From: Gemmata sp.
Lineage (GTDB): Bacteria > Planctomycetota > Planctomycetia > Gemmatales > Gemmataceae
Length of the DNA stretch: 64,000 nucleotides
NCBI GenBank assembly: GCA_025055115.1
Contig: JANWYJ010000040.1
Coordinates: 1 to 64,000 of the forward strand
Direction of reading: 5' to 3'
Positions 1-64,000 of the stretch are shown one piece after another. The notes beneath the pieces are model-generated. The model searched no databases. It was not told the DNA's origin and worked only from the letters and a program-made list of their open reading frames with translations. How positions within the stretch are numbered: position 1 is the stretch's first letter; the number at the start of each line of letters is the position of its first letter. Made by a program: the position numbers and the translations under genes.

Positions 1-287
1 GGTTAAGATCATCCCCGTGAAGAGTCTACCGCCGGACGTGTGTCTTGTGGCCGAGAGGATGGCATTCCTTCTCGTCATGCGCGGCGGGCATTTTTCTTCA
101 CGACCCGCAGGTTGTGAAAGCGACCAAAGGGAATAGCATGACCCCTCGTCATTTGCGGCAGGCACCCCCTTGCCGGAGGGCTGTCTTCCGACCAGGGGGA
201 TGTCCGTGAGAGTTGAGACAGACCGATTCAACCATCTTCACAGTCCTACCGAAAGAAGGACTTGCAGCCGGGGAAGACGAGCGGCGA

Positions 288-3200
288 TTACTTCTGCAAT
301 TCTTTCCGCAGCGATTCCGCGGTGGTGATGACCATGGTTTTTTGATCTTCCGGCAAAGAATTTTCTGCCTTGGCCAAGCGGATGGCGGTTTCCAGTTCGG
401 GGAGGGCCGCCGACCGTTCCCCGGTGTGGGCCAAGGCGATGCCCAGGTACAGATGCATCCGTGGATCGTCCGGGTAACGCTTGGCGGCGACTGTGAAGAG
501 CGATTTCATTTCGGCATATCGTTCAGGTCTTTTCAGTTTGGCGTAAATCGTACCGATGGTGTCGAGAAAATCGGCGGGCAAGCGTTCAGGTCCGATCGGG
601 CGATCCGATCCTTGCGCTTTGCGAATCTCTTCCACCACCGTCAGAGCCGACTGTGGTTGATTTTTCACCTCGCACAAAATCCACGCGAGATTATTGCCCG
701 CGATCAAATCGCGCGGGAATTTCTTGAGAATCTCGTTGTAGATGGTGATGGCCTGATCCCAGTTTTTCCGTTCCATCGCAATATCGGCCAACAGCATCGC
801 GATGCGGATTTGATCGGGAAACAGCTTCATCGCTTCGCGAATCCGCACTTCGGCCTCATCGTAGGCTTTGGCGCGGAAAAAGCCGCTGGCGGCGGCCAGC
901 AGGGCATCGCGACGTGCTTCGTTCCGGAGCCGCTCGCTTTGCTCCGGAGGCAGTGGCGGTTTGACGTCGGCAATAAGCTTGTCGACTTGAGCCAGACGCT
1001 CGCGGACTAGCTCATCGGCCCGCTTGATGGCCTCAGCCTTCTGGCCATCCTCGACCAACAAACGAATCCATTCGCCCCGTGCGGCATTATCATTGGGTAA
1101 CCGTTCCGCCCACGTTTTCACCCACCGCAGCGCGTCGGCTTTCTTGTTGGCTTTGGTCCAACTTTCCACCAGGCGCGCATAGGCCGAGCTGTTATTGGGG
1201 GAACGTTCGATCACTCTCTCATAAACGGCCGCAGCGCCGGCCCAATCGCCTGTTGCGGCCAAGATGGCCGCTTCGAGAAACGGCAGACGCGGATCGTTGG
1301 GGCTGTCCTTGGCCGCCGCGGCATAGAATTCTTTGGCCCGTTCGAGGTTCACGGGGGGTAGCAGGGAAAGTTCGGCCACCAACAACATCAGGGTGGGGTT
1401 GTTGGGGTTGCTGGCCTGAGCGGTGATGGCTTCGCGTTTGGCCCGGTCGATGTCGCCGGCGAGCAAGCGGAATTGGGTTTTCACCACAGCGATTTCGGGG
1501 GCGGGAATGCCAGCTTTGGCCGCGACAGCTTCCCAACGATTGGCGGCCGCATACATGGTTTTACTGGTATCCCAGTTATCGTCGGGTGAACCGATATCGT
1601 CGATGAGGAAAGCCGCGTTGGCGGCGGCGAGGAACACTGCGGGATCGTTGGGGAATTCACTGGTCAGACGAATGGCCAGATCGCGGGCTTTGAGCGGTTC
1701 GGCCTGACCATAACGAGCCAATGCCCGCCGCAAGCCGGCCCGGGCAGTATCGCGAATGCGGGTCACTTCCAAAACGGAGGCAAACCCTTGGATCGCGGCC
1801 TCGTAGCGGCCTTCTGCAAAATCCAGGGCGGCTTGATAAAGACGGAAGAAATTCTGGTCTTCATAGCGTGCGGCAGCCTCTTTGAGCCGCTGCACGTACT
1901 GTTCTTTGGTGGTGGCCGCTTCGATCAAGGCCGCGTCAATGAGTGGTTCGGGGGGCTGGGCGATGAGAATTTCTTGGGCTTTCTCCCGATCCCCCGCGCG
2001 GAATAGTGCCACGGCCAGCAGACGTTCCACGGCCGGGTCGGGGCCGCCGGGGAAGTTGGCGGGGTCGCGGAGATAGTCCACGGCTTTTTCCGCTCGGTCG
2101 GTGCGGAGGTACCACGAAGCCAGGAACAACCGCGCCGATTTGTCGTTGGGGTAGTCGCGAAGGAACTTGCGGATGAGAGCGTCGGCGGCGGCAATGCCAT
2201 TGGCGTTGGGTTTTCCACCCGGTTCGGTTGGCAGGGCCAACAGGCGGCACCGTAAATTCAACACCTCCAGGCTGTCCGGATAATCGAGCGTAAGGGCTTC
2301 GACCCGGGCTTCGGCCTCCTTGCGGCGATTCGTGGCCATCATGTATTCGGCCAAAGCGATCCGCGCTGTGCGATCTTGCGCGCTGGGCGGTTTGAGCCGT
2401 TTGGCGGCTGTTTCCGCGGCCTCCTCGTAACCGGCCAGTAGTGTTGCGGGAATCGGTTTGCCGGGATTGGTGCGCAGATATTTGTTGGCGGCGTCGATCG
2501 CCGTGCGCAAGTTGGTGATGACCACATTGGCCGTAATCCCCGCGGTGCCGCCGAGGCGCTCTTCCGCCCACGCCTTGGCTTCGGCCGGCAACTCGGGATA
2601 TGCATAGCGGGCTTCCACGTCACGCCATGCCGCCAACGACGCTGGCCAATCAGCCAAGGCCATGTTCAACTGGGCTAGCACCACATTGGCACGGAAGCTC
2701 AAGTCGGGATGACCTTTCGCAGTCGCTACCGCCTGCAAGACTGCTTTGGCTTTCTCCAAACGCCCCTGATTTTCCGCCACTTGCCCCTCGATGAGCAAGG
2801 CCCACAACTGGGCCCGCTGGGATGGCGATTCTTTGAGTTTGGTCACATGAACGGTGAATTCCTCGGCTTTCGCGCCCAGGAGGAAGGCCATCCGCGCGAT
2901 TTCCACATGGAATTCATCGGTGACCGAGTGCGGGGCTTTCGCTTGTTCCGCCGCAGCGAGACCATCCGTCAGTTGCTTGTGGGCCTTGACGCGGAGTTCT
3001 TTGGCTCGGGTCGTGTCGTTGGCTGCGGCTGCTACTTCCGCCTCCGCTGCCAACAACCGGGCATAGGCCAACGCCAGCGTGGAGTTCTTCTTCACCGCTT
3101 CGGGGAGACGTTCGATCAGTTTGTCGATGGCGGCGGCGTAATCGTTCCATGCCACCAGGTCCGTCTTGAGCAGAAACGGTAGCGACTGTGCGACGAATTC

Positions 3201-4343
3201 CACACACACCGGCGCGAACTGACCCAGGTAAGCTTGCAGTTCCGCGTTATCCGCGATTTTGTTCGTGAAGTTCACAACCGCCTGGACCACCATCTTCATC
3301 GACCCGATGTCATTGGGTTTGATTCGGGCGATGGTGCTAGCGCGGTCGAAGGCGGCTTCGCAGACACTTTTCATCCCGTTGGCATCGGCGACACCGAAGT
3401 TGGTGAGTTTTTCACCGCGGCCTGCGACCTCGATCAGCCCAGTTTCGGGTGCCCAGAGCAGCTGATCAACGGCTTTTTCCGCGGCCGCGACGACCTCCGG
3501 CTTGAGTTTGCGCTCTTTGGCGGTGCGCAGTGGCCACATGAGGATGTCGATTTCCAGGCCGACCGTGCGCCAATAGGCCGCGCCCGATTGTTTGGCGGAC
3601 TGGAGGTATTCGCGGGCACGGTCCATACGCTCGGCGGAGCGGCGGTTGAGCGGCGTGGGGGTGAAGCCATCGTCGCCGGGTTGTTCGTATTCGTAGCGGG
3701 CCAAATAGTAGTAGGCGCGGGCATTTTGAGGTTCCAGTTCCGTCGCCCGGCGAAGATAGGGTTCGATGAAACGCCAATCGATGGGGTTATAGGCCAATTC
3801 GGTGCGGAGCAGTTCTTTGAGAATCTCTTTGGCCAGTGCTTGGTCCGAACTGAGTCGCTGCGCTGCAATGCGGAGGGCGGTGCGGGCTTGGGTGCGGGCC
3901 TCGGCATCGCGAATCGCGTTGAAATTGCGGTAGTGTTCGTTGTATTGCGGGTCGGGGATGGTTGGCAGCGGTTTGTCTTCCTCATAGCTTTTCGCGTAGT
4001 CGCGGTCACGGATAGCACGCGCCTTCACCCACATGAGGCGGCCTTGCAAATTCTGGGCTTGCTCAGCGGGAAGTTTGTTGCCATCGAGGAGGTTTTTGAG
4101 TTCATCCATCCCTTTGTCGCACAACAGTTGGGCTTCGTCGAAACGGGTGGCCGCTTCGCCCCATTTCTTTTGGTTGAAGGCCTCGGTGCCACGTGCGAAG
4201 GCGGTTTCCGCCGCTTGCAACCGATTCGCGGGGGCCGCCGGGACCACGAACGTGCGGTAGCCCAAATACCCAGCGCCGCCCAAACAGGCCAGCGTGAGTA
4301 TCCACAAAGTGACGCGATAGGTGGTCGTTTGTCGGAAGCTCAT
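288..4343 (-). CDS. Large membrane-anchored TPR-repeat protein, downstream of exosortase
   Basis: This 1351-residue protein has one N-terminal membrane helix (about residues 10-33, WILTLACLGGAGYLGYRTF) and then an almost wholly helical body of tetratricopeptide-like repeats. Typical repeat pieces are the stretches around ARAYYYLARYEYEQPG and AEVRIREAMKLFPDQIRIAM, with A-x-x-Y/L-E-x-A periodicity to the C terminus. The layout predicts a single-pass anchor with a very large extracytoplasmic scaffold. No catalytic motif is visible. It starts 47 bases after the exosortase stop on the same strand, so the two are probably co-transcribed, and a role in PEP-CTERM sorting or surface assembly is the natural inference. 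Planctomycete exosortases are often accompanied by TPR proteins, to my recollection. The ATG at 4343 is preceded only by a weak GAGTG. A 448-residue open frame on the opposite strand is a shadow of the GC-rich codon pattern. Confidence 0.85.
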   Translation of the reverse strand: MSFRQTTTYRVTLWILTLACLGGAGYLGYRTFVVPAAPANRLQAAETAFARGTEAFNQKKWGEAATRFDEAQLLCDKGMDELKNLLDGNKLPAEQAQNLQGRLMWVKARAIRDRDYAKSYEEDKPLPTIPDPQYNEHYRNFNAIRDAEARTQARTALRIAAQRLSSDQALAKEILKELLRTELAYNPIDWRFIEPYLRRATELEPQNARAYYYLARYEYEQPGDDGFTPTPLNRRSAERMDRAREYLQSAKQSGAAYWRTVGLEIDILMWPLRTAKERKLKPEVVAAAEKAVDQLLWAPETGLIEVAGRGEKLTNFGVADANGMKSVCEAAFDRASTIARIKPNDIGSMKMVVQAVVNFTNKIADNAELQAYLGQFAPVCVEFVAQSLPFLLKTDLVAWNDYAAAIDKLIERLPEAVKKNSTLALAYARLLAAEAEVAAAANDTTRAKELRVKAHKQLTDGLAAAEQAKAPHSVTDEFHVEIARMAFLLGAKAEEFTVHVTKLKESPSQRAQLWALLIEGQVAENQGRLEKAKAVLQAVATAKGHPDLSFRANVVLAQLNMALADWPASLAAWRDVEARYAYPELPAEAKAWAEERLGGTAGITANVVITNLRTAIDAANKYLRTNPGKPIPATLLAGYEEAAETAAKRLKPPSAQDRTARIALAEYMMATNRRKEAEARVEALTLDYPDSLEVLNLRCRLLALPTEPGGKPNANGIAAADALIRKFLRDYPNDKSARLFLASWYLRTDRAEKAVDYLRDPANFPGGPDPAVERLLAVALFRAGDREKAQEILIAQPPEPLIDAALIEAATTKEQYVQRLKEAAARYEDQNFFRLYQAALDFAEGRYEAAIQGFASVLEVTRIRDTARAGLRRALARYGQAEPLKARDLAIRLTSEFPNDPAVFLAAANAAFLIDDIGSPDDNWDTSKTMYAAANRWEAVAAKAGIPAPEIAVVKTQFRLLAGDIDRAKREAITAQASNPNNPTLMLLVAELSLLPPVNLERAKEFYAAAAKDSPNDPRLPFLEAAILAATGDWAGAAAVYERVIERSPNNSSAYARLVESWTKANKKADALRWVKTWAERLPNDNAARGEWIRLLVEDGQKAEAIKRADELVRERLAQVDKLIADVKPPLPPEQSERLRNEARRDALLAAASGFFRAKAYDEAEVRIREAMKLFPDQIRIAMLLADIAMERKNWDQAITIYNEILKKFPRDLIAGNNLAWILCEVKNQPQSALTVVEEIRKAQGSDRPIGPERLPADFLDTIGTIYAKLKRPERYAEMKSLFTVAAKRYPDDPRMHLYLGIALAHTGERSAALPELETAIRLAKAENSLPEDQKTMVITTAESLRKELQK

Positions 4344-4390
4344 AGGGGTTCACTCAAAGTGCCAATGAAATTTCCTGAAGTCGAGGATGG

Positions 4391-6178
4391 TCACTCCCGC
4401 GCTAGCGCAATCGGCAGCCGTTCGCAGCCGGTTTGTGTCTGCGGAGGCAGCACCCCTTGCTGTGCCGCTGCGTGCAGCTGCGGCAAAAGCTGTTGTTCGA
4501 CCGCAGCAATCGTCCGCGGATCATCGCTACCAAGCGAGACTTGGGCCGTGATACTTGGCGCGGTGATGCCGATCCGCTGATGCCATTGCTGCCAGCGCGT
4601 CAGCCCCGGTTGCGGTGCCGGTACCAGCGTGTAGTGCCAATAGTACACCACCGTGACGCGGCCGACACCCTTCTGGAAGCGGAAACGCTGCGCTTGCACT
4701 CCCTCGGGGCCGAGCGGCACCCGCCGGCGGAAACTGAGGTCTTCCGGCGAACCATTGACATCGCGAATGCAGATCTCGGGGTGGTGCTTGCGGTCTTCCC
4801 CAGCGCGGGAATACACCATGTACACATGGGCCAACTCGCCGTCGGCATTTTGGTAAACCCGCACCAAAAGATCATCCACGGGGAAGGGCAGCTTCTCGAC
4901 CAACTTCTCCCGGTAGCCGGTATTGTCCTTCCCGATCCATGCCGGTTCGTTCGTCTTGGGATCGATGATGGTCAGGGGCAGTGTGTCGAGCGGGCGAACA
5001 AGGGTGGGGTAACTGGCTTCCCCAGCGACCTGAAGATGTTCATACAGCGCCCACTGCAAGCCGATGCCCACGATCATCCCCAAAGTGGCCACGACCATGC
5101 CGCGCCGCGTTGAAGACGAGAAGCGGGCTTGACCCAGCGCAGACGGTGTGGGGATGGCAATGCCCGGGGCGACCGTTGCGCTCGTACCGCTCTCGTGCGG
5201 CCCTTGATCAGAATTGTGGGCAATATCGGGGGTGGTGGGAGATTCGGGTTCGTTCGTGATACGCCGCGGCGGGGGTAAGAGGCTCTCCAGGGCACGGTCG
5301 ATGAGGAAGAAGAGCACGATGCCGACCGGCAGGCTGAAGAGAATCGGGGCGTCGTGCAGAGTGCCACCGAGCCACTTCGTGCCGAAGTAAACCGCGGCGA
5401 CATTCATCAGCACCACCCGCAGCGTGTTGGCCACAATCGCCACCGGGACCGATGCCAACACCAACGCCACGCGGAACCACATCGGCCGGCCGAACAAGTG
5501 ACCCATCAACACCGCGAAGGCCAGAAAACACACGATCTGCCCCAATCCACTGCATTCTTCCGCCACCACCAGCGAGCTATCCACCCCGGCGATACGGATC
5601 GAATGCCCCACGCGATGGACCACAAAGAACAAACTCAGCACCGATTCACTCACCCGGCTCACGATATCTTGCAGCCAGATGGCGGCGTAACTCGTCCACT
5701 TCACCGGGGCCGGGAACATGAAGAACAAAAACACGAGCGGGAAGTTAAAGGCCGATGCCCACGCCCGACCGCCAGCGCTTGTCAATAAACCGCGGACGAC
5801 GCACACCAGCCCCAAATAGCTCAGTATCGGCCAGCGGAGGATACCCACCACCAATTGCAAGAACACGCCCAGGGTGATGCTGACCAATCCCCACACTGGT
5901 TCACCGCGCAGCGGTGGACCGACGCCACGCCGTCCGTAGCGGATGTGCAGAGCCAACGCGAGGCTGATGGGAATGACCAGATAGCCGTGCGAGTAGTTTT
6001 GGTCGCGACTCCACAGCGTCAGGAGCTGGCGGAAACTGTCGGCGAACAAACCGGCCACGGCCGCGATACCAGCGGCGAGAACAAGCCAATCCGTCCAGGG
6101 TGCGGCAGCGGGGGAAGGGATCGTGGCGGAGGTTGCGGCGGGCGAAGCGGAGCGACTCATGGCAATAGGGGCGGCCAT
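4391..6178 (-). CDS. Exosortase with C-terminal EpsI domain (planctomycete type)
   Basis: This 595-residue polytopic inner-membrane protein is the predicted transpeptidase that recognises and cleaves PEP-CTERM tails. The N-terminal half has about eight membrane helices and the exosortase/archaeosortase triad: Cys in EECSGLGQ (near residue 209), Arg in ANTLRVV (near 254) and His in GTLHDAP (near 275). After a linker and another membrane helix, the last 180 or so residues form an EpsI-like extracytoplasmic domain with the HHPEICI signature. An open frame extends upstream to 6325, but a rho-independent terminator on this strand at 6186-6229 lies inside that extension. The start is therefore ATG 6178 or the second ATG at 6160; neither has a strong ribosome-binding site. 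The next gene downstream is the giant TPR protein, and the gene upstream encodes a PEP-CTERM substrate. It may belong to the class called exosortase U, which I cannot verify here. Confidence 0.9.
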   Translation of the reverse strand: MAAPIAMSRSASPAATSATIPSPAAAPWTDWLVLAAGIAAVAGLFADSFRQLLTLWSRDQNYSHGYLVIPISLALALHIRYGRRGVGPPLRGEPVWGLVSITLGVFLQLVVGILRWPILSYLGLVCVVRGLLTSAGGRAWASAFNFPLVFLFFMFPAPVKWTSYAAIWLQDIVSRVSESVLSLFFVVHRVGHSIRIAGVDSSLVVAEECSGLGQIVCFLAFAVLMGHLFGRPMWFRVALVLASVPVAIVANTLRVVLMNVAAVYFGTKWLGGTLHDAPILFSLPVGIVLFFLIDRALESLLPPPRRITNEPESPTTPDIAHNSDQGPHESGTSATVAPGIAIPTPSALGQARFSSSTRRGMVVATLGMIVGIGLQWALYEHLQVAGEASYPTLVRPLDTLPLTIIDPKTNEPAWIGKDNTGYREKLVEKLPFPVDDLLVRVYQNADGELAHVYMVYSRAGEDRKHHPEICIRDVNGSPEDLSFRRRVPLGPEGVQAQRFRFQKGVGRVTVVYYWHYTLVPAPQPGLTRWQQWHQRIGITAPSITAQVSLGSDDPRTIAAVEQQLLPQLHAAAQQGVLPPQTQTGCERLPIALARE

Positions 6179-6185
6179 TGTCAGG

Positions 6186-6229
6186 GAACAAAAACGCCAG
6201 ACGGGCAGGAGGCGTCCTGCCCGTCTGGC
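6186..6229 (-). terminator. Rho-independent terminator after the PEP-CTERM gene
   Basis: A perfect 15-bp stem (6196-6210 with 6215-6229, loop of 4) is followed on the minus strand by GTTTTTGTT. It lies between the PEP-CTERM stop (6365) and the exosortase start. It should end the PEP-CTERM transcript, and it rules out the longer upstream exosortase start. Confidence 0.88.
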
Positions 6230-6364
6230 ATCCTGACTCGTATCAGGTGAATTGCAATGTAGCGGGTGAAGGTGAGTTATGCAACGGGGTTTGAGCCTTT
6301 GTGAACGAATTCCGCGGCGAGCCAACCAGGGACTGGTCAGAGCGCCGCGGCAGGCATGTGGGGT

Positions 6365-7048
6365 TCAGGCGGCGGTTTTCAGTTTCCGCCGAACGGCCCA
6401 GCCACCAAAAGCCCCCATCAGCCCCAGCACTGCCAACGTCGCCGGCTCAGGAACCGGATCACCCGGTCCGGGCTGGTTATCACGACTGTAGGTGAAGGTG
6501 AAGCTCGCACTCCCCGCCCCACCGGAGACAGTGCCAGGTGAACCAGGAGTAAATGTGAGTGGTTGCGAGCTACCCAAAAAATCGTAAATCGTCCCGATAG
6601 GCCCAAAGTCTATCGTGGTAAACGGTGATGTGATGCTTGTCAGAGTGGCTTGACCAGAGAAACTAACAACATTACTACCCAGATTGTTGGCTTGTGTGTT
6701 GCTAAGAGTGAACGTGGCAATTTTGCCTGCATCAGCACCCGTTCCGGTCACCGTGAACTGATTCGGAGCAGTACTCGTGATGACCACCGGTCCAGGATTG
6801 GTATTAAACCCCGCTACATTAATGTTCCATGTCGAGACAACATGGGGTGGAGAGATAAATGTCGAGGGATCTCCGTTATTTTGAATATAACTTGGGAGTA
6901 TACCCCCGGAGAATACGACCTGCTGTGGTGTGACTACGCTTGTACTCCCAAAGGTCACTTGGAAACTGTATACTGGTGCGGCGGTGGCGTTGCTCGCGAA
7001 GCCGAGGGCAACGACCGCGAAGAGGGCAACCGACGCGCTGCGAAACAT
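6365..7048 (-). CDS. PEP-CTERM sorting-domain protein
   Basis: This 227-residue exported protein has a signal peptide at about residues 1-23 (cleavage after SNATA). A beta-rich, Ser/Thr/Gly-rich body of about 175 residues follows. The C-terminal tag is a canonical PEP-CTERM signal: the VPEPAT box, a hydrophobic stretch (LAVLGLMGAFGGWAV) and the basic end RRKLK. The tag is known to be recognised by exosortases, and one is encoded directly downstream on the same strand, although a terminator separates the two. The body has no recognisable catalytic or binding motif. It is probably a surface or matrix protein. The base composition of the body (AT-richer, many ACT/AAC codons) differs from neighbouring genes, as is common for fast-evolving PEP-CTERM passengers. 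Confidence 0.92.
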   Translation of the reverse strand: MFRSASVALFAVVALGFASNATAAPVYSFQVTFGSTSVVTPQQVVFSGGILPSYIQNNGDPSTFISPPHVVSTWNINVAGFNTNPGPVVITSTAPNQFTVTGTGADAGKIATFTLSNTQANNLGSNVVSFSGQATLTSITSPFTTIDFGPIGTIYDFLGSSQPLTFTPGSPGTVSGGAGSASFTFTYSRDNQPGPGDPVPEPATLAVLGLMGAFGGWAVRRKLKTAA

Positions 7049-7328
7049 GATGCGGCCTCCGGACGGTTTGAGGCGTTAGTTGTGGGCGATGTAAAGTGTG
7101 TTGTGGGGGGCACAACGTCGCACTTCCTTAGCCAATCCGCTAGCTAAGGCCCGCAACTGTGACTCCTGAACTGTGGCTCCTGTGAGGGTGAGAATTTCTC
7201 TTCCCGTTTGTAATCTAGTAGTTAACCGGTCTGGCTGTAATTGCAAGACCAAGTTGACCAATTTCTCCCATTTTTTGGAATTTACGCTCAGAGCTGAAAA
7301 TATCGATAATCTGCCCTCAAGCGCAAAC

Positions 7329-8225
7329 TCAGTCGGATTCACCGATCTTTCCGTAAGATCGCGGAAGTACGACAAAAGTTCCCGATTCAGTTTTTTTCAA
7401 TCGAGCCTCAATCTCGGCAACAGTCGGTACCTGAGCTGCCGCGGCGACCGGGTCAAACTTCTCCCGACGCGGATGTGTCGGTTTTTCTGACACTTGGGGT
7501 GGATTTTCCAAATAACCCAAGCCGATTTGGGCGGCTCTCAGGTTGGGGTCGAGGGATAAGGCCAAGCGGTAGCGGTCTTTGGCCTCCGCGATCTTCCCCT
7601 GGGTCGCGAGTACAAAGGCAATGTTGCAGTGGGCATCCGGTTCCCGAACGGCTTTGCAGAAGGATCGATAACCTTCGTCGTATTGGCCCATCTGCGCTTG
7701 GGCCAGCCCTAGGTTGATCCAGGCTTTTTTGTGCTGCGGGTCGATCTGCACGGCTTTCCGCAAGGCGTCTTCGGCTTTCGCCCAATCGCCGCGGCAGTAG
7801 TGGCTGTAGCCGTAGTCGGTGAGTAAATCCGCATCCTTGGGATACTCTTTGAGAAGCGCTTCATATTCCGTTGTAGAACGTGTGAAATCCCCGATTTTGT
7901 CGTACAACACGGCCAAGCGGCGCGCCGCGGGCCGCTGGAGTGCCGGGTCTGTGGCCCGGGCCTGCTCATACATGCGGATGGCGTCCTCGATCCGGCCGTC
8001 TTTCTCGAAAAATTGCGCTGTGCGGAAGCACACATGCGCTTTTTCTTTCGCCGGAAGTTCTACGGGGGCCGGAGCTTTTGCCGCGGCATCCGGGCCGACC
8101 AAAAGCGGTGGGGTTTCGGTCCCCGTCAGGCCGGTGGTCAGTGCTGGGAGCTTGTCAGTTCCCTTGCAGCCGATGGCAACCGCCCAAGACAACCCCACCA
8201 CGACCCACAGTTTCGACCGCTTCAT
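7329..8225 (-). CDS. tadD: TadD-like TPR lipoprotein of the Tad/Flp pilus locus
   Basis: The protein has 298 residues. ATG 8225 is chosen over an in-frame start at 8309 because it follows a GGGGGA/CGGAT ribosome-binding region and opens directly into a lipoprotein signal, MKRSKLWVV...AVAIGC, with Cys near residue 20 as the lipidation site. Residues 60-240 hold four or five TPR units, for example AIRMYEQARATDPALQRP and AWINLGLAQAQMGQYDEGYR. The tail is charged. TPR lipoproteins called TadD are standard in tad loci, where they help the secretin assemble. The position after the secretin and the Gly/Phe-rich lipoprotein on the same strand supports that role. Sequence alone would not distinguish it from other TPR lipoproteins. 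Confidence 0.78.
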   Translation of the reverse strand: MKRSKLWVVVGLSWAVAIGCKGTDKLPALTTGLTGTETPPLLVGPDAAAKAPAPVELPAKEKAHVCFRTAQFFEKDGRIEDAIRMYEQARATDPALQRPAARRLAVLYDKIGDFTRSTTEYEALLKEYPKDADLLTDYGYSHYCRGDWAKAEDALRKAVQIDPQHKKAWINLGLAQAQMGQYDEGYRSFCKAVREPDAHCNIAFVLATQGKIAEAKDRYRLALSLDPNLRAAQIGLGYLENPPQVSEKPTHPRREKFDPVAAAAQVPTVAEIEARLKKTESGTFVVLPRSYGKIGESD

Positions 8226-8428
8226 ATCCGTGTGTCCCCCTCCACCCCCGGCTTCTTGGCGGGTGGCCATTCCCGACACACTACCGGGGCGCCGTGCCGG
8301 CGATTGCATCGCCGTCCCCGCTTGGTCACCCCGATGTGTGTCGATCGTTCTCGCACGGGTTGCTTGGGGCTATCTAGCTCGATGGTCCGCACAAAGAAAG
8401 AGCAATTGGAGCCACTTTCTCGAGCGGA

Positions 8429-9100
8429 TCAGAAGCCAAAGCCCCCGATGAAGCCCCCGAAGCCACCGCCCAAGGCCCCGGCGAAGCCCCCAAAACCGGC
8501 GAAACCACCGAAACCGAAACCGCCCAAATTGCCAAAGCCACCCAGATTGCCCAGGAATCCCCCCCCCAGAATCAACCGAGGATAAATAACTACGGCTTCT
8601 TCGCCAAACAAACCTTCGGCGCGTGGACGGCCCAGAACCACCCGCTGCGGGGCATCGGTAATTCCGGCTTCCACCAACTGATTGATGACAGTCTGCAGAC
8701 GGATGGTGCTCAGCAGGGGGAACTTCGGCTCGGGCTGAACCACCACCAGATGGGGACTGGTCGGCAATCGGCCAGCAATCCGAGCGAGGTGGTCGGCCCC
8801 GTATTGATTGAGCGTGGCCTGCCCATCGACCCATTCGTTGTAATAGATGACGAAGTCATCCGCTTCGGCCTTGGCCGCTTGCCGTTCCAGGTAGGCGTTG
8901 GTGAAGGTACCCAAGGGTCGCGGAATAGCCCCTTGTTCGATATCGGAACAGTTGTCGATATGCAGGTTGTGGCAGCAATCGTGTTTTTTCCACTTTTCGG
9001 CTTTGTAGGCGGTGTGGCAACCCACGACGACCGCCAGCGTCGCCAAACCCAAGCAGGCCCGCATCAGCAGCCATTGCGAATAATGGAGGAGCCGGTCCAT
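8429..9100 (-). CDS. Lipoprotein with Gly/Phe-rich C-terminal tail; possible CpaD/RcpB counterpart
   Basis: The protein has 223 residues. A GAGGA site 7 bases before ATG 9100 supports the start. The N terminus is a long signal with a lipobox (LATLAVVVGC, Cys near residue 28). The middle (residues 75-165) contains DDFVIYYNEWVDG and GADHLARIAGRLP, which recalls peptidoglycan-associated or OmpA-like lipoproteins. Residues 175-223 are a low-complexity tail of GGFG and GFGGFAG repeats. The gene lies 102 bases downstream of the secretin, where many tad loci encode the pilotin-like lipoprotein CpaD/RcpB. Replacement of CpaD by this protein is inference from position and lipidation; I see no direct CpaD motif. 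Confidence 0.6.
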   Translation of the reverse strand: MDRLLHYSQWLLMRACLGLATLAVVVGCHTAYKAEKWKKHDCCHNLHIDNCSDIEQGAIPRPLGTFTNAYLERQAAKAEADDFVIYYNEWVDGQATLNQYGADHLARIAGRLPTSPHLVVVQPEPKFPLLSTIRLQTVINQLVEAGITDAPQRVVLGRPRAEGLFGEEAVVIYPRLILGGGFLGNLGGFGNLGGFGFGGFAGFGGFAGALGGGFGGFIGGFGF

Positions 9101-9202
9101 CAGCGAATCCTCGTATGGGGGTCCACTCGGTTGCCCGAGCGCAGTGGGGTTGGGGTTGGGGAAGCGGCGAACCCCGCACGGGCAGAGTTCGCCGCGACGA
9201 GA

Positions 9203-11422
9203 TTACTTTTTGCTCGCGGGCAGCACGTCGAGCCAACTGTTGTCCTTTTTGCCCAACGGGAAGGTATCGTCGAGAGCGGGCGATTCGACATGCCCGCTGG
9301 GGCCGACGATGAACACGTCTTCACATCGGCGGTAACGCAGCATGCGGTGAATGTCGGTCCGCACAGCACTGCGATAGTCGTAAGACCGCCGGCTTTCTAA
9401 ACGGCCCGCCAGGTAGAATTCCATATCGCCGGGTTCGAAGATGTCGGCACCGGGCAGAGGGCTGAGTTCATGGGGTTCCAAGGGGTGAACCAATTCGGGC
9501 GTCACCAGGACGATCAATTCTTGCTCGCCCGCGCTGGTTTGTTGGAAGGAGGCCAGACGGCCGAGGAAGGGCAGGTCGCCGAAGAACGGCACCCGGCTGC
9601 CCGTGGCCCCGATGTTGTTCTGGATCAGCCCAGCGACGGCCATGGTTTGCCCTTCACGCAGTTCGACCGTCGTCGAGAAGGTCCGTGTGTTCAAACCGGG
9701 AATGTTGGCTCCACCAATGATGGCCGTTTGGGCATTGTCGCGCGTGCTGACGGTCGCATTGAGGGTGAGGCGAATCCGATCGCGGTCGGTAATGATCGGG
9801 GTGAAGGCCAGTTGGACACCGAAGGGAACGAACTGTACACCCTGCAGCCCCCCTGTACCACCACCGAGGAACCCGCCGGCCCCGCCTCCGAAGGCCCCAA
9901 ACCCACCAATGACCGGCACGGGGAATTGCCCCCCGGCCAAAAAGATCGCTGTCCGGCCGTTGAGAGCCGTCAAATTCGGCTCGGCGAGCGAGCGCGCGTA
10001 ATTGAGGGTTCGTAAGGCGTTGATGGCGATGGGAATTTGGCCGTTGTCGAGGTTCACTGGCAGGTTCACCAGCTGTTGACCCAACCCTTGCCCCCCGACC
10101 CCTCCTGCACCACCAATACCGGCGCCTTGCCCCAATTGCCCCGTTTGTTGGGCGAACACCGTTGTACCTTGGTTGTTGATAATGCTGAAGTTGAGGCCGA
10201 TGCTCCGCGCAGCCGCCCGGTTCACCTCAGCGACAACCACCCGCAACATCACCTGTTGCTCACCGGGAATGCGCAGATTGTTGATGACATTCTCACTCCC
10301 TTCGACAAGGTAATCACCGACCCCGGGAGTCAGATCGGGGCGGAGGGGGTCTTGCGGCCGGCCGGTCGGCCCGATGCTGGTCAAGGGCGGCCGGGTGGCA
10401 GCTCCGGTTTCGCCCGGAGCATTGGCGCGGGCGATGCGCAGAATCTGCGTGGCTTCAGCGATGTCGTGTGCTTGCCCACTGACCATCAACTTGTCGCCTA
10501 CCAGCGTGAGGCGGACACGACTATTCGGAAACGCCTTATTGATCTCAATTTCCAACACTTTGTAGATGGCTTCGAGCCGCTCCTTGGCCTCGGGATCGGG
10601 AATGACCCGGACCAGATAGCTGATGATCTTTTCTTCCCCCTTCTTGTCGGGGTCATCGAACCACAGATTCAGAACGGTGGTGCCCGCTTTGGCCCCGATG
10701 ATGGTCATTTGCTGGCCCTGGGGTTCCAGTAGGCGGAACGAAGCGATCGTCGGGTCAGCGATTTGGGTGCGCGTGGGAGTGGCGTTGAGCAGCACCACAC
10801 GCGCGCGACCTTCGACCAAATCCAGCGTGTTGCGGGGATCAATCACTCCTTTGACGTACTTGGCGTATTCTTTGAGTTCTTCTTCGGTGGGAATCGGGGT
10901 TAGACCCAAGCCGCCACTGCCGAGGCGCGGCAGGCGAATCTTGTCGTCGCGGAAGGGGGGGAACTGTTTGGGTTGTGGCAGCGGTTGCGGAGAGGCCTCT
11001 TTGCCACCCGGCTCTTTGGGCTGCGCGGCCGGCTGAAAAGCCGCCGGCGAAACGCCTGGATCGACCGTCACGGGGGGCAATTCCAATGGAACATAAGCCG
11101 GTGGTGGCGCGGGAACCGCCGGCATTTGGGCCGAAACTGCCTGGAGAGGGTAAGTCGGCACTGCCGGGATCAGGACCGGCGGCATGTGCGGTTCGGCCAT
11201 ACCGGGAGTCGCCACACGCGGTGACGGACGGGTTCGAGATTCTTCGATGACTGGAGACAGCGGTCCGGAACCCGGCGGGCGGCCTGCTTGAGCCAGTGAC
11301 TCCCGGGGTTGAGCCAGCGTGACCATTCCAGCCGTGAGGGTGAGAATCCCCAGCGCCCACGACCATGGCGTTCGCCAGCCGCCCGGCAACGCCCCGCGCT
11401 TCGAGTCACTGCTCAAGGACAT
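9203..11422 (-). CDS. cpaC: Tad/Flp pilus secretin (CpaC/RcpA family)
   Basis: This 739-residue outer-membrane secretin has a GAGGAG ribosome-binding site 8 bases before the ATG and a signal sequence (about residues 18-45). A Pro-rich linker of about 120 residues follows. Next come the secretin N-terminal domain typical of CpaC/RcpA (DLVEGRARVVLLNATPTRTQ through GTTVLNLWF), a BON-like domain (VRLTLVGDKLMVSGQAHDI) and the secretin core. The core begins near VMLRVVVAEVNRAAARSIGL and includes the gate segment rich in Gly (GGFGAFGGGAGGFLGGG) and the final VPFFGDLPFLGRLASF motif of secretins. Homologues form the gated channel through which the Flp pilus exits. It is the first gene of the minus arm and is divergent from the pilins. 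Confidence 0.93.
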   Translation of the reverse strand: MSLSSDSKRGALPGGWRTPWSWALGILTLTAGMVTLAQPRESLAQAGRPPGSGPLSPVIEESRTRPSPRVATPGMAEPHMPPVLIPAVPTYPLQAVSAQMPAVPAPPPAYVPLELPPVTVDPGVSPAAFQPAAQPKEPGGKEASPQPLPQPKQFPPFRDDKIRLPRLGSGGLGLTPIPTEEELKEYAKYVKGVIDPRNTLDLVEGRARVVLLNATPTRTQIADPTIASFRLLEPQGQQMTIIGAKAGTTVLNLWFDDPDKKGEEKIISYLVRVIPDPEAKERLEAIYKVLEIEINKAFPNSRVRLTLVGDKLMVSGQAHDIAEATQILRIARANAPGETGAATRPPLTSIGPTGRPQDPLRPDLTPGVGDYLVEGSENVINNLRIPGEQQVMLRVVVAEVNRAAARSIGLNFSIINNQGTTVFAQQTGQLGQGAGIGGAGGVGGQGLGQQLVNLPVNLDNGQIPIAINALRTLNYARSLAEPNLTALNGRTAIFLAGGQFPVPVIGGFGAFGGGAGGFLGGGTGGLQGVQFVPFGVQLAFTPIITDRDRIRLTLNATVSTRDNAQTAIIGGANIPGLNTRTFSTTVELREGQTMAVAGLIQNNIGATGSRVPFFGDLPFLGRLASFQQTSAGEQELIVLVTPELVHPLEPHELSPLPGADIFEPGDMEFYLAGRLESRRSYDYRSAVRTDIHRMLRYRRCEDVFIVGPSGHVESPALDDTFPLGKKDNSWLDVLPASKK

Positions 11423-12347
11423 GGCGATTCCTCCTCAAAATCGAACGTTTCGTCCGACCGATACGTCGCGGCGAGCACCACCGTGCAACCGGCCGATGGC
11501 CACTGTGGCTCGCGGACGAATTCCCCCCGCGAAATGAACCTTGGCAGTCTTATCGGCACATTCCGAACAATCGTTGAATTTTTCCTAGGCGGCGTGAAAG
11601 TTATGACCGCGAAAAGCCGTAAATGAGGTGGACCGCACAAACGGCGTGCTCGCGCAGCGCAACCTCAAGCGCCGCAACAAGCGAACACGAACGCATGGAG
11701 CGAAAAAACCGCGTGTGTCGAAAATCGGCACAGGGCGCGGAAGACAGAAAGGAACGAAAGTAGCTGAAAGCTTGTGAAAGTTAATGTCTCAGTGAAATTC
11801 ATGTGAGACAATACTTGCAGAAAATATCGAATTTTTCTCTTGAAGCGGTAAGAGGAGCGGGTTAAATTGCCCCGCAGAGTTTCAAAATAACGGCAGGGAT
11901 GACAGCCAATAAATCTGAAACGCGGCTTATTTCCGGCAGGAAATAAGATTTCTGAAAAAACGAAAAAAATCGGGAACTCAAAAAAGTTCCACCGCGACCA
12001 AAAAGCGTTAAAACTGTAACAACCTGCCAAGCCCCTCCTAACGGCTGGCGACGAACTTTGAGCAAGCAACCTTGACGCGGCATCGAGTTCGGAGCAAGCA
12101 CTCGCCCTCCGGTCTCAACGCCCAAAACCTAGAACACACAACTTCCGGACGCAAACCGGGAAACGCAAAAAAACAATCCGTCACGGAAACCAGGCGCCCG
12201 ACATGGTTTCCATGACGGGTGGTTAGGGAATCCCTAGTGGGCCACGCTGGGGATACGAAACTGTGGAGTCGCCCAACCTTGTCAGAGTCACGATGTGTGA
12301 ATCGGGACGGGACACTCCCAGCTTCGCAATCTTCGGAGGATCGCTCG
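11423..12347. other. Gene-free divergent region between the two arms of the tad locus
   Basis: These 925 bases separate the secretin (minus) from the first pilin (plus). No frame here shows protein-like composition, and the interior (11780-12020) is clearly AT-richer than the rest of the window. The region must carry the promoters of both arms. A 15-bp inverted repeat lies at 12178-12218 and a shorter one (TAGGGA/TCCCTA) at 12224-12236. I see no convincing -35/-10 pair, and no known riboswitch could be recognised. Confidence 0.6.
12168..12218 (-). terminator. Terminator-like hairpin upstream of the pilins (minus orientation)
   Basis: The arms 12178-12192 and 12204-12218 pair over 15 positions with one mismatch and an 11-base loop. 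On the minus strand the stem is followed closely by a run of seven T. No minus-strand gene lies upstream of it, so it could end an unannotated small RNA or leader, or protect the secretin promoter from readthrough. It could instead act as a regulatory structure in the pilin leader. Confidence 0.4.
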
Positions 12348-12662
12348 ATGTTTTCGAAGTTGTGGAATGATGAGGCTGGTAACGTCGCGATTGAATATCT
12401 CTTTCTGGCCTCGATTGTCGGCATTGGATTAGTCGTGGGTTTCAGCAACCTCGCCAGCGCTCTGAACGTGGAATACACGGAACTGGGCCGGGCCATCGTC
12501 ACCCTCGATCAAAGCTACAACTATGTGGCCGCCTCGGGTTGCGCGGGTAGCCACGGTGGCGCCAACGTGACCGAATCTGCCGGTGTACTCACCTACGGCG
12601 AAACCGCGACCGTTGCCCCGGTTGTCACCAGCAACACCCTCAACATCAACAGCTGCCCGTGA
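12348..12662 (+). CDS. flp: Flp-type major pilin, copy 1
   Basis: This prepilin has 104 residues. ATG 12348 follows GGAGGA by 7 bases and is preferred over an in-frame start at 12219 because it places the class motif at the N terminus. The sequence MFSKLWNDEAG|NVAIEYLFL shows the G-x4-E-Y processing site of Flp prepilins, cleaved after Gly, followed by a hydrophobic helix to about residue 40. The mature part is longer than a classical 50-80 residue Flp pilin. It ends in an approximately 60-residue domain with two Cys (ASGCAG and NSCP) that could form a disulfide. It is about 90 percent identical to the next pilin (10 differences in 104 by eye). The gene opens the plus arm of the tad locus. 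Confidence 0.92.
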   Translation: MFSKLWNDEAGNVAIEYLFLASIVGIGLVVGFSNLASALNVEYTELGRAIVTLDQSYNYVAASGCAGSHGGANVTESAGVLTYGETATVAPVVTSNTLNINSCP

Positions 12663-12671
12663 TGACAATGA

Positions 12672-12698
12672 CCCCAGCCAGCTATAGGGCGGCTGGGG
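12672..12698 (+). other. Short hairpin after pilin copy 1, without a T-run
   Basis: CCCCAGCC (12672-12679) and GGCTGGGG (12691-12698) form an 8-bp stem with an 11-base loop just after the stop of the first pilin. No T-tract follows, so it may be a partial attenuator or an mRNA 3'-end stabiliser rather than a full terminator. This would let some transcripts run on into pilin copy 2. Confidence 0.4.
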
Positions 12699-12759
12699 AG
12701 AACCGCAGGGCGGCCTGGGAGAAGCCAAAAACACTGGCCATCGACAGCAAAACACTCGT

Positions 12760-12796
12760 GAATCTGAGTCTCCGACAAAGCGTATCACTCAGATTC
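12760..12796. repeat. 10-bp inverted repeat in the pilin1-pilin2 spacer
   Basis: GAATCTGAGT (12760-12769) and ACTCAGATTC (12787-12796) are perfect reverse complements separated by 17 bases. The element lies 120 bases before pilin copy 2. It could be an operator or an RNA structure. No T-run follows. Confidence 0.4.
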
Positions 12797-12916
12797 GTGT
12801 CCCGTATCCCAGACAGACTGGGTGTGTGAGTTGGTCGAGTCGCCCACCTTGTAGATCCGTGCTGTGCGGGTCGGGGGGTTATCCTCACCACACTCACAAT
12901 CTTCGGAGGTAAGTTC

Positions 12917-13231
12917 ATGTTCTCCAAGTTCTACAATGACGAAGCCGGTAACGTCGCGATTGAGTACCTGTTCCTGGCCACGATCGTGGGCATCGGACTG
13001 GTGGTTGGTTTCAGCAACCTCGCCAGCGCTCTGAACGTGGAATACACGGAACTGGGCCTGGCCATCGTCACCCTCGATCAGTCCTACAACTATGTGGCCG
13101 CCTCGGGTTGCGCGGGTAGCCACGGTGGCGCCAACGTGACCGAAGTCTCTGGCGTGCTCACCTACGGCGAACCCGCGACCGTTGCCCCCGTTGTCAGCAC
13201 CAACACCCTCCACATCAACAGCTGCCCGTGA
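12917..13231 (+). CDS. flp: Flp-type major pilin, copy 2
   Basis: This 104-residue prepilin has the same layout as copy 1: MFSKFYNDEAG|NVAIEYLFL with the G-x4-E-Y cleavage site, one hydrophobic helix and a C-terminal domain with two Cys. A ribosome-binding site (CGGAGG) lies 8 bases upstream. The leader shares GTCGCCCACCTTGT and CACAATCTTCGGAGG-like segments with the leader of copy 1, so the duplication included the 5' untranslated region. Differences cluster at the N-terminal LW/FY pair and in the C-terminal domain. Unlike copy 1, it is followed by a canonical terminator. The two copies may be co-assembled or serve different conditions. Confidence 0.92.
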   Translation: MFSKFYNDEAGNVAIEYLFLATIVGIGLVVGFSNLASALNVEYTELGLAIVTLDQSYNYVAASGCAGSHGGANVTEVSGVLTYGEPATVAPVVSTNTLHINSCP

Positions 13232-13250
13232 TGACAATGGCCTGAAGGGA

Positions 13251-13285
13251 ATCGGGCTCCGGACGTGCCGGAGCCCGATTTCTTT
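13251..13285 (+). terminator. Rho-independent terminator after the pilin pair
   Basis: A perfect 12-bp GC-rich stem (ATCGGGCTCCGG at 13251-13262 with 13268-13279, loop ACGTG) is followed by TTCTTT. It should end most pilin transcripts. The assembly genes downstream would then be expressed at a lower level by readthrough or from their own promoter. Confidence 0.88.
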
Positions 13286-13308
13286 ATCAATATCCGCGTT
13301 CTCTCGAG

Positions 13309-13941
13309 ATGGCTCCTGTGTCGCGTGAGTTCTTCCCCGACCCGATCGTGGGATGGGTGTACTGCACCTGTATCGGGCTACTGACGGGTGTTGCCGCCTA
13401 TATCGACACCCAAACCGCCAAAATTCCGAACCGGCTGAACTTCCTCATCCTCGGTACCGGCCTGATCGCCAACATCATTCGCAGTGGATGGATGGGCAGC
13501 CTCGACAAACCGCTGTGGCTGTTCGAGACCGGTTCAATCTGGTGGGGCATGATCGATGGCTTGATCTTCGCGACGCTGGGCTTCCTCGTGGCCTTTGTGG
13601 GTATGTTCGCGTTTTGGCTGTTTGGCCTGTGCGGCGGGGGTGACGTGAAACTGCTCGCGGCTGTGGGGGGATGGATCGGCTTGAGCGTCCATCTGCTCTT
13701 TGTCTGGCTGATGTCGATTGTGGCCTTGTTCCTCTGGACCCTCTTGCGCATCCTGACGCGAGGGTTTTCACCCAAAACGTTGAAGAAAACGGTCCACTCC
13801 CTCAGCCAACAAAGCGGTGCCAACGCCAACCCACGGAACCCCGTCCGCGTGACGTATTCGTTACCCATTGCCGTAGCGACCATCCTGGTGCTCCTGTGGG
13901 TGCATCGCTATGAGCTGTTGCTGGTCGCACCGCCTCAATAG
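13309..13941 (+). CDS. cpaA: Prepilin peptidase, A24 family (CpaA/TadV)
   Basis: This 210-residue inner-membrane aspartic protease has about six membrane helices. Both catalytic Asp contexts are present: YIDTQTAKIPNRLN near residue 30 and the GxGD-type motif GGGDVKLLA near residue 107. It lacks the N-terminal cysteine/methylase domain of PilD, as expected for the short CpaA/TadV form dedicated to Flp prepilins. Its location after the two pilins and ahead of TadE and CpaB fits the substrate assignment. The ribosome-binding site before ATG 13309 is weak. Confidence 0.9.
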   Translation: MAPVSREFFPDPIVGWVYCTCIGLLTGVAAYIDTQTAKIPNRLNFLILGTGLIANIIRSGWMGSLDKPLWLFETGSIWWGMIDGLIFATLGFLVAFVGMFAFWLFGLCGGGDVKLLAAVGGWIGLSVHLLFVWLMSIVALFLWTLLRILTRGFSPKTLKKTVHSLSQQSGANANPRNPVRVTYSLPIAVATILVLLWVHRYELLLVAPPQ

Positions 13942-13973
13942 GCACTGTACCCGATCCCGATGAGGTTCCGCCC

Positions 13974-14462
13974 ATGGTATTTCGCCCCCATTCACGGAAG
14001 CGCTGGCATATTGGCTCCCGAGGTGTGGTCAGTGTCGAGTTACTGTTCACACTACCGCTCGTGGTCTTAGCGGGGTTTTTGATGGTCGGGATTGCGGATT
14101 TGGTGATTGCTGAACAGAAGCTGGACGAAGCCGCCGGCCGAGCCGGGCGGATTGTCGCGATGGGCGGTTCCGAGCAGGATGTGCGGAACATGCTCACCGC
14201 GTTCCTGGGGCCGGAACGTGCCCAACACACCCAGGTGACTCTGACGCCCCTGAAGCGGCCCGAGATTTTGCCGTCCGCGGATTCTGCCGCGATGGAAATG
14301 GAGGCCGCGAATTTTGCTGACGCCCCACCAGTTGGAGCCAAACATCGCGAGTTGATCGAAGTTCGTATTGAACTCGAAGTCCGTCATGCTACCGTGACAG
14401 CACTCGTGCCGCTGGGACGCACCGAGAAGCTGATCGGCCGTACCGTGGTGCCGCGGCACTGA
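13974..14462 (+). CDS. tadE: TadE-like pseudopilin
   Basis: This 162-residue protein has a short basic N terminus, then SRGVVSVELLFTLPLVVLAGF, a TadE-type motif with a Glu in a hydrophobic helix that resembles a prepilin signal (cleavage after Gly in RG|VVSVE). The remainder is an extracytoplasmic alpha/beta domain. TadE and TadF/G are minor pseudopilins processed by TadV and required for pilus assembly. A GAGG site precedes the ATG by 8 bases, and the gene follows cpaA by 32 bases in the same orientation. Confidence 0.83.
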   Translation: MVFRPHSRKRWHIGSRGVVSVELLFTLPLVVLAGFLMVGIADLVIAEQKLDEAAGRAGRIVAMGGSEQDVRNMLTAFLGPERAQHTQVTLTPLKRPEILPSADSAAMEMEAANFADAPPVGAKHRELIEVRIELEVRHATVTALVPLGRTEKLIGRTVVPRH

Positions 14463-14559
14463 GCCGAACGATCGCCCGATATTGGCCGTGCGAATCCGTT
14501 CGATCCGTACAACTACCCACCCATTGGGGTGGAGGCAGGACGCCAGGCCGAATTGGACG

Positions 14560-14582
14560 ATGAACCGACACCGTCGGTTCAT
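14560..14582 (+). other. Perfect 10-bp hairpin ahead of cpaB
   Basis: ATGAACCGAC (14560-14569) and GTCGGTTCAT (14573-14582) pair perfectly around a 3-base loop in the tadE-cpaB spacer, 32 bases before the cpaB start. No T-run follows. It may be an mRNA processing or translational control element. Confidence 0.45.
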
Positions 14583-14614
14583 AGATCGCGACCCCCTCAC
14601 TCAGGTTCACGCCC

Positions 14615-15763
14615 ATGCGCGCAAGTACCGTCTTCATTCTGGCACTGGTTCTTTTGGTCGGTTTTGTGGCTTTGGCGGTGGCCAAGGCGGCGGGTTTGTT
14701 CAACCCCACACCGCCACCGCCCCCCGCCCCCGAGCGGCCCCCCATCAAAGCTCTCTTCTCCAAAACCAATCTCTTCGAGAAGATCACCATCACCGCCGAT
14801 CAAGTGTACGTTCGCGATTTGACGGCGGCGGAAGAAGCAGCCCTCAAAAGCCGCTTCGGCGACAACTGGCAATCGAAACTCATGCCGCCCTTGGTCACCG
14901 CCGCCCACCTGCGGACGCCACGGCAAAACATCCTCGCCGACCAACCGCTGTTCCGCGATCAGTTTGAAGATGTCAATCTGCCGGAACCGATCAGCCTGCA
15001 ACTCGAACCCAACACCCGGGCGGTCAACGTGAAGGTGGACAAAGACAAAGCGGTGGGCGGAGTTCTCCGCGTCGGGGAGTATGTTGATGTCTTCCTGACG
15101 GCCAAAGTCGGTATCGGCAATGAGGAGGAGCTGCGCACCGCGTGCATCGCCCGGGGCTGCAAGATTGTCATGAAACGCAATGTGATGTGGACCCTCATGG
15201 CCGGTGACCCCGACGATAAACCCCTGCACTTCACCTTGCAAGCCAACCCCTACCGGGCAGCACTCATCGCGTACGCGCAGCAAAATGGGCAAATCAGCCT
15301 TCTGCCCGGTTCGCCCCCTCTGCGGATCGGCAGTAGTTGGTCCGATCCCAGCAGCCCCGAATACGCGATGGAAGATCAACGGATCGACGAAATCAACCGC
15401 GGCACCCGCGTGGTGGGTACCGAAGACCTGGTGCGGATCTTCCAGATTCCGCCGGCGCCGCTGCCGCCCCCGCCGCCGCTGCGGATTCAACACCTCTCTG
15501 GGGTCAGCGATGCTGGCTACACCTACTTCTACCCCACGGGCACCAATGGCTACTCCAATGGCACCAATGGCCGCGCACCCTCAGCGCCGCCGCCTCCGGT
15601 CCAGCCTGCCGGTGGTCCTCAAAGCCGCCGCACACCTCCGGCGAACGCTCCCTCGGCCACACAACCGGTGAGCTATACCTTCCGCCTGCCCAACGCCAGC
15701 GATAGCGAATGCAAAACGTGTGGTAAGAATAAACAACCGGATTATCCCGTGATCCGGAACTGA
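14615..15763 (+). CDS. cpaB: Flp pilus assembly protein CpaB (RcpC)
   Basis: This 382-residue protein has one N-terminal membrane helix (FILALVLLVGFVALAVAKAAG), a Pro-rich linker and a CpaB/RcpC core. The core includes the SAF-like region around LRTPRQNILADQPLFRDQF and ISLQLEPNTRAVNVKVDKD, then GGVLRVGEYVDVFLT. CpaB proteins sit in the periplasm, contact the secretin and are needed for pilus biogenesis. The C-terminal 100 residues are Pro/Gly/Asn-rich and end in a CKTCGK pair of cysteines, which is not usual for the family and may bind a metal or form a disulfide. The context is tadE upstream and tadG downstream. Confidence 0.88.
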   Translation: MRASTVFILALVLLVGFVALAVAKAAGLFNPTPPPPPAPERPPIKALFSKTNLFEKITITADQVYVRDLTAAEEAALKSRFGDNWQSKLMPPLVTAAHLRTPRQNILADQPLFRDQFEDVNLPEPISLQLEPNTRAVNVKVDKDKAVGGVLRVGEYVDVFLTAKVGIGNEEELRTACIARGCKIVMKRNVMWTLMAGDPDDKPLHFTLQANPYRAALIAYAQQNGQISLLPGSPPLRIGSSWSDPSSPEYAMEDQRIDEINRGTRVVGTEDLVRIFQIPPAPLPPPPPLRIQHLSGVSDAGYTYFYPTGTNGYSNGTNGRAPSAPPPPVQPAGGPQSRRTPPANAPSATQPVSYTFRLPNASDSECKTCGKNKQPDYPVIRN

Positions 15764-15850
15764 GTCAGCCACCTGCCAGGCGGCCGGACCACTCTCCGGC
15801 CGCCTCCTCCGATCGGGCGGACAACGGCTTTTTCCTTGTGAGCATCTCCC

Positions 15851-17050
15851 ATGCGCTATTCGCCCTCACCACGCACCGGCGCGATCAGCCTGATCACTCT
15901 GATCGCCATTCCGGTGTTGCTCTTGCTCGCGGGCCTGGTCATCTATGTGGCTTCGCTGCGGGATTCCAAGATCGAAGTGCAAAACGCGGCGGATGCGGCC
16001 GCTCTGGCCGCCGGATACGCCCTCGCCAGCGACGATTGGCTCACCCTGGATACCGACCGAGCCATCGCCCGCCTCGAACAAGCCCGCGCGGCCGCGGCGG
16101 CCGTGGCCGCGGTCCATTTTTCCTTCGGTGAACCCCTCCGCTTCGATCCCAATCGGGACCATCAACCCGATGGGGACATCGTTTTCGGCCACCTCGATCG
16201 GCCCTTAGGCCGGTTCCAGCCGGCCGGTGCCCATCCGCGGGAATGGGTGGGGGATCAAATCAACGCGGTACGCCTGACGCTGAGTCGTTCACCCCTGAAA
16301 GCGCCCTTGGGTGGGCGGTCGTCGTCCGAGCCGGTCCGCAGTCGGGCGACGGCCATGCTGGATTGGCACGTCATTGGCCTGGCCCCCTTGCGGGACGAGG
16401 CCTGCCCGCTGGTGCCCATCGCATTATTCACCGATGAAGCCGAGACGGCTGAGTTCGGATGGCGTTTCGCCTGCCAAAATGGCCGGGACGAATGGCGGTT
16501 CGATCCGATCGCACAGCAGTTTGTCCCTGGCCGCGATGGTATTCGTGAGGTCGAAGTGGTGATCGGCACGCCGGTTTGGGGAGCTTTGACCGTTCCGGCG
16601 GTATTTTTGCAACTGGGCGCTGAATCGGCTGAGGTGACACTGAAACAAATTCGCGCTGGTGTGAACCGGGAACATTTGGCGAAATGGGGTGGCGAATTGT
16701 CGTTGGGCATCCATAATACAGTGAGCGTTCCGGGCAGCGGGGAATGCCCACCATCGTCGGACCCGAATCGTTCCCGGCTCGATGACGCCCTGCGGCTGGC
16801 CGCACGCAGTGGGCCGCGCATCTGGCCGCTGTGTGTGGGTGTGCGTGAGGATGATGGTTCCTTCCTCATCGGCGGCTGGGCGGGGGCGCGGATTGTGACT
16901 GTGGATGCACTTGAAGGGGGAGGAATACGCTTGCTCCTTCAACCGGCGGTGGTGACTCATCCCGCGATTGTCGCCGATCCAGGCCATACCCCGCCGCCAG
17001 CTTATTGGCGCGGAAATCGTACGGTCTGCGCGGTCCGGCTGGCCGAGTGA
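15851..17050 (+). CDS. tadG: TadG-like pilus assembly protein
   Basis: This 399-residue protein begins with GAISLITLIAIPVLLLLAGL and continues KIEVQNAADAAALAAGYAL. This is the signature N-terminal region of TadG and related Flp assembly proteins: one membrane helix followed by the QNAADAAALA segment. The rest is a large extracytoplasmic region without a clear von Willebrand domain, so it is a short or divergent TadG. It follows cpaB by 87 bases and precedes the TadZ-like gene by 32 bases. Confidence 0.8.
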   Translation: MRYSPSPRTGAISLITLIAIPVLLLLAGLVIYVASLRDSKIEVQNAADAAALAAGYALASDDWLTLDTDRAIARLEQARAAAAAVAAVHFSFGEPLRFDPNRDHQPDGDIVFGHLDRPLGRFQPAGAHPREWVGDQINAVRLTLSRSPLKAPLGGRSSSEPVRSRATAMLDWHVIGLAPLRDEACPLVPIALFTDEAETAEFGWRFACQNGRDEWRFDPIAQQFVPGRDGIREVEVVIGTPVWGALTVPAVFLQLGAESAEVTLKQIRAGVNREHLAKWGGELSLGIHNTVSVPGSGECPPSSDPNRSRLDDALRLAARSGPRIWPLCVGVREDDGSFLIGGWAGARIVTVDALEGGGIRLLLQPAVVTHPAIVADPGHTPPPAYWRGNRTVCAVRLAE

Positions 17051-17082
17051 CGAAGGTGTCGCGTTCGGAGCGGTGAAAAGCT

Positions 17083-18204
17083 ATGCGGGTCATGTTCGCG
17101 GGGGATCGGGCTTTCGACCGAGACGAAGGACGGCGTGCCGCCTTGCGGGCCGGACTGGAATGTACCGCGACCGACTGCGTGCCGCTGGCGGATATTCGCC
17201 TGCGGTTGGCCCGGGAACCCGAACCCCACATCATCGTGGTTGATCTGGGCGAGCACCCCGAAACGACAGGGCCACTGGTGCGCGCCTCTTTGGAACAGGT
17301 GAAGCAGCCGGTCTTTGCCGTCGTTCATGGCCGCCCCGCCAGCGCCCTCGATGCCGCGGCCTTGGGAGTTCGGGCCGTTTGGGAACCGCCGGCGATCCGC
17401 GAGGGATTGCTGGCCGCGGCCGACCTGCTCCGCAAAACGGGGCGCGTACCCGATACCCGCGGCCGAGTCGTGGTGGTCGCCGCGGCCCATCCAGGAGCTG
17501 GAGTAACTACCATCGCCACCGGGTTGGCCTTCGCTTTCGCTCACGCCCGCCGTGGCACCGTGGCCTTGGTCGAACTGACCAACGCGACTCCCGAAGTGGC
17601 TCTGAATTTGGACCTGCGACCAACCTACTGCTTCGGCGATCTGATTCGGGAAAGCGACCGGGCCGATGTCAGCATGTTGCGCCATGCCGCCGTCCCTCAC
17701 ACAGGCGGCGTCGCGGTGCTGGCCTATTCGCCAGAAACTCTGGCTCCACAAGAAGTAACGCCCGGACTGGCCCGAGACTTTCATATACTTCTGCGCAGTG
17801 CCTTCGCGTGGTCGGTCATCGATGCTGGCTCCGGCATTGACCCCGGAACCATTGGCTTACTCGCCGAAGCGGACACCAACGTGATCGTCACCCGGCTCGA
17901 TCCGGCCAGCTTACGGCTGACGCGGCGTTACCTTGTCACGCTGGCCGAGCGGGAAGTGCCCGTGGACAGCGTACTGGTGGTGGCCAACCGCTACAATCAA
18001 TCGGGACTCGTGAATTGGAAGAAGGCCGAAGAGGCCCTGCGGACAAAAGTTTCCCTATGGCTGCCCGATGAACCGGCGGCGGTCAACGCTGCTCTGCGCA
18101 CCGGGCAACCGTTAGCCGTCGCAGCGCCACGCTGTGGCGTTCACCGGCAATTGAAACAACTAACCGCGACGTTGCTCAATCGCTGCGCCGCTGTTCATCG
18201 CTGA
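17083..18204 (+). CDS. cpaE: TadZ/CpaE-like MinD-family protein with atypical P-loop
   Basis: This 373-residue protein has an N-terminal receiver-like domain (residues 1-120; HIIVVDLGE at the position of the usual phospho-acceptor strand) followed by a MinD/ParA-type domain. The P-loop region reads AAHPGAGVTTIATGLA (about residues 132-147). The lysines expected in a deviant Walker A (KGG-x-GK-T/S) are absent. The switch region WSVIDAGSGIDPGT and later strands resemble CpaE. TadZ/CpaE proteins localise the pilus machine at the pole. A GGAG site lies upstream of the ATG, and cpaF follows. Whether it binds ATP is open. Confidence 0.85.
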   Translation: MRVMFAGDRAFDRDEGRRAALRAGLECTATDCVPLADIRLRLAREPEPHIIVVDLGEHPETTGPLVRASLEQVKQPVFAVVHGRPASALDAAALGVRAVWEPPAIREGLLAAADLLRKTGRVPDTRGRVVVVAAAHPGAGVTTIATGLAFAFAHARRGTVALVELTNATPEVALNLDLRPTYCFGDLIRESDRADVSMLRHAAVPHTGGVAVLAYSPETLAPQEVTPGLARDFHILLRSAFAWSVIDAGSGIDPGTIGLLAEADTNVIVTRLDPASLRLTRRYLVTLAEREVPVDSVLVVANRYNQSGLVNWKKAEEALRTKVSLWLPDEPAAVNAALRTGQPLAVAAPRCGVHRQLKQLTATLLNRCAAVHR

Positions 18205-18290
18205 AAAGAACGTTGTAGAATTGATATGTGATGTGATGGAACCCGGCAGGGACGCTCAGACCGGCACCGCAAGGAGCCTCAGCGTAGACC

Positions 18291-19592
18291 ATGCCTCCGA
18301 CTCGACCCACTAGCGACTTCGACACCCGCTATCATCGGCTCAAAACCGAGATTCACAAACGCATCGTCGAAGCGCTCGATCTTTCCAAACTCAATCGTTG
18401 GGACCAGCACCGCATTCGTCGCGAGGTGCGGCATCTGGCCACGCAGTTGTGCGCCAGCGCCCCCGAACTGCTCAATGAAGTGGAACGGGAAAAACTCATC
18501 GAGGAGGTCATGTCCGAAGTTTTCGGACTCGGCCCCCTCGACCCCCTCATGGCCGACCCGACGATCAGCGATATTCTCGTCAATGGGCCGCACACGGTTT
18601 ACGTCGAACGTTTCGGCCGGCTCGAACTGACTCCGGTACGCTTCTACGACGATGCCCACCTGATGCAAATCATCCAACGGGTGGCCAGCCGCGTCGGACG
18701 CCGCGCCGACGAAATGACCCCAATGGTCGATGCCCGTTTGGAAGATGGCTCACGCGTCAATGCCATTATCCCGCCGCTGTCGTTGTCCGGCCCGGTGCTC
18801 TCGATCCGCCGCTTCGGGGTGCGGCTGAGCAACGAAGACCTCATCCAAAACCGCACGATGCCGCCGGAGATGGTGCGACTGTTCCAAGCAGCGGTCGAAA
18901 CACGGGTCAGTATCCTCATTTCTGGCGGCACCGGCAGTGGCAAGACCACTCTGCTCAATGCCCTGTCAGCGTATATTCCTGGTGATGAACGGCTGATTAC
19001 CATCGAAGATTCTGCGGAACTTCGCCTCCGGCAAAAACATGTCGTTTCGTTGGAAACGAAAATGGCGAATGTCGAGGGTGGCGGGGAGATTCGCCAGCGC
19101 GAATTGGTACGCAACGCCTTGCGCATGCGGCCCGACCGTATCATTCTGGGAGAAGTGCGCGGTGGGGAAGCTTTGGACATGCTGCAGGCGATGAATACCG
19201 GCCACGAAGGCTCGCTGACCACCATTCACGCCAACGATACCCGGGATGCTCTCACACGCTTGGAAATGATGGTGATGATGGCTGGGTTTGAATTACCCGT
19301 GCCGGTCATTCGCCACTACATTGCGACTGCGATTACCCTGGTGATCCAACTGGCACGCCTGAAAGGGGGCCGGCGCAAGGTGATGCGCGTTTCGGAGGTC
19401 GTAGGAACGGATCCGGCCCCCTACGACATCCGCGACATCTTTGGTTATCGGCAAACGGGGGTCAAAAACGGCCACGCGGTCGGAGAATTCTACGCCACAG
19501 GTTATAAACCGCGAATTCTCCAGAAGTTCCGCGCAATGGGGGTGGATGTGCCCGAGGAGTTGTTCCGCGAACGCACCTGGCCGGATACATAA
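18291..19592 (+). CDS. cpaF: Tad pilus ATPase TadA/CpaF
   Basis: This 433-residue cytoplasmic secretion ATPase has an AAGGAGCC ribosome-binding site upstream. An all-helical N-terminal domain is followed by the PilT/VirB11-type core. The Walker A is GGTGSGKTTLLNAL (about residues 210-223), the Asp box is ERLITIEDSAEL, the Walker B-like segment is RIILGEVRGGEALDML and the His box is GSLTTIHANDTRDALTRLEMM. These are the diagnostic motifs of CpaF/TadA, the motor that powers Flp pilus assembly with TadB and TadC, which follow. Confidence 0.95.
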   Translation: MPPTRPTSDFDTRYHRLKTEIHKRIVEALDLSKLNRWDQHRIRREVRHLATQLCASAPELLNEVEREKLIEEVMSEVFGLGPLDPLMADPTISDILVNGPHTVYVERFGRLELTPVRFYDDAHLMQIIQRVASRVGRRADEMTPMVDARLEDGSRVNAIIPPLSLSGPVLSIRRFGVRLSNEDLIQNRTMPPEMVRLFQAAVETRVSILISGGTGSGKTTLLNALSAYIPGDERLITIEDSAELRLRQKHVVSLETKMANVEGGGEIRQRELVRNALRMRPDRIILGEVRGGEALDMLQAMNTGHEGSLTTIHANDTRDALTRLEMMVMMAGFELPVPVIRHYIATAITLVIQLARLKGGRRKVMRVSEVVGTDPAPYDIRDIFGYRQTGVKNGHAVGEFYATGYKPRILQKFRAMGVDVPEELFRERTWPDT

Positions 19593-19621
19593 ACTCCAAA
19601 CTCCGACGGGAGGGGGAAACC

Positions 19622-20557
19622 GTGTTACTGGAGGTGGGATTTGCTGTCCTCGTGGCGGCCGCAGTGCTGGTGATCGCATTATCGATCCGCGCGATCATCA
19701 CCGCCCGGGAACAGGAAGCGAATCGGCGGCTGGCGGCCACCGACGACAGCGGTGTGTCGCTCAATGTCGTGTCGTTGATGGAGAATCCGCCGCCACCGAC
19801 GGCCCGACGGCGCTTCGACGATTGGTTTGAAAACGCCGTCAATCGCTCAGGATTGGAAGCATCTCCAGCCGGGGTGGTCGCGGTCATGTTGCTGCTCGCC
19901 TTATTATTCGGCGGCAGTTTGTATCTGTGGAAGGAACAACTGGGGTTGGCCGCCTTGGGAATCGTCTTGGGTATTGCCATTCCGGTGGGAGTGGTTGCAT
20001 TTTACTACCGGCAATATCGCTGGAGGCTCCAAGCCCAATTGCCGGATGCACTCCGGATGTTGGCTGGCTCGGTTCGGGCCGGTCAGACGATCGAACAGGC
20101 CATTGATTTCTACGCGAAACACGGCACTCAACCTTTGGCCGAGCATTTCCAACACTGCTCCGGCTTGATGCAACTGGGAATGTCGCCGGCGCGTGCTTTG
20201 GAAGCAACCGCCGCCCGCGTTCGCCTGCTCGATTTCGACATGCTGGTTTCCACGGTCAGTTTGTACCAACAGACCGGGGGGAACCTCATCTTGCTGTTAG
20301 AACGCCTGGCTGACAGCGTGCGCGACCGCAACAACTACCTGGGGCAATTCTTTGCCGCAACCGCGCAAGCCCGCGTAGTCGCAATTGCTATTGGGGCTGC
20401 GGCCCCGCTGTTTGTGCTGACCTATGTCTTGGTCGAACCCGAGCACGTTCAAAGCTTCATGAGTAGCACCACCGGTTGGACGGTTTTGGCAGTGTGCGCC
20501 ATTCTGGAACTCATCGGCCTGATTTGGTTGTGGCGGATTTTGCGCGTGGACTACTGA
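19622..20557 (+). CDS. tadB: Inner-membrane platform protein TadB
   Basis: This 311-residue membrane protein starts with GTG, supported by a strong purine-rich site (GGGAGGGGGAAACC). An N-terminal membrane helix, two helices near residues 85-125 and two C-terminal helices frame a GspF/T2SSF domain (LRMLAGSVRAGQTIEQAIDF and MLVSTVSLYQQTGGNL). TadB and TadC form the platform on which TadA acts. Its stop codon lies inside a 17-bp tandem duplication (20553-20586). Confidence 0.92.
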   Translation: MLLEVGFAVLVAAAVLVIALSIRAIITAREQEANRRLAATDDSGVSLNVVSLMENPPPPTARRRFDDWFENAVNRSGLEASPAGVVAVMLLLALLFGGSLYLWKEQLGLAALGIVLGIAIPVGVVAFYYRQYRWRLQAQLPDALRMLAGSVRAGQTIEQAIDFYAKHGTQPLAEHFQHCSGLMQLGMSPARALEATAARVRLLDFDMLVSTVSLYQQTGGNLILLLERLADSVRDRNNYLGQFFAATAQARVVAIAIGAAAPLFVLTYVLVEPEHVQSFMSSTTGWTVLAVCAILELIGLIWLWRILRVDY

Positions 20558-20586
20558 CATTGCACCGTAACTGACATTGCACCGTA
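20553..20586. repeat. 17-bp perfect tandem duplication across the tadB stop
   Basis: Two adjacent identical copies of ACTGACATTGCACCGTA occupy 20553-20569 and 20570-20586. The first includes the tadB stop codon. Confidence 0.92.
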
Positions 20587-20629
20587 ACGTCGGGGGCAAC
20601 CTCAGGGCCTTGTTGACGAGGGAATTGCA

Positions 20630-21649
20630 ATGGACGTGTGGATTTGGGCAGCGGCGGGAGGCATCGTCGCCATCATCTTCATCATCGGATTGGCCTATCT
20701 GACGCGCGACCGGCGGCCGAACACGGCCATTGCCGGGGCCGACTCATCGCCGGAATTGATTCTCGGCGACATGACGGAAATTCTGGCCGAAGGCTTGCCT
20801 GGCGAAACCCGTGACCGCGAGCAGGTTTCGCCCCTTCTGGCCCGTGCCGGGCTGTATGGAGCCAATGCCCTAGCCGAGTTTCGCGCGATCCGCGCCGTAT
20901 TAATTCTCACACCGTTGTTGTTAGCCGCGGCCGCGATGCTGTTGGTAGAACCCGCGCAGATGATCTACGTTGCCATCGCCGGGATTCTCTTGGCCGGGGC
21001 CGGCTTCTCACTACCGCGGTTGTATGTCGCTATGCGGGGCAACGAACGGACCCGGGAAATTGAACGCGGTTTACCCCTCTTCGCCGATATGCTCTCCATC
21101 GCCTTGCTCGCCGGTCAAGGTTTAACCGGAGCCTTGCGGCGCGTGACCACGCAACTCCGCGAACCATTCCCTCAAATGGCCGAAGAGCTGGAAATCGTCT
21201 GCCGGCAGTCGGAGCTTCTCAACCTTCATGCCGCCTTTGAACAATGGGCCAAACGCTCCCAATCCCCCGAAGTCAGCAATCTGGCCATGCTCCTCGGCCA
21301 AGCCCAGAAACTCGGTAACGATGTCACCGATGCTCTGCTCGAATATGCCAATCACTTACGCACCACCAATCGCCAACGGGCCGACGCCCGCGCCCAGCGC
21401 GCCAGTTTCTGGATGATGTTCCCTACGATTTTGTGCCTGTGGATTCCCGCGGCTGTTCTCATCGTCGCTCCGGTTTACTTCGAATTCCGCGAAAAACGCA
21501 CCAGCGTCCGCGAGCAACTGGAGAAAAATAGCGCCAACCCCCAGGTCAAAGAGTTCTTCAACCGCATGAAATCGGGTAACAACGGTCAATCGCCGAATCG
21601 GATGGGCTTCACCGACTCGCCCAACAACAACACCATCAACGGGAAATGA
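20630..21649 (+). CDS. tadC: Inner-membrane platform protein TadC
   Basis: This 339-residue protein has one N-terminal helix, a pair of helices near residues 90-130, the T2SSF domain (GLPLFADMLSIALLAGQGL then SNLAMLLGQAQKLGNDVTDAL) and a C-terminal helix (PTILCLWIPAAVLIVAPVYF). This is the TadC partner of TadB. A GAGGG site precedes the ATG by 7 bases. It is the last gene of the plus arm; the region beyond it is occupied by a 37-bp tandem repeat. Confidence 0.92.
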   Translation: MDVWIWAAAGGIVAIIFIIGLAYLTRDRRPNTAIAGADSSPELILGDMTEILAEGLPGETRDREQVSPLLARAGLYGANALAEFRAIRAVLILTPLLLAAAAMLLVEPAQMIYVAIAGILLAGAGFSLPRLYVAMRGNERTREIERGLPLFADMLSIALLAGQGLTGALRRVTTQLREPFPQMAEELEIVCRQSELLNLHAAFEQWAKRSQSPEVSNLAMLLGQAQKLGNDVTDALLEYANHLRTTNRQRADARAQRASFWMMFPTILCLWIPAAVLIVAPVYFEFREKRTSVREQLEKNSANPQVKEFFNRMKSGNNGQSPNRMGFTDSPNNNTINGK

Positions 21650-21655
21650 CCCATT

Positions 21656-21844
21656 GGGGCCAACCTTGAACACAGCGCCCCAGGGGTGAGTCGGAATGAA
21701 CCAAGTGGCTCAATACGCTATCGTGACTGCCGCGGCCGTCCTTGAACCGAGCGTCCCACGGTGAATCGGCGGCCGTCGTTGAACCGAGCGTCCCACGGTG
21801 AATCGGCGGCCGTCCTTGAATCGAGCGTCCCACCGGTGAGTGGG
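21656..21844. repeat. 37-bp intergenic tandem repeat, three copies plus a decayed one
   Basis: Copies lie at 21733-21769, 21770-21806 and 21807-21844. The first two differ by one base, and the third has a few changes. The unit begins CGGCCGTCCTTGAACCGAGC and ends GTGAATCGG. A degenerate relative is seen at 21656-21695. The array fills the spacer between the convergent tadC and cytochrome genes, with no coding potential. Confidence 0.88.
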
Positions 21845-21933
21845 GGTGAATCGAGGGGCGCGGAACGACGCTCCGGCCGGTTCGCCCCCCGGTGTGGGCA
21901 CGCTTGTCTCACCGTTTTCTCATTTCTTCTTCC

Positions 21934-23637
21934 TCATTTCTTGGCGGTCGGATGAACGACCTTCGGCCAATACGTGAAGAGGTCGAAGTTGGGGTCGTTT
22001 TCCGAATCGTGGCACGCCATACACATTTGCGCAACCCCATTGATGGCTCGCAGTTGCGCCGCGGTGAGGAACTGGTTTCGTTCTGCGGCGGGGCGGTTGG
22101 CCAGTTTTTCGAGGGTGGTGGCATCGGGAAGTCGATCGCTGGCTTGCCTGCGCCACGGGGATTGCAGCGCCAGCAGTTTGGCATCCTTCGGATCGGCCGC
22201 GTGGGCACTTCCCGGACCATGGCAGGCTTCACAACCCACATGCTTCAACCCCGGGGTGGCCAGTTCGTTGCGATAGCCGCCTTTGTAGCCAAACCCGACG
22301 GTATGGCAGACAACACATTCCCCGTCGAAATGACGCAGCGCGGGCCGCTTGGCGATCGTGGTCAGGGCATCGAACGCATGGGCGTGGTGGCTTTCGCTCC
22401 ACTTGGTGTATTCCGCGGCATGGCATCCCTTGCACGCTTCGGAACCGACAAACGTCACATTCTTCTGCGGCAGGGCGACTTGGGCCGGGTGCGGACCGGC
22501 GGGGAATTTCGCGAGCAGATTGCGGGATTTCACTTTCTCCGCGTACTGGTCGAGCCGAGCGAGTGCGGGGTTGGTTCGGCTGGCAACTTCATCGGTGCCC
22601 GGAGTGTTGAATTCTTCACCCAAAGGCACAATCTGATATTTCAGGTCGAAGTCGCCGCGGGAATTTTGGAACGCACCGACGACACCGACGTAACGACCCT
22701 TATGACCGACGCGGAGGATGAGAGCGTCGGGAGCACCGGCGCGGGTGAGAATGTCGGGCGTCTCGGGAGGTTCGGCATCGTCGGACAGGCAGACGATGAT
22801 GCGGAATTGGGGCCACTGTTTGGCCACGGCTCTGGCTTCGTTGAGTGTACCTTGGTATAGTAGTAGTGTGAGAGTCGGTTTGCGGGGGTGGGCGGCGAAG
22901 ATTTTGGTCGCTTCACTAAGCGCATCTTTTTCGGGGGTGAAGCCGATGAGAGTTTTACTGCCCATATCGGCAACGGCTTTTTGGACGCTGGGACCGACGA
23001 CGCCGGCGATTCCGACCGGCACCGATCCGATTTCGGCCACTTCGACCAAACCGACCATTGCCCGCTGACCCGGGCCGGGGAAGGCGACTTCCCGGGGCGT
23101 GAGTTTACCGCCCAATAGCCCGGCCACATTTCCGGCCAGGGTGTAGGGCGGTTGTTCTTTCTGGCCAGCATATTCTTCCAGCAATTGGAATAAACCGTTG
23201 CGGAACTCCGCTTTGCCGACTCCGACCGCGACATAACCCATTTCCCGGAGGGCCGGAAGTATGGTAGCGTATTTCAAGACCAGTTGTTCGGGAACGGCCG
23301 CGGCTGCCGGCGGGATGTCGCCCAGGTCCACCCCTGCAACGGGCCAGCCTTTCTGTTTTAAAGATTGGATGAAGACGAACCGTCGTTCCAGCCCGCCCAA
23401 CTGCGGACGGCTACAACCGCAGGGCTGCAAGTAACCGAAGGTTTGCCCCGTAATAACTAATACCGCGTCGGGCTTGCGCTGCTGGGGCCAAGTGGCGAAA
23501 TAATCGACCGGGCGCGACGGGGTGGTAGGACGCGGGGTGGGTTCACCACCGGCTAAAAATCCCACTACAACCACGAAAACCAGCCCGATAGGAATTGCAC
23601 TCGCGAAGCGAAACGGCGATATCGAGAAAGGCGTCAT
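21934..23637 (-). CDS. Secreted tetraheme cytochrome c (c554-like) with N-terminal phosphoesterase-like domain
   Basis: This 567-residue exported protein has a signal/anchor at residues 10-30. Residues 50-330 resemble the 5'-nucleotidase/metallophosphatase fold seen in related proteins (VLVITGQTFGYLQPCGCSRP, VAGVDLGD, MGYVAVGVGKAEF). The usual His/Asp metal ligands are incomplete, so catalysis is doubtful. The C-terminal 180 residues carry four CxxCH heme sites: CKGCH, CVVCH, CEACH and CMACH, in a cytochrome c554 arrangement (ACKGCHAAEYTKWSESHHAHA). It probably acts in periplasmic electron transfer. The gene is alone, convergent with tadC and divergent from the kinase. Confidence 0.82.
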   Translation of the reverse strand: MTPFSISPFRFASAIPIGLVFVVVVGFLAGGEPTPRPTTPSRPVDYFATWPQQRKPDAVLVITGQTFGYLQPCGCSRPQLGGLERRFVFIQSLKQKGWPVAGVDLGDIPPAAAAVPEQLVLKYATILPALREMGYVAVGVGKAEFRNGLFQLLEEYAGQKEQPPYTLAGNVAGLLGGKLTPREVAFPGPGQRAMVGLVEVAEIGSVPVGIAGVVGPSVQKAVADMGSKTLIGFTPEKDALSEATKIFAAHPRKPTLTLLLYQGTLNEARAVAKQWPQFRIIVCLSDDAEPPETPDILTRAGAPDALILRVGHKGRYVGVVGAFQNSRGDFDLKYQIVPLGEEFNTPGTDEVASRTNPALARLDQYAEKVKSRNLLAKFPAGPHPAQVALPQKNVTFVGSEACKGCHAAEYTKWSESHHAHAFDALTTIAKRPALRHFDGECVVCHTVGFGYKGGYRNELATPGLKHVGCEACHGPGSAHAADPKDAKLLALQSPWRRQASDRLPDATTLEKLANRPAAERNQFLTAAQLRAINGVAQMCMACHDSENDPNFDLFTYWPKVVHPTAKK

Positions 23638-23779
23638 GATCCGGTCTCAAAAAGAGGCGTAGGGATGTGACGATTATAGGCGTGGCAGCCATCGGCGCGA
23701 ATGGGTTTCCCTGAACCAGCCGCCGCGAACACGTAGCGGATTTCCTGGCGGGTGATTCCCTATGGCGGCGACTCGCCAG

Positions 23780-23785
23780 TATAAT
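23780..23785 (+). promoter_or_regulatory. Possible -10 element (TATAAT) of the kinase gene
   Basis: TATAAT lies 35 bases before the kinase ATG. No convincing TTGACA-like -35 element is found at 16-18 bases upstream. Confidence 0.35.
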
Positions 23786-23819
23786 CGGCGAAAGATTCCT
23801 CCATTCTGAGTTGTCACTT

Positions 23820-26783
23820 ATGAGTATTGCCTGCCCCTACTGTAAAGCGGTACTCAATCCCAAAGGCCTGAAACCGGGGCGTTTTCAACCGAAATGTCCC
23901 GGCTGTGGGAAACCTTTTGTGTTGGTGGTGGCCGACGACGCCCGCACAGTACGAGTGCAGGCGCTGCCCACGGCCCCCCCTCCGCCCCCCAAGCGAAAAC
24001 TGACACCAGAAGAACACGCGGCGTTATTGCTGGAGGGCAAGAATCCGGCCGACTACGGGGAGCCGCCCGACGTGGCCCGGCCACAACCTGCCCCCGGGGC
24101 GGGAACGATACCTGTCAAAACTCGGCCCAAGCCGGAGGGGCCACCAGCCCCAGCGCCGGTCGACCCCAACGTCACCGGGGATTTCACCGAGCCGGAAAGC
24201 CCCGCCCCATCCCCTGCGGTCCGGGCGAGCCGAACCATCACCGTCCATCAGCCGGACATGGACCCGAACGCCACCGGGGATTTCACGGAGCCAGAGCATT
24301 CCCGACGCCACAAGCTCGCGACGGCTGATCCGGGCGCCACTGGTGAATTCACGGAAGCCCAAGCGTCGTCCGCGGCATTTCACGACAAACCCACTCAGAA
24401 AGACCCAGCGGATGAGGTGATCGAAAAACCTCGGAAAAAATCCTCCCGCCCCGCCTCCGATTTGGCCGCGGAGTTCACCAGCGACGACGACAAACCGCCG
24501 CGACTGGGGGGCTACGAAGTGTTGAAGGTGCTCGGCAAAGGCGGTATGGGCGCGGTTCTCTTGGGGCGGCAGATTTCCTTGGATCGCAAGGTGGCCCTCA
24601 AGGTAATGCATCCGAAAATTGCGAAAAATCCTAGCTATGTGGCCCGCTTCACGCGCGAAGCCTATGCTGCAGCGCAACTGACCCACCACAATGTGGTGCA
24701 AATTTACGACATCGGGGAAGACAAAGGCCGCCATTTCTTCAGCATGGAGTTCGTTCAGGGCCAATCGTTAACCGACGTCATCAAAAAAGAGGGCAAACTG
24801 GCACCCGATGTGGCGGTCAACTACATTTTGCAGGCCGCCCGCGGTTTACGGTACAGTCACAACCAGGGGATGGTTCACCGCGACATCAAGCCCGACAATT
24901 TGCTCGTGAACACCGAAGGAATTGTCAAGGTGGCGGATTTGGGCCTGGTGAAGCTACCGGCGGGCGAACTCGAAAACCTCGATGCGGAAGAAACACCCGC
25001 GGAGGCCCGCGCGCCGCAACTGACCCACGCCGGCGCGGTGATGGGCACCCCGGCCTATATGTCGCCCGAACAAGCGACCGATTCGGCCTCCGTCGATGCA
25101 CGGGCCGATATCTACTCCCTCGGTTGCACCCTCTATGTCCTGCTAACCGGGAAACCCCCTTTCGAAGGCAAAACCGCTTTAGAAATCATCAGCAAACATC
25201 AGACCGAGCCGATTGTTCCCCCCGATGTTGTGGTGAAACGGGTTCCTCCCGCCCTCTCGGCCATCCTCATGAAGATGATGGCCAAAAAACCGGCCGACCG
25301 CTACCAATCGATGGACGAAGTGATCGCCGCTCTTGAGGGGTTTTTGGGTCTGGAACATGCCGGTACCTTCAACCCCAAGGAAGAACAGGCCGATCAGATC
25401 GAGAAATGCGCCCATCAATACCATTTCCGATCCAAGGCAGGGCTGAAGCGTTCCCTGACGATTGGCTTTTTCGTGGTGTGCTTGTTCGGCATGGTAAGTT
25501 CGGCTTTGGCAGGGCTGCCCGGCTTGGCCGGCGGCTTCTTGGGGCTGGCGATCATGACCCCGTTGGCGTATTTCGTCGTTCACGGCCTCTTCTCCGGGTC
25601 GATTGTCTTCAAAAAGGTCCGGGCGGTCGTGTTTGGCATGCGCGGGATCGATTGGCTCTTCTGGGGCGGGGGTGGCTTGCTGTTTCTGGCGACACTATAT
25701 CTGTTGGGCCTGTTGTGGTCGTGGTTGGGTTTTGCGGTTGTTGCCGTGGTTTTGGCGTTCGCCCTGTGGTGGGGCGTCGATCGCCGCGTCGCGCAGGAGC
25801 AGGAGAAACCCCTCGACGAGGCGCGCAGTCTGCTGCGGTCGCTTCGGGTGCAGGGTTTGGAAGAAGACGCGATCCGGCAGTTTGTGTGCAAGTACGCGGG
25901 GCCGTATTGGGAGCCGCTCTATGAGGCGCTGTTTGGTTACGAAGCGATGATCGCCGCGCGGGCTTCACGCAAGGGCGTGACCGGGGAAACGTGGAAGAAA
26001 TGCGCTACCTGGCGTGACCCGATTGTGCAATGGGCCGATGCCCGGATGGAAGCGCAACGGCTGGCACGCGAACGGGTCCACCTCCAGAAAGTCGAAGCCC
26101 AAGCCCTGGTCGCGGAAGGCGTCAGCCAGGCCGAAGCCCAAGCCCGTGCCGAAGAAATGGCCGCCCAGATGGTGGAACAGGCTGCGGAGGCCCACCAAGC
26201 CCGCCGCGAAGGCAAAGACGTAAACATCCGCGAACTCGTCGCGGCCGCACGCCAACGCCGTCGTCCGCAGCCCGGAATGACCATCGCGGGCAAAAAACAC
26301 CGCAACTTGTGGTTCAAAGATTTCATCAACAATTGGTTCGGCCGCCGCTTACGCCTGACGCTTGGCGCGGCAGTCTTCGCCGCAGGTCTATTGTGGCTGC
26401 ATCAAAATAACCTGCTGAAGGATAATCAGGCGATTACAGCTATCAGCCAAGGCGATCTGGAAGCCGCCCAAAAAGCCGCCACCGCCACCAGCCGCGCCAC
26501 CACGCAGCCCCTGAAAGTTCCAGGGAATATCGTCACAGTGCCCACGGAGTTGCAACCGGTCCTCAATACCTGGGCCTTGCCACTGACGGGGCTGATGTTA
26601 CTCCTCAACGGTTTGTTCTACTTCGGCTGGAGGCCGACCGTGGTTACTCTGCCGGGGGCCGCAATCGCCCTTTTCGGCCCCCAATTTGGTATCCCGGACA
26701 TCGACATCCTCACCGCCCAGCAACTGAGCTTGGCCATCGGGGCTGTTCTGATTTTGGTCATCGCTCGCTTCGTGCGGCAATAA
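23820..26783 (+). CDS. Membrane-bound Ser/Thr protein kinase with N-terminal zinc ribbon
   Basis: The protein has 987 residues. ATG 23820 is chosen over a TTG nine bases upstream because it opens directly into the zinc ribbon CPYC...CPGC (residues 5-30). A Pro-rich linker contains three copies of a D-P-x-A/V-T-G-D/E-F-T-E motif (about residues 118, 145 and 167). The kinase domain spans about 230-510: GKGGMGAVLLG loop, VALKVM lysine, HRDIKPDNLL catalytic loop, ADLGLVKL in place of DFG, and MGTPAYMSPEQ. Four hydrophobic helices follow (545-655), then a helical charged region (660-835) and three more hydrophobic segments to the C terminus. The next genes form a type VII-like set, so it may regulate that system. 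It has its own 157-base spacer from that set. Confidence 0.9.
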   Translation: MSIACPYCKAVLNPKGLKPGRFQPKCPGCGKPFVLVVADDARTVRVQALPTAPPPPPKRKLTPEEHAALLLEGKNPADYGEPPDVARPQPAPGAGTIPVKTRPKPEGPPAPAPVDPNVTGDFTEPESPAPSPAVRASRTITVHQPDMDPNATGDFTEPEHSRRHKLATADPGATGEFTEAQASSAAFHDKPTQKDPADEVIEKPRKKSSRPASDLAAEFTSDDDKPPRLGGYEVLKVLGKGGMGAVLLGRQISLDRKVALKVMHPKIAKNPSYVARFTREAYAAAQLTHHNVVQIYDIGEDKGRHFFSMEFVQGQSLTDVIKKEGKLAPDVAVNYILQAARGLRYSHNQGMVHRDIKPDNLLVNTEGIVKVADLGLVKLPAGELENLDAEETPAEARAPQLTHAGAVMGTPAYMSPEQATDSASVDARADIYSLGCTLYVLLTGKPPFEGKTALEIISKHQTEPIVPPDVVVKRVPPALSAILMKMMAKKPADRYQSMDEVIAALEGFLGLEHAGTFNPKEEQADQIEKCAHQYHFRSKAGLKRSLTIGFFVVCLFGMVSSALAGLPGLAGGFLGLAIMTPLAYFVVHGLFSGSIVFKKVRAVVFGMRGIDWLFWGGGGLLFLATLYLLGLLWSWLGFAVVAVVLAFALWWGVDRRVAQEQEKPLDEARSLLRSLRVQGLEEDAIRQFVCKYAGPYWEPLYEALFGYEAMIAARASRKGVTGETWKKCATWRDPIVQWADARMEAQRLARERVHLQKVEAQALVAEGVSQAEAQARAEEMAAQMVEQAAEAHQARREGKDVNIRELVAAARQRRRPQPGMTIAGKKHRNLWFKDFINNWFGRRLRLTLGAAVFAAGLLWLHQNNLLKDNQAITAISQGDLEAAQKAATATSRATTQPLKVPGNIVTVPTELQPVLNTWALPLTGLMLLLNGLFYFGWRPTVVTLPGAAIALFGPQFGIPDIDILTAQQLSLAIGAVLILVIARFVRQ

Positions 26784-26894
26784 TCCGGGGGACGATGGCC
26801 GCTGCGACGCGGCCTACGCCCCACCAACGATTGCGTTTCTTCTGGGTCACGAACGGTTGGGCGCGGAAAAGGCCGCACGAGGGGACTTTTGCGG

Positions 26895-26900
26895 TATAAT
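26895..26900 (+). promoter_or_regulatory. Possible -10 element (TATAAT) of the WXG100/ATPase operon
   Basis: GGTATAAT ends 39 bases before the WXG100-like start codon. No -35 match is evident. The position suggests that the four-gene set 26940-32003 has its own promoter. Confidence 0.4.
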
Positions 26901-26939
26901 GGTGAGGCACCCTCGTGATGCCGCTTCCGGAGCGAAGTC

Positions 26940-27212
26940 ATGTCCCAGGCCATCGTGGACCCCGCCGAGCTACGCCGCTTTGCCGGTAACCTCAAGCGCT
27001 TCAACGCCGATCTGCAAGCCGCTGTAGCCGGGCTACACGGGCAGTTGATGGCTTTAGGGGATAGTTGGCGTGACCAGGAACATGACCGCTTCCGGCAAGA
27101 GTTCGAAGCCACGATGCAAGTTCTCGAACGCTTCCTTGAGGTTTCGGAACAGCACATTCCCTTCCTGCTCCGCAAAGCCGAGCGGATCGAAGAATATCTT
27201 TCGCAACGGTGA
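26940..27212 (+). CDS. WXG100-like small protein (type VII secretion)
   Basis: The protein has 90 residues, with a GGAG site 7 bases before the ATG. It is predicted as two long helices joined by a turn, LMALGDSWRDQEHDRFRQEF. This is the WXG100 pattern, with W-R-D at the W-x-G position, as in many divergent family members. The length of about 100 residues, high helix propensity and absence of Cys agree. WXG100 proteins are substrates and partners of type VII ATPases. Such an ATPase is encoded three genes downstream, and the next start codon lies 3 bases after this stop. The family call is by pattern and is strengthened by context. Confidence 0.8.
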   Translation: MSQAIVDPAELRRFAGNLKRFNADLQAAVAGLHGQLMALGDSWRDQEHDRFRQEFEATMQVLERFLEVSEQHIPFLLRKAERIEEYLSQR

Positions 27213-27215
27213 GCC

Positions 27216-27848
27216 ATGTCGGCCGATGTTCGCGCGATTGACGCCCTCAGCCAATGGCGGGCCCAACTGGCCACCTACGGCGAGCTGTTGGCTGAGGCCC
27301 TGGCCGGGGTCAATTTGGAAATCCGTCGCGTCCACGAATGGCTCGACGAACAACTGACGCTCTGGAAACGAGCCATTCGGCAGTGTGAGGAGGACGTGAC
27401 CCGAGCCAAAGCGGAACTGGCGCAACGCCAATTCCCCACCTGGGACGGCCGCGAACCCGACTGCACGGTTCAGGAAAAGAATCTGCGGCAAGCCAAAGCC
27501 CGTTTGGAGTATGCCCAAGACAAAGTGGCTACCATTCGCCGTTGGATGACCCGGCTACCCCAGGTGATCGACGAAGTCTTCACTGGCCCTTCGCGCCGGC
27601 TCCAGTCGATGCTCGAAGCCGATCTGCCAACGGCCCTGGCGGAACTCAGTCGGCGGATCGCTGCTCTGGAAAGCTACGCCGGGTTGCGCCCCGATTACGC
27701 TCCCCTGGGGACAACAGCCACACTCATCAACCATCGCCCGCCACCGCCAGTAACCCACACCACCGCTTCGCAGGATCACAACACGCGCTGTTCCCCGTCG
27801 CCCGCAGCATCTCCGCCTGAAGATTCACCGCGTGAGGACAATTCATGA
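27216..27848 (+). CDS. Coiled-coil protein of the type VII-like operon, unknown function
   Basis: This 210-residue protein starts 3 bases after the WXG100 stop and overlaps the next gene by ATGA. Residues 1-155 are predicted helical with heptad patterns (EEDVTRAKAELAQRQ and NLRQAKARLEYAQDKVATIRRW). Residues 165-210 are Pro/Ser/Thr-rich and probably disordered. I do not recognise a family. Length and helix content would suit a chaperone or a secreted partner of the WXG100-like protein. Tight linkage to the ATPase argues for a dedicated component. Confidence 0.82.
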   Translation: MSADVRAIDALSQWRAQLATYGELLAEALAGVNLEIRRVHEWLDEQLTLWKRAIRQCEEDVTRAKAELAQRQFPTWDGREPDCTVQEKNLRQAKARLEYAQDKVATIRRWMTRLPQVIDEVFTGPSRRLQSMLEADLPTALAELSRRIAALESYAGLRPDYAPLGTTATLINHRPPPPVTHTTASQDHNTRCSPSPAASPPEDSPREDNS

Positions 27849-28066
27849 GATTCGGCACCACACGTAGCCAAATCTATGATGCTCAGAAAACAGCCCAAGC
27901 CCACTGGCTGGCGACCGAGGAATTTTGGACCGACGAAGTCCGCCGCGAACATGGCGAAAAGTGTGTTGTACCCCTCGATGCCGCAGTGAGCGATGTTTTA
28001 CGGGCGATTGACCAATTGGCGATCATCGCCACCCAACTACGCCACGAATGCGAATTCACCGGCTGA
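27845..28066 (+). CDS. 73-residue helical protein with W-x-D turn, possible second WXG100-like partner
   Basis: The start codon overlaps the previous stop (ATGA, 27845-27848), so translation is coupled. The 73 residues form a probable helical hairpin. ATEEFWTDEVRREHGEK can be laid beside the turn of the WXG100-like protein (GDSWRDQEHDRFRQEF), with W-x-D and the following basic/acidic positions matching. It then continues into an amphipathic helix (SDVLRAIDQLAIIATQLRHE). Being one of a WXG100-like pair is inference. The gene ends 40 bases before the ATPase. Confidence 0.75.
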   Translation: MRFGTTRSQIYDAQKTAQAHWLATEEFWTDEVRREHGEKCVVPLDAAVSDVLRAIDQLAIIATQLRHECEFTG

Positions 28067-28106
28067 TCCACGAGCTACTTCTCGACGCTGCAGGGCAAGG
28101 TGTCTG

Positions 28107-31100
28107 ATGTCGGAAAATCTCTTTGATTGTCAACGGGCCGCAATCGAACGGCTCCGCGAAGCCATTCGCACCCGGGCCACAGCCGAGGCGGAAATCACCA
28201 CCACGTTCCACCGCGCACGCGAGAAAGCCGAACGCGAGATCGCCCGGGCACGCCAAACCCATGCCACCGCCTTGGGGCAAGAACTCGCAGAACTCGAGGC
28301 CGCCCACACCGCGACCATCGAACGCATCGCTGCTGAATACAACGCCCAACTTTTGGCTCTCGAACAAAGCCGCGACGACCGCCGCCAACAGACCACCGCC
28401 CGTTTCACCGCCGCCCAACAGAAAGGGCAAGAAGATTACAACAATGACATCTGGAAACACGATTCTCTCCTGGAAGCCGGCGAGAAAGCGGCCCACGAGC
28501 AACGCGACGCTCTCCTTCGTAAAGCTGCCGCCGGGGAAGAGCAAATTCAATCCCTCCGGGCACAAATGGAATCCCTTCTGGCCCGAGTGCGGCTCCGTTC
28601 CGAACAGATCGCAGGCCAGACCGAACTCCCTCCGCCCAGCGACGACGATCCCATTCAGCGCCTGAACAAATGGCTGGCCACAGCCCGCGAACAGCTGACC
28701 GCTCTCCAAAACGCCGCCACGCCACGATGGGGCCATCCGCGGCGGCTACCGGTGCTGATCCTGCTGGGTATGGCCGTGGGTGCGGTCGCCGGCGTCATCC
28801 TCGATAACCCCTGGATCGCGACGATCGTCGCCGCCGCCGTCGGCCTGCTTGTAGGGACGAGCCTCTGGCTGTGGCTGCGGTCACGCGGCCGAGAAACCAC
28901 GCGGCAATTCGGCCAAGCCATCGCCCAGCATCTGGCCGAAGCTGCGCGCTCGGTACAACTCCTCCAGGACTTTGCTCAGTCAGAATTCAATGCCCAACTG
29001 CAACACTTACGCGACAAACATGCTCGCCGCCGCGAAAAAACCGACAACTACTACAAACCGCTGTTGGAATTACAAAAGAAGCAATTCGACGAAGAACTGT
29101 TGCGGATTGAAACGGAGTTTGCCACGGCCGCCGAATCGCTTCGCCGCCAACGCGGTCACGCCACCCGCGCCGCCGAAGACCACTACCGGACACGCAAAGA
29201 AGCCATTGAGGCTCGCCTCGGCCAGGAACTGAAAGCAGCTGAGGACGCCTATACCCAGGCCATCACCGCCGCCACCGCCGCCCGCGAGGCCGCGTGGAAC
29301 GCTATGACCAGCCGCTGGCAGGCCGCGGTGACGGAAGTCGAAGCCACCTTCGCCCGGCTCCGCCAAGACGGTCAGGAATTCTTCCCACCGTGGGAACAGT
29401 TGACAGCCTCACGGGCCTGGCCACAACGTGTTCCCGCGGGAATTCGCCTCGGCGACTGGCACTTTGATACCAACATCCTTCCCGAGCTTGCCACGACCGA
29501 TGGCCGCTGGCTCCTGCCGGGTTCTCTCAATGAACCGGTCCCCGCGTTCATTCCGTTTTCGGAGCGATGTTCCGTCTTGTTCCGCTGCCGCGACGATGGC
29601 CGCACCGCCGGAGTGCACGCCCTGCAGTCCCTCATGCTCCGGTTCTTGACCGGGTTGCCACCGGGGAAAGTCCGCTTCACCATTATCGATCCGGTCGGGC
29701 TGGGCGAGAATTTTGCCGCCTTCATGCATCTGGCCGATTATGACGAAAAGCTCGTCACCGCACACATCTGGACAGAAGCCCGGGACATTGAGCAGCGCCT
29801 GATCGACCTGACCGACCACATCGCCAGCGTGATCCAAAAGTACCTCCGCAATCAGTATCAGTCGATCGAGGAGTACAATCGGGCTGCCGGGGAGGTCGCG
29901 GAACCGTATCGCGTTCTGGTGGTCGCAAATTTCCCCACAAACTTTACACCGGAAGCCGCCAAACGGCTGGTGAGTATCGCGACCAGTGGCCCGGCGTGTG
30001 GGGTGTGTGTACTCACAACCGTCGATACTCGCGCCGCGATGCCCCGGGACTTCAACCTGGCGGATTTGGAAGCGGTCAGTTACACCGTGGCTTGGAAAGA
30101 GGGGAAATTCATCCCCAAAGACCCCCTCTTGGCTCCCTTCCCACCGCGGATCGACCCTCCGCCACCGCCAAGTACGATCGCGGACTTGGTCCGCCGCGTG
30201 GGGGCGGCCAGTCAAGAGGCTGTTCGAGTTGAAGTCCCCTTCGACTTCATTGCGCCTGCGCCCGATGCGGTATGGCAAGCCAGCGCCGCCAAAGGTTTCG
30301 AGGTGCCCATTGGCCGCGCTGGGGCGACGCGCCGGCAGGTTTTTTCACTCGGTCGCGGCACCGCCCAACACGCGGTCATCGCCGGCAAAACGGGTTCCGG
30401 CAAATCGACACTGCTGCACGCCCTGATCACTAATCTGGCCCTGACCTACAGCCCCGATGAAGCGGAACTCTACCTCATCGACTTCAAAGAAGGGGTGGAA
30501 TTCCAATGGTACGCCACGTATCGGTTGCCGCATGCCCGGGTTGTCGCCATCCAATCGGAACGGGAATTCGGTGTCAGTGTGCTGCAACGGCTCGATGGCA
30601 TTCTCCGCGAGCGTGGGGAGAAATTCCGCGACGCGGGGGTCAATGATCTGGCGGCCTATCGCGCCGCTCGGCCCGAGGAGAAAACCCCACGCATTCTTCT
30701 GGTCATCGACGAATTCCAAGCCTTTTTCACCGAAGACGACAAACTGGCGCAAGAAGCCGCTCTTTTGCTCGATCGTTTGGTCCGGCAAGGTCGGGCGTTT
30801 GGTCTCCACGTCGTGCTTGGCTCGCAAACGCTCGGCGGTGCCTATTCCTTAGCCCGCAGTACGATTGATCAGATGGCCGTCCGCATTGCGTTGCAATGTT
30901 CGGATGCCGACGCGCAACTGATTCTCAGCAAAGACAATACGGCAGCGCGGCTGCTGTCGCGCCCCGGGGAGGCGATCTACAACGACCAAAATGGCCTGAC
31001 CGAAGGCAACGATCCCTTCCAAGTGGTCTGGCTGTCAGAAGAACGTCGAGAACGGATTCTCGAAGAGTTGCATCGGCGCGCCGGCGACCGGTGGCCGCCC

Positions 31101-32003
31101 CCCTTGGTGTTTCAAGGCCATACCTCGGCCGATTTGGCCAACAACCGTGCCCTGGCCCAGCAACTGGCAGCGCCCAGTCCGGTCAAAGTTCCCACCGCCT
31201 GGTTGGGTGAACCTGTGGCCATCAAAGAACCGACCGCGGCCGCCTTCCGACCGCACGGTGGCATGAATTTGCTCATGGTCGGGCCGAATGAAGACGCTGC
31301 TCGGGCGCTGTTCGTCGCTTCGCTGCTGAGTTTGGCCGCTCAAGTGCCCGGAATACGCCTAACGATCTGCGACGGCACACCCGATGATGCCGACGCGGCG
31401 GACTATCTGCGACGGTTCGCGGCGTATTGGCCCCACGTTGTCGCTCCCGATCGCCTCGGGTTGGCCGCCGCATTGGCCGAATTGACCAACGACATCGACC
31501 AGCGCCAGAAGGGGGCTGCCGAACGCATGCCGCGATTCCTGTTCATCTTCGGGATTCAACGCTTCCGCGAATTGCGCAAATCCGAGGACGATTTCGGCTT
31601 CGGCCGTCGCAGCGAACGTGAACCATCCCCGGCCGAGCGACTGGCGGCCATCCTCCGCGAAGGCCCCCTGGTCGGGATTCATACCGTGGTGTGGTGCGAT
31701 TCCCTGGTGAATCTCAATCGGGCGTTCGACCGGCCGCTGGTGCGGGAATTCGGCATGCGCGTCCTCTTCCAAATGAGTGCCACCGACTCCAGTACACTGA
31801 TGGATTCACCCGCCGCCGCAAAGCTCGGGCGCTACCGAGCCTTGTTTGTGCACGAAGAACAAGAACGGGCGGAGAAGTTCCGACCCTACGGATTGCCGGC
31901 CACAGAATGGCTCAACGCCGTCAGCGCCATCTTGCGTTCCCGAAGTGAACTGACCGGGGTCACGGCAGACGGGGTTTCCCGCTCGGTTTCCACCCCGGCC
32001 TGA
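28107..32003 (+). CDS. FtsK/EssC-type type VII-like secretion ATPase with coiled coils
   Basis: The protein has 1298 residues. The start at 28107 (GGCAAGG upstream) is preferred to an open frame reaching back to 27993, which would overlap the 73-residue gene. Order: coiled coil (15-190), two membrane helices (212-255, LILLGMAVGAVAGVIL and IVAAAVGLLVGTSLWLWL), second coiled coil (260-435), then three FtsK-like domains. Domain 1 (about 480-715) lacks a P-loop. Domain 2 (about 730-1000) has a perfect Walker A, AGKTGSGKSTLLHAL (near 757), and Walker B LLVIDEF (near 866). Domain 3 (about 1045-1280) has GPNEDAAR at the P-loop position, so it is degenerate. Two membrane helices plus three tandem ATPase domains are the hallmark of EccC/EssC motors. 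The FHA domains of EssC are absent. Confidence 0.9.
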   Translation: MSENLFDCQRAAIERLREAIRTRATAEAEITTTFHRAREKAEREIARARQTHATALGQELAELEAAHTATIERIAAEYNAQLLALEQSRDDRRQQTTARFTAAQQKGQEDYNNDIWKHDSLLEAGEKAAHEQRDALLRKAAAGEEQIQSLRAQMESLLARVRLRSEQIAGQTELPPPSDDDPIQRLNKWLATAREQLTALQNAATPRWGHPRRLPVLILLGMAVGAVAGVILDNPWIATIVAAAVGLLVGTSLWLWLRSRGRETTRQFGQAIAQHLAEAARSVQLLQDFAQSEFNAQLQHLRDKHARRREKTDNYYKPLLELQKKQFDEELLRIETEFATAAESLRRQRGHATRAAEDHYRTRKEAIEARLGQELKAAEDAYTQAITAATAAREAAWNAMTSRWQAAVTEVEATFARLRQDGQEFFPPWEQLTASRAWPQRVPAGIRLGDWHFDTNILPELATTDGRWLLPGSLNEPVPAFIPFSERCSVLFRCRDDGRTAGVHALQSLMLRFLTGLPPGKVRFTIIDPVGLGENFAAFMHLADYDEKLVTAHIWTEARDIEQRLIDLTDHIASVIQKYLRNQYQSIEEYNRAAGEVAEPYRVLVVANFPTNFTPEAAKRLVSIATSGPACGVCVLTTVDTRAAMPRDFNLADLEAVSYTVAWKEGKFIPKDPLLAPFPPRIDPPPPPSTIADLVRRVGAASQEAVRVEVPFDFIAPAPDAVWQASAAKGFEVPIGRAGATRRQVFSLGRGTAQHAVIAGKTGSGKSTLLHALITNLALTYSPDEAELYLIDFKEGVEFQWYATYRLPHARVVAIQSEREFGVSVLQRLDGILRERGEKFRDAGVNDLAAYRAARPEEKTPRILLVIDEFQAFFTEDDKLAQEAALLLDRLVRQGRAFGLHVVLGSQTLGGAYSLARSTIDQMAVRIALQCSDADAQLILSKDNTAARLLSRPGEAIYNDQNGLTEGNDPFQVVWLSEERRERILEELHRRAGDRWPPPLVFQGHTSADLANNRALAQQLAAPSPVKVPTAWLGEPVAIKEPTAAAFRPHGGMNLLMVGPNEDAARALFVASLLSLAAQVPGIRLTICDGTPDDADAADYLRRFAAYWPHVVAPDRLGLAAALAELTNDIDQRQKGAAERMPRFLFIFGIQRFRELRKSEDDFGFGRRSEREPSPAERLAAILREGPLVGIHTVVWCDSLVNLNRAFDRPLVREFGMRVLFQMSATDSSTLMDSPAAAKLGRYRALFVHEEQERAEKFRPYGLPATEWLNAVSAILRSRSELTGVTADGVSRSVSTPA

Positions 32004-32181
32004 ACACCACGCCGCCATCCTCGGGACATCACACGGGGACAAGCGTCCTGGTCGGAAGGGCCAACCGCCCGAGCGATTCCGGCCTGGCCAGACGGCAGGC
32101 ATAACATAACGCAAAACCCACTTGTCGGAAGGAGCGTTGTTGCTCTAAGTTGGGCGGTGAAAAGCCATGGAGGGCTACGGG

Positions 32182-33336
32182 ATGGCCAAATTCTCCCTTC
32201 CCCGGGTTGCGATCGTGGGGGCTGGCCCCATCGGGATGGAAGCCGCTCTGTACGCGAAGGCCTGTGGGCTGCCGGTGAGCGTTTATGAGCGGGGCGAAGT
32301 GGGGGATCATCTCCGCCAGTGGGGTTATGTGCGTATGTTCACACCGTTTGGCTGGAATGTCACTCCACTGGGCCTGGCCGAACTCCGCCGCATCCGAGGT
32401 AGCCGCGACTTCCCCCAGCCCCGCGATAGTCTCACGGGTCAGGAGTTTCTCGAATCCTATCTGAGGCCCCTGGCCGAGTGCGAAACACTGCGCGGTAGCC
32501 TCCATTGGGGGCACACGGTCTGGCAAATCGGCCGGACACTGAACCGGACAAAGGCCGAGGTGAGTGAACGGGGGCCGTTCCGGCTGCTGGTAACAGATGC
32601 TAATGGCCAGGAACGGATCGCGGTGGCCGATGTGGTGCTCGATTGCACCGGGACTTGGGGCCATCCCAACTCGCTGGGCGATGGTGGCATTGCGGCCGTG
32701 GGGGAACGCGCCGCTCGGCCCCACATCGCCTGGGGGCTGGAAGACATTTGCGGCCCCAAGCGTGCGCACTACGCCGGCCGCAGCATCGCTCTTATCGGTG
32801 ATGGTTATTCCGCCGCCACCACCATCAGTGCCTTGGCCGAACTGGCCGACGAATTTCCGGAAACGTGGGTATTTTGGATTTCGAACGGCCCGCGCGGAGC
32901 GCCATTACCCCGTATTCCCCAGGATCCGCTCAAGGAACGGGATCGGCTTGCGGTGCGTGCCAATGCACTGGCGACACGCGGCGATGGCAATCTCGAATTC
33001 CACCCGCAAACTGTGATCGATGAAGTGATTTGTCACAATCCTGAAGGTGGCTTCCGTATTGCCGGGCGCAGCGCAGGCCGACCGGTGGTATGGGAGGTCG
33101 AGCGTATTATCGCGAATGTCGGTTACTCCGCCGATCTTGGTTTGTGTCGGGGTCTGCTCGTCGATCCGCCTGATCGGAAGCCCGAAACGCGTGAACCGGG
33201 CTATTACATTCTGGGGGTCAAAAGTTACGGCCGATATTCGGGTTTTCTGCTGCGCGATGGTTTCGAGCAAATCCGCCGTGTATTTGCCCAGATCATGGGC
33301 CAATCGCGGCTCGATCTTTACGCTCACGCCGCATGA
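32182..33336 (+). CDS. FAD-dependent pyridine-nucleotide oxidoreductase-like protein
   Basis: The protein has 384 residues. ATG 32182 has a GGAGGG site 7 bases upstream, which favours it over ATG 32167. The N terminus is a classical dinucleotide-binding fold: VAIVGAGPIGMEAALYAKACG, then VSVYERGE. A second nucleotide-binding motif, IALIGDGYSAATTISAL, lies near residue 203. The C-terminal GYYILGVKSYGRYSGFLLRDG resembles the FAD-contacting end of flavin oxidoreductases and monooxygenases. The reaction and substrate are not evident. A squalene-cyclase-fold protein follows after a 147-base spacer with a duplicated 38-bp element. Confidence 0.8.
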   Translation: MAKFSLPRVAIVGAGPIGMEAALYAKACGLPVSVYERGEVGDHLRQWGYVRMFTPFGWNVTPLGLAELRRIRGSRDFPQPRDSLTGQEFLESYLRPLAECETLRGSLHWGHTVWQIGRTLNRTKAEVSERGPFRLLVTDANGQERIAVADVVLDCTGTWGHPNSLGDGGIAAVGERAARPHIAWGLEDICGPKRAHYAGRSIALIGDGYSAATTISALAELADEFPETWVFWISNGPRGAPLPRIPQDPLKERDRLAVRANALATRGDGNLEFHPQTVIDEVICHNPEGGFRIAGRSAGRPVVWEVERIIANVGYSADLGLCRGLLVDPPDRKPETREPGYYILGVKSYGRYSGFLLRDGFEQIRRVFAQIMGQSRLDLYAHAA

Positions 33337-33350
33337 ACCGCGCAGTTGCC

Positions 33351-33461
33351 CTTGTCCCGTCGGGCTGGGAGGCATTACAGTTGCGACTTGTCGATGTCCG
33401 TGTACTGATACTATCGGCCGTAGCTTGTCCCGTCGAGCCGGCAGGCATTACAGTTGCGACT
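33351..33461. repeat. Two copies of a 38-bp element
   Basis: Copies at 33351-33388 and 33424-33461 share CTTGTCCCGTCG and AGGCATTACAGTTGCGACT and differ at only a few inner bases. They fill the spacer between the flavoprotein and the cyclase-like gene. Besides being a chance duplication, the paired sites could act as a two-site operator. Confidence 0.85.
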
Positions 33462-33483
33462 CGGCTGAGGTTGGGAAGGGTGG

Positions 33484-34398
33484 ATGATCGTGACGCCGGA
33501 TTTCCTCTTTACCGAAGGACGCTCAGCCCGCGACGATGCCTGGTTCGTGGAAGTCGGGGAGGTTCTCGCCCGCGGTTGGAAGGCTTACCTCGAACGTTAC
33601 CGGTATTCCCCGCCCGATATTCCCGGCACTTGGCTCGCATGGCTCGACAGTGGCCTGCCCGCGGAAGCACCCGCCTGTGCAGAATTTGTACAGTTACTCC
33701 TCCATCAGCCGCGCCCTTCACGTCTGACGGAGCAGGCCCGGGTACTGACGGCTCTGGCCCGGAGCGGTTATGCGATCCACAGCGAGTGGGCGTCGCGAAT
33801 TCATGAAACGTTGGAACTTCTTTTCGATACCTGTCGCCGGGATGGTGGCTGGTGTGATGCACTTCAACCGCAGCCGCAACAGCCGAGTTGCCCGGTTGTT
33901 ACGGCGTGTGTGCTGGAGGCGTTGGGGGCGTTTGGCCTTCGTTGGGGGCAACCGATGGCCCAGCATGCGGTTCGGTTTATCCTGGCGCGGCAGGAAGAAA
34001 CGGGTTTATGGACTGATCTGTGGCAGGTTTTTGCTGGCTTGGCGGCCGTTGGTTACGACCTGACGGCGATCGGCGTTCGTCGGGCGGTGCGTGGGTTGAA
34101 AGAACTGCAAAATGACGATGGTGGTTGGGGTACCCCGCGTTCAACCCCGGGGGCGACAGCAGTCGCCGTCTTGGCCCTGTTGATCGCCGATGAGCCAGAT
34201 TGTCCGGAAGTTCAGGCAGGGGCCGAGTATCTGGTGGGCACTCAGCGTGCCGACGGCTTCTGGCATGAAGCCACCGCCACGGTTTTGCAGGCCCTGGGGC
34301 GCTATCTCCGCGCGGTGCATGGACCAGCTCTGTCCGAACTGCTCCACGACCTCGCGCTAGGGGATTGTCCGGTGGTTCGTTCTCCCCATGCCGCCTGA
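33484..34398 (+). CDS. Squalene-cyclase/prenyltransferase-fold protein with QW-type repeats
   Basis: This 304-residue protein is an alpha-alpha barrel with QW-like motifs: RFILARQEETGLW, VRGLKELQNDDGGWG and AEYLVGTQRADGFW, plus a weaker LFDTCRRDGGW. These are the repeats of squalene-hopene cyclases and prenyltransferase beta subunits. The protein is about half the length of a hopene cyclase, and the DxDD protonation motif is not seen, so it may be a one-domain cyclase or a non-catalytic repeat protein. There is no signal peptide. It follows the flavoprotein gene, which suggests a shared pathway, but the spacer contains repeats and an operon is unproven. The start is taken at ATG 33484. Confidence 0.8.
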   Translation: MIVTPDFLFTEGRSARDDAWFVEVGEVLARGWKAYLERYRYSPPDIPGTWLAWLDSGLPAEAPACAEFVQLLLHQPRPSRLTEQARVLTALARSGYAIHSEWASRIHETLELLFDTCRRDGGWCDALQPQPQQPSCPVVTACVLEALGAFGLRWGQPMAQHAVRFILARQEETGLWTDLWQVFAGLAAVGYDLTAIGVRRAVRGLKELQNDDGGWGTPRSTPGATAVAVLALLIADEPDCPEVQAGAEYLVGTQRADGFWHEATATVLQALGRYLRAVHGPALSELLHDLALGDCPVVRSPHAA

Positions 34399-34478
34399 CA
34401 CGGGATGTGCCATTCTCCGCCTGCTGCCGAGTGGGCGAAATTCACGAGCCTCTTCCGAGTAGCTCCCGAGGTTGTGCG

Positions 34479-35915
34479 ATGCGCTGCGGATTTTTCGCCG
34501 GCCCTTTCACGCTAGTGTTGTTGGTCCCGCTTGGGCTGATGCCGGCTTCCGAACCGGTGGCCATTCCAGCAGCTCATCGGCCCAAGGCTACCGAAGTCGT
34601 GACTTACAAGGCTGGCTACCGTTATCCGCAAGCGGGGTGGATTGTAGTTCACATTGAAGGCGAACCCTACGAACGCGGTTATCAGCACGGCCGGTTACTA
34701 GCCAAGGAGATCGCCGCGCACATGCGCATGCTCGCCACAGAGCGGAGCGTCAAAGCTCCAGCCGACGGGTGGCAGTCGGCTCGGCAACTGGCCAATGCCC
34801 TGTTGTTGCGCACCATCGACCGCGAATTTCTCGAGGAAATGACAGGCATTGCCGAGGGAGCGACCGATGCCGGAGCCAGCTACGACAACCGCGACATCGA
34901 CTTGCTCGACATCGTCACCCTCAATTGTTGGATGGAAATCGAATGCCTCGATGCGGCGTTGGCGGCGACCCCCACCGGCTTGGAAGGGATGAAGTTCCCC
35001 CGCGATGGCGGGCCACAAGCCCCTGCGCCCCAACCCGTCTCGCCGCAGCGTTGCTCCGCCTTTATCGCCACCAAACCGGCCACCGCGGATGGTCAGATTG
35101 TCGTCGGCCATATCACCATGGCCGGTTTGACCAGTGGCCCCTTTGTGAATGTCTGGCTCGATGTAGTGCCCAAGAACGGCCATCGCTTTGTGATGCAAGG
35201 GTTTCCCGGTGCCGTCTGGTCGAGCCAAGATTACTACATCAACGCCGCCGGCATTGTGTTGTGCGAAACCACCATCGACCAAACGCCCTTCGATATCCGC
35301 GGTCAATCCCTGGTCAGCCGCTGCCGCCGTGCCATTCAATACGGGGACAGCATCGACAAGGTGGTCAAGATGCTCTCCGAGAAGAATAACGGTCTTTATT
35401 CCAACGAGTGGCTGATCGGTGATTTGAAGACGAACGAAATCGCGATGTTCGAACTTGGGACCAAAACGCAGCGGTTGTGGCGCAGTTCCCGCGACGAATG
35501 GTTCGCGGATACCCCGGGCTTTTATTGGGGATGTAATAACGCGAAAGATATGGCAGTGCGGATGGAGGCTCAACCGGCCGACGCCACTGACGTTCGCGAC
35601 GGTCTGGCGTGGAAAGCCGACGAGCGCGACAAAGCCTGGATGGCCTTCTACCAACAACACAAGGGGAAAATCGACGCCCCCACCGCCCGGAAAGCCCTCA
35701 CCGATCCGGCGCTGGCGCTGCCGCACTCTCTCGATGCGAAGTACACCACCGCCAATTCCGCCAAGCAACTCGCCACCTGGGCCATGTATGGCCCCCCCAC
35801 CGGCAAAGAGTGGAAGCCCACGCCAGAACAACTTCAGAATCACCCGGAAATCCAGGTGCTGCGGCCCCACCCGTGGACGGTTCTGACCATCGAACCGCCG
35901 CCGCGAAAGAAGTGA
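34479..35915 (+). CDS. Secreted C45-type autoproteolytic acyltransferase/amidohydrolase
   Basis: The protein has 478 residues. ATG 34479 follows CCGAGG and opens a signal peptide (GPFTLVLLVPLGLMPASEP); an in-frame start 114 bases upstream overlaps the previous gene. The motif GEPYERGYQHGRLLAKEI is typical of the C45 acyl-CoA:6-aminopenicillanate acyltransferase and phospholipase B-like group. The probable nucleophile is the Cys of QRCSAFIAT (near residue 190), exposed after self-cleavage. NGLYSNEWLIGDLKTNEIAMFELG matches the Ntn-hydrolase core. The natural substrate (amide, lipid or N-acyl amino acid) cannot be told. A 424-residue open frame on the other strand is a shadow. Confidence 0.82.
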   Translation: MRCGFFAGPFTLVLLVPLGLMPASEPVAIPAAHRPKATEVVTYKAGYRYPQAGWIVVHIEGEPYERGYQHGRLLAKEIAAHMRMLATERSVKAPADGWQSARQLANALLLRTIDREFLEEMTGIAEGATDAGASYDNRDIDLLDIVTLNCWMEIECLDAALAATPTGLEGMKFPRDGGPQAPAPQPVSPQRCSAFIATKPATADGQIVVGHITMAGLTSGPFVNVWLDVVPKNGHRFVMQGFPGAVWSSQDYYINAAGIVLCETTIDQTPFDIRGQSLVSRCRRAIQYGDSIDKVVKMLSEKNNGLYSNEWLIGDLKTNEIAMFELGTKTQRLWRSSRDEWFADTPGFYWGCNNAKDMAVRMEAQPADATDVRDGLAWKADERDKAWMAFYQQHKGKIDAPTARKALTDPALALPHSLDAKYTTANSAKQLATWAMYGPPTGKEWKPTPEQLQNHPEIQVLRPHPWTVLTIEPPPRKK

Positions 35916-36002
35916 GCGCACACCAGGGCCGAGCATCATACCAAAGCGGCCACGAACTGTCCCATCAGCCACACTGGCACAATCAGCTTGACTAATTGTC
36001 GG

Positions 36003-36794
36003 CTAGCGGCCCTCTTGGTCGATTTGTTCGCGAATCCGATCAATTGCTTTTTTCAATTCGGGTGATGCCTTCTGGTATTGCTCGTCCAGGTAGGGCTTGG
36101 CGCTGGAACCCATGACGCGGAGGGCATCTTCCGCCATGGCGCGGACAATCGGGTCGGGGTCGAGCAATTTGGTGGCCTGACAACGGGGGCGGATGCCGGC
36201 GCTGATGTTCACCTTGGTCTCCACGGTCATCAGACGGCCCTCCTGAAAGGTCAGCTGCGCGGTGATCTGACCTTTGTCCATATTTCGCGGATCGACGCGG
36301 GCCTCACCGGTGCTGATCATCTTCACCCCTTCGACCTTCGTGCCCTGACTTTGGATGGTGAACTGGAAGTAACCATCCTGATGGAGTTCCGCGACGGCCC
36401 GCAGCCATGCTGTCGTGGCCTCATCAGCCTCGGTGGCCTTTTTCACCGACCGAGCATGTTGTTGGAAAAATTTCTCCAACTCTTTGGTATCGGTGATCAG
36501 GATGGGTTTTTGACCTTTGGCTTTGGGAATCGCGATAATATTTGTACTTTTGAGCGGTTCTGGGGCTGGGCGAGCCACAGGATAGAGCGGAAAGATGTGG
36601 GAAAAGAGGGCATAATCGGGGAAGGTTTCCGGGATTCCCTCACCCGTGAGAGGATGACTGCGGCCTGCCTCGGAGCCGGAGATACCGCGCAGGTAGTTTT
36701 TGAGCTGGGTCTGGGCATCAACCCCGTCATCCGCACGCAGGGGGGCTGTGCCTCCCAACGCAACGCTGGCAATGATGGCGAAACGTGTGATCAT
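36003..36794 (-). CDS. Secreted protein of unknown function with a C-terminal HEAT-like segment
   Basis: The protein has 263 residues. A GGGAG site lies 7 bases before the ATG. It has a signal peptide (MITRFAIIASVALGGTAPLRA, cleavage near residue 21) and a mixed alpha/beta body. A C-terminal stretch (KLLDPDPIVRAMAEDALRVMG) looks like a single HEAT repeat of the kind common in planctomycetes. I recognise no family or catalytic residues. The gene is separate from its neighbours: convergent with the C45 gene and followed upstream by the HdeD-like gene on the same strand after 121 bases. Confidence 0.8.
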   Translation of the reverse strand: MITRFAIIASVALGGTAPLRADDGVDAQTQLKNYLRGISGSEAGRSHPLTGEGIPETFPDYALFSHIFPLYPVARPAPEPLKSTNIIAIPKAKGQKPILITDTKELEKFFQQHARSVKKATEADEATTAWLRAVAELHQDGYFQFTIQSQGTKVEGVKMISTGEARVDPRNMDKGQITAQLTFQEGRLMTVETKVNISAGIRPRCQATKLLDPDPIVRAMAEDALRVMGSSAKPYLDEQYQKASPELKKAIDRIREQIDQEGR

Positions 36795-36915
36795 TTTCGT
36801 CTCCCGAAGAGAGGGGGCGTCGTTGTGAATCTACTCTGCGGGGACCTTGCCACAAGAGAGTACCGGAGGCGTGTTACATTCCCAACGCCGTACGGAAGCT
36901 TAGGGGGTACGTGGT

Positions 36916-37536
36916 TCAGTTCCAGGACGCGGGGGGCGGAACGGTCGGAACGGGTTCGTCGCGATGGGTTCTTAGCCATGCCTTGATCGCCCAGCCGAAG
37001 GAGATCAGCCGCAGACCGTTGAACAATAGATCGATGCAAATGAGCGTGCCAATGACCCACGCACTGGATACGGGCCACTCAATCAGAATCAGCAGACCCA
37101 ACAGAAGTGCCAGAATGCCCTGGAGGAGGAACCAGCCAGCGTAAGGATTCTTCGCGATCACTCCTGTGGCGAGGCGAAAGACCCCACCCACGAGGAAGAT
37201 TACACCGATCACTACCGTCAATACCGACGCGCCCGTTTCCGGGCGTAGCACAAGCAACAGCCCCACCACGGCTGTGACAAGACCGCTGAGCAAATCCAGC
37301 CAAAAACCCGACCAACCTTGGCGCAGAAGCGCAAGAACGACTTCCGCAACCCCCGCCACCAAGAATAGCCAACCAATCATCAACACGGTGACAAGGGTGG
37401 CAATGCCCACAAACACCAATCCCATGAAACCCAGCAGGATGAGCAACACGCCAAGGGCTACAAACCACCCCCAACTGCGGCGGAGAAAGTCGCATTCGTC
37501 GACCGTCAGAACGGTCAGCTTCAACAAGCTCGGCAT
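36916..37536 (-). CDS. HdeD-like (DUF308) membrane protein
   Basis: This 206-residue protein has six membrane helices in three pairs, with the HdeD/DUF308 pattern: WGWFVALGVLLILLGFMGLV, WLFLVAGVAEVVLALLRQGW, LSGLVTAVVGLLLVLRPETG, VIGVIFLVGGVFRLATGV, and a last pair ending in DLLFNGLRLISFGWAI. HdeD is linked to acid resistance in Escherichia coli; in other bacteria the role is unknown. GAGG precedes the ATG by 8 bases. Confidence 0.87.
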   Translation of the reverse strand: MPSLLKLTVLTVDECDFLRRSWGWFVALGVLLILLGFMGLVFVGIATLVTVLMIGWLFLVAGVAEVVLALLRQGWSGFWLDLLSGLVTAVVGLLLVLRPETGASVLTVVIGVIFLVGGVFRLATGVIAKNPYAGWFLLQGILALLLGLLILIEWPVSSAWVIGTLICIDLLFNGLRLISFGWAIKAWLRTHRDEPVPTVPPPASWN

Positions 37537-37671
37537 CGGCGCGGCCTCATTCGCTGATCGTGAAACTGTCGGTAGTTACGCCATTGCTGCCGTTAGGGAT
37601 TGTTGCAAAACCCGACAAAAGCCGAACGATAAGCCGTATTCGGCAACTATCCCGGTGTTTAGAAACGGCCT

Positions 37672-38886
37672 CTAGTCTTTCCAGACGGCCACCTGCCCGC
37701 TCCGCAGTGACTGATTGGCGAGGTGGGCCGCGGCGGCTGCACGGACACCGGCTTCCGCGGGGCAAGCCACTTTCTTGGTCCGGTCGCGGATACAACTGAT
37801 CCAATTCGCCAAATGGAGCCATTCGCCATCGGGTTTGTCGTAAAAGTCTAACCCCTTCTCGCCAGTACCCAGAACCAATGAAGATGGCTCCGGTTTTTTC
37901 TTACCGCGATCCGGAATGATTTCGTAGCGGCCCCGATCCAAATACAGTGTCCCTTCCGTACCCATGAATTCGCACATCGAGCCGTGGCGATTGCTGCTGA
38001 AGGTTCCTTCAAAATGGACTTGCACTTGTTTCTCCGGGTAACGGAGGAGTGTTTGTACAGTGTCGGGCGTTTCCCAAAGCCCTTGGGCGTGGAACCAATC
38101 GCCAATGCTGGTGGCCGTTGCCGGGTGATCGAGTTCCAGAAACCAATGCACAACGTCGATCCAGTGCACCATCAGATCGGTGAAGATACCACCGCCGAAG
38201 TCCCAGAACCATCGCCACTGCCGGAAACGATAGGCGTCGAATTCTTGGGGCTTGGCGTTACCAAGGAACCGCTTCCAATCGATGGTGCGGGCATCGAGTG
38301 GGTCTTTGCCTTTGGCGGCTCGTGGGGCATTGCGGTTCCATGTACAGCGCACCTTGTGAACGGTACCGATAGTGCCCGCTTTCAAGACCTCGTAGGCCTT
38401 GAGAATGTGCGTCATGCTCCGTTGTTGGGTGCCGACCTGCACCACCCGCCGATGGCGGTTTTGCGCAGCAATCACTGCTTTTCCTTCGCTGAGGTCGTGG
38501 GTGAGTGGTTTTTCGACATACACATCTTTGCCCGCTTGGCATGCCTCCACAGTATGAGGCACATGCCAATGGTCGGGGGAGGCGATCAGCACCGCATCGA
38601 CATCGGGCCGGGCGAGCAATTCTTCGTGTTTTTTCGTCGCGAAGGCGCGAGGGTCAGCGAGCTTTTTCGCCGCTTCGAGATTGTCGTCCCACACATCGCA
38701 CACCGCGGTGATTTTCACGTTCGGCAACGTTGGGAACGACTTGAGCAGATGCCGGCAGCGGCCACCACAGCCGATCAGCCCCACCTGCAGGGTATCGTTC
38801 GCTGCGAATCCGCGCGACGATTCCACCGCCAGGCCCGAAGCGGCTACGACAGAGGATGCGAGAAACATACGACGGTTGGTCGTCAT
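37672..38886 (-). CDS. Tat-exported Gfo/Idh/MocA-family oxidoreductase
   Basis: The protein has 404 residues. ATG 38886 (GGAG 7 bases upstream) replaces a longer open frame because it opens a twin-arginine signal, TTNRRMFLASSVVAASGLA. The Rossmann fold begins at LQVGLIGCGGRCRHLL. DVDAVLIASPDHWHVPHT and the EKPLTHDLSEGKAVI motif carry the family's EKP lysine. The C-terminal domain includes WRWFWDFGGGIFTDLMVHWID. Such exported dehydrogenase-like proteins are greatly expanded in planctomycetes, probably acting on sugars or sugar derivatives. NAD(P) use outside the cytoplasm is possible because Tat carries folded proteins with cofactor. A paralogue lies at 41638-42963. Confidence 0.9.
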   Translation of the reverse strand: MTTNRRMFLASSVVAASGLAVESSRGFAANDTLQVGLIGCGGRCRHLLKSFPTLPNVKITAVCDVWDDNLEAAKKLADPRAFATKKHEELLARPDVDAVLIASPDHWHVPHTVEACQAGKDVYVEKPLTHDLSEGKAVIAAQNRHRRVVQVGTQQRSMTHILKAYEVLKAGTIGTVHKVRCTWNRNAPRAAKGKDPLDARTIDWKRFLGNAKPQEFDAYRFRQWRWFWDFGGGIFTDLMVHWIDVVHWFLELDHPATATSIGDWFHAQGLWETPDTVQTLLRYPEKQVQVHFEGTFSSNRHGSMCEFMGTEGTLYLDRGRYEIIPDRGKKKPEPSSLVLGTGEKGLDFYDKPDGEWLHLANWISCIRDRTKKVACPAEAGVRAAAAAHLANQSLRSGQVAVWKD

Positions 38887-38930
38887 GGGAGAACTCCGCG
38901 CAGGGCGGCTTTCAGCAGACCGCGACTGCC

Positions 38931-38970
38931 GTGCAACTTTCTCAGGATTTCGGTGCAACTTTCTCAGGAT
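38931..38970. repeat. 18-bp direct repeat with 22-bp period
   Basis: GTGCAACTTTCTCAGGAT occurs at 38931-38948 and again at 38953-38970, separated by TTCG, upstream of the Gfo/Idh/MocA gene. Confidence 0.88.
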
Positions 38971-39145
38971 CAGGTTCCCAAGAGAAGGTGCCCTCAGCAT
39001 ACTGCGAGTTGCGGCAAAGAAAATAAGAAACCCCGAGCAGTCATCAGTGCTAGAGGCTGATGCAGCTGAAGCATCAGTTTGACCTTAGGTGGCCAAGCCG
39101 ATGGACCGCGACGATCCGGGCTCCGCAACCGAGCCGAGAAGAACA

Positions 39146-39183
39146 ATCGTGGTTGCATTCAGTCATCGTGGTTGCATTCAGTC
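39146..39183. repeat. 19-bp perfect tandem duplication
   Basis: ATCGTGGTTGCATTCAGTC is present at 39146-39164 and 39165-39183 without any mismatch, in the non-coding spacer. Confidence 0.9.
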
Positions 39184-39319
39184 AACAAGACCGATGCTGA
39201 CGGGAGCAGCCGGCGACACCGACCTATTCGCGCGTCGCAAATTTTTGCCCCGGGTCCTTGACTATTCGATTCTTTTGCTCATAATATACATGTGAATACT
39301 TGGCGGCAGGATGGGGTCA

Positions 39320-40357
39320 TCAGCGTGTTTGGACTTCGTACTGGGCGAAACGCCGGCTGGCCGTGATGATTGGCTTCTCCTGCGGATCGAGGACTACGAT
39401 ATAACACGCTGCCCCTGGGGTATCCTCCACCAATTTCAAGGCCGTCTCGACCGGCAGCACGCTCACGGCTTTGGTCATGCTATCCGCGGTGATGCCTTGG
39501 GGGGCGATAACCGTGACACTGCGGCGGCCCGTCAAACCCAAGCCAGTTTTGGGATCGAGAACGTGGGAGTAACGAACGCCGCGGATTTCCACGAACTGCT
39601 CTAGATCGCCCGAGGTCGAAACGGCCGCGTTGGCGAGTTGGAGACGCCGTGGCTTTTGGTTTTTGGCGATGGGGGCGATGTCGACGATCCAACCATCTTG
39701 CCCGGGGGGCGGATCGCCGCAGGTGATGTCGCCTGAGGCCGCAACCAAAGCCTGTGTGATGCCATATTGATCCCGCAGCAACTTTAGGGCTTCGTCGGCC
39801 GCGTAGCCTTTGGCAATGCCGCCGAGGTCAAGTTGCATGCCGGGGGTGAGGAGTTGTACCGTCTGTTGGGTAGGGTCGAGCTTCACCTTCTGATAGCCGA
39901 CTTTGGCCCGGGCGGCAGCGAGTTCTTTGGGGTCGGGCAGCTCCTGGGTTCGCCGGGCCAACCGCCACAATTGCACAACGGGACCGACGGTTACATCGAA
40001 CGCCCCATCGCTTTTTTGGGACAACTCCTCGGCTTTTTGCAGAACATAGAATAGGTCGCGGCTGACTTTGACGGGGTCTGCAACGGTCTGTTCAAATTTT
40101 TTGCACAGCCGCATCAATTCGCTGTCTTTCTTGTAGTCGCTCATGATGCCATCGAGTTCGGCGACGCGGGCGAAGGCGGCGTCGGCGGCTTTTTTCGCCG
40201 TGGTGCGATCGGAGGCATACAGTACGATCCGGAACGTCGTACCCATGTGCTTCGCTTCAAATTCGAAGCGTGTGCGATCCTGAGCTGGGCTATAGCTCGC
40301 CGTCAAAAAGGGAATAAGATGGCACAAGGAGAAGAAAATCCACCCCGCCGTGTTCAT
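39320..40357 (-). CDS. apbE: FAD:protein FMN transferase (ApbE)
   Basis: The protein has 345 residues. ATG 40357 with GGAG 6 bases upstream is preferred over ATG 40369. A hydrophobic N-terminal export signal is followed by FEAKHMGTTFRIVLY, DGAFDVTVGPVVQLWR, MQLDLGGIAKGYAADEAL, LVAASGDITC, the SHVLDPKTGLGL segment and ITADSMTKAVSVLP with the Mg-binding Asp/Thr. All are ApbE landmarks. The enzyme attaches FMN through a phosphodiester to Thr/Ser of flavoproteins such as RnfG or NqrC, in the periplasm. No flavinylation target is seen in the window. It is divergent from the FGE-fold gene. Confidence 0.93.
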   Translation of the reverse strand: MNTAGWIFFSLCHLIPFLTASYSPAQDRTRFEFEAKHMGTTFRIVLYASDRTTAKKAADAAFARVAELDGIMSDYKKDSELMRLCKKFEQTVADPVKVSRDLFYVLQKAEELSQKSDGAFDVTVGPVVQLWRLARRTQELPDPKELAAARAKVGYQKVKLDPTQQTVQLLTPGMQLDLGGIAKGYAADEALKLLRDQYGITQALVAASGDITCGDPPPGQDGWIVDIAPIAKNQKPRRLQLANAAVSTSGDLEQFVEIRGVRYSHVLDPKTGLGLTGRRSVTVIAPQGITADSMTKAVSVLPVETALKLVEDTPGAACYIVVLDPQEKPIITASRRFAQYEVQTR

Positions 40358-40409
40358 AAACCACTCCATACTGTTGACAAGCTATTGTTTATCGGAGAAT
40401 CTAGCAGAC

Positions 40410-41534
40410 ATGCCGCGACGATACACCCTCGGTTTGGTTGTGATAGTCATTGTGCCGTTGTGGGCGGCCGCCGTCGTACCACTGGAACATCCCACCGCTT
40501 CCTCTGCGGCCAACGAGACGAAATCCGCAAATCTTCCCCCCGCACACAAGAACTTCACCGAGAAAATCCGCGGTTGGAAGAAAGAAGTCATCGATCCAGA
40601 CAGCAACCCTCCGAAATTCGAACGGGTGCCGATGGAAGCGGAATTCGAGATGATCTGGGTTCCGGGGGGAGAATTCCTCATGGGCAGCCCCGAAACCGAA
40701 GTCGGGCGCGACCCCATCGAAGGGCCTCAGCACAAAGTCCGCGTCGGCAACTTCTGGATGGCCAAGTGCGAAGTGACCTGGGACGAATTCGACATTTTCT
40801 GGCACGACGAAGACTTCCCCAAAGCCGATGATGTGGCTGCCAAGAATCTTGGACCAGATGCCATCACCCGCCCCACCAATACATTTGTCGATGCCACATA
40901 TGGTCATGAGCGCGATGGCCACCCGGCCATTTGTATGACCCATCACGCCGCGATGATGTATTGCAACTGGCTGCAAAAGCGTACCGGACGGCCATATCGC
41001 TTGCCGACCGAAGCGGAGTGGGAATACGCCGCCCGCGGGGGTAAAGGCCAAACCGCCTATTTCTTCGGCGACGATCCGCAAGAACTCGGGGAATACGCCT
41101 GGTACAAAGACAACTCGGCCGACGACGACCACCCCAAAGGCACCACCCACAAAGTCGGAACGAAGAAACCCAATCCGTTTGGTCTTCACGATCTCTACGG
41201 CAACGTGTGGGAATGGACCCTCGACCAATATGATCCGGATGCTTACACGAAGTTGGCCAAAAACCCCATCAGCCTTCGCCCGGTGACGGTTCCGACCGAT
41301 AAGAAATGGTCGCATGTCGTCCGCGGCGGCTCATGGGCCGATAAAGCCGACAAACTGCGTAGCGCCGCACGGCGCGTGTCAGATAAAAGCTGGATGAAAT
41401 GGGACCCCCAAGAACCGCAGAGCATCTGGTGGCTGACACGCATGGACGTGATCGGTTTCCGCGTGGTGTTGGCCGAAGAAGAACAACCCGAACTCGTGGG
41501 ACTCAAACCCAAGGTTGTGAAGAAATCAGAATAG
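40410..41534 (+). CDS. Exported FGE-sulfatase-fold (SUMF1-like) protein
   Basis: The protein has 374 residues; ATG 40410 opens a signal peptide (LGLVVIVIVPLWAAAVVPLE). The domain spans about residues 70-365: FEMIWVPGGEFLMGSPETE, RLPTEAEWEYAARGG, GLHDLYGNVWEWTLD, RGGSWADKADKLRSAAR and GFRVVLAEE. These are the formylglycine-generating enzyme fold landmarks. The two active-site cysteines of true FGE are missing after RGGSW, so sulfatase activation is unlikely. Planctomycetes have many such proteins, whose binding or enzymatic roles are unknown. The gene is followed by a Tat-exported Gfo/Idh/MocA protein after 103 bases and may be co-transcribed. Confidence 0.87.
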   Translation: MPRRYTLGLVVIVIVPLWAAAVVPLEHPTASSAANETKSANLPPAHKNFTEKIRGWKKEVIDPDSNPPKFERVPMEAEFEMIWVPGGEFLMGSPETEVGRDPIEGPQHKVRVGNFWMAKCEVTWDEFDIFWHDEDFPKADDVAAKNLGPDAITRPTNTFVDATYGHERDGHPAICMTHHAAMMYCNWLQKRTGRPYRLPTEAEWEYAARGGKGQTAYFFGDDPQELGEYAWYKDNSADDDHPKGTTHKVGTKKPNPFGLHDLYGNVWEWTLDQYDPDAYTKLAKNPISLRPVTVPTDKKWSHVVRGGSWADKADKLRSAARRVSDKSWMKWDPQEPQSIWWLTRMDVIGFRVVLAEEEQPELVGLKPKVVKKSE

Positions 41535-41637
41535 GACGACAGACGCGGAGCCGAGCCGAGAGGGCGTTCTCCCAACGACCACCGGCAGCGGCTCCAATGA
41601 TAGATTCCATCCACTTTTTCCTCCCCGGAGTGTTGTC

Positions 41638-42963
41638 ATGGCGAATCGACGTGATTTTCTGAAAACCACCGCGGCGGTCAGCGGTGTGGCCATTGCGAAC
41701 AACCTGTCTGTCGCCGCGTATGCTGGTGGCGGCAACGACGTGATCAAAGTCGGCCTGATCGGCTGTGGCGGTCGTGGCATGGGCGCTGTGCGCGACATCC
41801 TCGAAGCCGAAAAACGGATCAATGGCGACAATCCCAAAGTCGAAATCATCGCCGTGGCCGACGTCTTCAAAAATAAAGCCGAAAACGCGGCCAAAACCCT
41901 CACCAACCCCAAAAGCGATCGCTACGGCCCCTTTTTCAAACAGATCAAAGTCACCCCCGAAACCACGTTCGACGGCCTGGATGCCTACGAAAAACTCCTG
42001 AAAACCGACGTCAACCTCGTCATCCTGGCGACTCCCCCCGGCTTCCGGCCACAGCACCTCGAAGCCGCGGTGCGCGCCGGCAAACATATTTTCTGCGAAA
42101 AACCCGTTGCCGTGGATGCTACCGGCGCACGCAAGTGCTACAGCCTCATCGACGAATCGAAGAAAAAAGGCCTGGCGATTGTCGCGGGCACGCAGCGGCG
42201 GCATCAAAAACCCTACATCGAAATCATGAAGAAGATTCACGATGGGGCGATCGGTGAAATTCGCGCAGCCCGCTGCTCGTGGAACGGTCGCGAACCGTGG
42301 TTCCGCAAACGCGAAGAGGGCATGGCCGACAGCACCTACCAAATCCACAACTGGTATCACTTCCTGTGGACCTGTGGCGACCACATCGTGGAACAACACG
42401 TCCACAACATTGATGTCATCAACTGGGCGCTGAACGACCATCCCATCCGGGCCACCGGTTTCGGCGGCCGTTCGTTCCGCCATCCGGGGCCGCCCAAGGA
42501 GGCTGGGCACATCTGGGACCACTTCGCGGTGGAATTCGAATACAAAAATGGGATGAAGATGTTCAGTTACTGCCGGCACTTCCCCGTTGGTGGCGACGAT
42601 GTTTCCGAAATGGTCATCGGTTCCACGGGGGTGGCCTACACCCGTGATGGCTCCGCGTATCAAATCAACGGCAAACCGGCCGTTGCCGACGATCGCGGCA
42701 TCTCGGCGTATGTGCAAGAGCATATTGATCTTTTGAACAGCATTCGTGCCGGTGCGCCACTCAATGAGTTGAAGAACGTCACCGACTCCACCTTCACGGC
42801 TATCCTCGGCCGCAACGCCTGCTATAGCGGCATGGCCCTGAAGTGGGACGATGCCCTGGCGTCCGCGGAAGATTGGATGCCCAAGAACCTCGCACTGGGC
42901 CAACCCCTGGAAGTGTCACGCACGCCGCTGCCCGGCTCCTGGAAACTGCCGCCACGAGCCTGA
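41638..42963 (+). CDS. Tat-exported Gfo/Idh/MocA-family oxidoreductase, second paralogue
   Basis: This 441-residue protein has CGGAG 7 bases before the ATG. The twin-arginine signal is ANRRDFLKTTAAVSGVAIA, followed by the Rossmann motif VIKVGLIGCGGRGMGAV, the EKPVAVDATGARKCY lysine motif and NWYHFLWTCGDHIVEQHVHN in the C-terminal domain. By reading, it matches the 37672-38886 paralogue over the nucleotide-binding half only. It probably acts on a sugar or cyclitol outside the cytoplasm; the substrate is unknown. A 466-residue frame on the opposite strand is a shadow. Confidence 0.92.
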   Translation: MANRRDFLKTTAAVSGVAIANNLSVAAYAGGGNDVIKVGLIGCGGRGMGAVRDILEAEKRINGDNPKVEIIAVADVFKNKAENAAKTLTNPKSDRYGPFFKQIKVTPETTFDGLDAYEKLLKTDVNLVILATPPGFRPQHLEAAVRAGKHIFCEKPVAVDATGARKCYSLIDESKKKGLAIVAGTQRRHQKPYIEIMKKIHDGAIGEIRAARCSWNGREPWFRKREEGMADSTYQIHNWYHFLWTCGDHIVEQHVHNIDVINWALNDHPIRATGFGGRSFRHPGPPKEAGHIWDHFAVEFEYKNGMKMFSYCRHFPVGGDDVSEMVIGSTGVAYTRDGSAYQINGKPAVADDRGISAYVQEHIDLLNSIRAGAPLNELKNVTDSTFTAILGRNACYSGMALKWDDALASAEDWMPKNLALGQPLEVSRTPLPGSWKLPPRA

Positions 42964-43272
42964 GAGTGTCTGTTTCCTCCAATATCAATGAGCTACTTTC
43001 CCCGCATGGATACCCTCCGTGCGGGGAGTACTGTCAAGTAATCACACTCCCGCTTCCGTCATTGGCCGGACGCGCAAAAGTTCTATCGCCCCCCTTGTAC
43101 CTTGTACACAAAACCAACTATCCCAAATGGTCCCTCACACCTGGACTCTCAGCGCGCGGGGGAGTTCGGTGTCTATCACTTCTCATCCCTCGGTCGATTC
43201 CGCATATCGGGAATAATGCATCAATGTGATATACTTGTACCGATCAGTCAGAGCGATCCGCGATAGATCGAC
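42964..43272. other. 309-base spacer before the sensor kinase
   Basis: No gene is seen. A 7-bp GC-rich hairpin (CCCCGCA 43000-43006 with TGCGGGG 43020-43026) lies after the upstream stop and lacks a T-run. GATATACT near 43228 could serve as a -10 element for the kinase gene. The rest is unremarkable. Confidence 0.5.
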
Positions 43273-46200
43273 GTGGAGTTCATTCTGGTGGCACGACATA
43301 CACCCTCCGCGGCGTCGGCTGCGAGTTCCGCGGCGTTACAGAGGCCGCCGGCGCGCTGGCCCCAACCCGCACGATCTTATGGTCTGGCGTTGGTCCTGGT
43401 GATGGCGGCCCTGGTAGTGCGATGGTTGTTCGCTGCCAATGGCCTGGAATTCGGGGGGTGCATTCTCCTGGCGGCTGTAGCGATCACCGCGAGCTTAGGG
43501 GGCAGCGGTGCGGCGCTACTGGCCACGAGTCTGAGTACGGTTGTGATTTTCCTGGGGGTCGGTGCCGAGCCGGGTTCGGCCTCATTCGCGATTCTTTTCG
43601 CTCTTGCGGCACTGACGGTTGCCTGGACAGTTGCCCGTGGCCACCGCAATGAGTCGCGCACACTCACCCACCGGCATCAAGCGTTGCAAGCTGCAGGCAA
43701 CACAACGCAGCAGTCGCCCACGCCCGTTGTAATGCTGGAAAGTTCGGATGTGCTTTCCCTACAGCAATTCAAACTCTTCACTGCCATTCTGGAAAACATC
43801 CGCGATGCGATCATCGTCACGGAAGCTGAGCCGCTGGACGAACCCGGGCCGCGGATTATCTACGCCAATACCGCTTTCCTGAAGATGACCGGTTATAGCC
43901 GCGACGAGGTCCTCGGCCGGTCACCGCGGTTTCTCCAAGGCCCTCAGACGAGCAGCAACAGTCGTGCCATTATTCGACAAGCCTTAGAACGGCATGAGCC
44001 TTGTCGGGTTGAGCTGATCCATTACACCAAGGATGGTAAACCCTATTGGGTCGAACTCGACTTGACACCCGTAATAGTCCCGTCACCAAACACGCGTTAC
44101 ATCATCGCGATACAACGTGACATCACGGCCCGCAAACAGGTTGAGGAAGAACTTCGCAAAAGTGAAATCCGCTACCGTAGTCTTGTTCATGCTGTCAGCG
44201 CGGTGACATGGACAGCACCCCCGGGTGGCTCTCTCATCGGCCCACAACCGTCATGGCTGGCCTTCACGGGGCAAAGTGACGAGGAGATGGCCAACTACGG
44301 CTGTACGAAAGCTATCCACCCGGATGATCTGCCTGTCGTTATTGAACGCTGGCAGGAAGCGCTTCGCCTGCAACGACCCTATGAAAGCGTTCATCGCATT
44401 CGCCGTCACGATGGGCAATGGCGGTGGATGAAAACGTACGCTGCACCCATTCATGATGAGAATGGCCAAGTTATCGAATGGTTTGGCATCCACATTGACA
44501 TTACCTCAGAACGGGAAGCGATTGAGGAGTTAGAACGCCGCAAACAGGAATTGCAAACCCTGCTCGACCATGTTCCGGTTGTCATCTCCCGATTCGATCG
44601 GCAACTGCGGCATCTGTTTGTCAGTGGGGCGATTGAGCCTATCACGGGGCAGCCTGCCAGTGAGTTTCTGGGCAAAACCAATCGTGAATTAGGAATGCCG
44701 CCGGAGCTGTGCGACTATTGGGACCGTCTCATGAAGGCAGTGTTCCAAGAAGGTCGACCGCAAGTGGGCGAATTCACCTTTCCAAGCCCCAACGGCCCGC
44801 GACATTTTGAGATCAAGTTAGTTCCCGAACCGAATCGCGATGGATCGATCGCCACAATCCTGGGTGTGGCGATCGATGTTACAGTGCGACGGACGGCCCA
44901 AGAGGCGATCCGCCAACGGGATGAGTTGCTTCGTAAGCTCACCGATCAAGTTCCTGGTGTGTTGTATCAATACCGGGAGTGGCCGGATGGCCGGAGCAGT
45001 TTTCCCTACGCCAGTGCGGGCATTCAGCAGATTTTTGAGGTTAGTCCCGAACAGGTGATCGAATCTGGGGATTTCCTCTTCAGCTGGATTCACCCGGACG
45101 ATTACGCGATGGTTCGAGACTCGATCGATGCCTCAAAAACTCATCTGCATGAGTGGCACTGCGAGTTTCGGATGATTTTGCCCCGCAGTGGCTTACGCTG
45201 GCTGGAAGGGCACTCCCAACCGGAGCGTTGTCCCGATGGCAGTACGTTATGGCATGGTTACATCCGGGACATTACTGAACGCAAAAATGCTGAACAGAAG
45301 ATCCGCAGCAGTGAAGAACGTTTCCGCACATTGGTCGAGAATGTGCAAGTGGGGGTCGTGGTCGTAGATGCCCACGGGCAGATCACACTCGCCAATCTTG
45401 CAGCGGCACAGATTCTGGGTCTGCAACATCATCAGTTTCAAGGCCAATGGGTTTTTGATCCGTGTTGGGAGATTGTTCGTGAAGATGGTAGGCTCTGGGA
45501 AATAGACGAATTGCCGTTTTCCATCGCCCTGCGAACGGGTCAGCCGGTTCGCGACGTGATCGTTGGTTCGCGGCACCAAAAAACCGGGCAACGTTTGTGG
45601 CTGCAAGTCAATGCTACACCCGAGCAGGTCGGTGATGGGTCCATTGCTAGCGTCATCCTGACATTTATCGATATCACCCGTCTGAAGCAAACGGAACAGG
45701 AGCTGCGCCTGAAAGAATCTGCGATTGCCGAATCCCTCAACGGGATTATCTTCACCGATCTGAACCAGACGATCACATACGCCAACCGTGCCTTCCTCAC
45801 CATGTGGGGCTATGATGGCGATCATCAAGTGATTGGTCGTCCGTTGCGTGATTTGTGGCAAGATGAGTCCACAGCGAATAGCATCAGCGCTGCACTGGCT
45901 CAATCGGGAACAATTCGCGGGGAATTTGGAGGTCGCTGTGGCGATGGTCGCAGTATTGTGATTCAACTCACGGCCAACATCATCCACGGAACTCCCCACC
46001 AAGCGGCCACGATCGTGTTATCGCTGCAAGACATTACTGAGCAAAAACGCGTGGAGTTAGCGAAACAGAAAGCGGAACAACGCCAACAACTGGCGCTGAC
46101 TGCAGGCAAGATGGGCACTTGGGATTGGCAAATCGGCACCGAGCGGTTGGTTTGGGACGTACGCGAAAGTCAGATCATGGGATTTTCAGCGAATGCTTTT

Positions 46201-47619
46201 GATGGCCGGCTATCGAGTTTTCTTTCCTTAATTCATGTCGACGATCGACCATTGATTCGCCAAGCGTTGCTCGATGCGGCCAAAGGTCGGGGCTTCGATG
46301 GAGAATTCCGCATTGTTTGTCCGAGTGGCGAAATGCGGTGGATTCACGGCACCGGGACTGTCTACCGCGACGAAAACGATCGTTCGTGGCATTTGGTGGG
46401 TATCAATTACGATGTTACGGATCGCAAACAGGTGGAGAATCAACTGCGGCAAACCAATCAACTGTTGCAATCCCTCAGCCGCTTGCAGCAGGATTTTCTC
46501 TTGGAAGCACCGCCCCAGAATGTCTTTCAAGAGATGCTGGCGGTTCTGCTCCAATGCACCCAGAGCGAGTATGGCTTCCTCGGTGAAGTCCATCGGGATG
46601 CATCCGGTCAACCGTATCTCCACACGCAGGCCATCAGTGATATCGCGTGGGACGAAGCCACTCGACAACTTTATGCCGAGAAAGCCCGCAGCGGCATGAT
46701 CTTCACGAACCTCAATACGCTCTTCGGCCATGTTCTCACGACCGGTCAGCCACTCATTTCCAACGATCCAGAAAATGATCCGCGCAGCTACGGCTTGCCA
46801 CCGGGTCATCCGCCGTTGTATGCGTTTCTGGGGGTGCCCCTTTATCGCGGACATGAACTGGTGGGTATGGTGGGTGTTGCCAATCGCCCCGGTGGATACT
46901 CCGAAGCCGTTCTTGAGACAATTCAACCATTAATTTCCACATGCTCTAGCTTGATTTATGCCCACCAACTCCAGCAGCAACGCCGTGCGATGGAAGAATC
47001 GCTGCGTGCTTCGCTCCACGAAAAGGAGGCGTTGCTGAAAGAAATTCATCATCGGGTGAAAAACAATCTGCAAGTCATCTCCAGTCTGCTCAATCTGCAA
47101 GCCGAGCGCTTGACGGATGCGGCCAGTCGTGCGGTTTTCCTCGAAAGTCAAAACCGCGTCCGCGCCATGGCCTTGGTTCATGAAACCTTATACGGTTCGG
47201 CATCGTTGGCGCAAATCGAGTTGCCACGCTATCTGGAGCGACTGTGCGACTCCCTCGCCCAGACCTATCCCGGCAGCGATCGGATTACCATCCACCAAAA
47301 CGCGGCTCCGATCATGTTGGATTTGGACCGGGCACTGCCCGTAGGGTTAATTGTCAGTGAACTCGTTTCGAATGCTCTGAAGTATGCCTTCCCGCCGCCG
47401 CGAAGTGGTCAAATTCGGGTTGTTGCATCCACCACGGAAGATGGTTACATTGTGCTCCAAGTGGCTGACAATGGCGTCGGCCTGCCCGATGATTTCCGGG
47501 TCGAAGGAGCCAACAGCTTGGGGCTTTATCTCGTGCAGCTACTGACGCGGCAACTGCGCGGTCAAATCGCGATTGATCGCACCTCCGGGACGACGTTCAG
47601 CCTCAGGTTCCCACTATGA
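43273..47619 (+). CDS. Multi-PAS sensor histidine kinase (DUF4118-like, 7 PAS, GAF, HisKA_2)
   Basis: The protein has 1448 residues. The start is GTG: 43273 gives the longest form, but GTG 43288 has a better-placed GGAG (9 bases). Residues 35-122 hold about four membrane helices of DUF4118/KdpD type. Seven PAS domains follow, roughly 165-290, 297-415, 420-535, 545-672, 680-810, 815-930 and 935-1055. The first has GRSPRFLQG, a LOV-like site without the photoactive Cys. A GAF domain (1060-1235) precedes a HisKA_2 helix pair ([20 protein letters not shown], near 1255) and the ATPase domain ([26 protein letters not shown]). The stop overlaps the next start (ATGA), which couples it to the response regulator. 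Confidence 0.92.
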
Positions 47620-49553
47620 CGACATCCAGTCCGCTCAAAATTCTCATCGTTGAGGATGAACTGATTATCGCGGCCGATATTGCCGCGCGGTTGCACCGGC
47701 TCGGATATACCGTGGTTGGTCAGACCGACCAAGCGCAGGAAGCGGTCCGCCTCGTCGGGGAATTGCATCCCGATTTGGTGCTCATGGATATTCGCCTACA
47801 CGGCGAAGGCGATGGGATCACGGCCGCCGATACCATCCGCCGTCAATACTTTGTGCCGGTGGTCTACCTGACCGCGCATGCCGATGAAGCCACCTTGCAA
47901 CGAGCTAAAGTCACCGAACCCTTTGGATATGTTCTCAAACCATTCGCGGAACGTGAGCTTCGCACCGTGATTGAAATGGCGCTCTACCGCCATGCCGCCG
48001 AACGACGTTTGCAAGAGAGTGAGCGTCGCTTCGCCACCACCCTCAGAAGTATCGGCGATGCGGTGGTCGCCACCGATGCCGCGGGTCGCGTCACCTTTCT
48101 CAACCCCGTAGCCGAACAACTCACCGGCTGGAAACTCGACGATGCAAAAGGGAAACCTCTCAGCGAGATTTTTCGCATCGTCAATGAGGAGACGCGCAAA
48201 CCCGTCGAAAATCCCGTGGAAAAAGTCCTCGCGACGGGCCGGATTGTCGGATTGGCCAACAGCACCGTGTTGATCTCCCGTGATGGCCGCGAATATCCCA
48301 TCGACGACTGTGCCGCGCCCATCCACGACGATGCTGGACAGGTCACGGGAGTCGTATTGGTCTTTCGCGATGTCACCGAGGAACGCCGGCGTGAAGCCGA
48401 GCTGTTACAAGCGCAGAAAATGGAGGCGATTGGTCGGCTGGCCGGTGGTATCGCTCATGATTTCAACAATTTACTGACAGTCATTTCCGGCTACACCGTC
48501 TTGCTGCGCGAAGGCTTGGGAGCCGATAGCCCCTGGCGCGATGCGCTTGAACAAATCGAAACGGCCAGCCGCCGTGGCGCGGACCTGACCCGCCAATTGC
48601 TTGCATATTGCCGCAAGCAAATCATTCAACCGCGCCTCTGCAGCTTCAATCAACTGGTCAATGATAGCCTCAAAATGCTCCGCCGCGTGCTTCCCGCAAC
48701 AATTGAGCTGATTACGGAATTCACCACCGCCGATACTACCATCCGAGCCGACCCCACGCAGATCGATCAAGTGATTGTCAATTTGGTTCTTAACGCCCGC
48801 GATGCCATGCCCGATGGTGGGCGCTTGCGATTGGCCACCTATCGCGGCCAGGCATGGCCGGGCCAGGACCCTTTTCCTGCGGGCGGTCCGTACGTCGCGG
48901 TTGAAGTCACCGACACCGGTATAGGGATGGATACCGCTACCCTGGCACGGATTTGGGAACCGTTCTTCACCACCAAACAGCTGGGCCACGGCACCGGGTT
49001 GGGGTTGTCCACCGTTTATGGCATCGTCAAGCAGTCGGGCGGACACATTGTTGTCAAAAGCCGCCCCGGAGAAGGATCGACCTTTACTGTGACACTGCCG
49101 GCAGTAACCGAGGCCATCGCCACCAGCCCCACACAGGGTGTCACCTCATCTTTTCCTCAAGGTCAAGAAACCATACTGTTGGTCGACGACGACGACGCGG
49201 TACGCTCCTTAAGTGCCATGGTTCTCCGCTCCTGTGGCTACAAAATTCTTGAAGCCAGTAGCGGCATCGAAGCTGCCGAAATGGTCGCTCACTACGACGA
49301 CACCATTCACTTACTCCTGACCGATTTGGTCATGCCTCAAATGAGTGGGCGAACCTTGGCCGACATCGTTCGCTCACAGATCACGGGGATCAAGGTTCTC
49401 TTCATGACCGGTTATAGCGAAGTTCCGTTGACGCAATCGCCAGGCGGAGAATCCGTGTGGTGCTTGCTCAAACCGTTCACTCCACAACAACTGGCCGAAC
49501 GGGTCCGGGAGGTTCTGGATCAAGTGAATCCCTCGTCCCCGGCGCGCGGATAG
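47616..49553 (+). CDS. Hybrid response regulator/kinase (REC-PAS-HisKA-HATPase-REC)
   Basis: This 645-residue protein is coupled to the preceding kinase by an ATGA overlap. Receiver 1 (1-125) has EDE and the phospho-acceptor Asp58 in LVLMDIRL, with KP near 110. PAS spans 135-265. The HisKA helix is [19 protein letters not shown] (about 270-288). The ATPase domain has [23 protein letters not shown] and [18 protein letters not shown]. Receiver 2 (520-635) has LVDDDDAV and [13 protein letters not shown]. The order suggests that the HisKA_2 kinase phosphorylates receiver 1, which then controls a second phosphorylation step ending at receiver 2. There is no DNA-binding output domain. Confidence 0.93.
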
Positions 49554-49917
49554 CCTGTCAGGCTAGCGTAAGCCTTTTTTCATACAGGGAATAGCAAGAA
49601 GATACACAAAAAATAGCAAGAAGAAAAATAGCAAGAAGAAACACGAAAAATAGCAAGAAGAAACGGCCGGGCGATGCGGGATTCGACCCGCGAATTCGCC
49701 GCACCCGGAAACGGTCCTGCCCCGTTGGCACAGAACGACGTAGTCGCACCACCTGAAAGCTCCAGGAATGAGCCGCACCAGCAAACGAGCTTTCTACGGT
49801 ATCGCCACCCAGCTTCTCCCAGTCTTTCGCTTGTTTCTGCGTGTCCGTTGGCCGGCGAGTAGCTACACTGCTGATGAGTGACCTGGTGGAGAGTCTGAGC
49901 ACCACAATCGCACCGCT
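49554..49917. other. 364-base spacer with AATAGCAAGAAG repeats and a tRNA-like T-arm
   Basis: The first part has four copies of a 12-bp word (49590-49660). The next part holds, on the minus strand, GCGGG/CCCGC around TCGAAT, which resembles a tRNA T-arm with a one-base-short loop, but no complete cloverleaf was found. No protein gene is supported. Confidence 0.5.
49590..49660. repeat. Four copies of AATAGCAAGAAG
   Basis: Exact copies lie at 49590-49601, 49612-49623, 49627-49638 and 49649-49660. They are separated by short A-rich spacers containing ACAC, with a period of 22 or 15 bases. The array begins about 40 bases after the hybrid regulator stop. Confidence 0.9.
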
Positions 49918-50823
49918 ATGCATATTCAAGATATTTTCGCGCAACATCGCACGACTTTCAGTTTTGAATTCTTTCCACCCAAGACGGATGAGGCCAGTGA
50001 AGAACTCTTCCGCACCATCGCCGCTTTGCAAACGCTTCAGCCGTCGTTTGTGTCCGTGACCTACGGCGCTGGCGGTTCGACTCGCGATCGCACCCACGAT
50101 TTGGTGGTACGTATCGAACGCGAAACGAACCTGACTGCGGTTTCCCATCTGACGTGTGTCTGCCATACCCTCTCGGAAATGGCCGCGATCGTGGATCGTT
50201 ACGCGGCCAGTGGCATCGAGAACATCCTCGCGTTGGGAGGCGACCCGCCGCGATCGATGCCGAACTACGATCGCTCGAAAGACGCTTTCCGCTACGCCGA
50301 ACAACTGGTGCGCTATCTGCGTTCGCGCAGTGGCCCGAATGGGCGACCGTTTGGCATTGGCGTGGCCGGTTTCCCCGAAGGGCACCCCGGTTGCCCCAAT
50401 CGCCTCAAGGAAATGGATTACCTCAAAGCCAAAGTTGATGCTGGGGCCGATTACATCTGCACGCAATTGTTTTTCGATAATCGCGACTTTTACGACTTCC
50501 GCGAACGCTGCGAGCTGGCCGGAATCAAAATCCCCATCATCGCCGGCATCATGCCGATCACGTCCAAAAAAGGCATGATCGCCATGGCCGAGATGGCCGC
50601 CGGTACGCGCTATCCGGCCAAGTTGCTCCGCGCCATCAGCCGCTGTGCCGATGACGAAGCCGTGGCGCGGGTCGGTATCAGTTGGGCCACCGAACAATGT
50701 GCCGACTTGCTGCACAACGGCGTTCGCGGTTTGCACTTCTACACGCTCAATAAATCCGATGCGACACTGCGGATTTATCACAACCTGGGGGTTGAAAATT
50801 CGGTCGCCCTGCGTGCGGGCTAG
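49918..50823 (+). CDS. metF: 5,10-methylenetetrahydrofolate reductase
   Basis: This 301-residue TIM-barrel flavoprotein reduces methylenetetrahydrofolate to methyltetrahydrofolate for methionine synthesis. Landmarks are FSFEFFPPKT near the N terminus, SVTYGAGGSTRDRT, HLTCVCHT, LALGGDPP, GVAGFPEGHP, FDNRDFYDF and GIMPI. The length and order match bacterial MetF. The gene is followed after 7 bases by a gamma-glutamyltransferase gene on the same strand, so the two are likely co-transcribed. This would link methyl-group and glutathione/amino-acid metabolism. Confidence 0.96.
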   Translation: MHIQDIFAQHRTTFSFEFFPPKTDEASEELFRTIAALQTLQPSFVSVTYGAGGSTRDRTHDLVVRIERETNLTAVSHLTCVCHTLSEMAAIVDRYAASGIENILALGGDPPRSMPNYDRSKDAFRYAEQLVRYLRSRSGPNGRPFGIGVAGFPEGHPGCPNRLKEMDYLKAKVDAGADYICTQLFFDNRDFYDFRERCELAGIKIPIIAGIMPITSKKGMIAMAEMAAGTRYPAKLLRAISRCADDEAVARVGISWATEQCADLLHNGVRGLHFYTLNKSDATLRIYHNLGVENSVALRAG

Positions 50824-50830
50824 GAGCATC

Positions 50831-52516
50831 ATGGTGCCCACTCTGCTTCGTTTTCCACTGATCGTCGCGTTCGTCACATTTTTGGCACCGCAGGCTGTGG
50901 CTCAGCCGAAAGCGGAGACAGTCTCGTCCCGAGGGGGGGTGGTGGTGTGTGTGTCGCCGCCGGCGGCCGAAGTCGGGTTGAGCATACTCAAAAACGGGGG
51001 CAACGCGGTCGATGCTGCAGTGGCCACAGCATTGGCGATGGCCGTGACGTGGCCCGAAGCGGGCAATATCGGTGGCGGTGGTTTCATGATGGTGGCGGTG
51101 CCGGGACGTGAACCGGTGTGCATAGAATATCGCGAAACCGCGCCGGCCAAAGCGACGGCCGATATGTTCGTCAAGCAGGCGATTGGTCCTTACGATCATC
51201 GCGTCGCGGGCGTACCGGGCACGGTTCGTGGTCTGGCCCTGGCGCATGAGAAGTTTGGCAAGCTGCCCTGGCGCCAGGTGGTTCAACCGGCGGTGGAGTT
51301 GGCCGAGAAAGGGTTTGTCGTCAATGCGGTGTTGGCGAACGGGCTTAACCGCGTACTCAACGACAAAAACACCACCAACGCAGAATTCAAACGGGTCTAC
51401 GGCAAATCGGACGGCACCCCGTGGCAAGCGGGCGATAAACTGATCCTGCCCGATCTGGCCCGGACCCTGCAGCGCATCGCCGACAAAGGGGCCGACGCCT
51501 TCTACCGCGGCGAATTGGCCGAACTGCTCGAAAAAGAGATGATTCGCGGCGGTGGCCTGATCACCCAAGCCGATCTCAACGCCTACAAGGCCCACGAACG
51601 CAAAGCCATTCACACCACCTTCCGCGGGTACGACATCTACGGCCCGCCTCCCCCCAGTTCCGGGGGCATCGTCTTGGCCCAGATGCTCAACATCCTCGAA
51701 AACTTCGATCTGAAGAAACATGGCCGCTGGTCTCCCGAAACCTTGCACCTGATGATTGAGGCGATGCGGCGTGCCTACGCCGACCGGGCGCGATACTTGG
51801 GCGACCCGGCGTTCACGAAAATTCCCGCGGAATTGACCACCAAACAGTACGCCAAGAAGCTCGCGACTAGCATCGACCTTCGCAAAGCGACCCCCAGCGC
51901 CGAGGTCGCTCCCGAGATTCCCATTGATCGCGAAAGTGACAGCACCACGCATTTCTCCGTTATCGACAAGGACGGCATGGCTGTCAGCAATACCTACACG
52001 CTGGAAAATAGCTACGGCAACCGGGTCGTGGTTCCCGGCGCAGGCTATCTTCTCAACAACGAAATGACCGACTTCAACCCCCGACCCGGCTTCACAAGCT
52101 CCAGCGGCTTAATCGGCACCCGACCCAATCAAGTCGCACCGGGCAAGCGCATGCTCAGTTCGCAAACCCCTGTTATTGTCCTCAAGGACGGTCAGCCAGT
52201 TCTCATTACCGGCAGCCCGGGTGGGCGAACGATCATCAATACTTCGCTGTGTGTCGTGCTGAATGTCCTAGAATTCGGCATGCCGATTGACGAAGCTGTC
52301 AGTGCGCCGCGGCTCCACCACCAATGGTTTCCCGATGTGGTACGCTTCGAAGGTGTTCAACAGCATCCAGAGTTGGTGCAAAAGCTCAAACAACTCGGCC
52401 ACAGGGTGACAGAAGCCCGACAGGGCGACGCTCATTCCATCGCCATCGACCCCCAAAGCGGTATCCGCATCGGTGCAGCCGATAAGCGCTTGGATGGTAA
52501 GGCCGTGGGGGAGTAA
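50831..52516 (+). CDS. ggt: Gamma-glutamyltransferase (gamma-glutamyltranspeptidase)
   Basis: The protein has 561 residues. ATG 50831 with GGAG 4 bases upstream (overlapping the metF stop) opens a signal peptide (LLRFPLIVAFVTFLAPQAVA). An open frame continuing far upstream only overlaps metF. The large-subunit motifs SILKNGGNAVDAAVATALAM, GNIGGGGFMMV and EYRETAP are followed by the autoprocessing site: the catalytic Thr of STTHFSVIDKDG (near residue 372), then NTYTLENSYG. LLNNEMTDFNP and ITGSPGGRTIINT are in the small subunit. The enzyme is periplasmic and cleaves glutathione and other gamma-glutamyl compounds. Its stop is one base from the convergent gene. Confidence 0.95.
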   Translation: MVPTLLRFPLIVAFVTFLAPQAVAQPKAETVSSRGGVVVCVSPPAAEVGLSILKNGGNAVDAAVATALAMAVTWPEAGNIGGGGFMMVAVPGREPVCIEYRETAPAKATADMFVKQAIGPYDHRVAGVPGTVRGLALAHEKFGKLPWRQVVQPAVELAEKGFVVNAVLANGLNRVLNDKNTTNAEFKRVYGKSDGTPWQAGDKLILPDLARTLQRIADKGADAFYRGELAELLEKEMIRGGGLITQADLNAYKAHERKAIHTTFRGYDIYGPPPPSSGGIVLAQMLNILENFDLKKHGRWSPETLHLMIEAMRRAYADRARYLGDPAFTKIPAELTTKQYAKKLATSIDLRKATPSAEVAPEIPIDRESDSTTHFSVIDKDGMAVSNTYTLENSYGNRVVVPGAGYLLNNEMTDFNPRPGFTSSSGLIGTRPNQVAPGKRMLSSQTPVIVLKDGQPVLITGSPGGRTIINTSLCVVLNVLEFGMPIDEAVSAPRLHHQWFPDVVRFEGVQQHPELVQKLKQLGHRVTEARQGDAHSIAIDPQSGIRIGAADKRLDGKAVGE

Positions 52517-52517
52517 C

Positions 52518-53471
52518 TCAGAGTAATTCCTTCCCCAACCCCTGTTGCCGTGCCCGTTCGACGACCTTGACCGCCAAGGCAATGTCTTCGATGCCCAAAC
52601 CCAGCGATTTGAACATGGTGATATCCTGCGGCGACTGGCGCCCCGGGTAGCGACCGACCAATACAGGGGCGAATTCGTAGATGTCGCTCCAGTGCAGCAC
52701 GCCTTGTTTGAGAGCTTCGACAAAATCCCCGGCTTCGAGCTTCGCCTGCTCTTTGCTATCGACCGTGACCAGGTGTGTGCGGCGAAACACTTCCACATCA
52801 ACTTCCGTCTTGCCCAGGAAGTTGGAACCAATGATGTTCAGATGTTGCCCTTCGCTGAGCCACTCACCTAACAGAACCGGGTCTTTCGACGATGTCGCTG
52901 TGATGACAATATCCAGGCCTTTGGCCGCTTCTTCGGGTTTGTCCACGGGGATCACATCCACTCCGGTCTCCTGCGACAGCCGCGCCGCGAAATCCTTGCG
53001 ACGCTGCTCATCACGGCTGTACACATGAACCTTCTGGATCGCCTTGGAGCGACACACGGCCAACAATTGGGTGCGCGCTTGCTTGCCGGTACCGAACAGA
53101 CCGACTGTACACGCCTCGGGCCGAGCCAGTTTCTTGGTCGCAACGCCACTGGCCGCACCCGTACGGAATTGACCGATCAAATCGGCTTCGAGAAGCGCCG
53201 TTAGCCCGCCTTCTTTCGGATCGAAGAGCGTAATAGTAAACTGCGCACCGTGCTTACTGGTGGTGTAGGCCTTGAAACCGAGAGCCTGGAGTGTTTTGGC
53301 CGCCGCTGGCAGAACATGGAGCATGACATGATCGGTGCGGCAGCGTTGCCGCGGCACATTCTCGGCCTCTTCGAGGGCCAGTTTGCGAAAGGCGGCCGCG
53401 GTGGTTTCGAGCGCCAGTTCCATCGTGAGAACTTGCTCAACCTCTGCTTCGGTCAGATAGTAGATGGGCAT
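52518..53471 (-). CDS. Ornithine cyclodeaminase/mu-crystallin family protein
   Basis: This 317-residue NAD(P)-binding protein has YYLTEAEVEQVLTMELAL at the N terminus, the family core EADLIGQFRTGAASGVATKKLAR, and the Rossmann motif VGLFGTGKQARTQLLAV (about residues 126-142). DIVITATSSKDPVLLGEW follows. Relatives include ornithine cyclodeaminase, archaeal alanine dehydrogenase and ketimine reductases, and I cannot choose between them. The stop lies one base from the convergent gamma-glutamyltransferase stop. A GAGG site lies 11 bases before the ATG. Confidence 0.9.
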   Translation of the reverse strand: MPIYYLTEAEVEQVLTMELALETTAAAFRKLALEEAENVPRQRCRTDHVMLHVLPAAAKTLQALGFKAYTTSKHGAQFTITLFDPKEGGLTALLEADLIGQFRTGAASGVATKKLARPEACTVGLFGTGKQARTQLLAVCRSKAIQKVHVYSRDEQRRKDFAARLSQETGVDVIPVDKPEEAAKGLDIVITATSSKDPVLLGEWLSEGQHLNIIGSNFLGKTEVDVEVFRRTHLVTVDSKEQAKLEAGDFVEALKQGVLHWSDIYEFAPVLVGRYPGRQSPQDITMFKSLGLGIEDIALAVKVVERARQQGLGKELL

Positions 53472-53577
53472 AGGAACGTAGCCTCATACTGTCTGCGCAA
53501 CTGAATACAGCCGGGGGTTCACACATCCCGACGAGTCTCTCCCACGGGGAAACTTCGGCCATGGTGAAGTCGGTGTG

Positions 53578-54774
53578 TCATCGCGCTGTCGCTAGCCAAC
53601 TTTTGAACTTGCCAAGTCCGGTTTCGATCACGTCGCGGCTGGTGGCGAACGACATGCGCACAAAGCCTTCAGCGCCGAAGGCAACACCCGGTACCAGATT
53701 CACATGCGCTTGCTCTAACAGCGTATTGCAGAACGAAACGGAATCGGTCACTGTGGTTGTGCCGAAGTTTCTGCCAAAATATGCTGAGACATCAAAGAAG
53801 GCATAGAACGCCCCATCGGGCACGAGCAATTTTACATCGGGAATGAGCTGCAACAGATCGCAGGTCATTTCGCGGCGGGCAGCGAATTCGGCGCGCATTT
53901 CGACGACACATTCCTGCGGCCCGGTCAGCGCTGCCACGAGGGCGGCTTGGCTGACACTGGAAGGACAGCCGGTTTGTTGGCTTTGAATGGTGTCCATCGC
54001 TTGGACCACTGCCGGCGGCGCGATGGCCCAGCCCATGCGCCAGCCCGTCATGGCGTAGCTTTTGCTAGCGCCGCTGATAGTGATGGTCCGTTCTTTGAGC
54101 CAGGGTCGCAACGTTGCAACACACGTTGGCTTCGCGTTACAGTAGATCAATTGTTCGTAGATTTCATCGCTCAGGATGGAGGCGTCGGTATCGCGCATCA
54201 CATCCACCAGGGCTTCCAATTCCGCCCGGGTATAGACCGTGCCGGTAGGATTGCAGGGCGAGTTGAGCATCAGCAAGCGCGTCTGCGGGGTCAGTGCGTC
54301 GCGGAGTTGCTCGGGGGTGAGTTTGAAGCCGCTGGCCAATGTGGTGGGCAGCAGAACAGGTGTGGCCCCCGTCATCCGGACCAAATCGGAATAGCTCACC
54401 CAATACGGCGTGGGGATGAGCACTTCATCGCCTGGGCCAACCGTCGCGGCCAAGGCATTGTGGATGGAGTGCTTGGCCCCGTTGGAAACAATCACATTCT
54501 CAGGTGCACAGTCGAGGCCGTGAAAGTTCTTGTACCATTTGCAAATAGCCGCCTTCACTTCGGCCGTACCGCTGGCCGGGGTGTAGTGGGTTTGCCCTGC
54601 GCGGGCGGCTTTCTCCGCCGCCTCGCAAATGTGGCGAGGTGTTGGGAAATCCGGTTCTCCCAAGCTGAAGTCGAAGACTTTCACCCCAGCCGCCTTCAGT
54701 TGACGTGCCTTGGCTCCTGCCGCTAAAGTGGCCGACGGTTTTACAGCAGCGGCCAGCGCCGAAATACGGATCAT
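53578..54774 (-). CDS. Class I pyridoxal-phosphate aminotransferase (aspartate type)
   Basis: The protein has 398 residues. ATG 54774 is chosen because it gives a normal family length; the frame is open upstream to 55416 across the divergent gene. Landmarks are FSLGEPDFPTP, GQTHYTPASGTAEVKAAI, NGAKHSIHNALAA, TPYWVSYSDLVRM, NSPCNPTGTVYTRAELEAL, SDEIYEQLIY, the PLP-lysine motif SGASKSYAMTGWRMGW and GFVRMSFATS. It matches the Ib-type aspartate/prephenate aminotransferases of bacteria. It is cytoplasmic and divergent from the glycosyltransferase. Confidence 0.94.
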   Translation of the reverse strand: MIRISALAAAVKPSATLAAGAKARQLKAAGVKVFDFSLGEPDFPTPRHICEAAEKAARAGQTHYTPASGTAEVKAAICKWYKNFHGLDCAPENVIVSNGAKHSIHNALAATVGPGDEVLIPTPYWVSYSDLVRMTGATPVLLPTTLASGFKLTPEQLRDALTPQTRLLMLNSPCNPTGTVYTRAELEALVDVMRDTDASILSDEIYEQLIYCNAKPTCVATLRPWLKERTITISGASKSYAMTGWRMGWAIAPPAVVQAMDTIQSQQTGCPSSVSQAALVAALTGPQECVVEMRAEFAARREMTCDLLQLIPDVKLLVPDGAFYAFFDVSAYFGRNFGTTTVTDSVSFCNTLLEQAHVNLVPGVAFGAEGFVRMSFATSRDVIETGLGKFKSWLATAR

Positions 54775-54864
54775 GTTGCGTTGGTCCTTTGGTGAGGAGT
54801 GTTCTCCCAGAACATCGTACCGGTTTGCAGCCCCGCTGGTATCCCCCCGGCCACGGAAGCGGCT

Positions 54865-56169
54865 ATGCACATCGCGCAGTTTATCCATCGCTACCCACCC
54901 GCAGTGGGCGGCGCAGAGTTGTACATGCAACGGCTCGGCCGCTACCTGGCTACACACGGCGACCATGTGACGGTGTGGACGAGCACCGCGCAGCAATTGG
55001 AGGAGATGTGGCAACGACCCGTGCGCCAGCAGTCCGCCTCTTCTCCTTTCTATGAGCAACAAATGTTCAGTTGTCAAGGAGATTCCTCCATTTTCTGGGT
55101 GAAACGCTACCCACCCCTGCGATTTCCGACACGCCGCTACGTCCTCAAAGCTCTGTCGTTGGTTCGCCATCCACTCTGGCAGTGCCTCACCGCGCCGTGC
55201 AATCCCATCTGTCTGCGCATGTGGAACGACGTCAACACCACTACGCAGCCGCTGGATGCCGTGCATGCCGCGGCCTTTCCCTATTCGTTCCCCATAGCGT
55301 GTGCCTGGAAGTTGGCACGCCGTCGCCAAGTGCCCTTTCTCCTGACGCCGTTTCTCCATTTGGGCGATCCGACCGATCTGGCTGATCGCACCCGCAAACA
55401 GTACACGGCCCCCCATTTACGTTGGTTGCTCCGACAAGCCGACGCGGTGTTTGTGCAGACCCGTTGGGAACGAGAAGCGGTGGCGTCGCTAGGTGTGGCC
55501 GACGAGCGGATCGTGCAGCAGGGTTTGGGAGTGGATGTAGGGGAATGTACGGGGGGCGACCGCCATGGTTTTCGTGCCCAGTGGGGCATCACTCATGAAA
55601 TTCTCATTGGACATTTGTCCAATAATAGCGCAGAAAAAGGTACGGTCGATCTTCTCCGCGCTGCCCAACACCTCTGGCGCAGCGGTGAACGATTCCGGAT
55701 TGTGTTGGCTGGGCCGGAAATGCCTAACTTCCGCGCTTTCTGGTCCAGGTTCCCCGAACAACAGCACGTTCTTCGTCTGGGCGTATTGAACGCTCCGCAA
55801 AAACGCGACTTTTTCGCGGGTATCGACCTGTTCGCGTTACCCTCACGCAGTGATTCGTTTGGGTTGGTTTTGCTCGAAGCCTGGGCGAATGCCAAACCGG
55901 TGGTGGTGTATCGCGCTGGGGGACCTGCCGAATTGGTCCGCGACGGTATCGACGGACTCCAAGCGCGGTGCGGCGATGTGGCAGGCCTGGCCGCTGGCCT
56001 GCACAAGTTGCTGAAGGATGCTTCGTTGCGGCATCGGTTGGGTCTGAGCGGTTGCGCGCGGATTGCGCGTGAATTTCTGTGGCCGGACAAGTTAGCGCGG
56101 TTCCGGGAAGTGCTCGAGACGCTCCAGCGTGGTGCTAAAACTTCACGACGGCACCAAAGCGCTGCTTGA
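54865..56169 (+). CDS. GT4-family glycosyltransferase
   Basis: The protein has 434 residues. ATG 54865 (GGAAG upstream) gives the standard N terminus MHIAQFIHRYPPAVGGAELY, and a start 66 bases upstream lacks this. The GT-B fold shows GGAELYMQRLGRYLATHGDHV in the acceptor half and the donor-site E-x7-E motif SFGLVLLEAWANAKPVVVY (near residue 335). The C terminus holds a helix with DKLARFREVLETLQ. It would transfer a nucleotide-activated sugar to a lipid or polysaccharide acceptor. Its 3' end overlaps the convergent leucine-rich repeat gene by 35 bases. Confidence 0.92.
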   Translation: MHIAQFIHRYPPAVGGAELYMQRLGRYLATHGDHVTVWTSTAQQLEEMWQRPVRQQSASSPFYEQQMFSCQGDSSIFWVKRYPPLRFPTRRYVLKALSLVRHPLWQCLTAPCNPICLRMWNDVNTTTQPLDAVHAAAFPYSFPIACAWKLARRRQVPFLLTPFLHLGDPTDLADRTRKQYTAPHLRWLLRQADAVFVQTRWEREAVASLGVADERIVQQGLGVDVGECTGGDRHGFRAQWGITHEILIGHLSNNSAEKGTVDLLRAAQHLWRSGERFRIVLAGPEMPNFRAFWSRFPEQQHVLRLGVLNAPQKRDFFAGIDLFALPSRSDSFGLVLLEAWANAKPVVVYRAGGPAELVRDGIDGLQARCGDVAGLAAGLHKLLKDASLRHRLGLSGCARIAREFLWPDKLARFREVLETLQRGAKTSRRHQSAA

Positions 56170-57163
56170 GGCGTTTTTTGCCACTTTCATTTAATCCACA
56201 ATTGCGCAAGCGCAGCGTTTGTAACTGTACCGATTCGGGAGCCTTGGCTAATACTTCTGCGCCATCGTCGCCCAAAGGATTGCTGGTGAGGTCGAGAGTG
56301 TGGAGTTGGGCCAACAACGGCGTGGTGACGAACCGTGTGAGCTTCTCAGCGGTCAAGGCGTTTTTGCGCAAAGCCAGTGTGCGGAGGTTGGGAAACGATG
56401 GGCTTCGGCCAAGGGTATTCAATCCTCGGCTGTCGGGGTGAGTTTCGCTCAAATCGAGGGTCATCAGTTGTCGCAAGTGCTGGGATTGGCTGAGGGTCTG
56501 TATCCCTGCAGCGCCCAACGGATTACCCGAGACGTCCAGGAATGTCAGGTTCGGGAAGCTGGTGGATTCGGCCAGGTGCTTGGCCCCGGTGGCATTCATG
56601 CGGTTGTTGGCGATGTTCAAGCTTTGAAGTGATTGCAGATATCGGCAATGAAACAAGGCTCGCAGATCGTTGTGGATCGGGCAGAATCCGCATATGCACA
56701 TTTTGTGCAAGTCGATCGTGGCCAACCGCGACAGGTATTCACATTTGGCTAACTGGTGAACCTCATTGGAGGCTTCGCGGAAATACGCTGAGCGAATGGT
56801 GGGGGCGGCATCGAAAATCTTCGCGGCATTCAGAACAAAGCTGGTCGCCGACATCACGATACCATCGAGAAAGCCCCGACGGAAGCTCCAGCGCTGAATG
56901 GATGTGATGCCGCGGAGGGGTTGGGTCCATTGCTTTTCGTAGTTTGCAAGAATCGCTTTGGCTTCGCGATTCAGTTGACGGCGTTCTTTGGGGCGGAGGG
57001 TTGGCGATTCGAGCCGGCATTGCAAGCGAATGAACGCGGCGCGGGCGGCGTCGTCGCCGTGGTTACGTTCGTCGAGCCAATCGGCGTAGACGAAGCGCGG
57101 TGTGTCATCGTCGGGATTGGCCAAGATGGCTTTGAGGAATGCGGACTCGTCGGCATGGAACAT
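56135..57163 (-). CDS. Leucine-rich repeat protein with N-terminal TIGR02996 domain
   Basis: The protein has 342 residues. ATG 57163 with an AGGG site 7 bases upstream is preferred over ATG 57187. The N-terminal 80 residues are the Gemmata-type repeat-companion domain: ESAFLKAILANPDDDTPRFV, then YADWLDERNHGDDAARAAFI and RLQCRLES. Residues 160-335 are ribonuclease-inhibitor-like leucine-rich repeats (LQSLNIANNRMNATGAKHLA and LTFLDVSGNPLGAAGIQTLS). Cys in YLSRLATIDLHKMCICGFCP may bind metal. The function is unknown; the repeats suggest protein binding. The 3' end overlaps the glycosyltransferase by 35 bases in convergent orientation. Confidence 0.9.
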   Translation of the reverse strand: MFHADESAFLKAILANPDDDTPRFVYADWLDERNHGDDAARAAFIRLQCRLESPTLRPKERRQLNREAKAILANYEKQWTQPLRGITSIQRWSFRRGFLDGIVMSATSFVLNAAKIFDAAPTIRSAYFREASNEVHQLAKCEYLSRLATIDLHKMCICGFCPIHNDLRALFHCRYLQSLQSLNIANNRMNATGAKHLAESTSFPNLTFLDVSGNPLGAAGIQTLSQSQHLRQLMTLDLSETHPDSRGLNTLGRSPSFPNLRTLALRKNALTAEKLTRFVTTPLLAQLHTLDLTSNPLGDDGAEVLAKAPESVQLQTLRLRNCGLNESGKKRLKQRFGAVVKF

Positions 57164-57271
57164 CGGCTCACCCTCCTCCGATACCACGATCTTGGCACTT
57201 CGGGGGACAATCGTGCCGCGACGATGGTTCGGTGAAAAAAGTCGCAGACAACCGATTGTTACTCCGCTGAA

Positions 57272-58318
57272 CTAGGCATCACCCAGATATTCCGGGACTT
57301 TGACGCGCAGGTGTTCGATCTCTTGTAGGGTTTCGCCCAGATACGCCAGCAAGCGCAGGTCGTCCTTGGTGACGGAACCGCCGCTCAAAAGCCAGGAACG
57401 GACACGAAAGAGTTTATAGAGTTTCACTAATTTGCGATCGCTGATGAAGATTTTATCTTCCCGCACCAAGGTTTTGACGAGGCGTTGATACTCTTTGAAG
57501 ACACTGTCGGGAAAAAACAGTCGCCGATCGTTGACTTCTTCACCATGGACGTCGGTGGTGCGGCGGGCGAAAAGGAAGGTGAGGTATCGGTTGGCTTTGA
57601 GGAAGTCGTCGAGGGTGGCGTGACCTTCACACCAGGGTTTTTGGTTCAATCCTTTGTAGGCTTCCCCTTGCAGTCCGGCGTCGATGAGTTCGGTGAAATA
57701 TTCGTCTTGAACGCTGCGGCTTTGCACTTTCAGAACGAAGCGGTCTTTGAGGGCGGCGAGTTCTCCTTGCTCTGGGATTTCGTTGGTTGCGGCAAAGAGA
57801 ATCCGCAACGGGACGGGTTCGGGTCGGCCTTCTTGGTAGAATTTGCGCTCGTTGATGATGGTGAGCAAGATATTCAAAATGGCGGAGTTCGATTTGAAGA
57901 TTTCGTCAAGGAACACCAGCTTGGCGGTGGGGAGTTTGCCCTCTTTGCGACGAATATATTTGCCTTCGCGCAGTTCTTTGATGTCGATAGCCCCGATGAT
58001 TTCACTGGGTTCGGTGAAGCGGGTCAGCATGTATTCGAAGTAATCCCCTTCGGCGATACCAAGTGCGTCTTTGAACTTGACCACCAGATCGGATTTGGCC
58101 GTACCGGGGGGACCGATGAGAAGCAGCGGTTCTTGGGCAATCGCGGCGACGCACATTAAGTCGATGATCTCTTGCTTGTTGACGAAAAAGCGGCCCAAAG
58201 ATTCGCGGAAACGGTTGATACGCTGGCGGAGGGTTTCCGCTTCCTGTTGTAAATCGGCCAAAGTCATCTCTTCGGGATTGACCGTGGCTACTGTTTTCTC
58301 TCGTGTCGCGGCAGGCAT
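57272..58318 (-). CDS. MoxR-family AAA+ ATPase
   Basis: The protein has 348 residues. ATG 58318 with GAGGA 11 bases upstream is the likely start. MoxR/RavA landmarks are a helical N terminus, FFVNKQEIIDLMCVAAIAQE, Walker A LLLIGPPGTAKSDLV (about residues 66-79), TRFTEPSEIIGAIDI, Walker B KLVFLDEIFKSNSAILN and sensor LRILFAATNEIPEQGEL. MoxR chaperones usually act with a von Willebrand A-domain partner encoded beside them. None is seen here; the nearest neighbours are the leucine-rich repeat gene and a divergent GT-C glycosyltransferase. RavA-type C-terminal additions are absent. Confidence 0.9.
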   Translation of the reverse strand: MPAATREKTVATVNPEEMTLADLQQEAETLRQRINRFRESLGRFFVNKQEIIDLMCVAAIAQEPLLLIGPPGTAKSDLVVKFKDALGIAEGDYFEYMLTRFTEPSEIIGAIDIKELREGKYIRRKEGKLPTAKLVFLDEIFKSNSAILNILLTIINERKFYQEGRPEPVPLRILFAATNEIPEQGELAALKDRFVLKVQSRSVQDEYFTELIDAGLQGEAYKGLNQKPWCEGHATLDDFLKANRYLTFLFARRTTDVHGEEVNDRRLFFPDSVFKEYQRLVKTLVREDKIFISDRKLVKLYKLFRVRSWLLSGGSVTKDDLRLLAYLGETLQEIEHLRVKVPEYLGDA

Positions 58319-58471
58319 AAGTTTCGCTATCCTCAACAAATGATCATCAATGATACCCGGCGGTATCTGAGGGTTTCGCACGATGCGGATGACAGCATGA
58401 TAAGCAGTTCGGCCAGCAGGGGGAATGTCGGTAGGTTCTAGGATTCGGGTTGACGGGGTGAAAGCTGCGGT

Positions 58472-58509
58472 TTATCGGTTTCCCACACGATTATCGGTTC
58501 CCCACACGA
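58472..58509. repeat. 19-bp tandem duplication in the glycosyltransferase leader
   Basis: TTATCGGTTTCCCACACGA at 58472-58490 is followed by a copy with one change at 58491-58509. It lies just upstream of the preferred GT-C start codon. Confidence 0.85.
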
Positions 58510-58535
58510 ATGGGGACGGTCTGGAGCGTTTGCCG

Positions 58536-60179
58536 ATGGTGCCGAGCGTTCTGCCCACAACCGGGCGATGGTTGGGGATAGGACCACAGTGGACGGATCG
58601 CCTCTGCCAACGCCTGGCGGGTGCGTTGATCGTCAGTTCCGTGGTTTTCCATCTGGCTTATCTGATCGCGGATTGCCCGCTCGATCTGTCTCCGGATGAA
58701 GCCCATTACTGGCAGTGGTCGCGGCATTGGGCGTGGAGTTACTACAGCAAAGGCCCTCTGGTGGCGTGGCTCATTCGTGGTTCGTGTGAAGTCTTTGGCC
58801 CTCTGAGCGAGGCGTTGGTGGGTTCTCCGATGCTGGCAGTTCGTCTGCCGGCCGTGGTCTGTCATGCCGCGCTTCTGGCGGGCTGGTATGTTTTGGCCTG
58901 GAGCACACTGCGGAGTCATGCGGCGGCGCTGGCAACCGTGGCGATGGCTCTCAGCTTACCGGCGGTGGCTATCGGAGCGGTCATTATGACCATTGATCCA
59001 CCGTTTCTGGCGTGTTGGTGTTGGGCGGCTGTGGGCGTGTGGAAGGGATTGGAAACAGGCCGGTGGCGATGGTGGTTGTTGGCTGCGGTGGCTTCTCTGT
59101 TCGGCGTCTTGGCGAAGTATCCGATGGTGCTTTTGCCCGCGGCCGTTGTCGGGTATTTGCTGGTGTATCGACGAACCGAGCTGAAACGAGCCGGGTTTTG
59201 GCTATTCGTTGCAGGCTCCGTCGTTGGGCTGATCCCGATTGTGGTGTGGAATGCCGCGCACGGGTGGGTTTCGTTCAAACATGTCGGCACACAAGCCGTC
59301 GGCAGCGGCACCAGTGGAATTCGCTGGTTAGGCCCATTGGCGTTTGTGGGCGGACAAGTGGCTTTTTTGATCGGTGTGTGGTTTGTGGTGTGGGTGTGTG
59401 CAATATGGCGGTACAGGCGTCGCCCGGAGCCGGCGTTGGGGTTTTTGTGGTGGTGTTCAGTGCCGGTGTGGGGGGTCTTTCTGGTGGCCAGTGGGAAGGC
59501 CGCGGGGCAGATCAACTGGCCGGCTGCGGCGTACATCACCGGTTGGGTGCTGGCTGTGGCGTGGATTCGCGAACAGTGCCGCGGGGCTTATCGTGGGCTG
59601 GTGTTGCGCGGCGTCGGCTGCGGGGTGGCGGCAGGGCTGGGGCTTTCGCTGTTAGCTCATTATCCCGCCGTGATGCGGCCCGCCCTCGTCGCCATCGCCG
59701 GTGCGCCGACGGAACAGAATCCGACACCGATTCGCAAGTTCGATCCCACAGCACGCTTGCGCGGCTGGCGGACGTTGGCCGCCGAAGTGGATGCCATTCG
59801 CCAGCGCCTGCGGCAAGAAACTGGTACCGAACCCCTCCTGGCCGGGACGGTGTGGAATATTCCTGGTGAGTTGGGTGTCTATTGCAGGGGCCACCCTGAG
59901 ACCTACTCCTTTGGCCTGGCGATGGCGGATCGTCACAGCCAATACGATCTGTGGCGACCCAATCCGATTGCGGACGCGCAAGTTTTCCGCGGACGCACGT
60001 TTGTGTTCGTCGGCGATGGGCTTCCCGAAGAGGCCGGTGTCTTCGAACGGATCGAACCGCCGGTCATTGTGGTTTATCGTGAGGGGGAAGTCCCGGTGGC
60101 GCGGTGGTGGGTGTGGGTGGGGCATGGCTTTCGCGGCTTTCCCCCGAAACCCTTGTATGCCCATTCGGCCCGCTACTGA
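58536..60179 (+). CDS. GT-C glycosyltransferase, PMT/ArnT-like (GT39/GT83 type)
   Basis: This 547-residue protein has about eleven membrane helices. ATG 58536 has GGAG about 10 bases upstream. The frame is also open from ATG 58425, but that extension runs through a 19-bp tandem duplication. The first periplasmic loop contains the diagnostic acidic motif LDLSPDEAHYWQWSRHW and YYSKGPLVAWLIRGSCE. The enzyme would transfer a sugar from a polyprenyl-phosphate carrier on the outer face of the inner membrane. The C-terminal soluble part (about 400-547) is probably periplasmic. The acceptor is unknown. Confidence 0.88.
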   Translation: MVPSVLPTTGRWLGIGPQWTDRLCQRLAGALIVSSVVFHLAYLIADCPLDLSPDEAHYWQWSRHWAWSYYSKGPLVAWLIRGSCEVFGPLSEALVGSPMLAVRLPAVVCHAALLAGWYVLAWSTLRSHAAALATVAMALSLPAVAIGAVIMTIDPPFLACWCWAAVGVWKGLETGRWRWWLLAAVASLFGVLAKYPMVLLPAAVVGYLLVYRRTELKRAGFWLFVAGSVVGLIPIVVWNAAHGWVSFKHVGTQAVGSGTSGIRWLGPLAFVGGQVAFLIGVWFVVWVCAIWRYRRRPEPALGFLWWCSVPVWGVFLVASGKAAGQINWPAAAYITGWVLAVAWIREQCRGAYRGLVLRGVGCGVAAGLGLSLLAHYPAVMRPALVAIAGAPTEQNPTPIRKFDPTARLRGWRTLAAEVDAIRQRLRQETGTEPLLAGTVWNIPGELGVYCRGHPETYSFGLAMADRHSQYDLWRPNPIADAQVFRGRTFVFVGDGLPEEAGVFERIEPPVIVVYREGEVPVARWWVWVGHGFRGFPPKPLYAHSARY

Positions 60180-60220
60180 CATGGCCGGTGAGCAAACCGT
60201 CACAAAGAGGTAGGTGGACT

Positions 60221-60424
60221 GTGGGCAGCGTCGGAGTTTGGGTCATTGCGTGTCGATCGTGCGCGGGGCAGTGGAAACGCCGCGGTTCGTTGACCGATTA
60301 CGAACAACTGGCATTGGAATCACGTCCCTGCCCGATGTGCGGTTCGTACACACTCTGCTGTCAACGGCCGCAGCCACAGCCTCCGCGCAGCCCACGCCCC
60401 GGGCGTTATCGTTGTGCCGCCTGA
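60221..60424 (+). CDS. Small zinc-ribbon protein
   Basis: A 67-residue frame from GTG 60221 (GAGGTAGGTGG upstream) reads a VWVIACRSCAGQWKRRGSL segment, then YEQLALESRPCPMCGSYTLC. Two Cys pairs, CRSC and CPMC, separated by about 26 residues form a plausible zinc ribbon, and the central sequence has normal protein character. The Pro/Arg-rich tail ends in a 21-bp tandem duplication. It overlaps no other gene and lies between the glycosyltransferase and HtrA. I infer that it is a real small gene; the function is unknown. Confidence 0.5.
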   Translation: MGSVGVWVIACRSCAGQWKRRGSLTDYEQLALESRPCPMCGSYTLCCQRPQPQPPRSPRPGRYRCAA

Positions 60425-60453
60425 AGTTATCGTTGTGCTGCCTGAAGTTATCG
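60405..60453. repeat. 21-bp tandem duplication after the zinc-ribbon gene
   Basis: GTTATCGTTGTGCCGCCTGAA at 60405-60425 is repeated with one change at 60426-60446, and a third partial copy (GTTATCG) follows. It covers the stop codon of the small zinc-ribbon frame. Confidence 0.88.
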
Positions 60454-60472
60454 CGCAATCCGCCGCAACCGG

Positions 60473-60478
60473 TATAAT
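60473..60478 (+). promoter_or_regulatory. Possible -10 element (TATAAT) of the htrA-like gene
   Basis: GGTATAAT ends 32 bases before the HtrA start codon at 60511. No -35 match was found. It shares GGTATAAT with the element upstream of the WXG100-like gene. Confidence 0.38.
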
Positions 60479-60510
60479 CCCACCAGATGAGTACACCACG
60501 GAGCGGCGTC

Positions 60511-61908
60511 ATGAATACGATTGGTGGATGGCTTCCTGTCGTGTGGATCAGCTGCGGTTTTCTGGGGGGGCTTGTGGCCAGCCAGCAACTGATTGGTCAG
60601 CCTCCGGCCGCTCCCGCACCGGTACCGGTCTTACCCGGTCGTGAATGGCAATCGCTAGCCCCGATTGTCAAGCAAATCCAACCTGCTGTAGTGCTGATCG
60701 AGGGGCAGGGTCGGGTGCGGAAACCCGCCGGACAGGATACCGAACCCGGCTTCGGTTCGGGGGTCATCATCGATCCGAATGGCGTTATTCTCACCAATCA
60801 TCACGTTGTGGTCGATTTTGACACGATTGAAGTCACGCTGCACGATGGCCGCAAATTCACCACGCGCGACATTCGCCGTGATCCTTCGACCGACATCGCA
60901 CTTTTGACGATCGCGGCCAATAACTTACCTGTGGCCGAATTTGCTAACAGCGATGAGATGGAAGTGGGCGACCGGGTGTTGGCGTTCGGTGCCCCGTTTG
61001 GCCTGACGCACTCGGTCACCAGTGGCATCGTGAGTGCGAAGAACCGCAAGGATTTGAAACTCAATGCCGTAGAGGATTTCCTTCAAACCGATGCGGCCGT
61101 CAATGCGGGTAATAGCGGTGGGCCGTTGGTGAATATGGCCGGGAAAGTCGTTGGTCTGACGTCAGCGATTAAAACCCGCACGGGGGGCTTCCAAGGGGTG
61201 GGGTTAGCCGTTTCCAGCAACCTGGCCAAAAGAACAGCTGAGCAATTACTCAAAAAAGGCCCTGCCAAACGCCCCTTCCTGGGTATCACCATTCGCGACC
61301 TCGACGAAGCCGCCGCCCGCACAGCCGGCTATCGCGGCACCACAGGGATTGTCGTTACCCACGTGATCGACGCATCGCCCGCGGCCAAGGCCGGTGTGCA
61401 ACCCGGCGATGTGGTTACGAAGATCAACGACCGGGCCATTGCTGATGCGGCTGAGGCCGCACGGATCATCGCGGCGTTGCCGGTGGGTGAAGTTGCTGAA
61501 GTGTACCTGTGGCGTGGCGGGAAATACTATGTGGGGAAAGTGAAGGTCGAGGAAGAACGACAAGCGTTCCGACCGATTATCGAGCCGCTACCCCCGGCGC
61601 CGGCCCCGCCGGTGACATCGGCGGACGTTGGCCTGGCCATGACCGACTTTACCGAAGAGATGGCGCAACAACGCCGTCTGCCTCCCGGTACCACCGGAGC
61701 GACGATCTCAGGCGTCGCACGCAATAGCCTGGCGGAAAAAGCCGGCTTGGTCCGTGGCTGGGTGGTGCTGAAGGTGGATAAGACGCCCGTCACTTCGGCT
61801 TTGAGCTTCGAACAAGCGTTGCGTCAAGCCGATCCGGCCAAAGGCGCAATCCTCCACGTTCTCAAGCCCCAAGGCGAGATTGAATTTGTCCTGCTGCGGT
61901 TGAAATGA
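60511..61908 (+). CDS. HtrA/DegP-family serine protease with two PDZ domains
   Basis: The protein has 465 residues. ATG 60511 has GGAG 7 bases upstream, which favours it over ATG 60487. The N terminus is a hydrophobic anchor or signal (GGWLPVVWISCGFLGGLVAS). The catalytic triad is visible: His98 in LTNHHVV, Asp128 in STDIALL and Ser202 in NAGNSGGPLV. PDZ1 (about 255-345) has FLGITIRDLDE and SPAAKAGVQPGDVVTKIND, and PDZ2 (about 370-465) has AEKAGLVRGWVVLKVD. It should act as a periplasmic quality-control protease. A perfect 38-bp tandem duplication covers its last codons and stop. Confidence 0.94.
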   Translation: MNTIGGWLPVVWISCGFLGGLVASQQLIGQPPAAPAPVPVLPGREWQSLAPIVKQIQPAVVLIEGQGRVRKPAGQDTEPGFGSGVIIDPNGVILTNHHVVVDFDTIEVTLHDGRKFTTRDIRRDPSTDIALLTIAANNLPVAEFANSDEMEVGDRVLAFGAPFGLTHSVTSGIVSAKNRKDLKLNAVEDFLQTDAAVNAGNSGGPLVNMAGKVVGLTSAIKTRTGGFQGVGLAVSSNLAKRTAEQLLKKGPAKRPFLGITIRDLDEAAARTAGYRGTTGIVVTHVIDASPAAKAGVQPGDVVTKINDRAIADAAEAARIIAALPVGEVAEVYLWRGGKYYVGKVKVEEERQAFRPIIEPLPPAPAPPVTSADVGLAMTDFTEEMAQQRRLPPGTTGATISGVARNSLAEKAGLVRGWVVLKVDKTPVTSALSFEQALRQADPAKGAILHVLKPQGEIEFVLLRLK

Positions 61909-61949
61909 AGGGCGAGATTGAATTTGTCCTGCTGCGGTTGAAATGAAGG
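61874..61949. repeat. 38-bp perfect tandem duplication at the htrA stop
   Basis: The 38-base unit beginning GCGAGATTGAATTTGTCCTG occurs at 61874-61911 and again at 61912-61949 without mismatch. The first copy encodes the last residues and stop of the protease. The second lies between the convergent stops. Confidence 0.93.
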
Positions 61950-61954
61950 GCGGG

Positions 61955-62716
61955 CTACTGCCTTCGGTGGCGTTTGGCGTCGCGACGCCGCGCGGCGGTT
62001 CGCGTGTTCACCATCCCCACAGGCAGCAATTTGGGCCGGGGGACGATCACACCGATAATCCCCCCGTAGCGGCTCCACAACTCACGATACCCCCCCTGGA
62101 GAAATTCATAAATTTCCGGCTGAGGATGCTGTGCCAAGTACCTTTCGACAAGTTCGCTCATCAGCCGATCGTAGTTGTCTTTCGAACGGCTATGCAACGT
62201 ACAGCGCCCCGGATGCCGACGCAGATCGCCATCAAACTGTGGACTCATGTGATAAAGTTCGTGAAAGACCGTGATCAACTTGTCGCGAAAGGATTGATCT
62301 AAGAAGCGCGGCAGGCAGAAGGTGAGGATGTACAGGATTTCCTGGTTATTGACAAAAAACCGTTGGATTTGATACGCGGTGCTGCCTTGGTGACGCTGCA
62401 GTTGGCCATCGCGAAAGCGCAGGGGGGTGAGCCGGGCTTGCAAGCCATAGCGACTGCGATTGCGACAGAGTGTGAAGGTGACTAACACCTGAGCCATCTG
62501 AATGTGCTGCAAGACGGGACAGCGGGCCGCGACATCCTCACACAGTCGGAGCATCCGCTCGCTGAAGTTCAACGCCGTCACTGCCGGTCCATTCGGCCAT
62601 GGTCGCCGCAAGAGGCGCCGGGGGGCGACCCACCGGGTTGGTAGGGGCCGCTGCTGATCCCAATGTAACTCCCAAGGCCAATCGTGCGGGTGGCTCAACT
62701 TCGGTGACGCAGTCAT
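61955..62716 (-). CDS. Putative zinc metallopeptidase-like protein (HELYH)
   Basis: This 253-residue protein has no signal peptide. The central motif VFHELYHMSP (His152-Glu-Leu-Tyr-His156) fits the HExxH zinc site, and an Asp-rich segment follows (FDGDLRRHPGRC). Preceding helices include VTFTLCRNRSRYGLQARLTP and FFVNNQEILYILTFCLPRF. The last 25 residues are basic (TAARRRDAKRHRR). Proteins with this pattern are usually annotated as putative metallopeptidases of unknown substrate. The start is uncertain: ATG 62716 is used here, and GTG 62737 is possible; neither has a clear ribosome-binding site. It is convergent with htrA. Confidence 0.78.
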   Translation of the reverse strand: MTASPKLSHPHDWPWELHWDQQRPLPTRWVAPRRLLRRPWPNGPAVTALNFSERMLRLCEDVAARCPVLQHIQMAQVLVTFTLCRNRSRYGLQARLTPLRFRDGQLQRHQGSTAYQIQRFFVNNQEILYILTFCLPRFLDQSFRDKLITVFHELYHMSPQFDGDLRRHPGRCTLHSRSKDNYDRLMSELVERYLAQHPQPEIYEFLQGGYRELWSRYGGIIGVIVPRPKLLPVGMVNTRTAARRRDAKRHRRQ

Positions 62717-62913
62717 CCTCAAACTCTGCTCTTCCACGCTATAACCTGCAGATCATCCTACTACTACAGCGGTTCCTGCGTTGTGTTCAATAGCGCTGAG
62801 GGTGGCTACGCGTATTTGCGCGATGGATCTGCGGAGCCAGCGCTACGACTGCTAGAGCTGATACGACTTCGCCAATTCCTACGGAGGACGCGACGCAGGC
62901 CGTGTAGGATGAC

Positions 62914-63996
62914 TCAGCCGGCGTGGATGTGTTCAAACCGCGAAGCGACGGTAGTGAAGGCTGCAACTAACGTGGGGTCGAATTGCCCCGGGGAATCGTG
63001 GACAATCAGCCGCACGGCCTGGGCATGACTTAACGAAGGGCGATGGGGTCGGCGGCTCCGTAAGGCTTCATACACGGTCACCAGTGCCACCACGCGAGCC
63101 GACAGCGGAATTTCTTCGCCCATCAATCCTTCCGGATAGCCGGTCCCATCCCAGCGTTCGTGGTGGCCGCGGGCGACTTCAGCGGCAATGTCCAGCCCTG
63201 GAACTTCGCCACCCAGTGTCTGGGCCACGCTCATCAGCACTTCGGCACCGATGGTGCAGTGAGTTTGTACGATGGACCGTTCTGCCGCATCGAGCCGATC
63301 AGGCTTCAACAGCGTATGCCGAGGAACACCTAACAGGCCAATATCGTACACAGGGGCCGCGGTCGCCAACAGTTCGATATAGCGGGGGTCGTGCAAGCGG
63401 GCATATTCGCCCTGTTCGGGAACCGCTTGGGCCAGCGCATAAACATAGCGGTTGATGCGCTGCCATTGTCCGTCGGCAATCAGTTGGGTTTCGGCGAGGA
63501 GTCGGGAAACTGTCAAGGCGAGGGTTTCGATGGCCAGGGGGCGGGGATTGGCCAACGGAGCCGGTTGGATGGCATGACATTCCGAATTGCGCGATGGGCG
63601 ACGAAGGATCAGTGCTCGCACCCGGGAGAGGAATTCCACAGGAGCGAAGGGTTTACTGATGAAATCGTCGGCCGATGACACCGACAGGCCGCCTAATGCC
63701 TCCGCCGGCAGCTCCCCGGAGGTGAGCAAGATTTTCATCCGTTCGCTGTCCAAACCGGCGGCACGGGCTTTTTCAATCAAGTCCGGACCGTTCAACCCCG
63801 GCAAGCCGACATCAATGACGGCCAGGTCGGGTGGGTCGCGCAGCATCTCGGCCAAGGCGGTTTCGCCATCTTCGGCTTCGCGAACTTCACATTGGTCGTT
63901 CAACAGGGCGGCCATCAAGGCCCGCACACCCGGGTCGTCTTCGACGAGCAAAACTCGTGCCAATACTGCCTTGTTGCTCCGCGACGGCGCGGGCAC
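62914..63996 (-). CDS. Response regulator with degenerate HD-GYP domain
   Basis: This 360-residue frame starts at GTG 63996, four bases from the window edge, so the true start may lie outside. The receiver domain (about 12-130) has LLVEDD, the phospho-acceptor Asp in LAVIDVGLPG, and SKPFAP. The C-terminal half is HD-GYP by HHERWDGTGYPEGLMGEEIP and QTHCTIGAEVL. The first metal motif is changed: HDIGK is replaced by YDIGL, and the late D-x-x-DA motif reads TVYEAL. Normal HD-GYP proteins hydrolyse cyclic di-GMP. With these ligands lost, this one may be inactive or act as a sensor. Confidence 0.87.
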   Translation of the reverse strand: MPAPSRSNKAVLARVLLVEDDPGVRALMAALLNDQCEVREAEDGETALAEMLRDPPDLAVIDVGLPGLNGPDLIEKARAAGLDSERMKILLTSGELPAEALGGLSVSSADDFISKPFAPVEFLSRVRALILRRPSRNSECHAIQPAPLANPRPLAIETLALTVSRLLAETQLIADGQWQRINRYVYALAQAVPEQGEYARLHDPRYIELLATAAPVYDIGLLGVPRHTLLKPDRLDAAERSIVQTHCTIGAEVLMSVAQTLGGEVPGLDIAAEVARGHHERWDGTGYPEGLMGEEIPLSARVVALVTVYEALRSRRPHRPSLSHAQAVRLIVHDSPGQFDPTLVAAFTTVASRFEHIHAG

Positions 63997-64000
63997 CGGC

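Follow-up and report, generated by a model that had tools for sequence, protein, structure and literature searches.

In a 64,000-nucleotide stretch of Gemmata sp. DNA (the window, part of contig C77; the genome measures 4.93 Mb and encodes three exosortases in all), we identified an exosortase carrying a C-terminal EpsI-like domain, flanked by a PEP-CTERM gene and a gene for a giant tetratricopeptide repeat (TPR) protein. On balance, we take these genes to belong to a dedicated PEP-CTERM sorting module of Planctomycetia, in which the TPR protein is a near-obligate partner. The basis for this module is a defined gene set, its co-inheritance across genomes, invariant residues in the enzyme and an N-terminal hydrophobic segment in the TPR protein. 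The acceptors and helpers of exosortases are largely unknown, and the module names an enzyme, a near-obligate TPR partner and an adjacent cargo that can be tested together. It also suggests that PEP-CTERM sorting is unexpectedly linked to Tad pili, in a phylum whose exosortases have hardly been tested.

The PEP-CTERM gene (6365–7048, 227 aa, the likely cargo), the exosortase-EpsI fusion (4391–6178) and the TPR gene (288–4343, ATG start, 1351 aa) follow one another in that order on the minus strand, with 47 bp between the last two. This confirms the gene order and strand given in an earlier sequence-only reading, which had described a sortase fusion, a likely substrate and a giant single-pass TPR protein as adjacent. 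That reading was right about adjacency and overlooked two features, a neighbouring Tad pilus cluster and a terminator-like hairpin that separates the exosortase from the cargo gene (6196–6229, minus strand). The hairpin, a perfect 15-bp stem with a 4-base loop followed by GTTTTT, argues against one simple three-gene operon. The exosortase ORF (4391–6325, minus strand) opens at TTG and would encode 644 aa, but this start is unlikely because of the perfect 15-bp hairpin and T5 run at 6229–6196; translation probably begins at one of the in-frame ATGs at 6178 and 6160, giving a protein of about 589–595 aa. The hairpin was absent from the output of a consensus scan, and its core occurs once within the window. 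Among eight intergenic regions inspected, four, from three genera, contain a hairpin built on a common core, ACGGGCAGGA...TCCTGCCCGT; besides the window, the cargo-exosortase intergenic regions concerned are those of loci L038 (one mismatch), L039 and L027.

The window enzyme belongs to the Exosortase (EpsH) family, matching PF09721 at 142 bits (cut-off 25.7). C203, R248 and H269 (589-aa numbering), which we take to be the catalytic residues, are invariant in a 14-row alignment. In the attached domain, D456, R457, H459, H460, P461 and C464 are likewise invariant across 14 aligned sequences, forming a D-R-x-H-H-P-E-x-C signature that reads H-N-P in genome G640. The EpsI model TIGR02914 scores 17.2 bits on the window domain (cut-off 42.8) and is passed by the fusion of a relative, L077, at 43.3. 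In G536, the EpsI-like part is a separate gene; in G640, an EpsI motif occurs in its own frame, located between the genes for the exosortase and the TPR protein; and a pattern search of the separate EpsI-like gene in G668 did not find the signature. The predicted structure of the fusion has a pLDDT of 80. A PDB sequence search with the fusion profile returned only two matches (E 0.3 and 0.41), and Foldseek with the model returned nothing at E<=0.001. A resemblance of the EpsI part to Mog1/PsbP-like folds, obtained with VIA-align (Z about 7, rmsd 4–6), was too weak to use.

The TPR protein matches TPR_19 at 105 bits (cut-off 25). Apart from a single hydrophobic segment at the N-terminus, it contains little that is hydrophobic, and neither it nor 13 of the 14 other TPR proteins aligned contains a lipobox pattern; the single match among the 15 comes from an alignment in which at least two N-termini are truncated or mis-started. 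With one hydrophobic segment and no lipobox, the window protein looks like a membrane-anchored periplasmic solenoid.

The sequence-only reading had staked its proposal on the TPR gene being conserved beside exosortases in relatives, and a survey of TPR-gene neighbourhoods showed that it is conserved with this type of exosortase. A profile search detected strong orthologues of the fusion in 12 of 95 genomes of the family, and the TPR protein (E<=1e-20) in 13, namely the same 12 and G033, where the match is half-length and the fusion is lacking. In all 12, the TPR gene lies directly downstream of the fusion on the same strand, although in G034 it is broken by a contig end. Extending to the order, the fusion is present in 17 of 102 genomes, and a TPR search of the 95 family genomes and the five added fusion genomes found an orthologue in every one of the 17, adjacent in 15 and elsewhere in the genome in two; among the five beyond the family, it is adjacent in G486, G491 and G492 and elsewhere in G487 and G490. 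The pairing recurs in all five further genomes outside the order (469–954 bits), with the TPR gene adjacent in G536, G702 and G640 and unlinked in G668 and G646, whose exosortase loci lie on short contigs.

Broader searches bound this distribution. With the fusion profile, 397 genomes of the class were searched and 13 loci fetched, and class and phylum searches with this profile scored three candidates per genome. Three of the 13 loci, those of G702, G536 and G640, hold a cargo-like gene, the exosortase and the TPR gene together; in the eight loci of family f6 and in G668 and G646, the TPR gene does not lie beside the exosortase. Of 28 genomes searched for the TPR protein, five gave the matches of 469–954 bits, 13 matched over the C-terminal part only (75–141 bits) and 10 had no match at E<=1e-20. 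A phylum search of 392 genomes with the TPR profile found only the genome's own protein; because only two candidates were scored per genome, this result argues only weakly for absence. A pattern scan covering 84,980 species yielded 16 loci, comprising 13 of the same orthologues and three ordinary exosortases. In genomes of families f6 and f103, ORFs mostly of 1470–1650 aa align to the TPR profile over its C-terminal part only (105–141 bits) and lie far from the exosortase wherever both share one contig, possibly representing a separate giant TPR family. Separately, a family of polytopic membrane proteins that resemble GT-C glycosyltransferases is encoded close to the TPR gene in three genomes, and in a fourth it neighbours the Tad secretin (L029:3665-5413, L032:12433-14178, L052:15880-17652 and L057:9279-10970; the L029 member has no Pfam match).

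Phylogenies agree with joint inheritance. In a tree of 39 exosortase domains, built without the fragments from G034 and G036, all 20 from TPR-bearing genomes separate from the 19 others, although the branches bounding their group have moderate support (0.81 and 0.59). Exosortase and TPR trees have 10 of 13 splits in common. Such agreement is what vertically inherited genes would give, and the two genes could be neighbours through inherited order only, with no joint function. We find this very improbable, since the two genes stay together across genera and families even as most of the surrounding genes change, and since all four genomes with an unlinked copy (G487, G490, G668 and G646, of 22) still retain the TPR gene. 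This persistence without linkage points to functional coupling. The physical "sorting complex" suggested by the sequence-only reading, for which the TPR protein would have to bind the enzyme or its cargo, is an inference.

The window cargo scores above the cut-offs of both PEP-CTERM models, PF07589 (27.1; cut-off 20.7) and TIGR02595 (23.2; cut-off 16). It consists of a signal helix, a middle that is beta-rich in a poor structure model (pLDDT 53), a C-terminal PEP motif, a hydrophobic helix and RRK. A PEP-CTERM-like gene adjoins the fusion at 11 of 15 assessable loci of the order, a count that left out G073 and G036 at contig ends. Eight of these pass a curated cut-off (G000, G023, G039, G038, G043, G044, G034 and G072) and three fall below it (G027, 20.1 of 20.7; G487, 16.7 of 20.7; G486, 13.2 of 16), and no PEP-CTERM gene lies beside the enzyme in G006, G490, G491 or G492. 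Outside the order, the cargo-like neighbours of all three adjacent pairs are under the cut-off: G702 reaches 15.9 of 16 and G536 14.7 of 16, and the G640 protein matches neither PEP-CTERM model. The G536 neighbour (L075:10316-14092) is 1258 aa long, contains choice-of-anchor D domains and ends in a PEP-CTERM match that is sub-threshold. Trimmed to their mature domains, the window pair of cargo proteins and the main cargo family show no detectable relation (hhalign probability below 1%); their comparison gave the best hhalign value of the set, yet at noise level. The idea of a fast-evolving cargo was dropped: G000 and G023 share 48% identity in this protein versus 80–96% in its neighbours, but G039 and G038 share 89% versus 90–97%.

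A genome-wide count of PEP-CTERM proteins, a check put forward with the sequence-only reading, gave nine matches over the cut-off among 15 listed, alongside the three exosortases. The specificity of the window exosortase for its neighbour is unproven, because the PEP motif of the cargo resembles those of the genome's other PEP-CTERM proteins and two further exosortases are present.

Upstream of the cargo gene lies a Tad (Flp) pilus cluster. On the minus strand, it includes a TPR protein that we assign to the TadD type from its TPRs and position (7329–8309), a conserved secretin-module protein with a Gly/Phe-rich C-terminus and no Pfam match (8429–9100), and a secretin of the RcpA/CpaC type with a T2SS-T3SS_pil_N domain (9203–11422). 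On the plus strand, two ORFs (12219–12662 and 12917–13231, the second with no Pfam match) are presumably Flp pilins, judging by their motif; they are similar and in tandem, and the relative L022 likewise has two. Further plus-strand genes (13309–21649) encode Peptidase_A24, TadE-like, RcpC/CpaB and TadG-like proteins and, within the same interval, a 373-aa ORF, a T2SSE protein (TadA) and two T2SSF proteins (TadB and TadC). The interval 9203–21649 thus contains the TadA ATPase, TadB/TadC, RcpA secretin, RcpC and prepilin peptidase that define a Tad cluster, with the TadE-like gene slightly under its cut-off (22.7 versus 22.9 bits).

This neighbourhood raises the possibility that the module acts for the Tad pilus: the exosortase and TPR protein would mature or deliver a PEP-CTERM protein with a decorating, capping or anchoring role on the pilus or its outer-membrane secretin. 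Tad genes or the secretin module adjoin the exosortase module in seven of 22 genomes. Three arrangements occur: secretin-cl3-TadD-cargo-Xrt-TPR (G000, G023 and G072, and G006 without the cargo), a convergent arrangement (G027 and G034) and cargo-Xrt-TPR-CpaA..TadABC (G640). Moreover, a strong Tad secretin, defined by a 296-bit threshold set after the data were seen, is found in 12 of 12 family fusion genomes versus 30 of 95 family genomes overall and in 16 of 17 order fusion genomes (four of the five beyond the family), with hypergeometric values of 1.6e-7 and 5e-8, respectively, that both ignore relatedness; this comparison covers the genomes of the order. Binomial estimates, which assumed a 24-kb span in 5 Mb and 10 PEP genes among 4500, were rough and not relied on. 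Several observations weaken this possibility. In the stretches read, some of which end at contig ends, 11 of the 17 order genomes have no Tad genes next to the fusion; a strong secretin occurs without the fusion in 18 family genomes and in G488 and G489; and G492 has the fusion with a secretin match of merely 152 bits. In addition, the exosortase, TPR and secretin trees share five to six of eight splits and are mostly congruent, so shared descent could explain their overlap. We therefore regard a module in the service of the pilus as a tentative, somewhat unlikely reading, and the Tad link as suggestive but unproven. A stricter version, that of a Tad-dedicated exosortase that with the TPR protein processes an exchangeable PEP-CTERM protein and hands it over to the pilus or to the Tad machinery of the outer membrane, we hold to be unlikely; if true, a Gram-negative bacterium would be using sortase-like processing to build or decorate a pilus. 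Among the literature matches listed, with subscription papers outside the scope, no title linked exosortases or PEP-CTERM with Tad or Flp pili, and none described such a link when exosortase or PEP-CTERM was combined with tetratricopeptide and pilus.

For the dedicated sorting module, the export route, cleavage, acceptor and TPR binding role can be proposed by analogy with the exosortase and PrsT literature. A signal peptide would direct export of the cargo, whose C-terminal helix would keep it in the inner membrane. Using the Cys, Arg and His residues, the exosortase would then cut the cargo at the PEP motif and pass it to an acceptor, assisted in the periplasm by the attached EpsI domain. 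The membrane-anchored TPR solenoid would most likely capture, orient or hand on the cargo, as proposed for PrsT. In many members, the cells that use the module's output probably build a Tad pilus as well.

One of the closest known counterparts is the XrtA/PrsT system. Descriptions of PrsT, a TPR lipoprotein found in exosortase systems, go back to 2006 (PMC1569441), so the view that the TPR gene implies more than a lone transpeptidase is reasonable but would apply beyond this window too. Planctomycete exosortases received limited coverage in the literature searched (PMC7293339; PMC12078418, as a reference only). In Aquincola, prsT is required for flocs and is preceded by the PEP-CTERM gene pepA, with a stem-loop separating the two genes (PMC9850573). 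The window similarly places a PEP-CTERM gene near a large TPR gene with a hairpin after the PEP-CTERM gene, and both systems include an exosortase and EpsI, in the window as an EpsI-like domain. PrsT (TIGR02917) is also the top NCBIfam match of the window TPR protein, at 102.6 bits; the top match of the G039 cargo is floc PepA (19.8 bits, under the cut-off of 80), and the TPR homologue of G033 adjoins a Poly_export gene. The locus could thus be an ordinary exopolysaccharide-linked PEP-CTERM system whose PrsT-type protein has merely diverged in sequence. We consider this doubtful, though a serious contender: the PrsT match falls well short of its 312.2-bit cut-off, the lipobox is missing as described above, a Tad cluster rather than exopolysaccharide genes stands beside the module, and the VanZ-like and Wzz/CbiA-type neighbours seen at the genome's other two exosortase loci are not found here. 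Unlike PrsT, the window protein is longer and apparently membrane-anchored rather than a lipoprotein, and its gene directly follows the exosortase.

Named exosortase subfamilies fit no better. XrtW (NF038142) and XrtD (TIGR04152) are the best-scoring subfamily models, at 140 of 425 and 118 of 400 bits, followed by XrtA at 114 of 208, and the relatives tested are also far under the XrtW and XrtD cut-offs; in the window protein, the XrtW match runs on beyond the exosortase domain, as matches in relatives do. Within the same class, family f6 loci pair an exosortase with what we take to be a GDP-mannose-dehydratase-like gene, several followed by an EpsI-like gene, but unlike the window enzyme these exosortases fall on another tree branch and lack a full-length TPR orthologue. 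The TPR protein is best read as a PrsT-like variant under the PrsT cut-off, accompanied by an exosortase under every named Xrt cut-off. Together, these comparisons make the planctomycete module a variant of the PEP-CTERM/TPR (PepA-PrsT) pairs already known in Proteobacteria.

Follow-up and report, generated by a model that had tools for sequence, protein, structure and literature searches.

A four-gene planctomycete module pairing WXG100-type hairpin proteins with an EccC/EssC-like ATPase

A four-gene core encoding a WXG100-family protein, a coiled-coil protein, a 73-residue protein, and an EccC/EssC-like ATPase is a real inherited unit, carried as one copy in many planctomycetes. We analyzed it in a window of 64,000 nucleotides (the whole stretch of DNA under study) from Gemmata sp. 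(GenBank assembly GCA_025055115.1, contig JANWYJ010000040.1, positions 1 to 64,000 of the forward strand). The encoded proteins have family relations, are conserved together in single copy, and are tied to one motor, which in some relatives is fused to a kinase. With modest confidence, we lean toward reading the core as a type VII-like module that stands alone, is inherited vertically, would move hairpin proteins and, in Gemmata-type relatives, would be regulated by a kinase.

Organization of the locus

All five genes of the locus lie on the positive strand. A kinase gene (23820..26783) is followed after 156 bases by the gene of the WXG100-family hairpin protein (26940..27212; 90 aa). The core continues with a long helical-hairpin, or coiled-coil, protein (27216..27848; 210 aa), the 73-residue protein (27845..28066), and the ATPase (28107..32003; 1298 aa), the successive spacings being 3 bases, an ATGA overlap, and 40 bases. 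Rechecking of the DNA returned the five open reading frames, their lengths, and their spacings as the sequence-only reading had given them.

Pfam placed a Tad-type secretion ATPase, TadB/C-like proteins, a cytochrome, oxidoreductases, a hopene-cyclase-like protein, and a phospholipase B among the neighbors in the window. Little of this neighborhood is kept beyond near relatives. The upstream Tad pilus genes were considered as a link to T7SSg/h and dismissed as a coincidence, common only to the nearest relative. No defense genes were found among the window neighbors scanned with Pfam, and no VWA/TerY, PP2C, or McrBC genes adjoined the window copy of the module among the genes scanned.

The ATPase resembles EccC and EssC

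The ATPase is EccC/EssC-like and is predicted to combine three ATPase folds with long coiled coils and a hairpin in the membrane. Its N-terminal region (aa 1-205; 28107..28721) is coiled-coil-like, with 54% E/K/R/Q/A and 9 Pro/Gly per 205 residues. A putative transmembrane hairpin follows at about aa 214-255 (28746..28871; hydropathy peaks, 2.59 and 2.11), and besides this hairpin, the part upstream of the ATPase folds contains two segments with many helix-forming residues. In a model of residues 425-1298 (pLDDT 84.6), three RecA-like folds are seen. The first (about aa 430-700; 29394..30206) is without a Walker A motif, and the third (about aa 1030-1270; 31194..31916) is degenerate. The middle fold carries Walker A, GKTGSGKS (aa 760-767; 30384..30407), and Walker B, LLVIDEF (aa 864-870; 30696..30716). 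The sequence-only reading had described two membrane helices and three tandem FtsK-like domains; the hairpin and the three folds stand, but only the middle fold appears to be catalytic. The same plan recurs in relatives: exactly one Walker A was present in 67 of 67 ATPases, always in the middle fold and never outside it, and all 67 had a DE Walker B. At least two membrane segments were predicted in 50 of 66 relatives and at least one in 62 of 66.

The FtsK_SpoIIIE family matched the ATPase at 1e-30. The best NCBIfam models were those of type VII EccCa, EccCb, and EssC (1e-28 to 1e-31), with scores far under the TIGR03924/5/8 equivalog cutoffs (109.6 versus 509 for one of them). A profile search aligned the middle fold with Thermomonospora curvata EccC (4nh0) at 7e-39, and also with EccC5 and YukB. 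Foldseek ranked EccC first with the model (1.2e-34), next EccC and EssC ATPases 2-3, and FtsK after these. An EccC/EssC-type motor, as had been proposed, is thus supported by profile and by fold, ahead of FtsK on E-value. The three folds may match EccC domains D0-D1-D2 or D1-D2-D3, and the assignment depends on the method: by sequence the middle fold would more likely correspond to D1, whereas in the fold alignment the middle and third folds pair with D2 and D3.

An FtsK-kind DNA translocase, served by helical accessory proteins in chromosome or membrane work, has to be weighed at this point. In VIA-align, the FtsK motor gave the best single-domain superposition of the middle fold (Z 31.8, 278 residues), and planctomycetes divide unusually. 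Yet when the middle and third folds were aligned together with ATPases 2 and 3 of EccC and EssC, Z was 28.3 and 28.7 over 490-500 residues, and this multidomain match favors EccC/EssC, as do the sequence models. The ATPase moreover has no FtsK_gamma domain detectable by Pfam, has a WXG partner, and coexists with a canonical FtsK encoded elsewhere in the genome. We regard a DNA translocase as very unlikely.

The small proteins are predicted helical hairpins

The 90-aa protein solidly matches the WXG100 family on profile comparison. PF06013 scored 37.2 bits against a curated cutoff of 27.3 (3.6e-9), and TIGR03930 matched under its cutoff. Among all solved structures, the best match of the WXG profile was Helicobacter pylori HP0062, over the full length, at 6e-12; Bacillus anthracis EsxB (3.8e-9) and the streptococcal and staphylococcal EsxA proteins were also matched, EsxA at 8.5e-5. 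The WXG100 assignment, on which the sequence-only reading had staked its proposal, is therefore borne out by both the Pfam and the PDB profiles, with W-R-D in place of W-x-G at the hinge (W43-R44-D45; 27066..27074, positive strand). The W and D columns are invariant. The hinge reads WRD in 42 of 47 sequences and WQD in the other 5, and W-x-G occurs in 0 of 47. The extended C-terminal pattern HxxxD/ExxhxxxH is present in 19 of 47 WXG proteins, and no YxxxD/E export pattern was found in the 90-aa protein of the window.

Pfam returned nothing convincing for the 73-residue and coiled-coil proteins. Iterated profiles of both absorbed the WXG family, so their E-values were discarded, and noniterated profiles were used with decoys and reversed sequences. 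The clean 73-aa profile matched WXG proteins down to 2.5e-7, compared with 0.13 for decoys (595 other proteins) and 0.0077 for reversed sequences; one higher decoy match proved to be a genuine 73-aa protein with another start. Its best PDB match was Staphylococcus aureus EsxA (0.0012), and hhalign gave the pairing with WXG a probability of at most 78%. The motif W28-T29-D30 (27926..27934, positive strand) has invariant W and D columns (n = 43 sequences). We take the 73-residue protein to be a shortened, diverged second WXG-type hairpin.

For the coiled-coil protein, a relation to WXG proteins is weakly suggested by a WXG-like N terminus. Across roughly the first 45 residues, its profile matched them at E-values as low as 1.6e-5, against 0.67 for decoys, and the hhalign probability was under 20%. 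An AlphaFold2 (AF2) model of the 210-aa protein consists of two long helices (residues 6-72 and 84-156; 67 and 73 residues) with pLDDT of about 97 and a disordered C-terminal tail. Fold searches with this model gave generic helical matches only, none of them specific; a match to the LXG fold ranked 40 among generic coiled coils. No nuclease domain was found by Pfam or in the AF2 model. In several Phycisphaerae-type records, an Imm33-like domain (1.4e-14) forms the end of the coiled-coil protein.

Conservation and inheritance of the core

The ATPase was found in 76 of 95 genomes of the window's own family, and in 58 of its 66 good genomes, so it is near-core there. Across 392 Planctomycetota genomes, 62 had an orthologue. 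This count is that of 70 matches minus 8 weak ones (E about 1e-15 to 1e-17), which are other FtsK-type ATPases. Viral contigs, and a second phylum approached through locus L192, yielded nothing. We read the DNA around 60 ATPase genes and around 80 named ones (the best 80 among the matches listed from the genome collection). Of the 60 loci, about three quarters had the order WXG, coiled coil, 73-aa protein, ATPase; within the best 80 listed, the full order was found in 40 of the 47 named loci whose upstream sequence sufficed. Sizes are stable at about 90, 160-380, 70-80, and 1300 residues, respectively. The four genes are thus kept together in relatives across Planctomycetota (60 plus 47 loci), the other point on which the initial proposal had been made to depend. 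Some loci with a 315-aa upstream gene had looked like variants carrying a replacement module; read by eye, that sequence is an acetyltransferase-like gene beside a transketolase-like gene.

The WXG and ATPase genes occur together almost without exception. In the family, 70 genomes had both, 6 the ATPase only, 0 the WXG gene only, and 19 neither (Fisher, 4e-15); in the phylum (n = 392), the counts were 59, 3, 1, and 329 (Fisher, 3e-65), both values treating related genomes as independent, which they are not. The six family genomes with the ATPase only have its gene at, or apparently cut by, a contig end. The sole phylum genome with the WXG gene only is 61% complete. No WXG100 protein was found in the ATPase-less family genomes, and it is single-copy in 69 of 70 family genomes, the remaining one having a second, weak match. 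Mean pairwise identity was 56% for the WXG protein and 53% for the motor, compared with 31% and 30% for the other two small proteins. The equal conservation of WXG protein and motor is what one would expect if the WXG protein were a partner dedicated to that motor.

One could imagine that a generic ATPase and unrelated helical proteins are neighbors by chance, as coiled-coil proteins give many weak matches. This idea is refuted by the phylum-wide gene order and the near-perfect co-occurrence, and we give it virtually no credence.

In Pirellulaceae-like and other genomes, the small genes often lie away from the ATPase gene. Exactly one WXG gene, often with a coiled-coil gene adjoining, was nevertheless found in 20 of 21 genomes, which had been chosen mainly because the small genes do not adjoin the ATPase. 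In one such arrangement, the 73-aa gene is beside the ATPase gene, and the WXG and coiled-coil genes are at another site. Since co-occurrence persists without linkage, there is strong evidence that the WXG protein and the ATPase act together. Five genomes carry the ATPase and no WXG gene detectable even at E 0.1.

In the ATPase tree, the 26 rows of the window's family form a single branch (99/95), as do the 9 rows of another family (100/98). The tree therefore follows the taxonomy, and inheritance has been mainly vertical.

The unlinked small genes also bear on whether the module is complete. It could belong to a fuller type VII system whose planctomycete-specific membrane subunits are encoded elsewhere, and would then not be minimal; known type VII subtypes have membrane parts unrelated to each other (PMC11217815), and the parts of the module itself are scattered in the Pirellulaceae-like genomes. 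Against this, no further gene adjoining the module is conserved across families, and profiles of EccB, EssB, and YukD/EsaB had no match in the whole genome at E≤1. The latter result extends the absence of EccB and EssB, first noted at the locus, to the entire assembly. We judge a fuller system improbable.

Kinases at the locus

The 987-aa protein upstream of the core has a zinc ribbon followed by a Ser/Thr kinase domain (Pkinase, 2.3e-49, with VALK, HRDIKPDN, and DLG present) and five hydrophobic segments between residues 548 and 981, taken as membrane segments of its C-terminal part. It is an accessory gene limited to near relatives. Full-length relatives precede the WXG gene in loci L036 and L045, and genomes G014 and G017 each have an orthologue some 1.3 kb upstream. 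At the same place in L042 and L046, the kinase is reduced to its zinc-ribbon N terminus, and in G088 and in genus g24 the orthologue is at another genome site. A 1027-aa upstream gene in L037, considered as a kinase, encodes a WD40 protein.

A different kinase domain is fused in frame to the N terminus of the ATPase in six genomes (G014, G015, G016, G019, G022, and G087). Where complete, these fused domains have the catalytic motifs. The proposal that phosphorylation gates the module gains from these kinase-ATPase fusions in related genomes and loses from the position of the kinase outside the conserved set. The predicted kinase control is well supported as a lineage-specific addition, and not as part of the core.

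Proposed function

We suggest that the ATPase acts as an inner-membrane motor driven by its middle ATPase fold, with two-helix hairpins lining a pore in a hexamer, as in EccC. The two short W-x-D hairpins (90 aa and 73 aa) would assemble with the long hairpin protein into a helical complex, which would dock on this motor. The motor would then move the complex, most likely across the cytoplasmic membrane, in the manner of WXG100/LXG/Lap or EsxAB. In Gemmata-type relatives, a fused or neighboring Ser/Thr kinase may regulate the motor by phosphorylation.

Because transport is itself inferred, the reading that the module works like a type VII system, the best supported one, has about an even chance of being correct. 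Export by the module is plausible. It is argued against by the lack of any other conserved membrane component, outer-membrane route, or effector sign: in the family genomes, no signs of secreted effectors were found, each genome having one WXG100 protein, with no expansion. The five genomes with the ATPase and no detectable WXG gene are also counted against it. The motors of the related CoCoNuT operons are reported to be without membrane helices (PMC11090510), and export is therefore not obligatory for the family.

A rival reading is a membrane-tethered stress or defense machine derived from the TerY-P/CoCoNuT operon, in which a nonexporting motor, working on the inner side of the membrane, would remodel or gather hairpins or else move nucleic acid. 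The kinds of genes, the ATPase with one active fold, and its N-terminal coiled coil are as in the CoCoNuT operon (PMC11090510), Ser/Thr kinases are associated with such genes (PMC4978471) and with the planctomycete loci alike, and neither effectors nor extra membrane parts were found. The vertical, near-core, single-copy spread in the family's good genomes is, however, unlike that of a mobile defense element. The membrane hairpin is kept, the scanned neighbors in the window include no defense genes, and PADLOC reported generic ATPase and kinase matches only. We hold such a machine to be unlikely, if the most serious competitor to a type VII-like exporter.

A stronger form of the type VII-like reading is tentative and, in our view, doubtful: that the module is a complete inner-membrane protein exporter of a diderm phylum, with the ATPase as its sole membrane protein and a dedicated triad of WXG-type hairpins. 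Such an exporter would be near-core in Gemmataceae, and the kinase switching it would, in some species, belong to the same polypeptide as the motor. In the literature consulted, type VII secretion has been catalogued from Actinomycetota and Bacillota, and scattered diderm WXG100/FtsK pairs have been noted without functional study. A phylum-wide, single-copy, stand-alone diderm version provides a defined system for a minimal type VII-like motor set, and the fusions of kinase and motor open control by phosphorylation to direct testing.

Comparison with known systems

The catalog of Garrett et al. 2024 (PMC11217815) distinguishes ten type VII subtypes, T7SSa to T7SSj, every one of them from Actinomycetota or Bacillota. 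These systems pair EccC, EssC, or TsxC with EsxA or TsxA, have four NTPase domains, and frequently include kinases. WXG100 proteins have been found almost only in Actinomycetota, Bacillota, and a few Chloroflexi (Poulsen et al.). The planctomycete module shares with type VII systems an EccC/EssC-type motor with two membrane helices, a WXG100 partner, and frequent membrane kinases. It differs in that its ATPase folds number three instead of four, with a single catalytic one, and in that its motif is W-x-D in place of W-x-G; it is without EccB, EssB, YukD, or known substrates and belongs to a diderm phylum. YukD/EsaB is missing from T7SSd too. On the motif, the domain number, and the accessory parts, the module falls outside type VII proper.

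No paper on the module in planctomycetes was found in a search with little coverage of subscription journals. The implied novelty of a minimal set in a diderm did not hold, because the H. pylori HP0062/HP0066 pair and the TerY-P/CoCoNuT operon are published precedents (PMC4978471, PMC3397514, PMC11090510). HP0062/HP0066 has been termed a minimal type VII set, with an FtsK/SpoIIIE-domain gene in the cluster (PMC4978471, PMC3397514). HP0062 shares the W-R-D motif (WRD aligned to WRD; PMC3397514), the full-length match, and a diderm host. The orphan HP0062 structure thereby becomes part of a large, conserved family whose motor partner is fixed.

In size and number, one long helical hairpin with two short WXG-type hairpins recalls the LXG-Lap and EspB/PPE-PE complexes (PMC11217815), from which the long planctomycete protein differs in being without a toxin domain.

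As described by Bell et al. 2024 (PMC11090510), the EssC-like ATPase of CoCoNuT loci has three folds, of which the central one alone is active, and a long coiled coil at its N terminus. The operon also encodes a nuclease with a coiled coil and a pair of WXG100 proteins, and in other settings it may work as a secretion system on its own (PMC11090510). The TerY-P/type III-A CoCoNuT WXG100-FtsK operon thus resembles the planctomycete module in ATPase architecture, in two WXG100-type proteins (one of them diverged in the module), in the coiled-coil protein, and in kinase association. In contrast, the planctomycete ATPase possesses a membrane hairpin as well as a second coiled coil, and the coiled-coil protein ends in a disordered tail, or in the Imm33-like domain in Phycisphaerae, instead of a nuclease. 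The module is also a vertical single copy, with no VWA, TerY, or McrBC near the window copy. On these comparisons, it is best described as a new version of a predicted type VII-like machine, set apart by its hairpin, the missing nuclease, and its vertical single-copy inheritance.

Kinase fusions and module variants

In six genomes (those of loci L042, L045, L046, L024, L020 and L017, read around relatives of the window ATPase), the type VII-like ATPase carries a Ser/Thr kinase domain fused in frame at its N-terminus. L045 encodes two kinases, one fused to the ATPase and one separate. Several copies of the motif TG[DE]FTE are also present in L045; the window kinase carries three, in the linker N-terminal of its kinase domain (window 24174-24362, residues 119-180). 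These may possibly serve as phospho-acceptor or docking repeats.

In the Phycisphaerae-type records L148 (gene at 6584-7645), L170, L196 and L200, the coiled-coil protein ends in an Imm33-like domain, a domain named after immunity proteins of polymorphic toxins (PF24719, best E-value 1.4e-14).

The WXG gene was not detected, even at E 0.1, in the ATPase-bearing genomes of L169 and L192 or in G313, G430 and G471, which represent either ATPase-only lineages or incomplete genomes. The ATPase gene of L192, a record titled Anaerolineae (Chloroflexota), is broken and 49% identical to the planctomycete ATPase; it could stem from transfer or contamination, or the record could be mislabelled.

Flanking genes

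Located 3' of the window ATPase gene is a gene for a FAD-dependent oxidoreductase (32167-33336), an arrangement shared by about a dozen near relatives. A Tad-type secretion ATPase gene and two TadB/C-like genes (18291-21649) lie approximately 5 kb upstream of the module. Clusters of the type VII subtypes T7SSg and T7SSh likewise adjoin Tad genes; the Tad genes near the window module, however, are shared with its nearest relative only.
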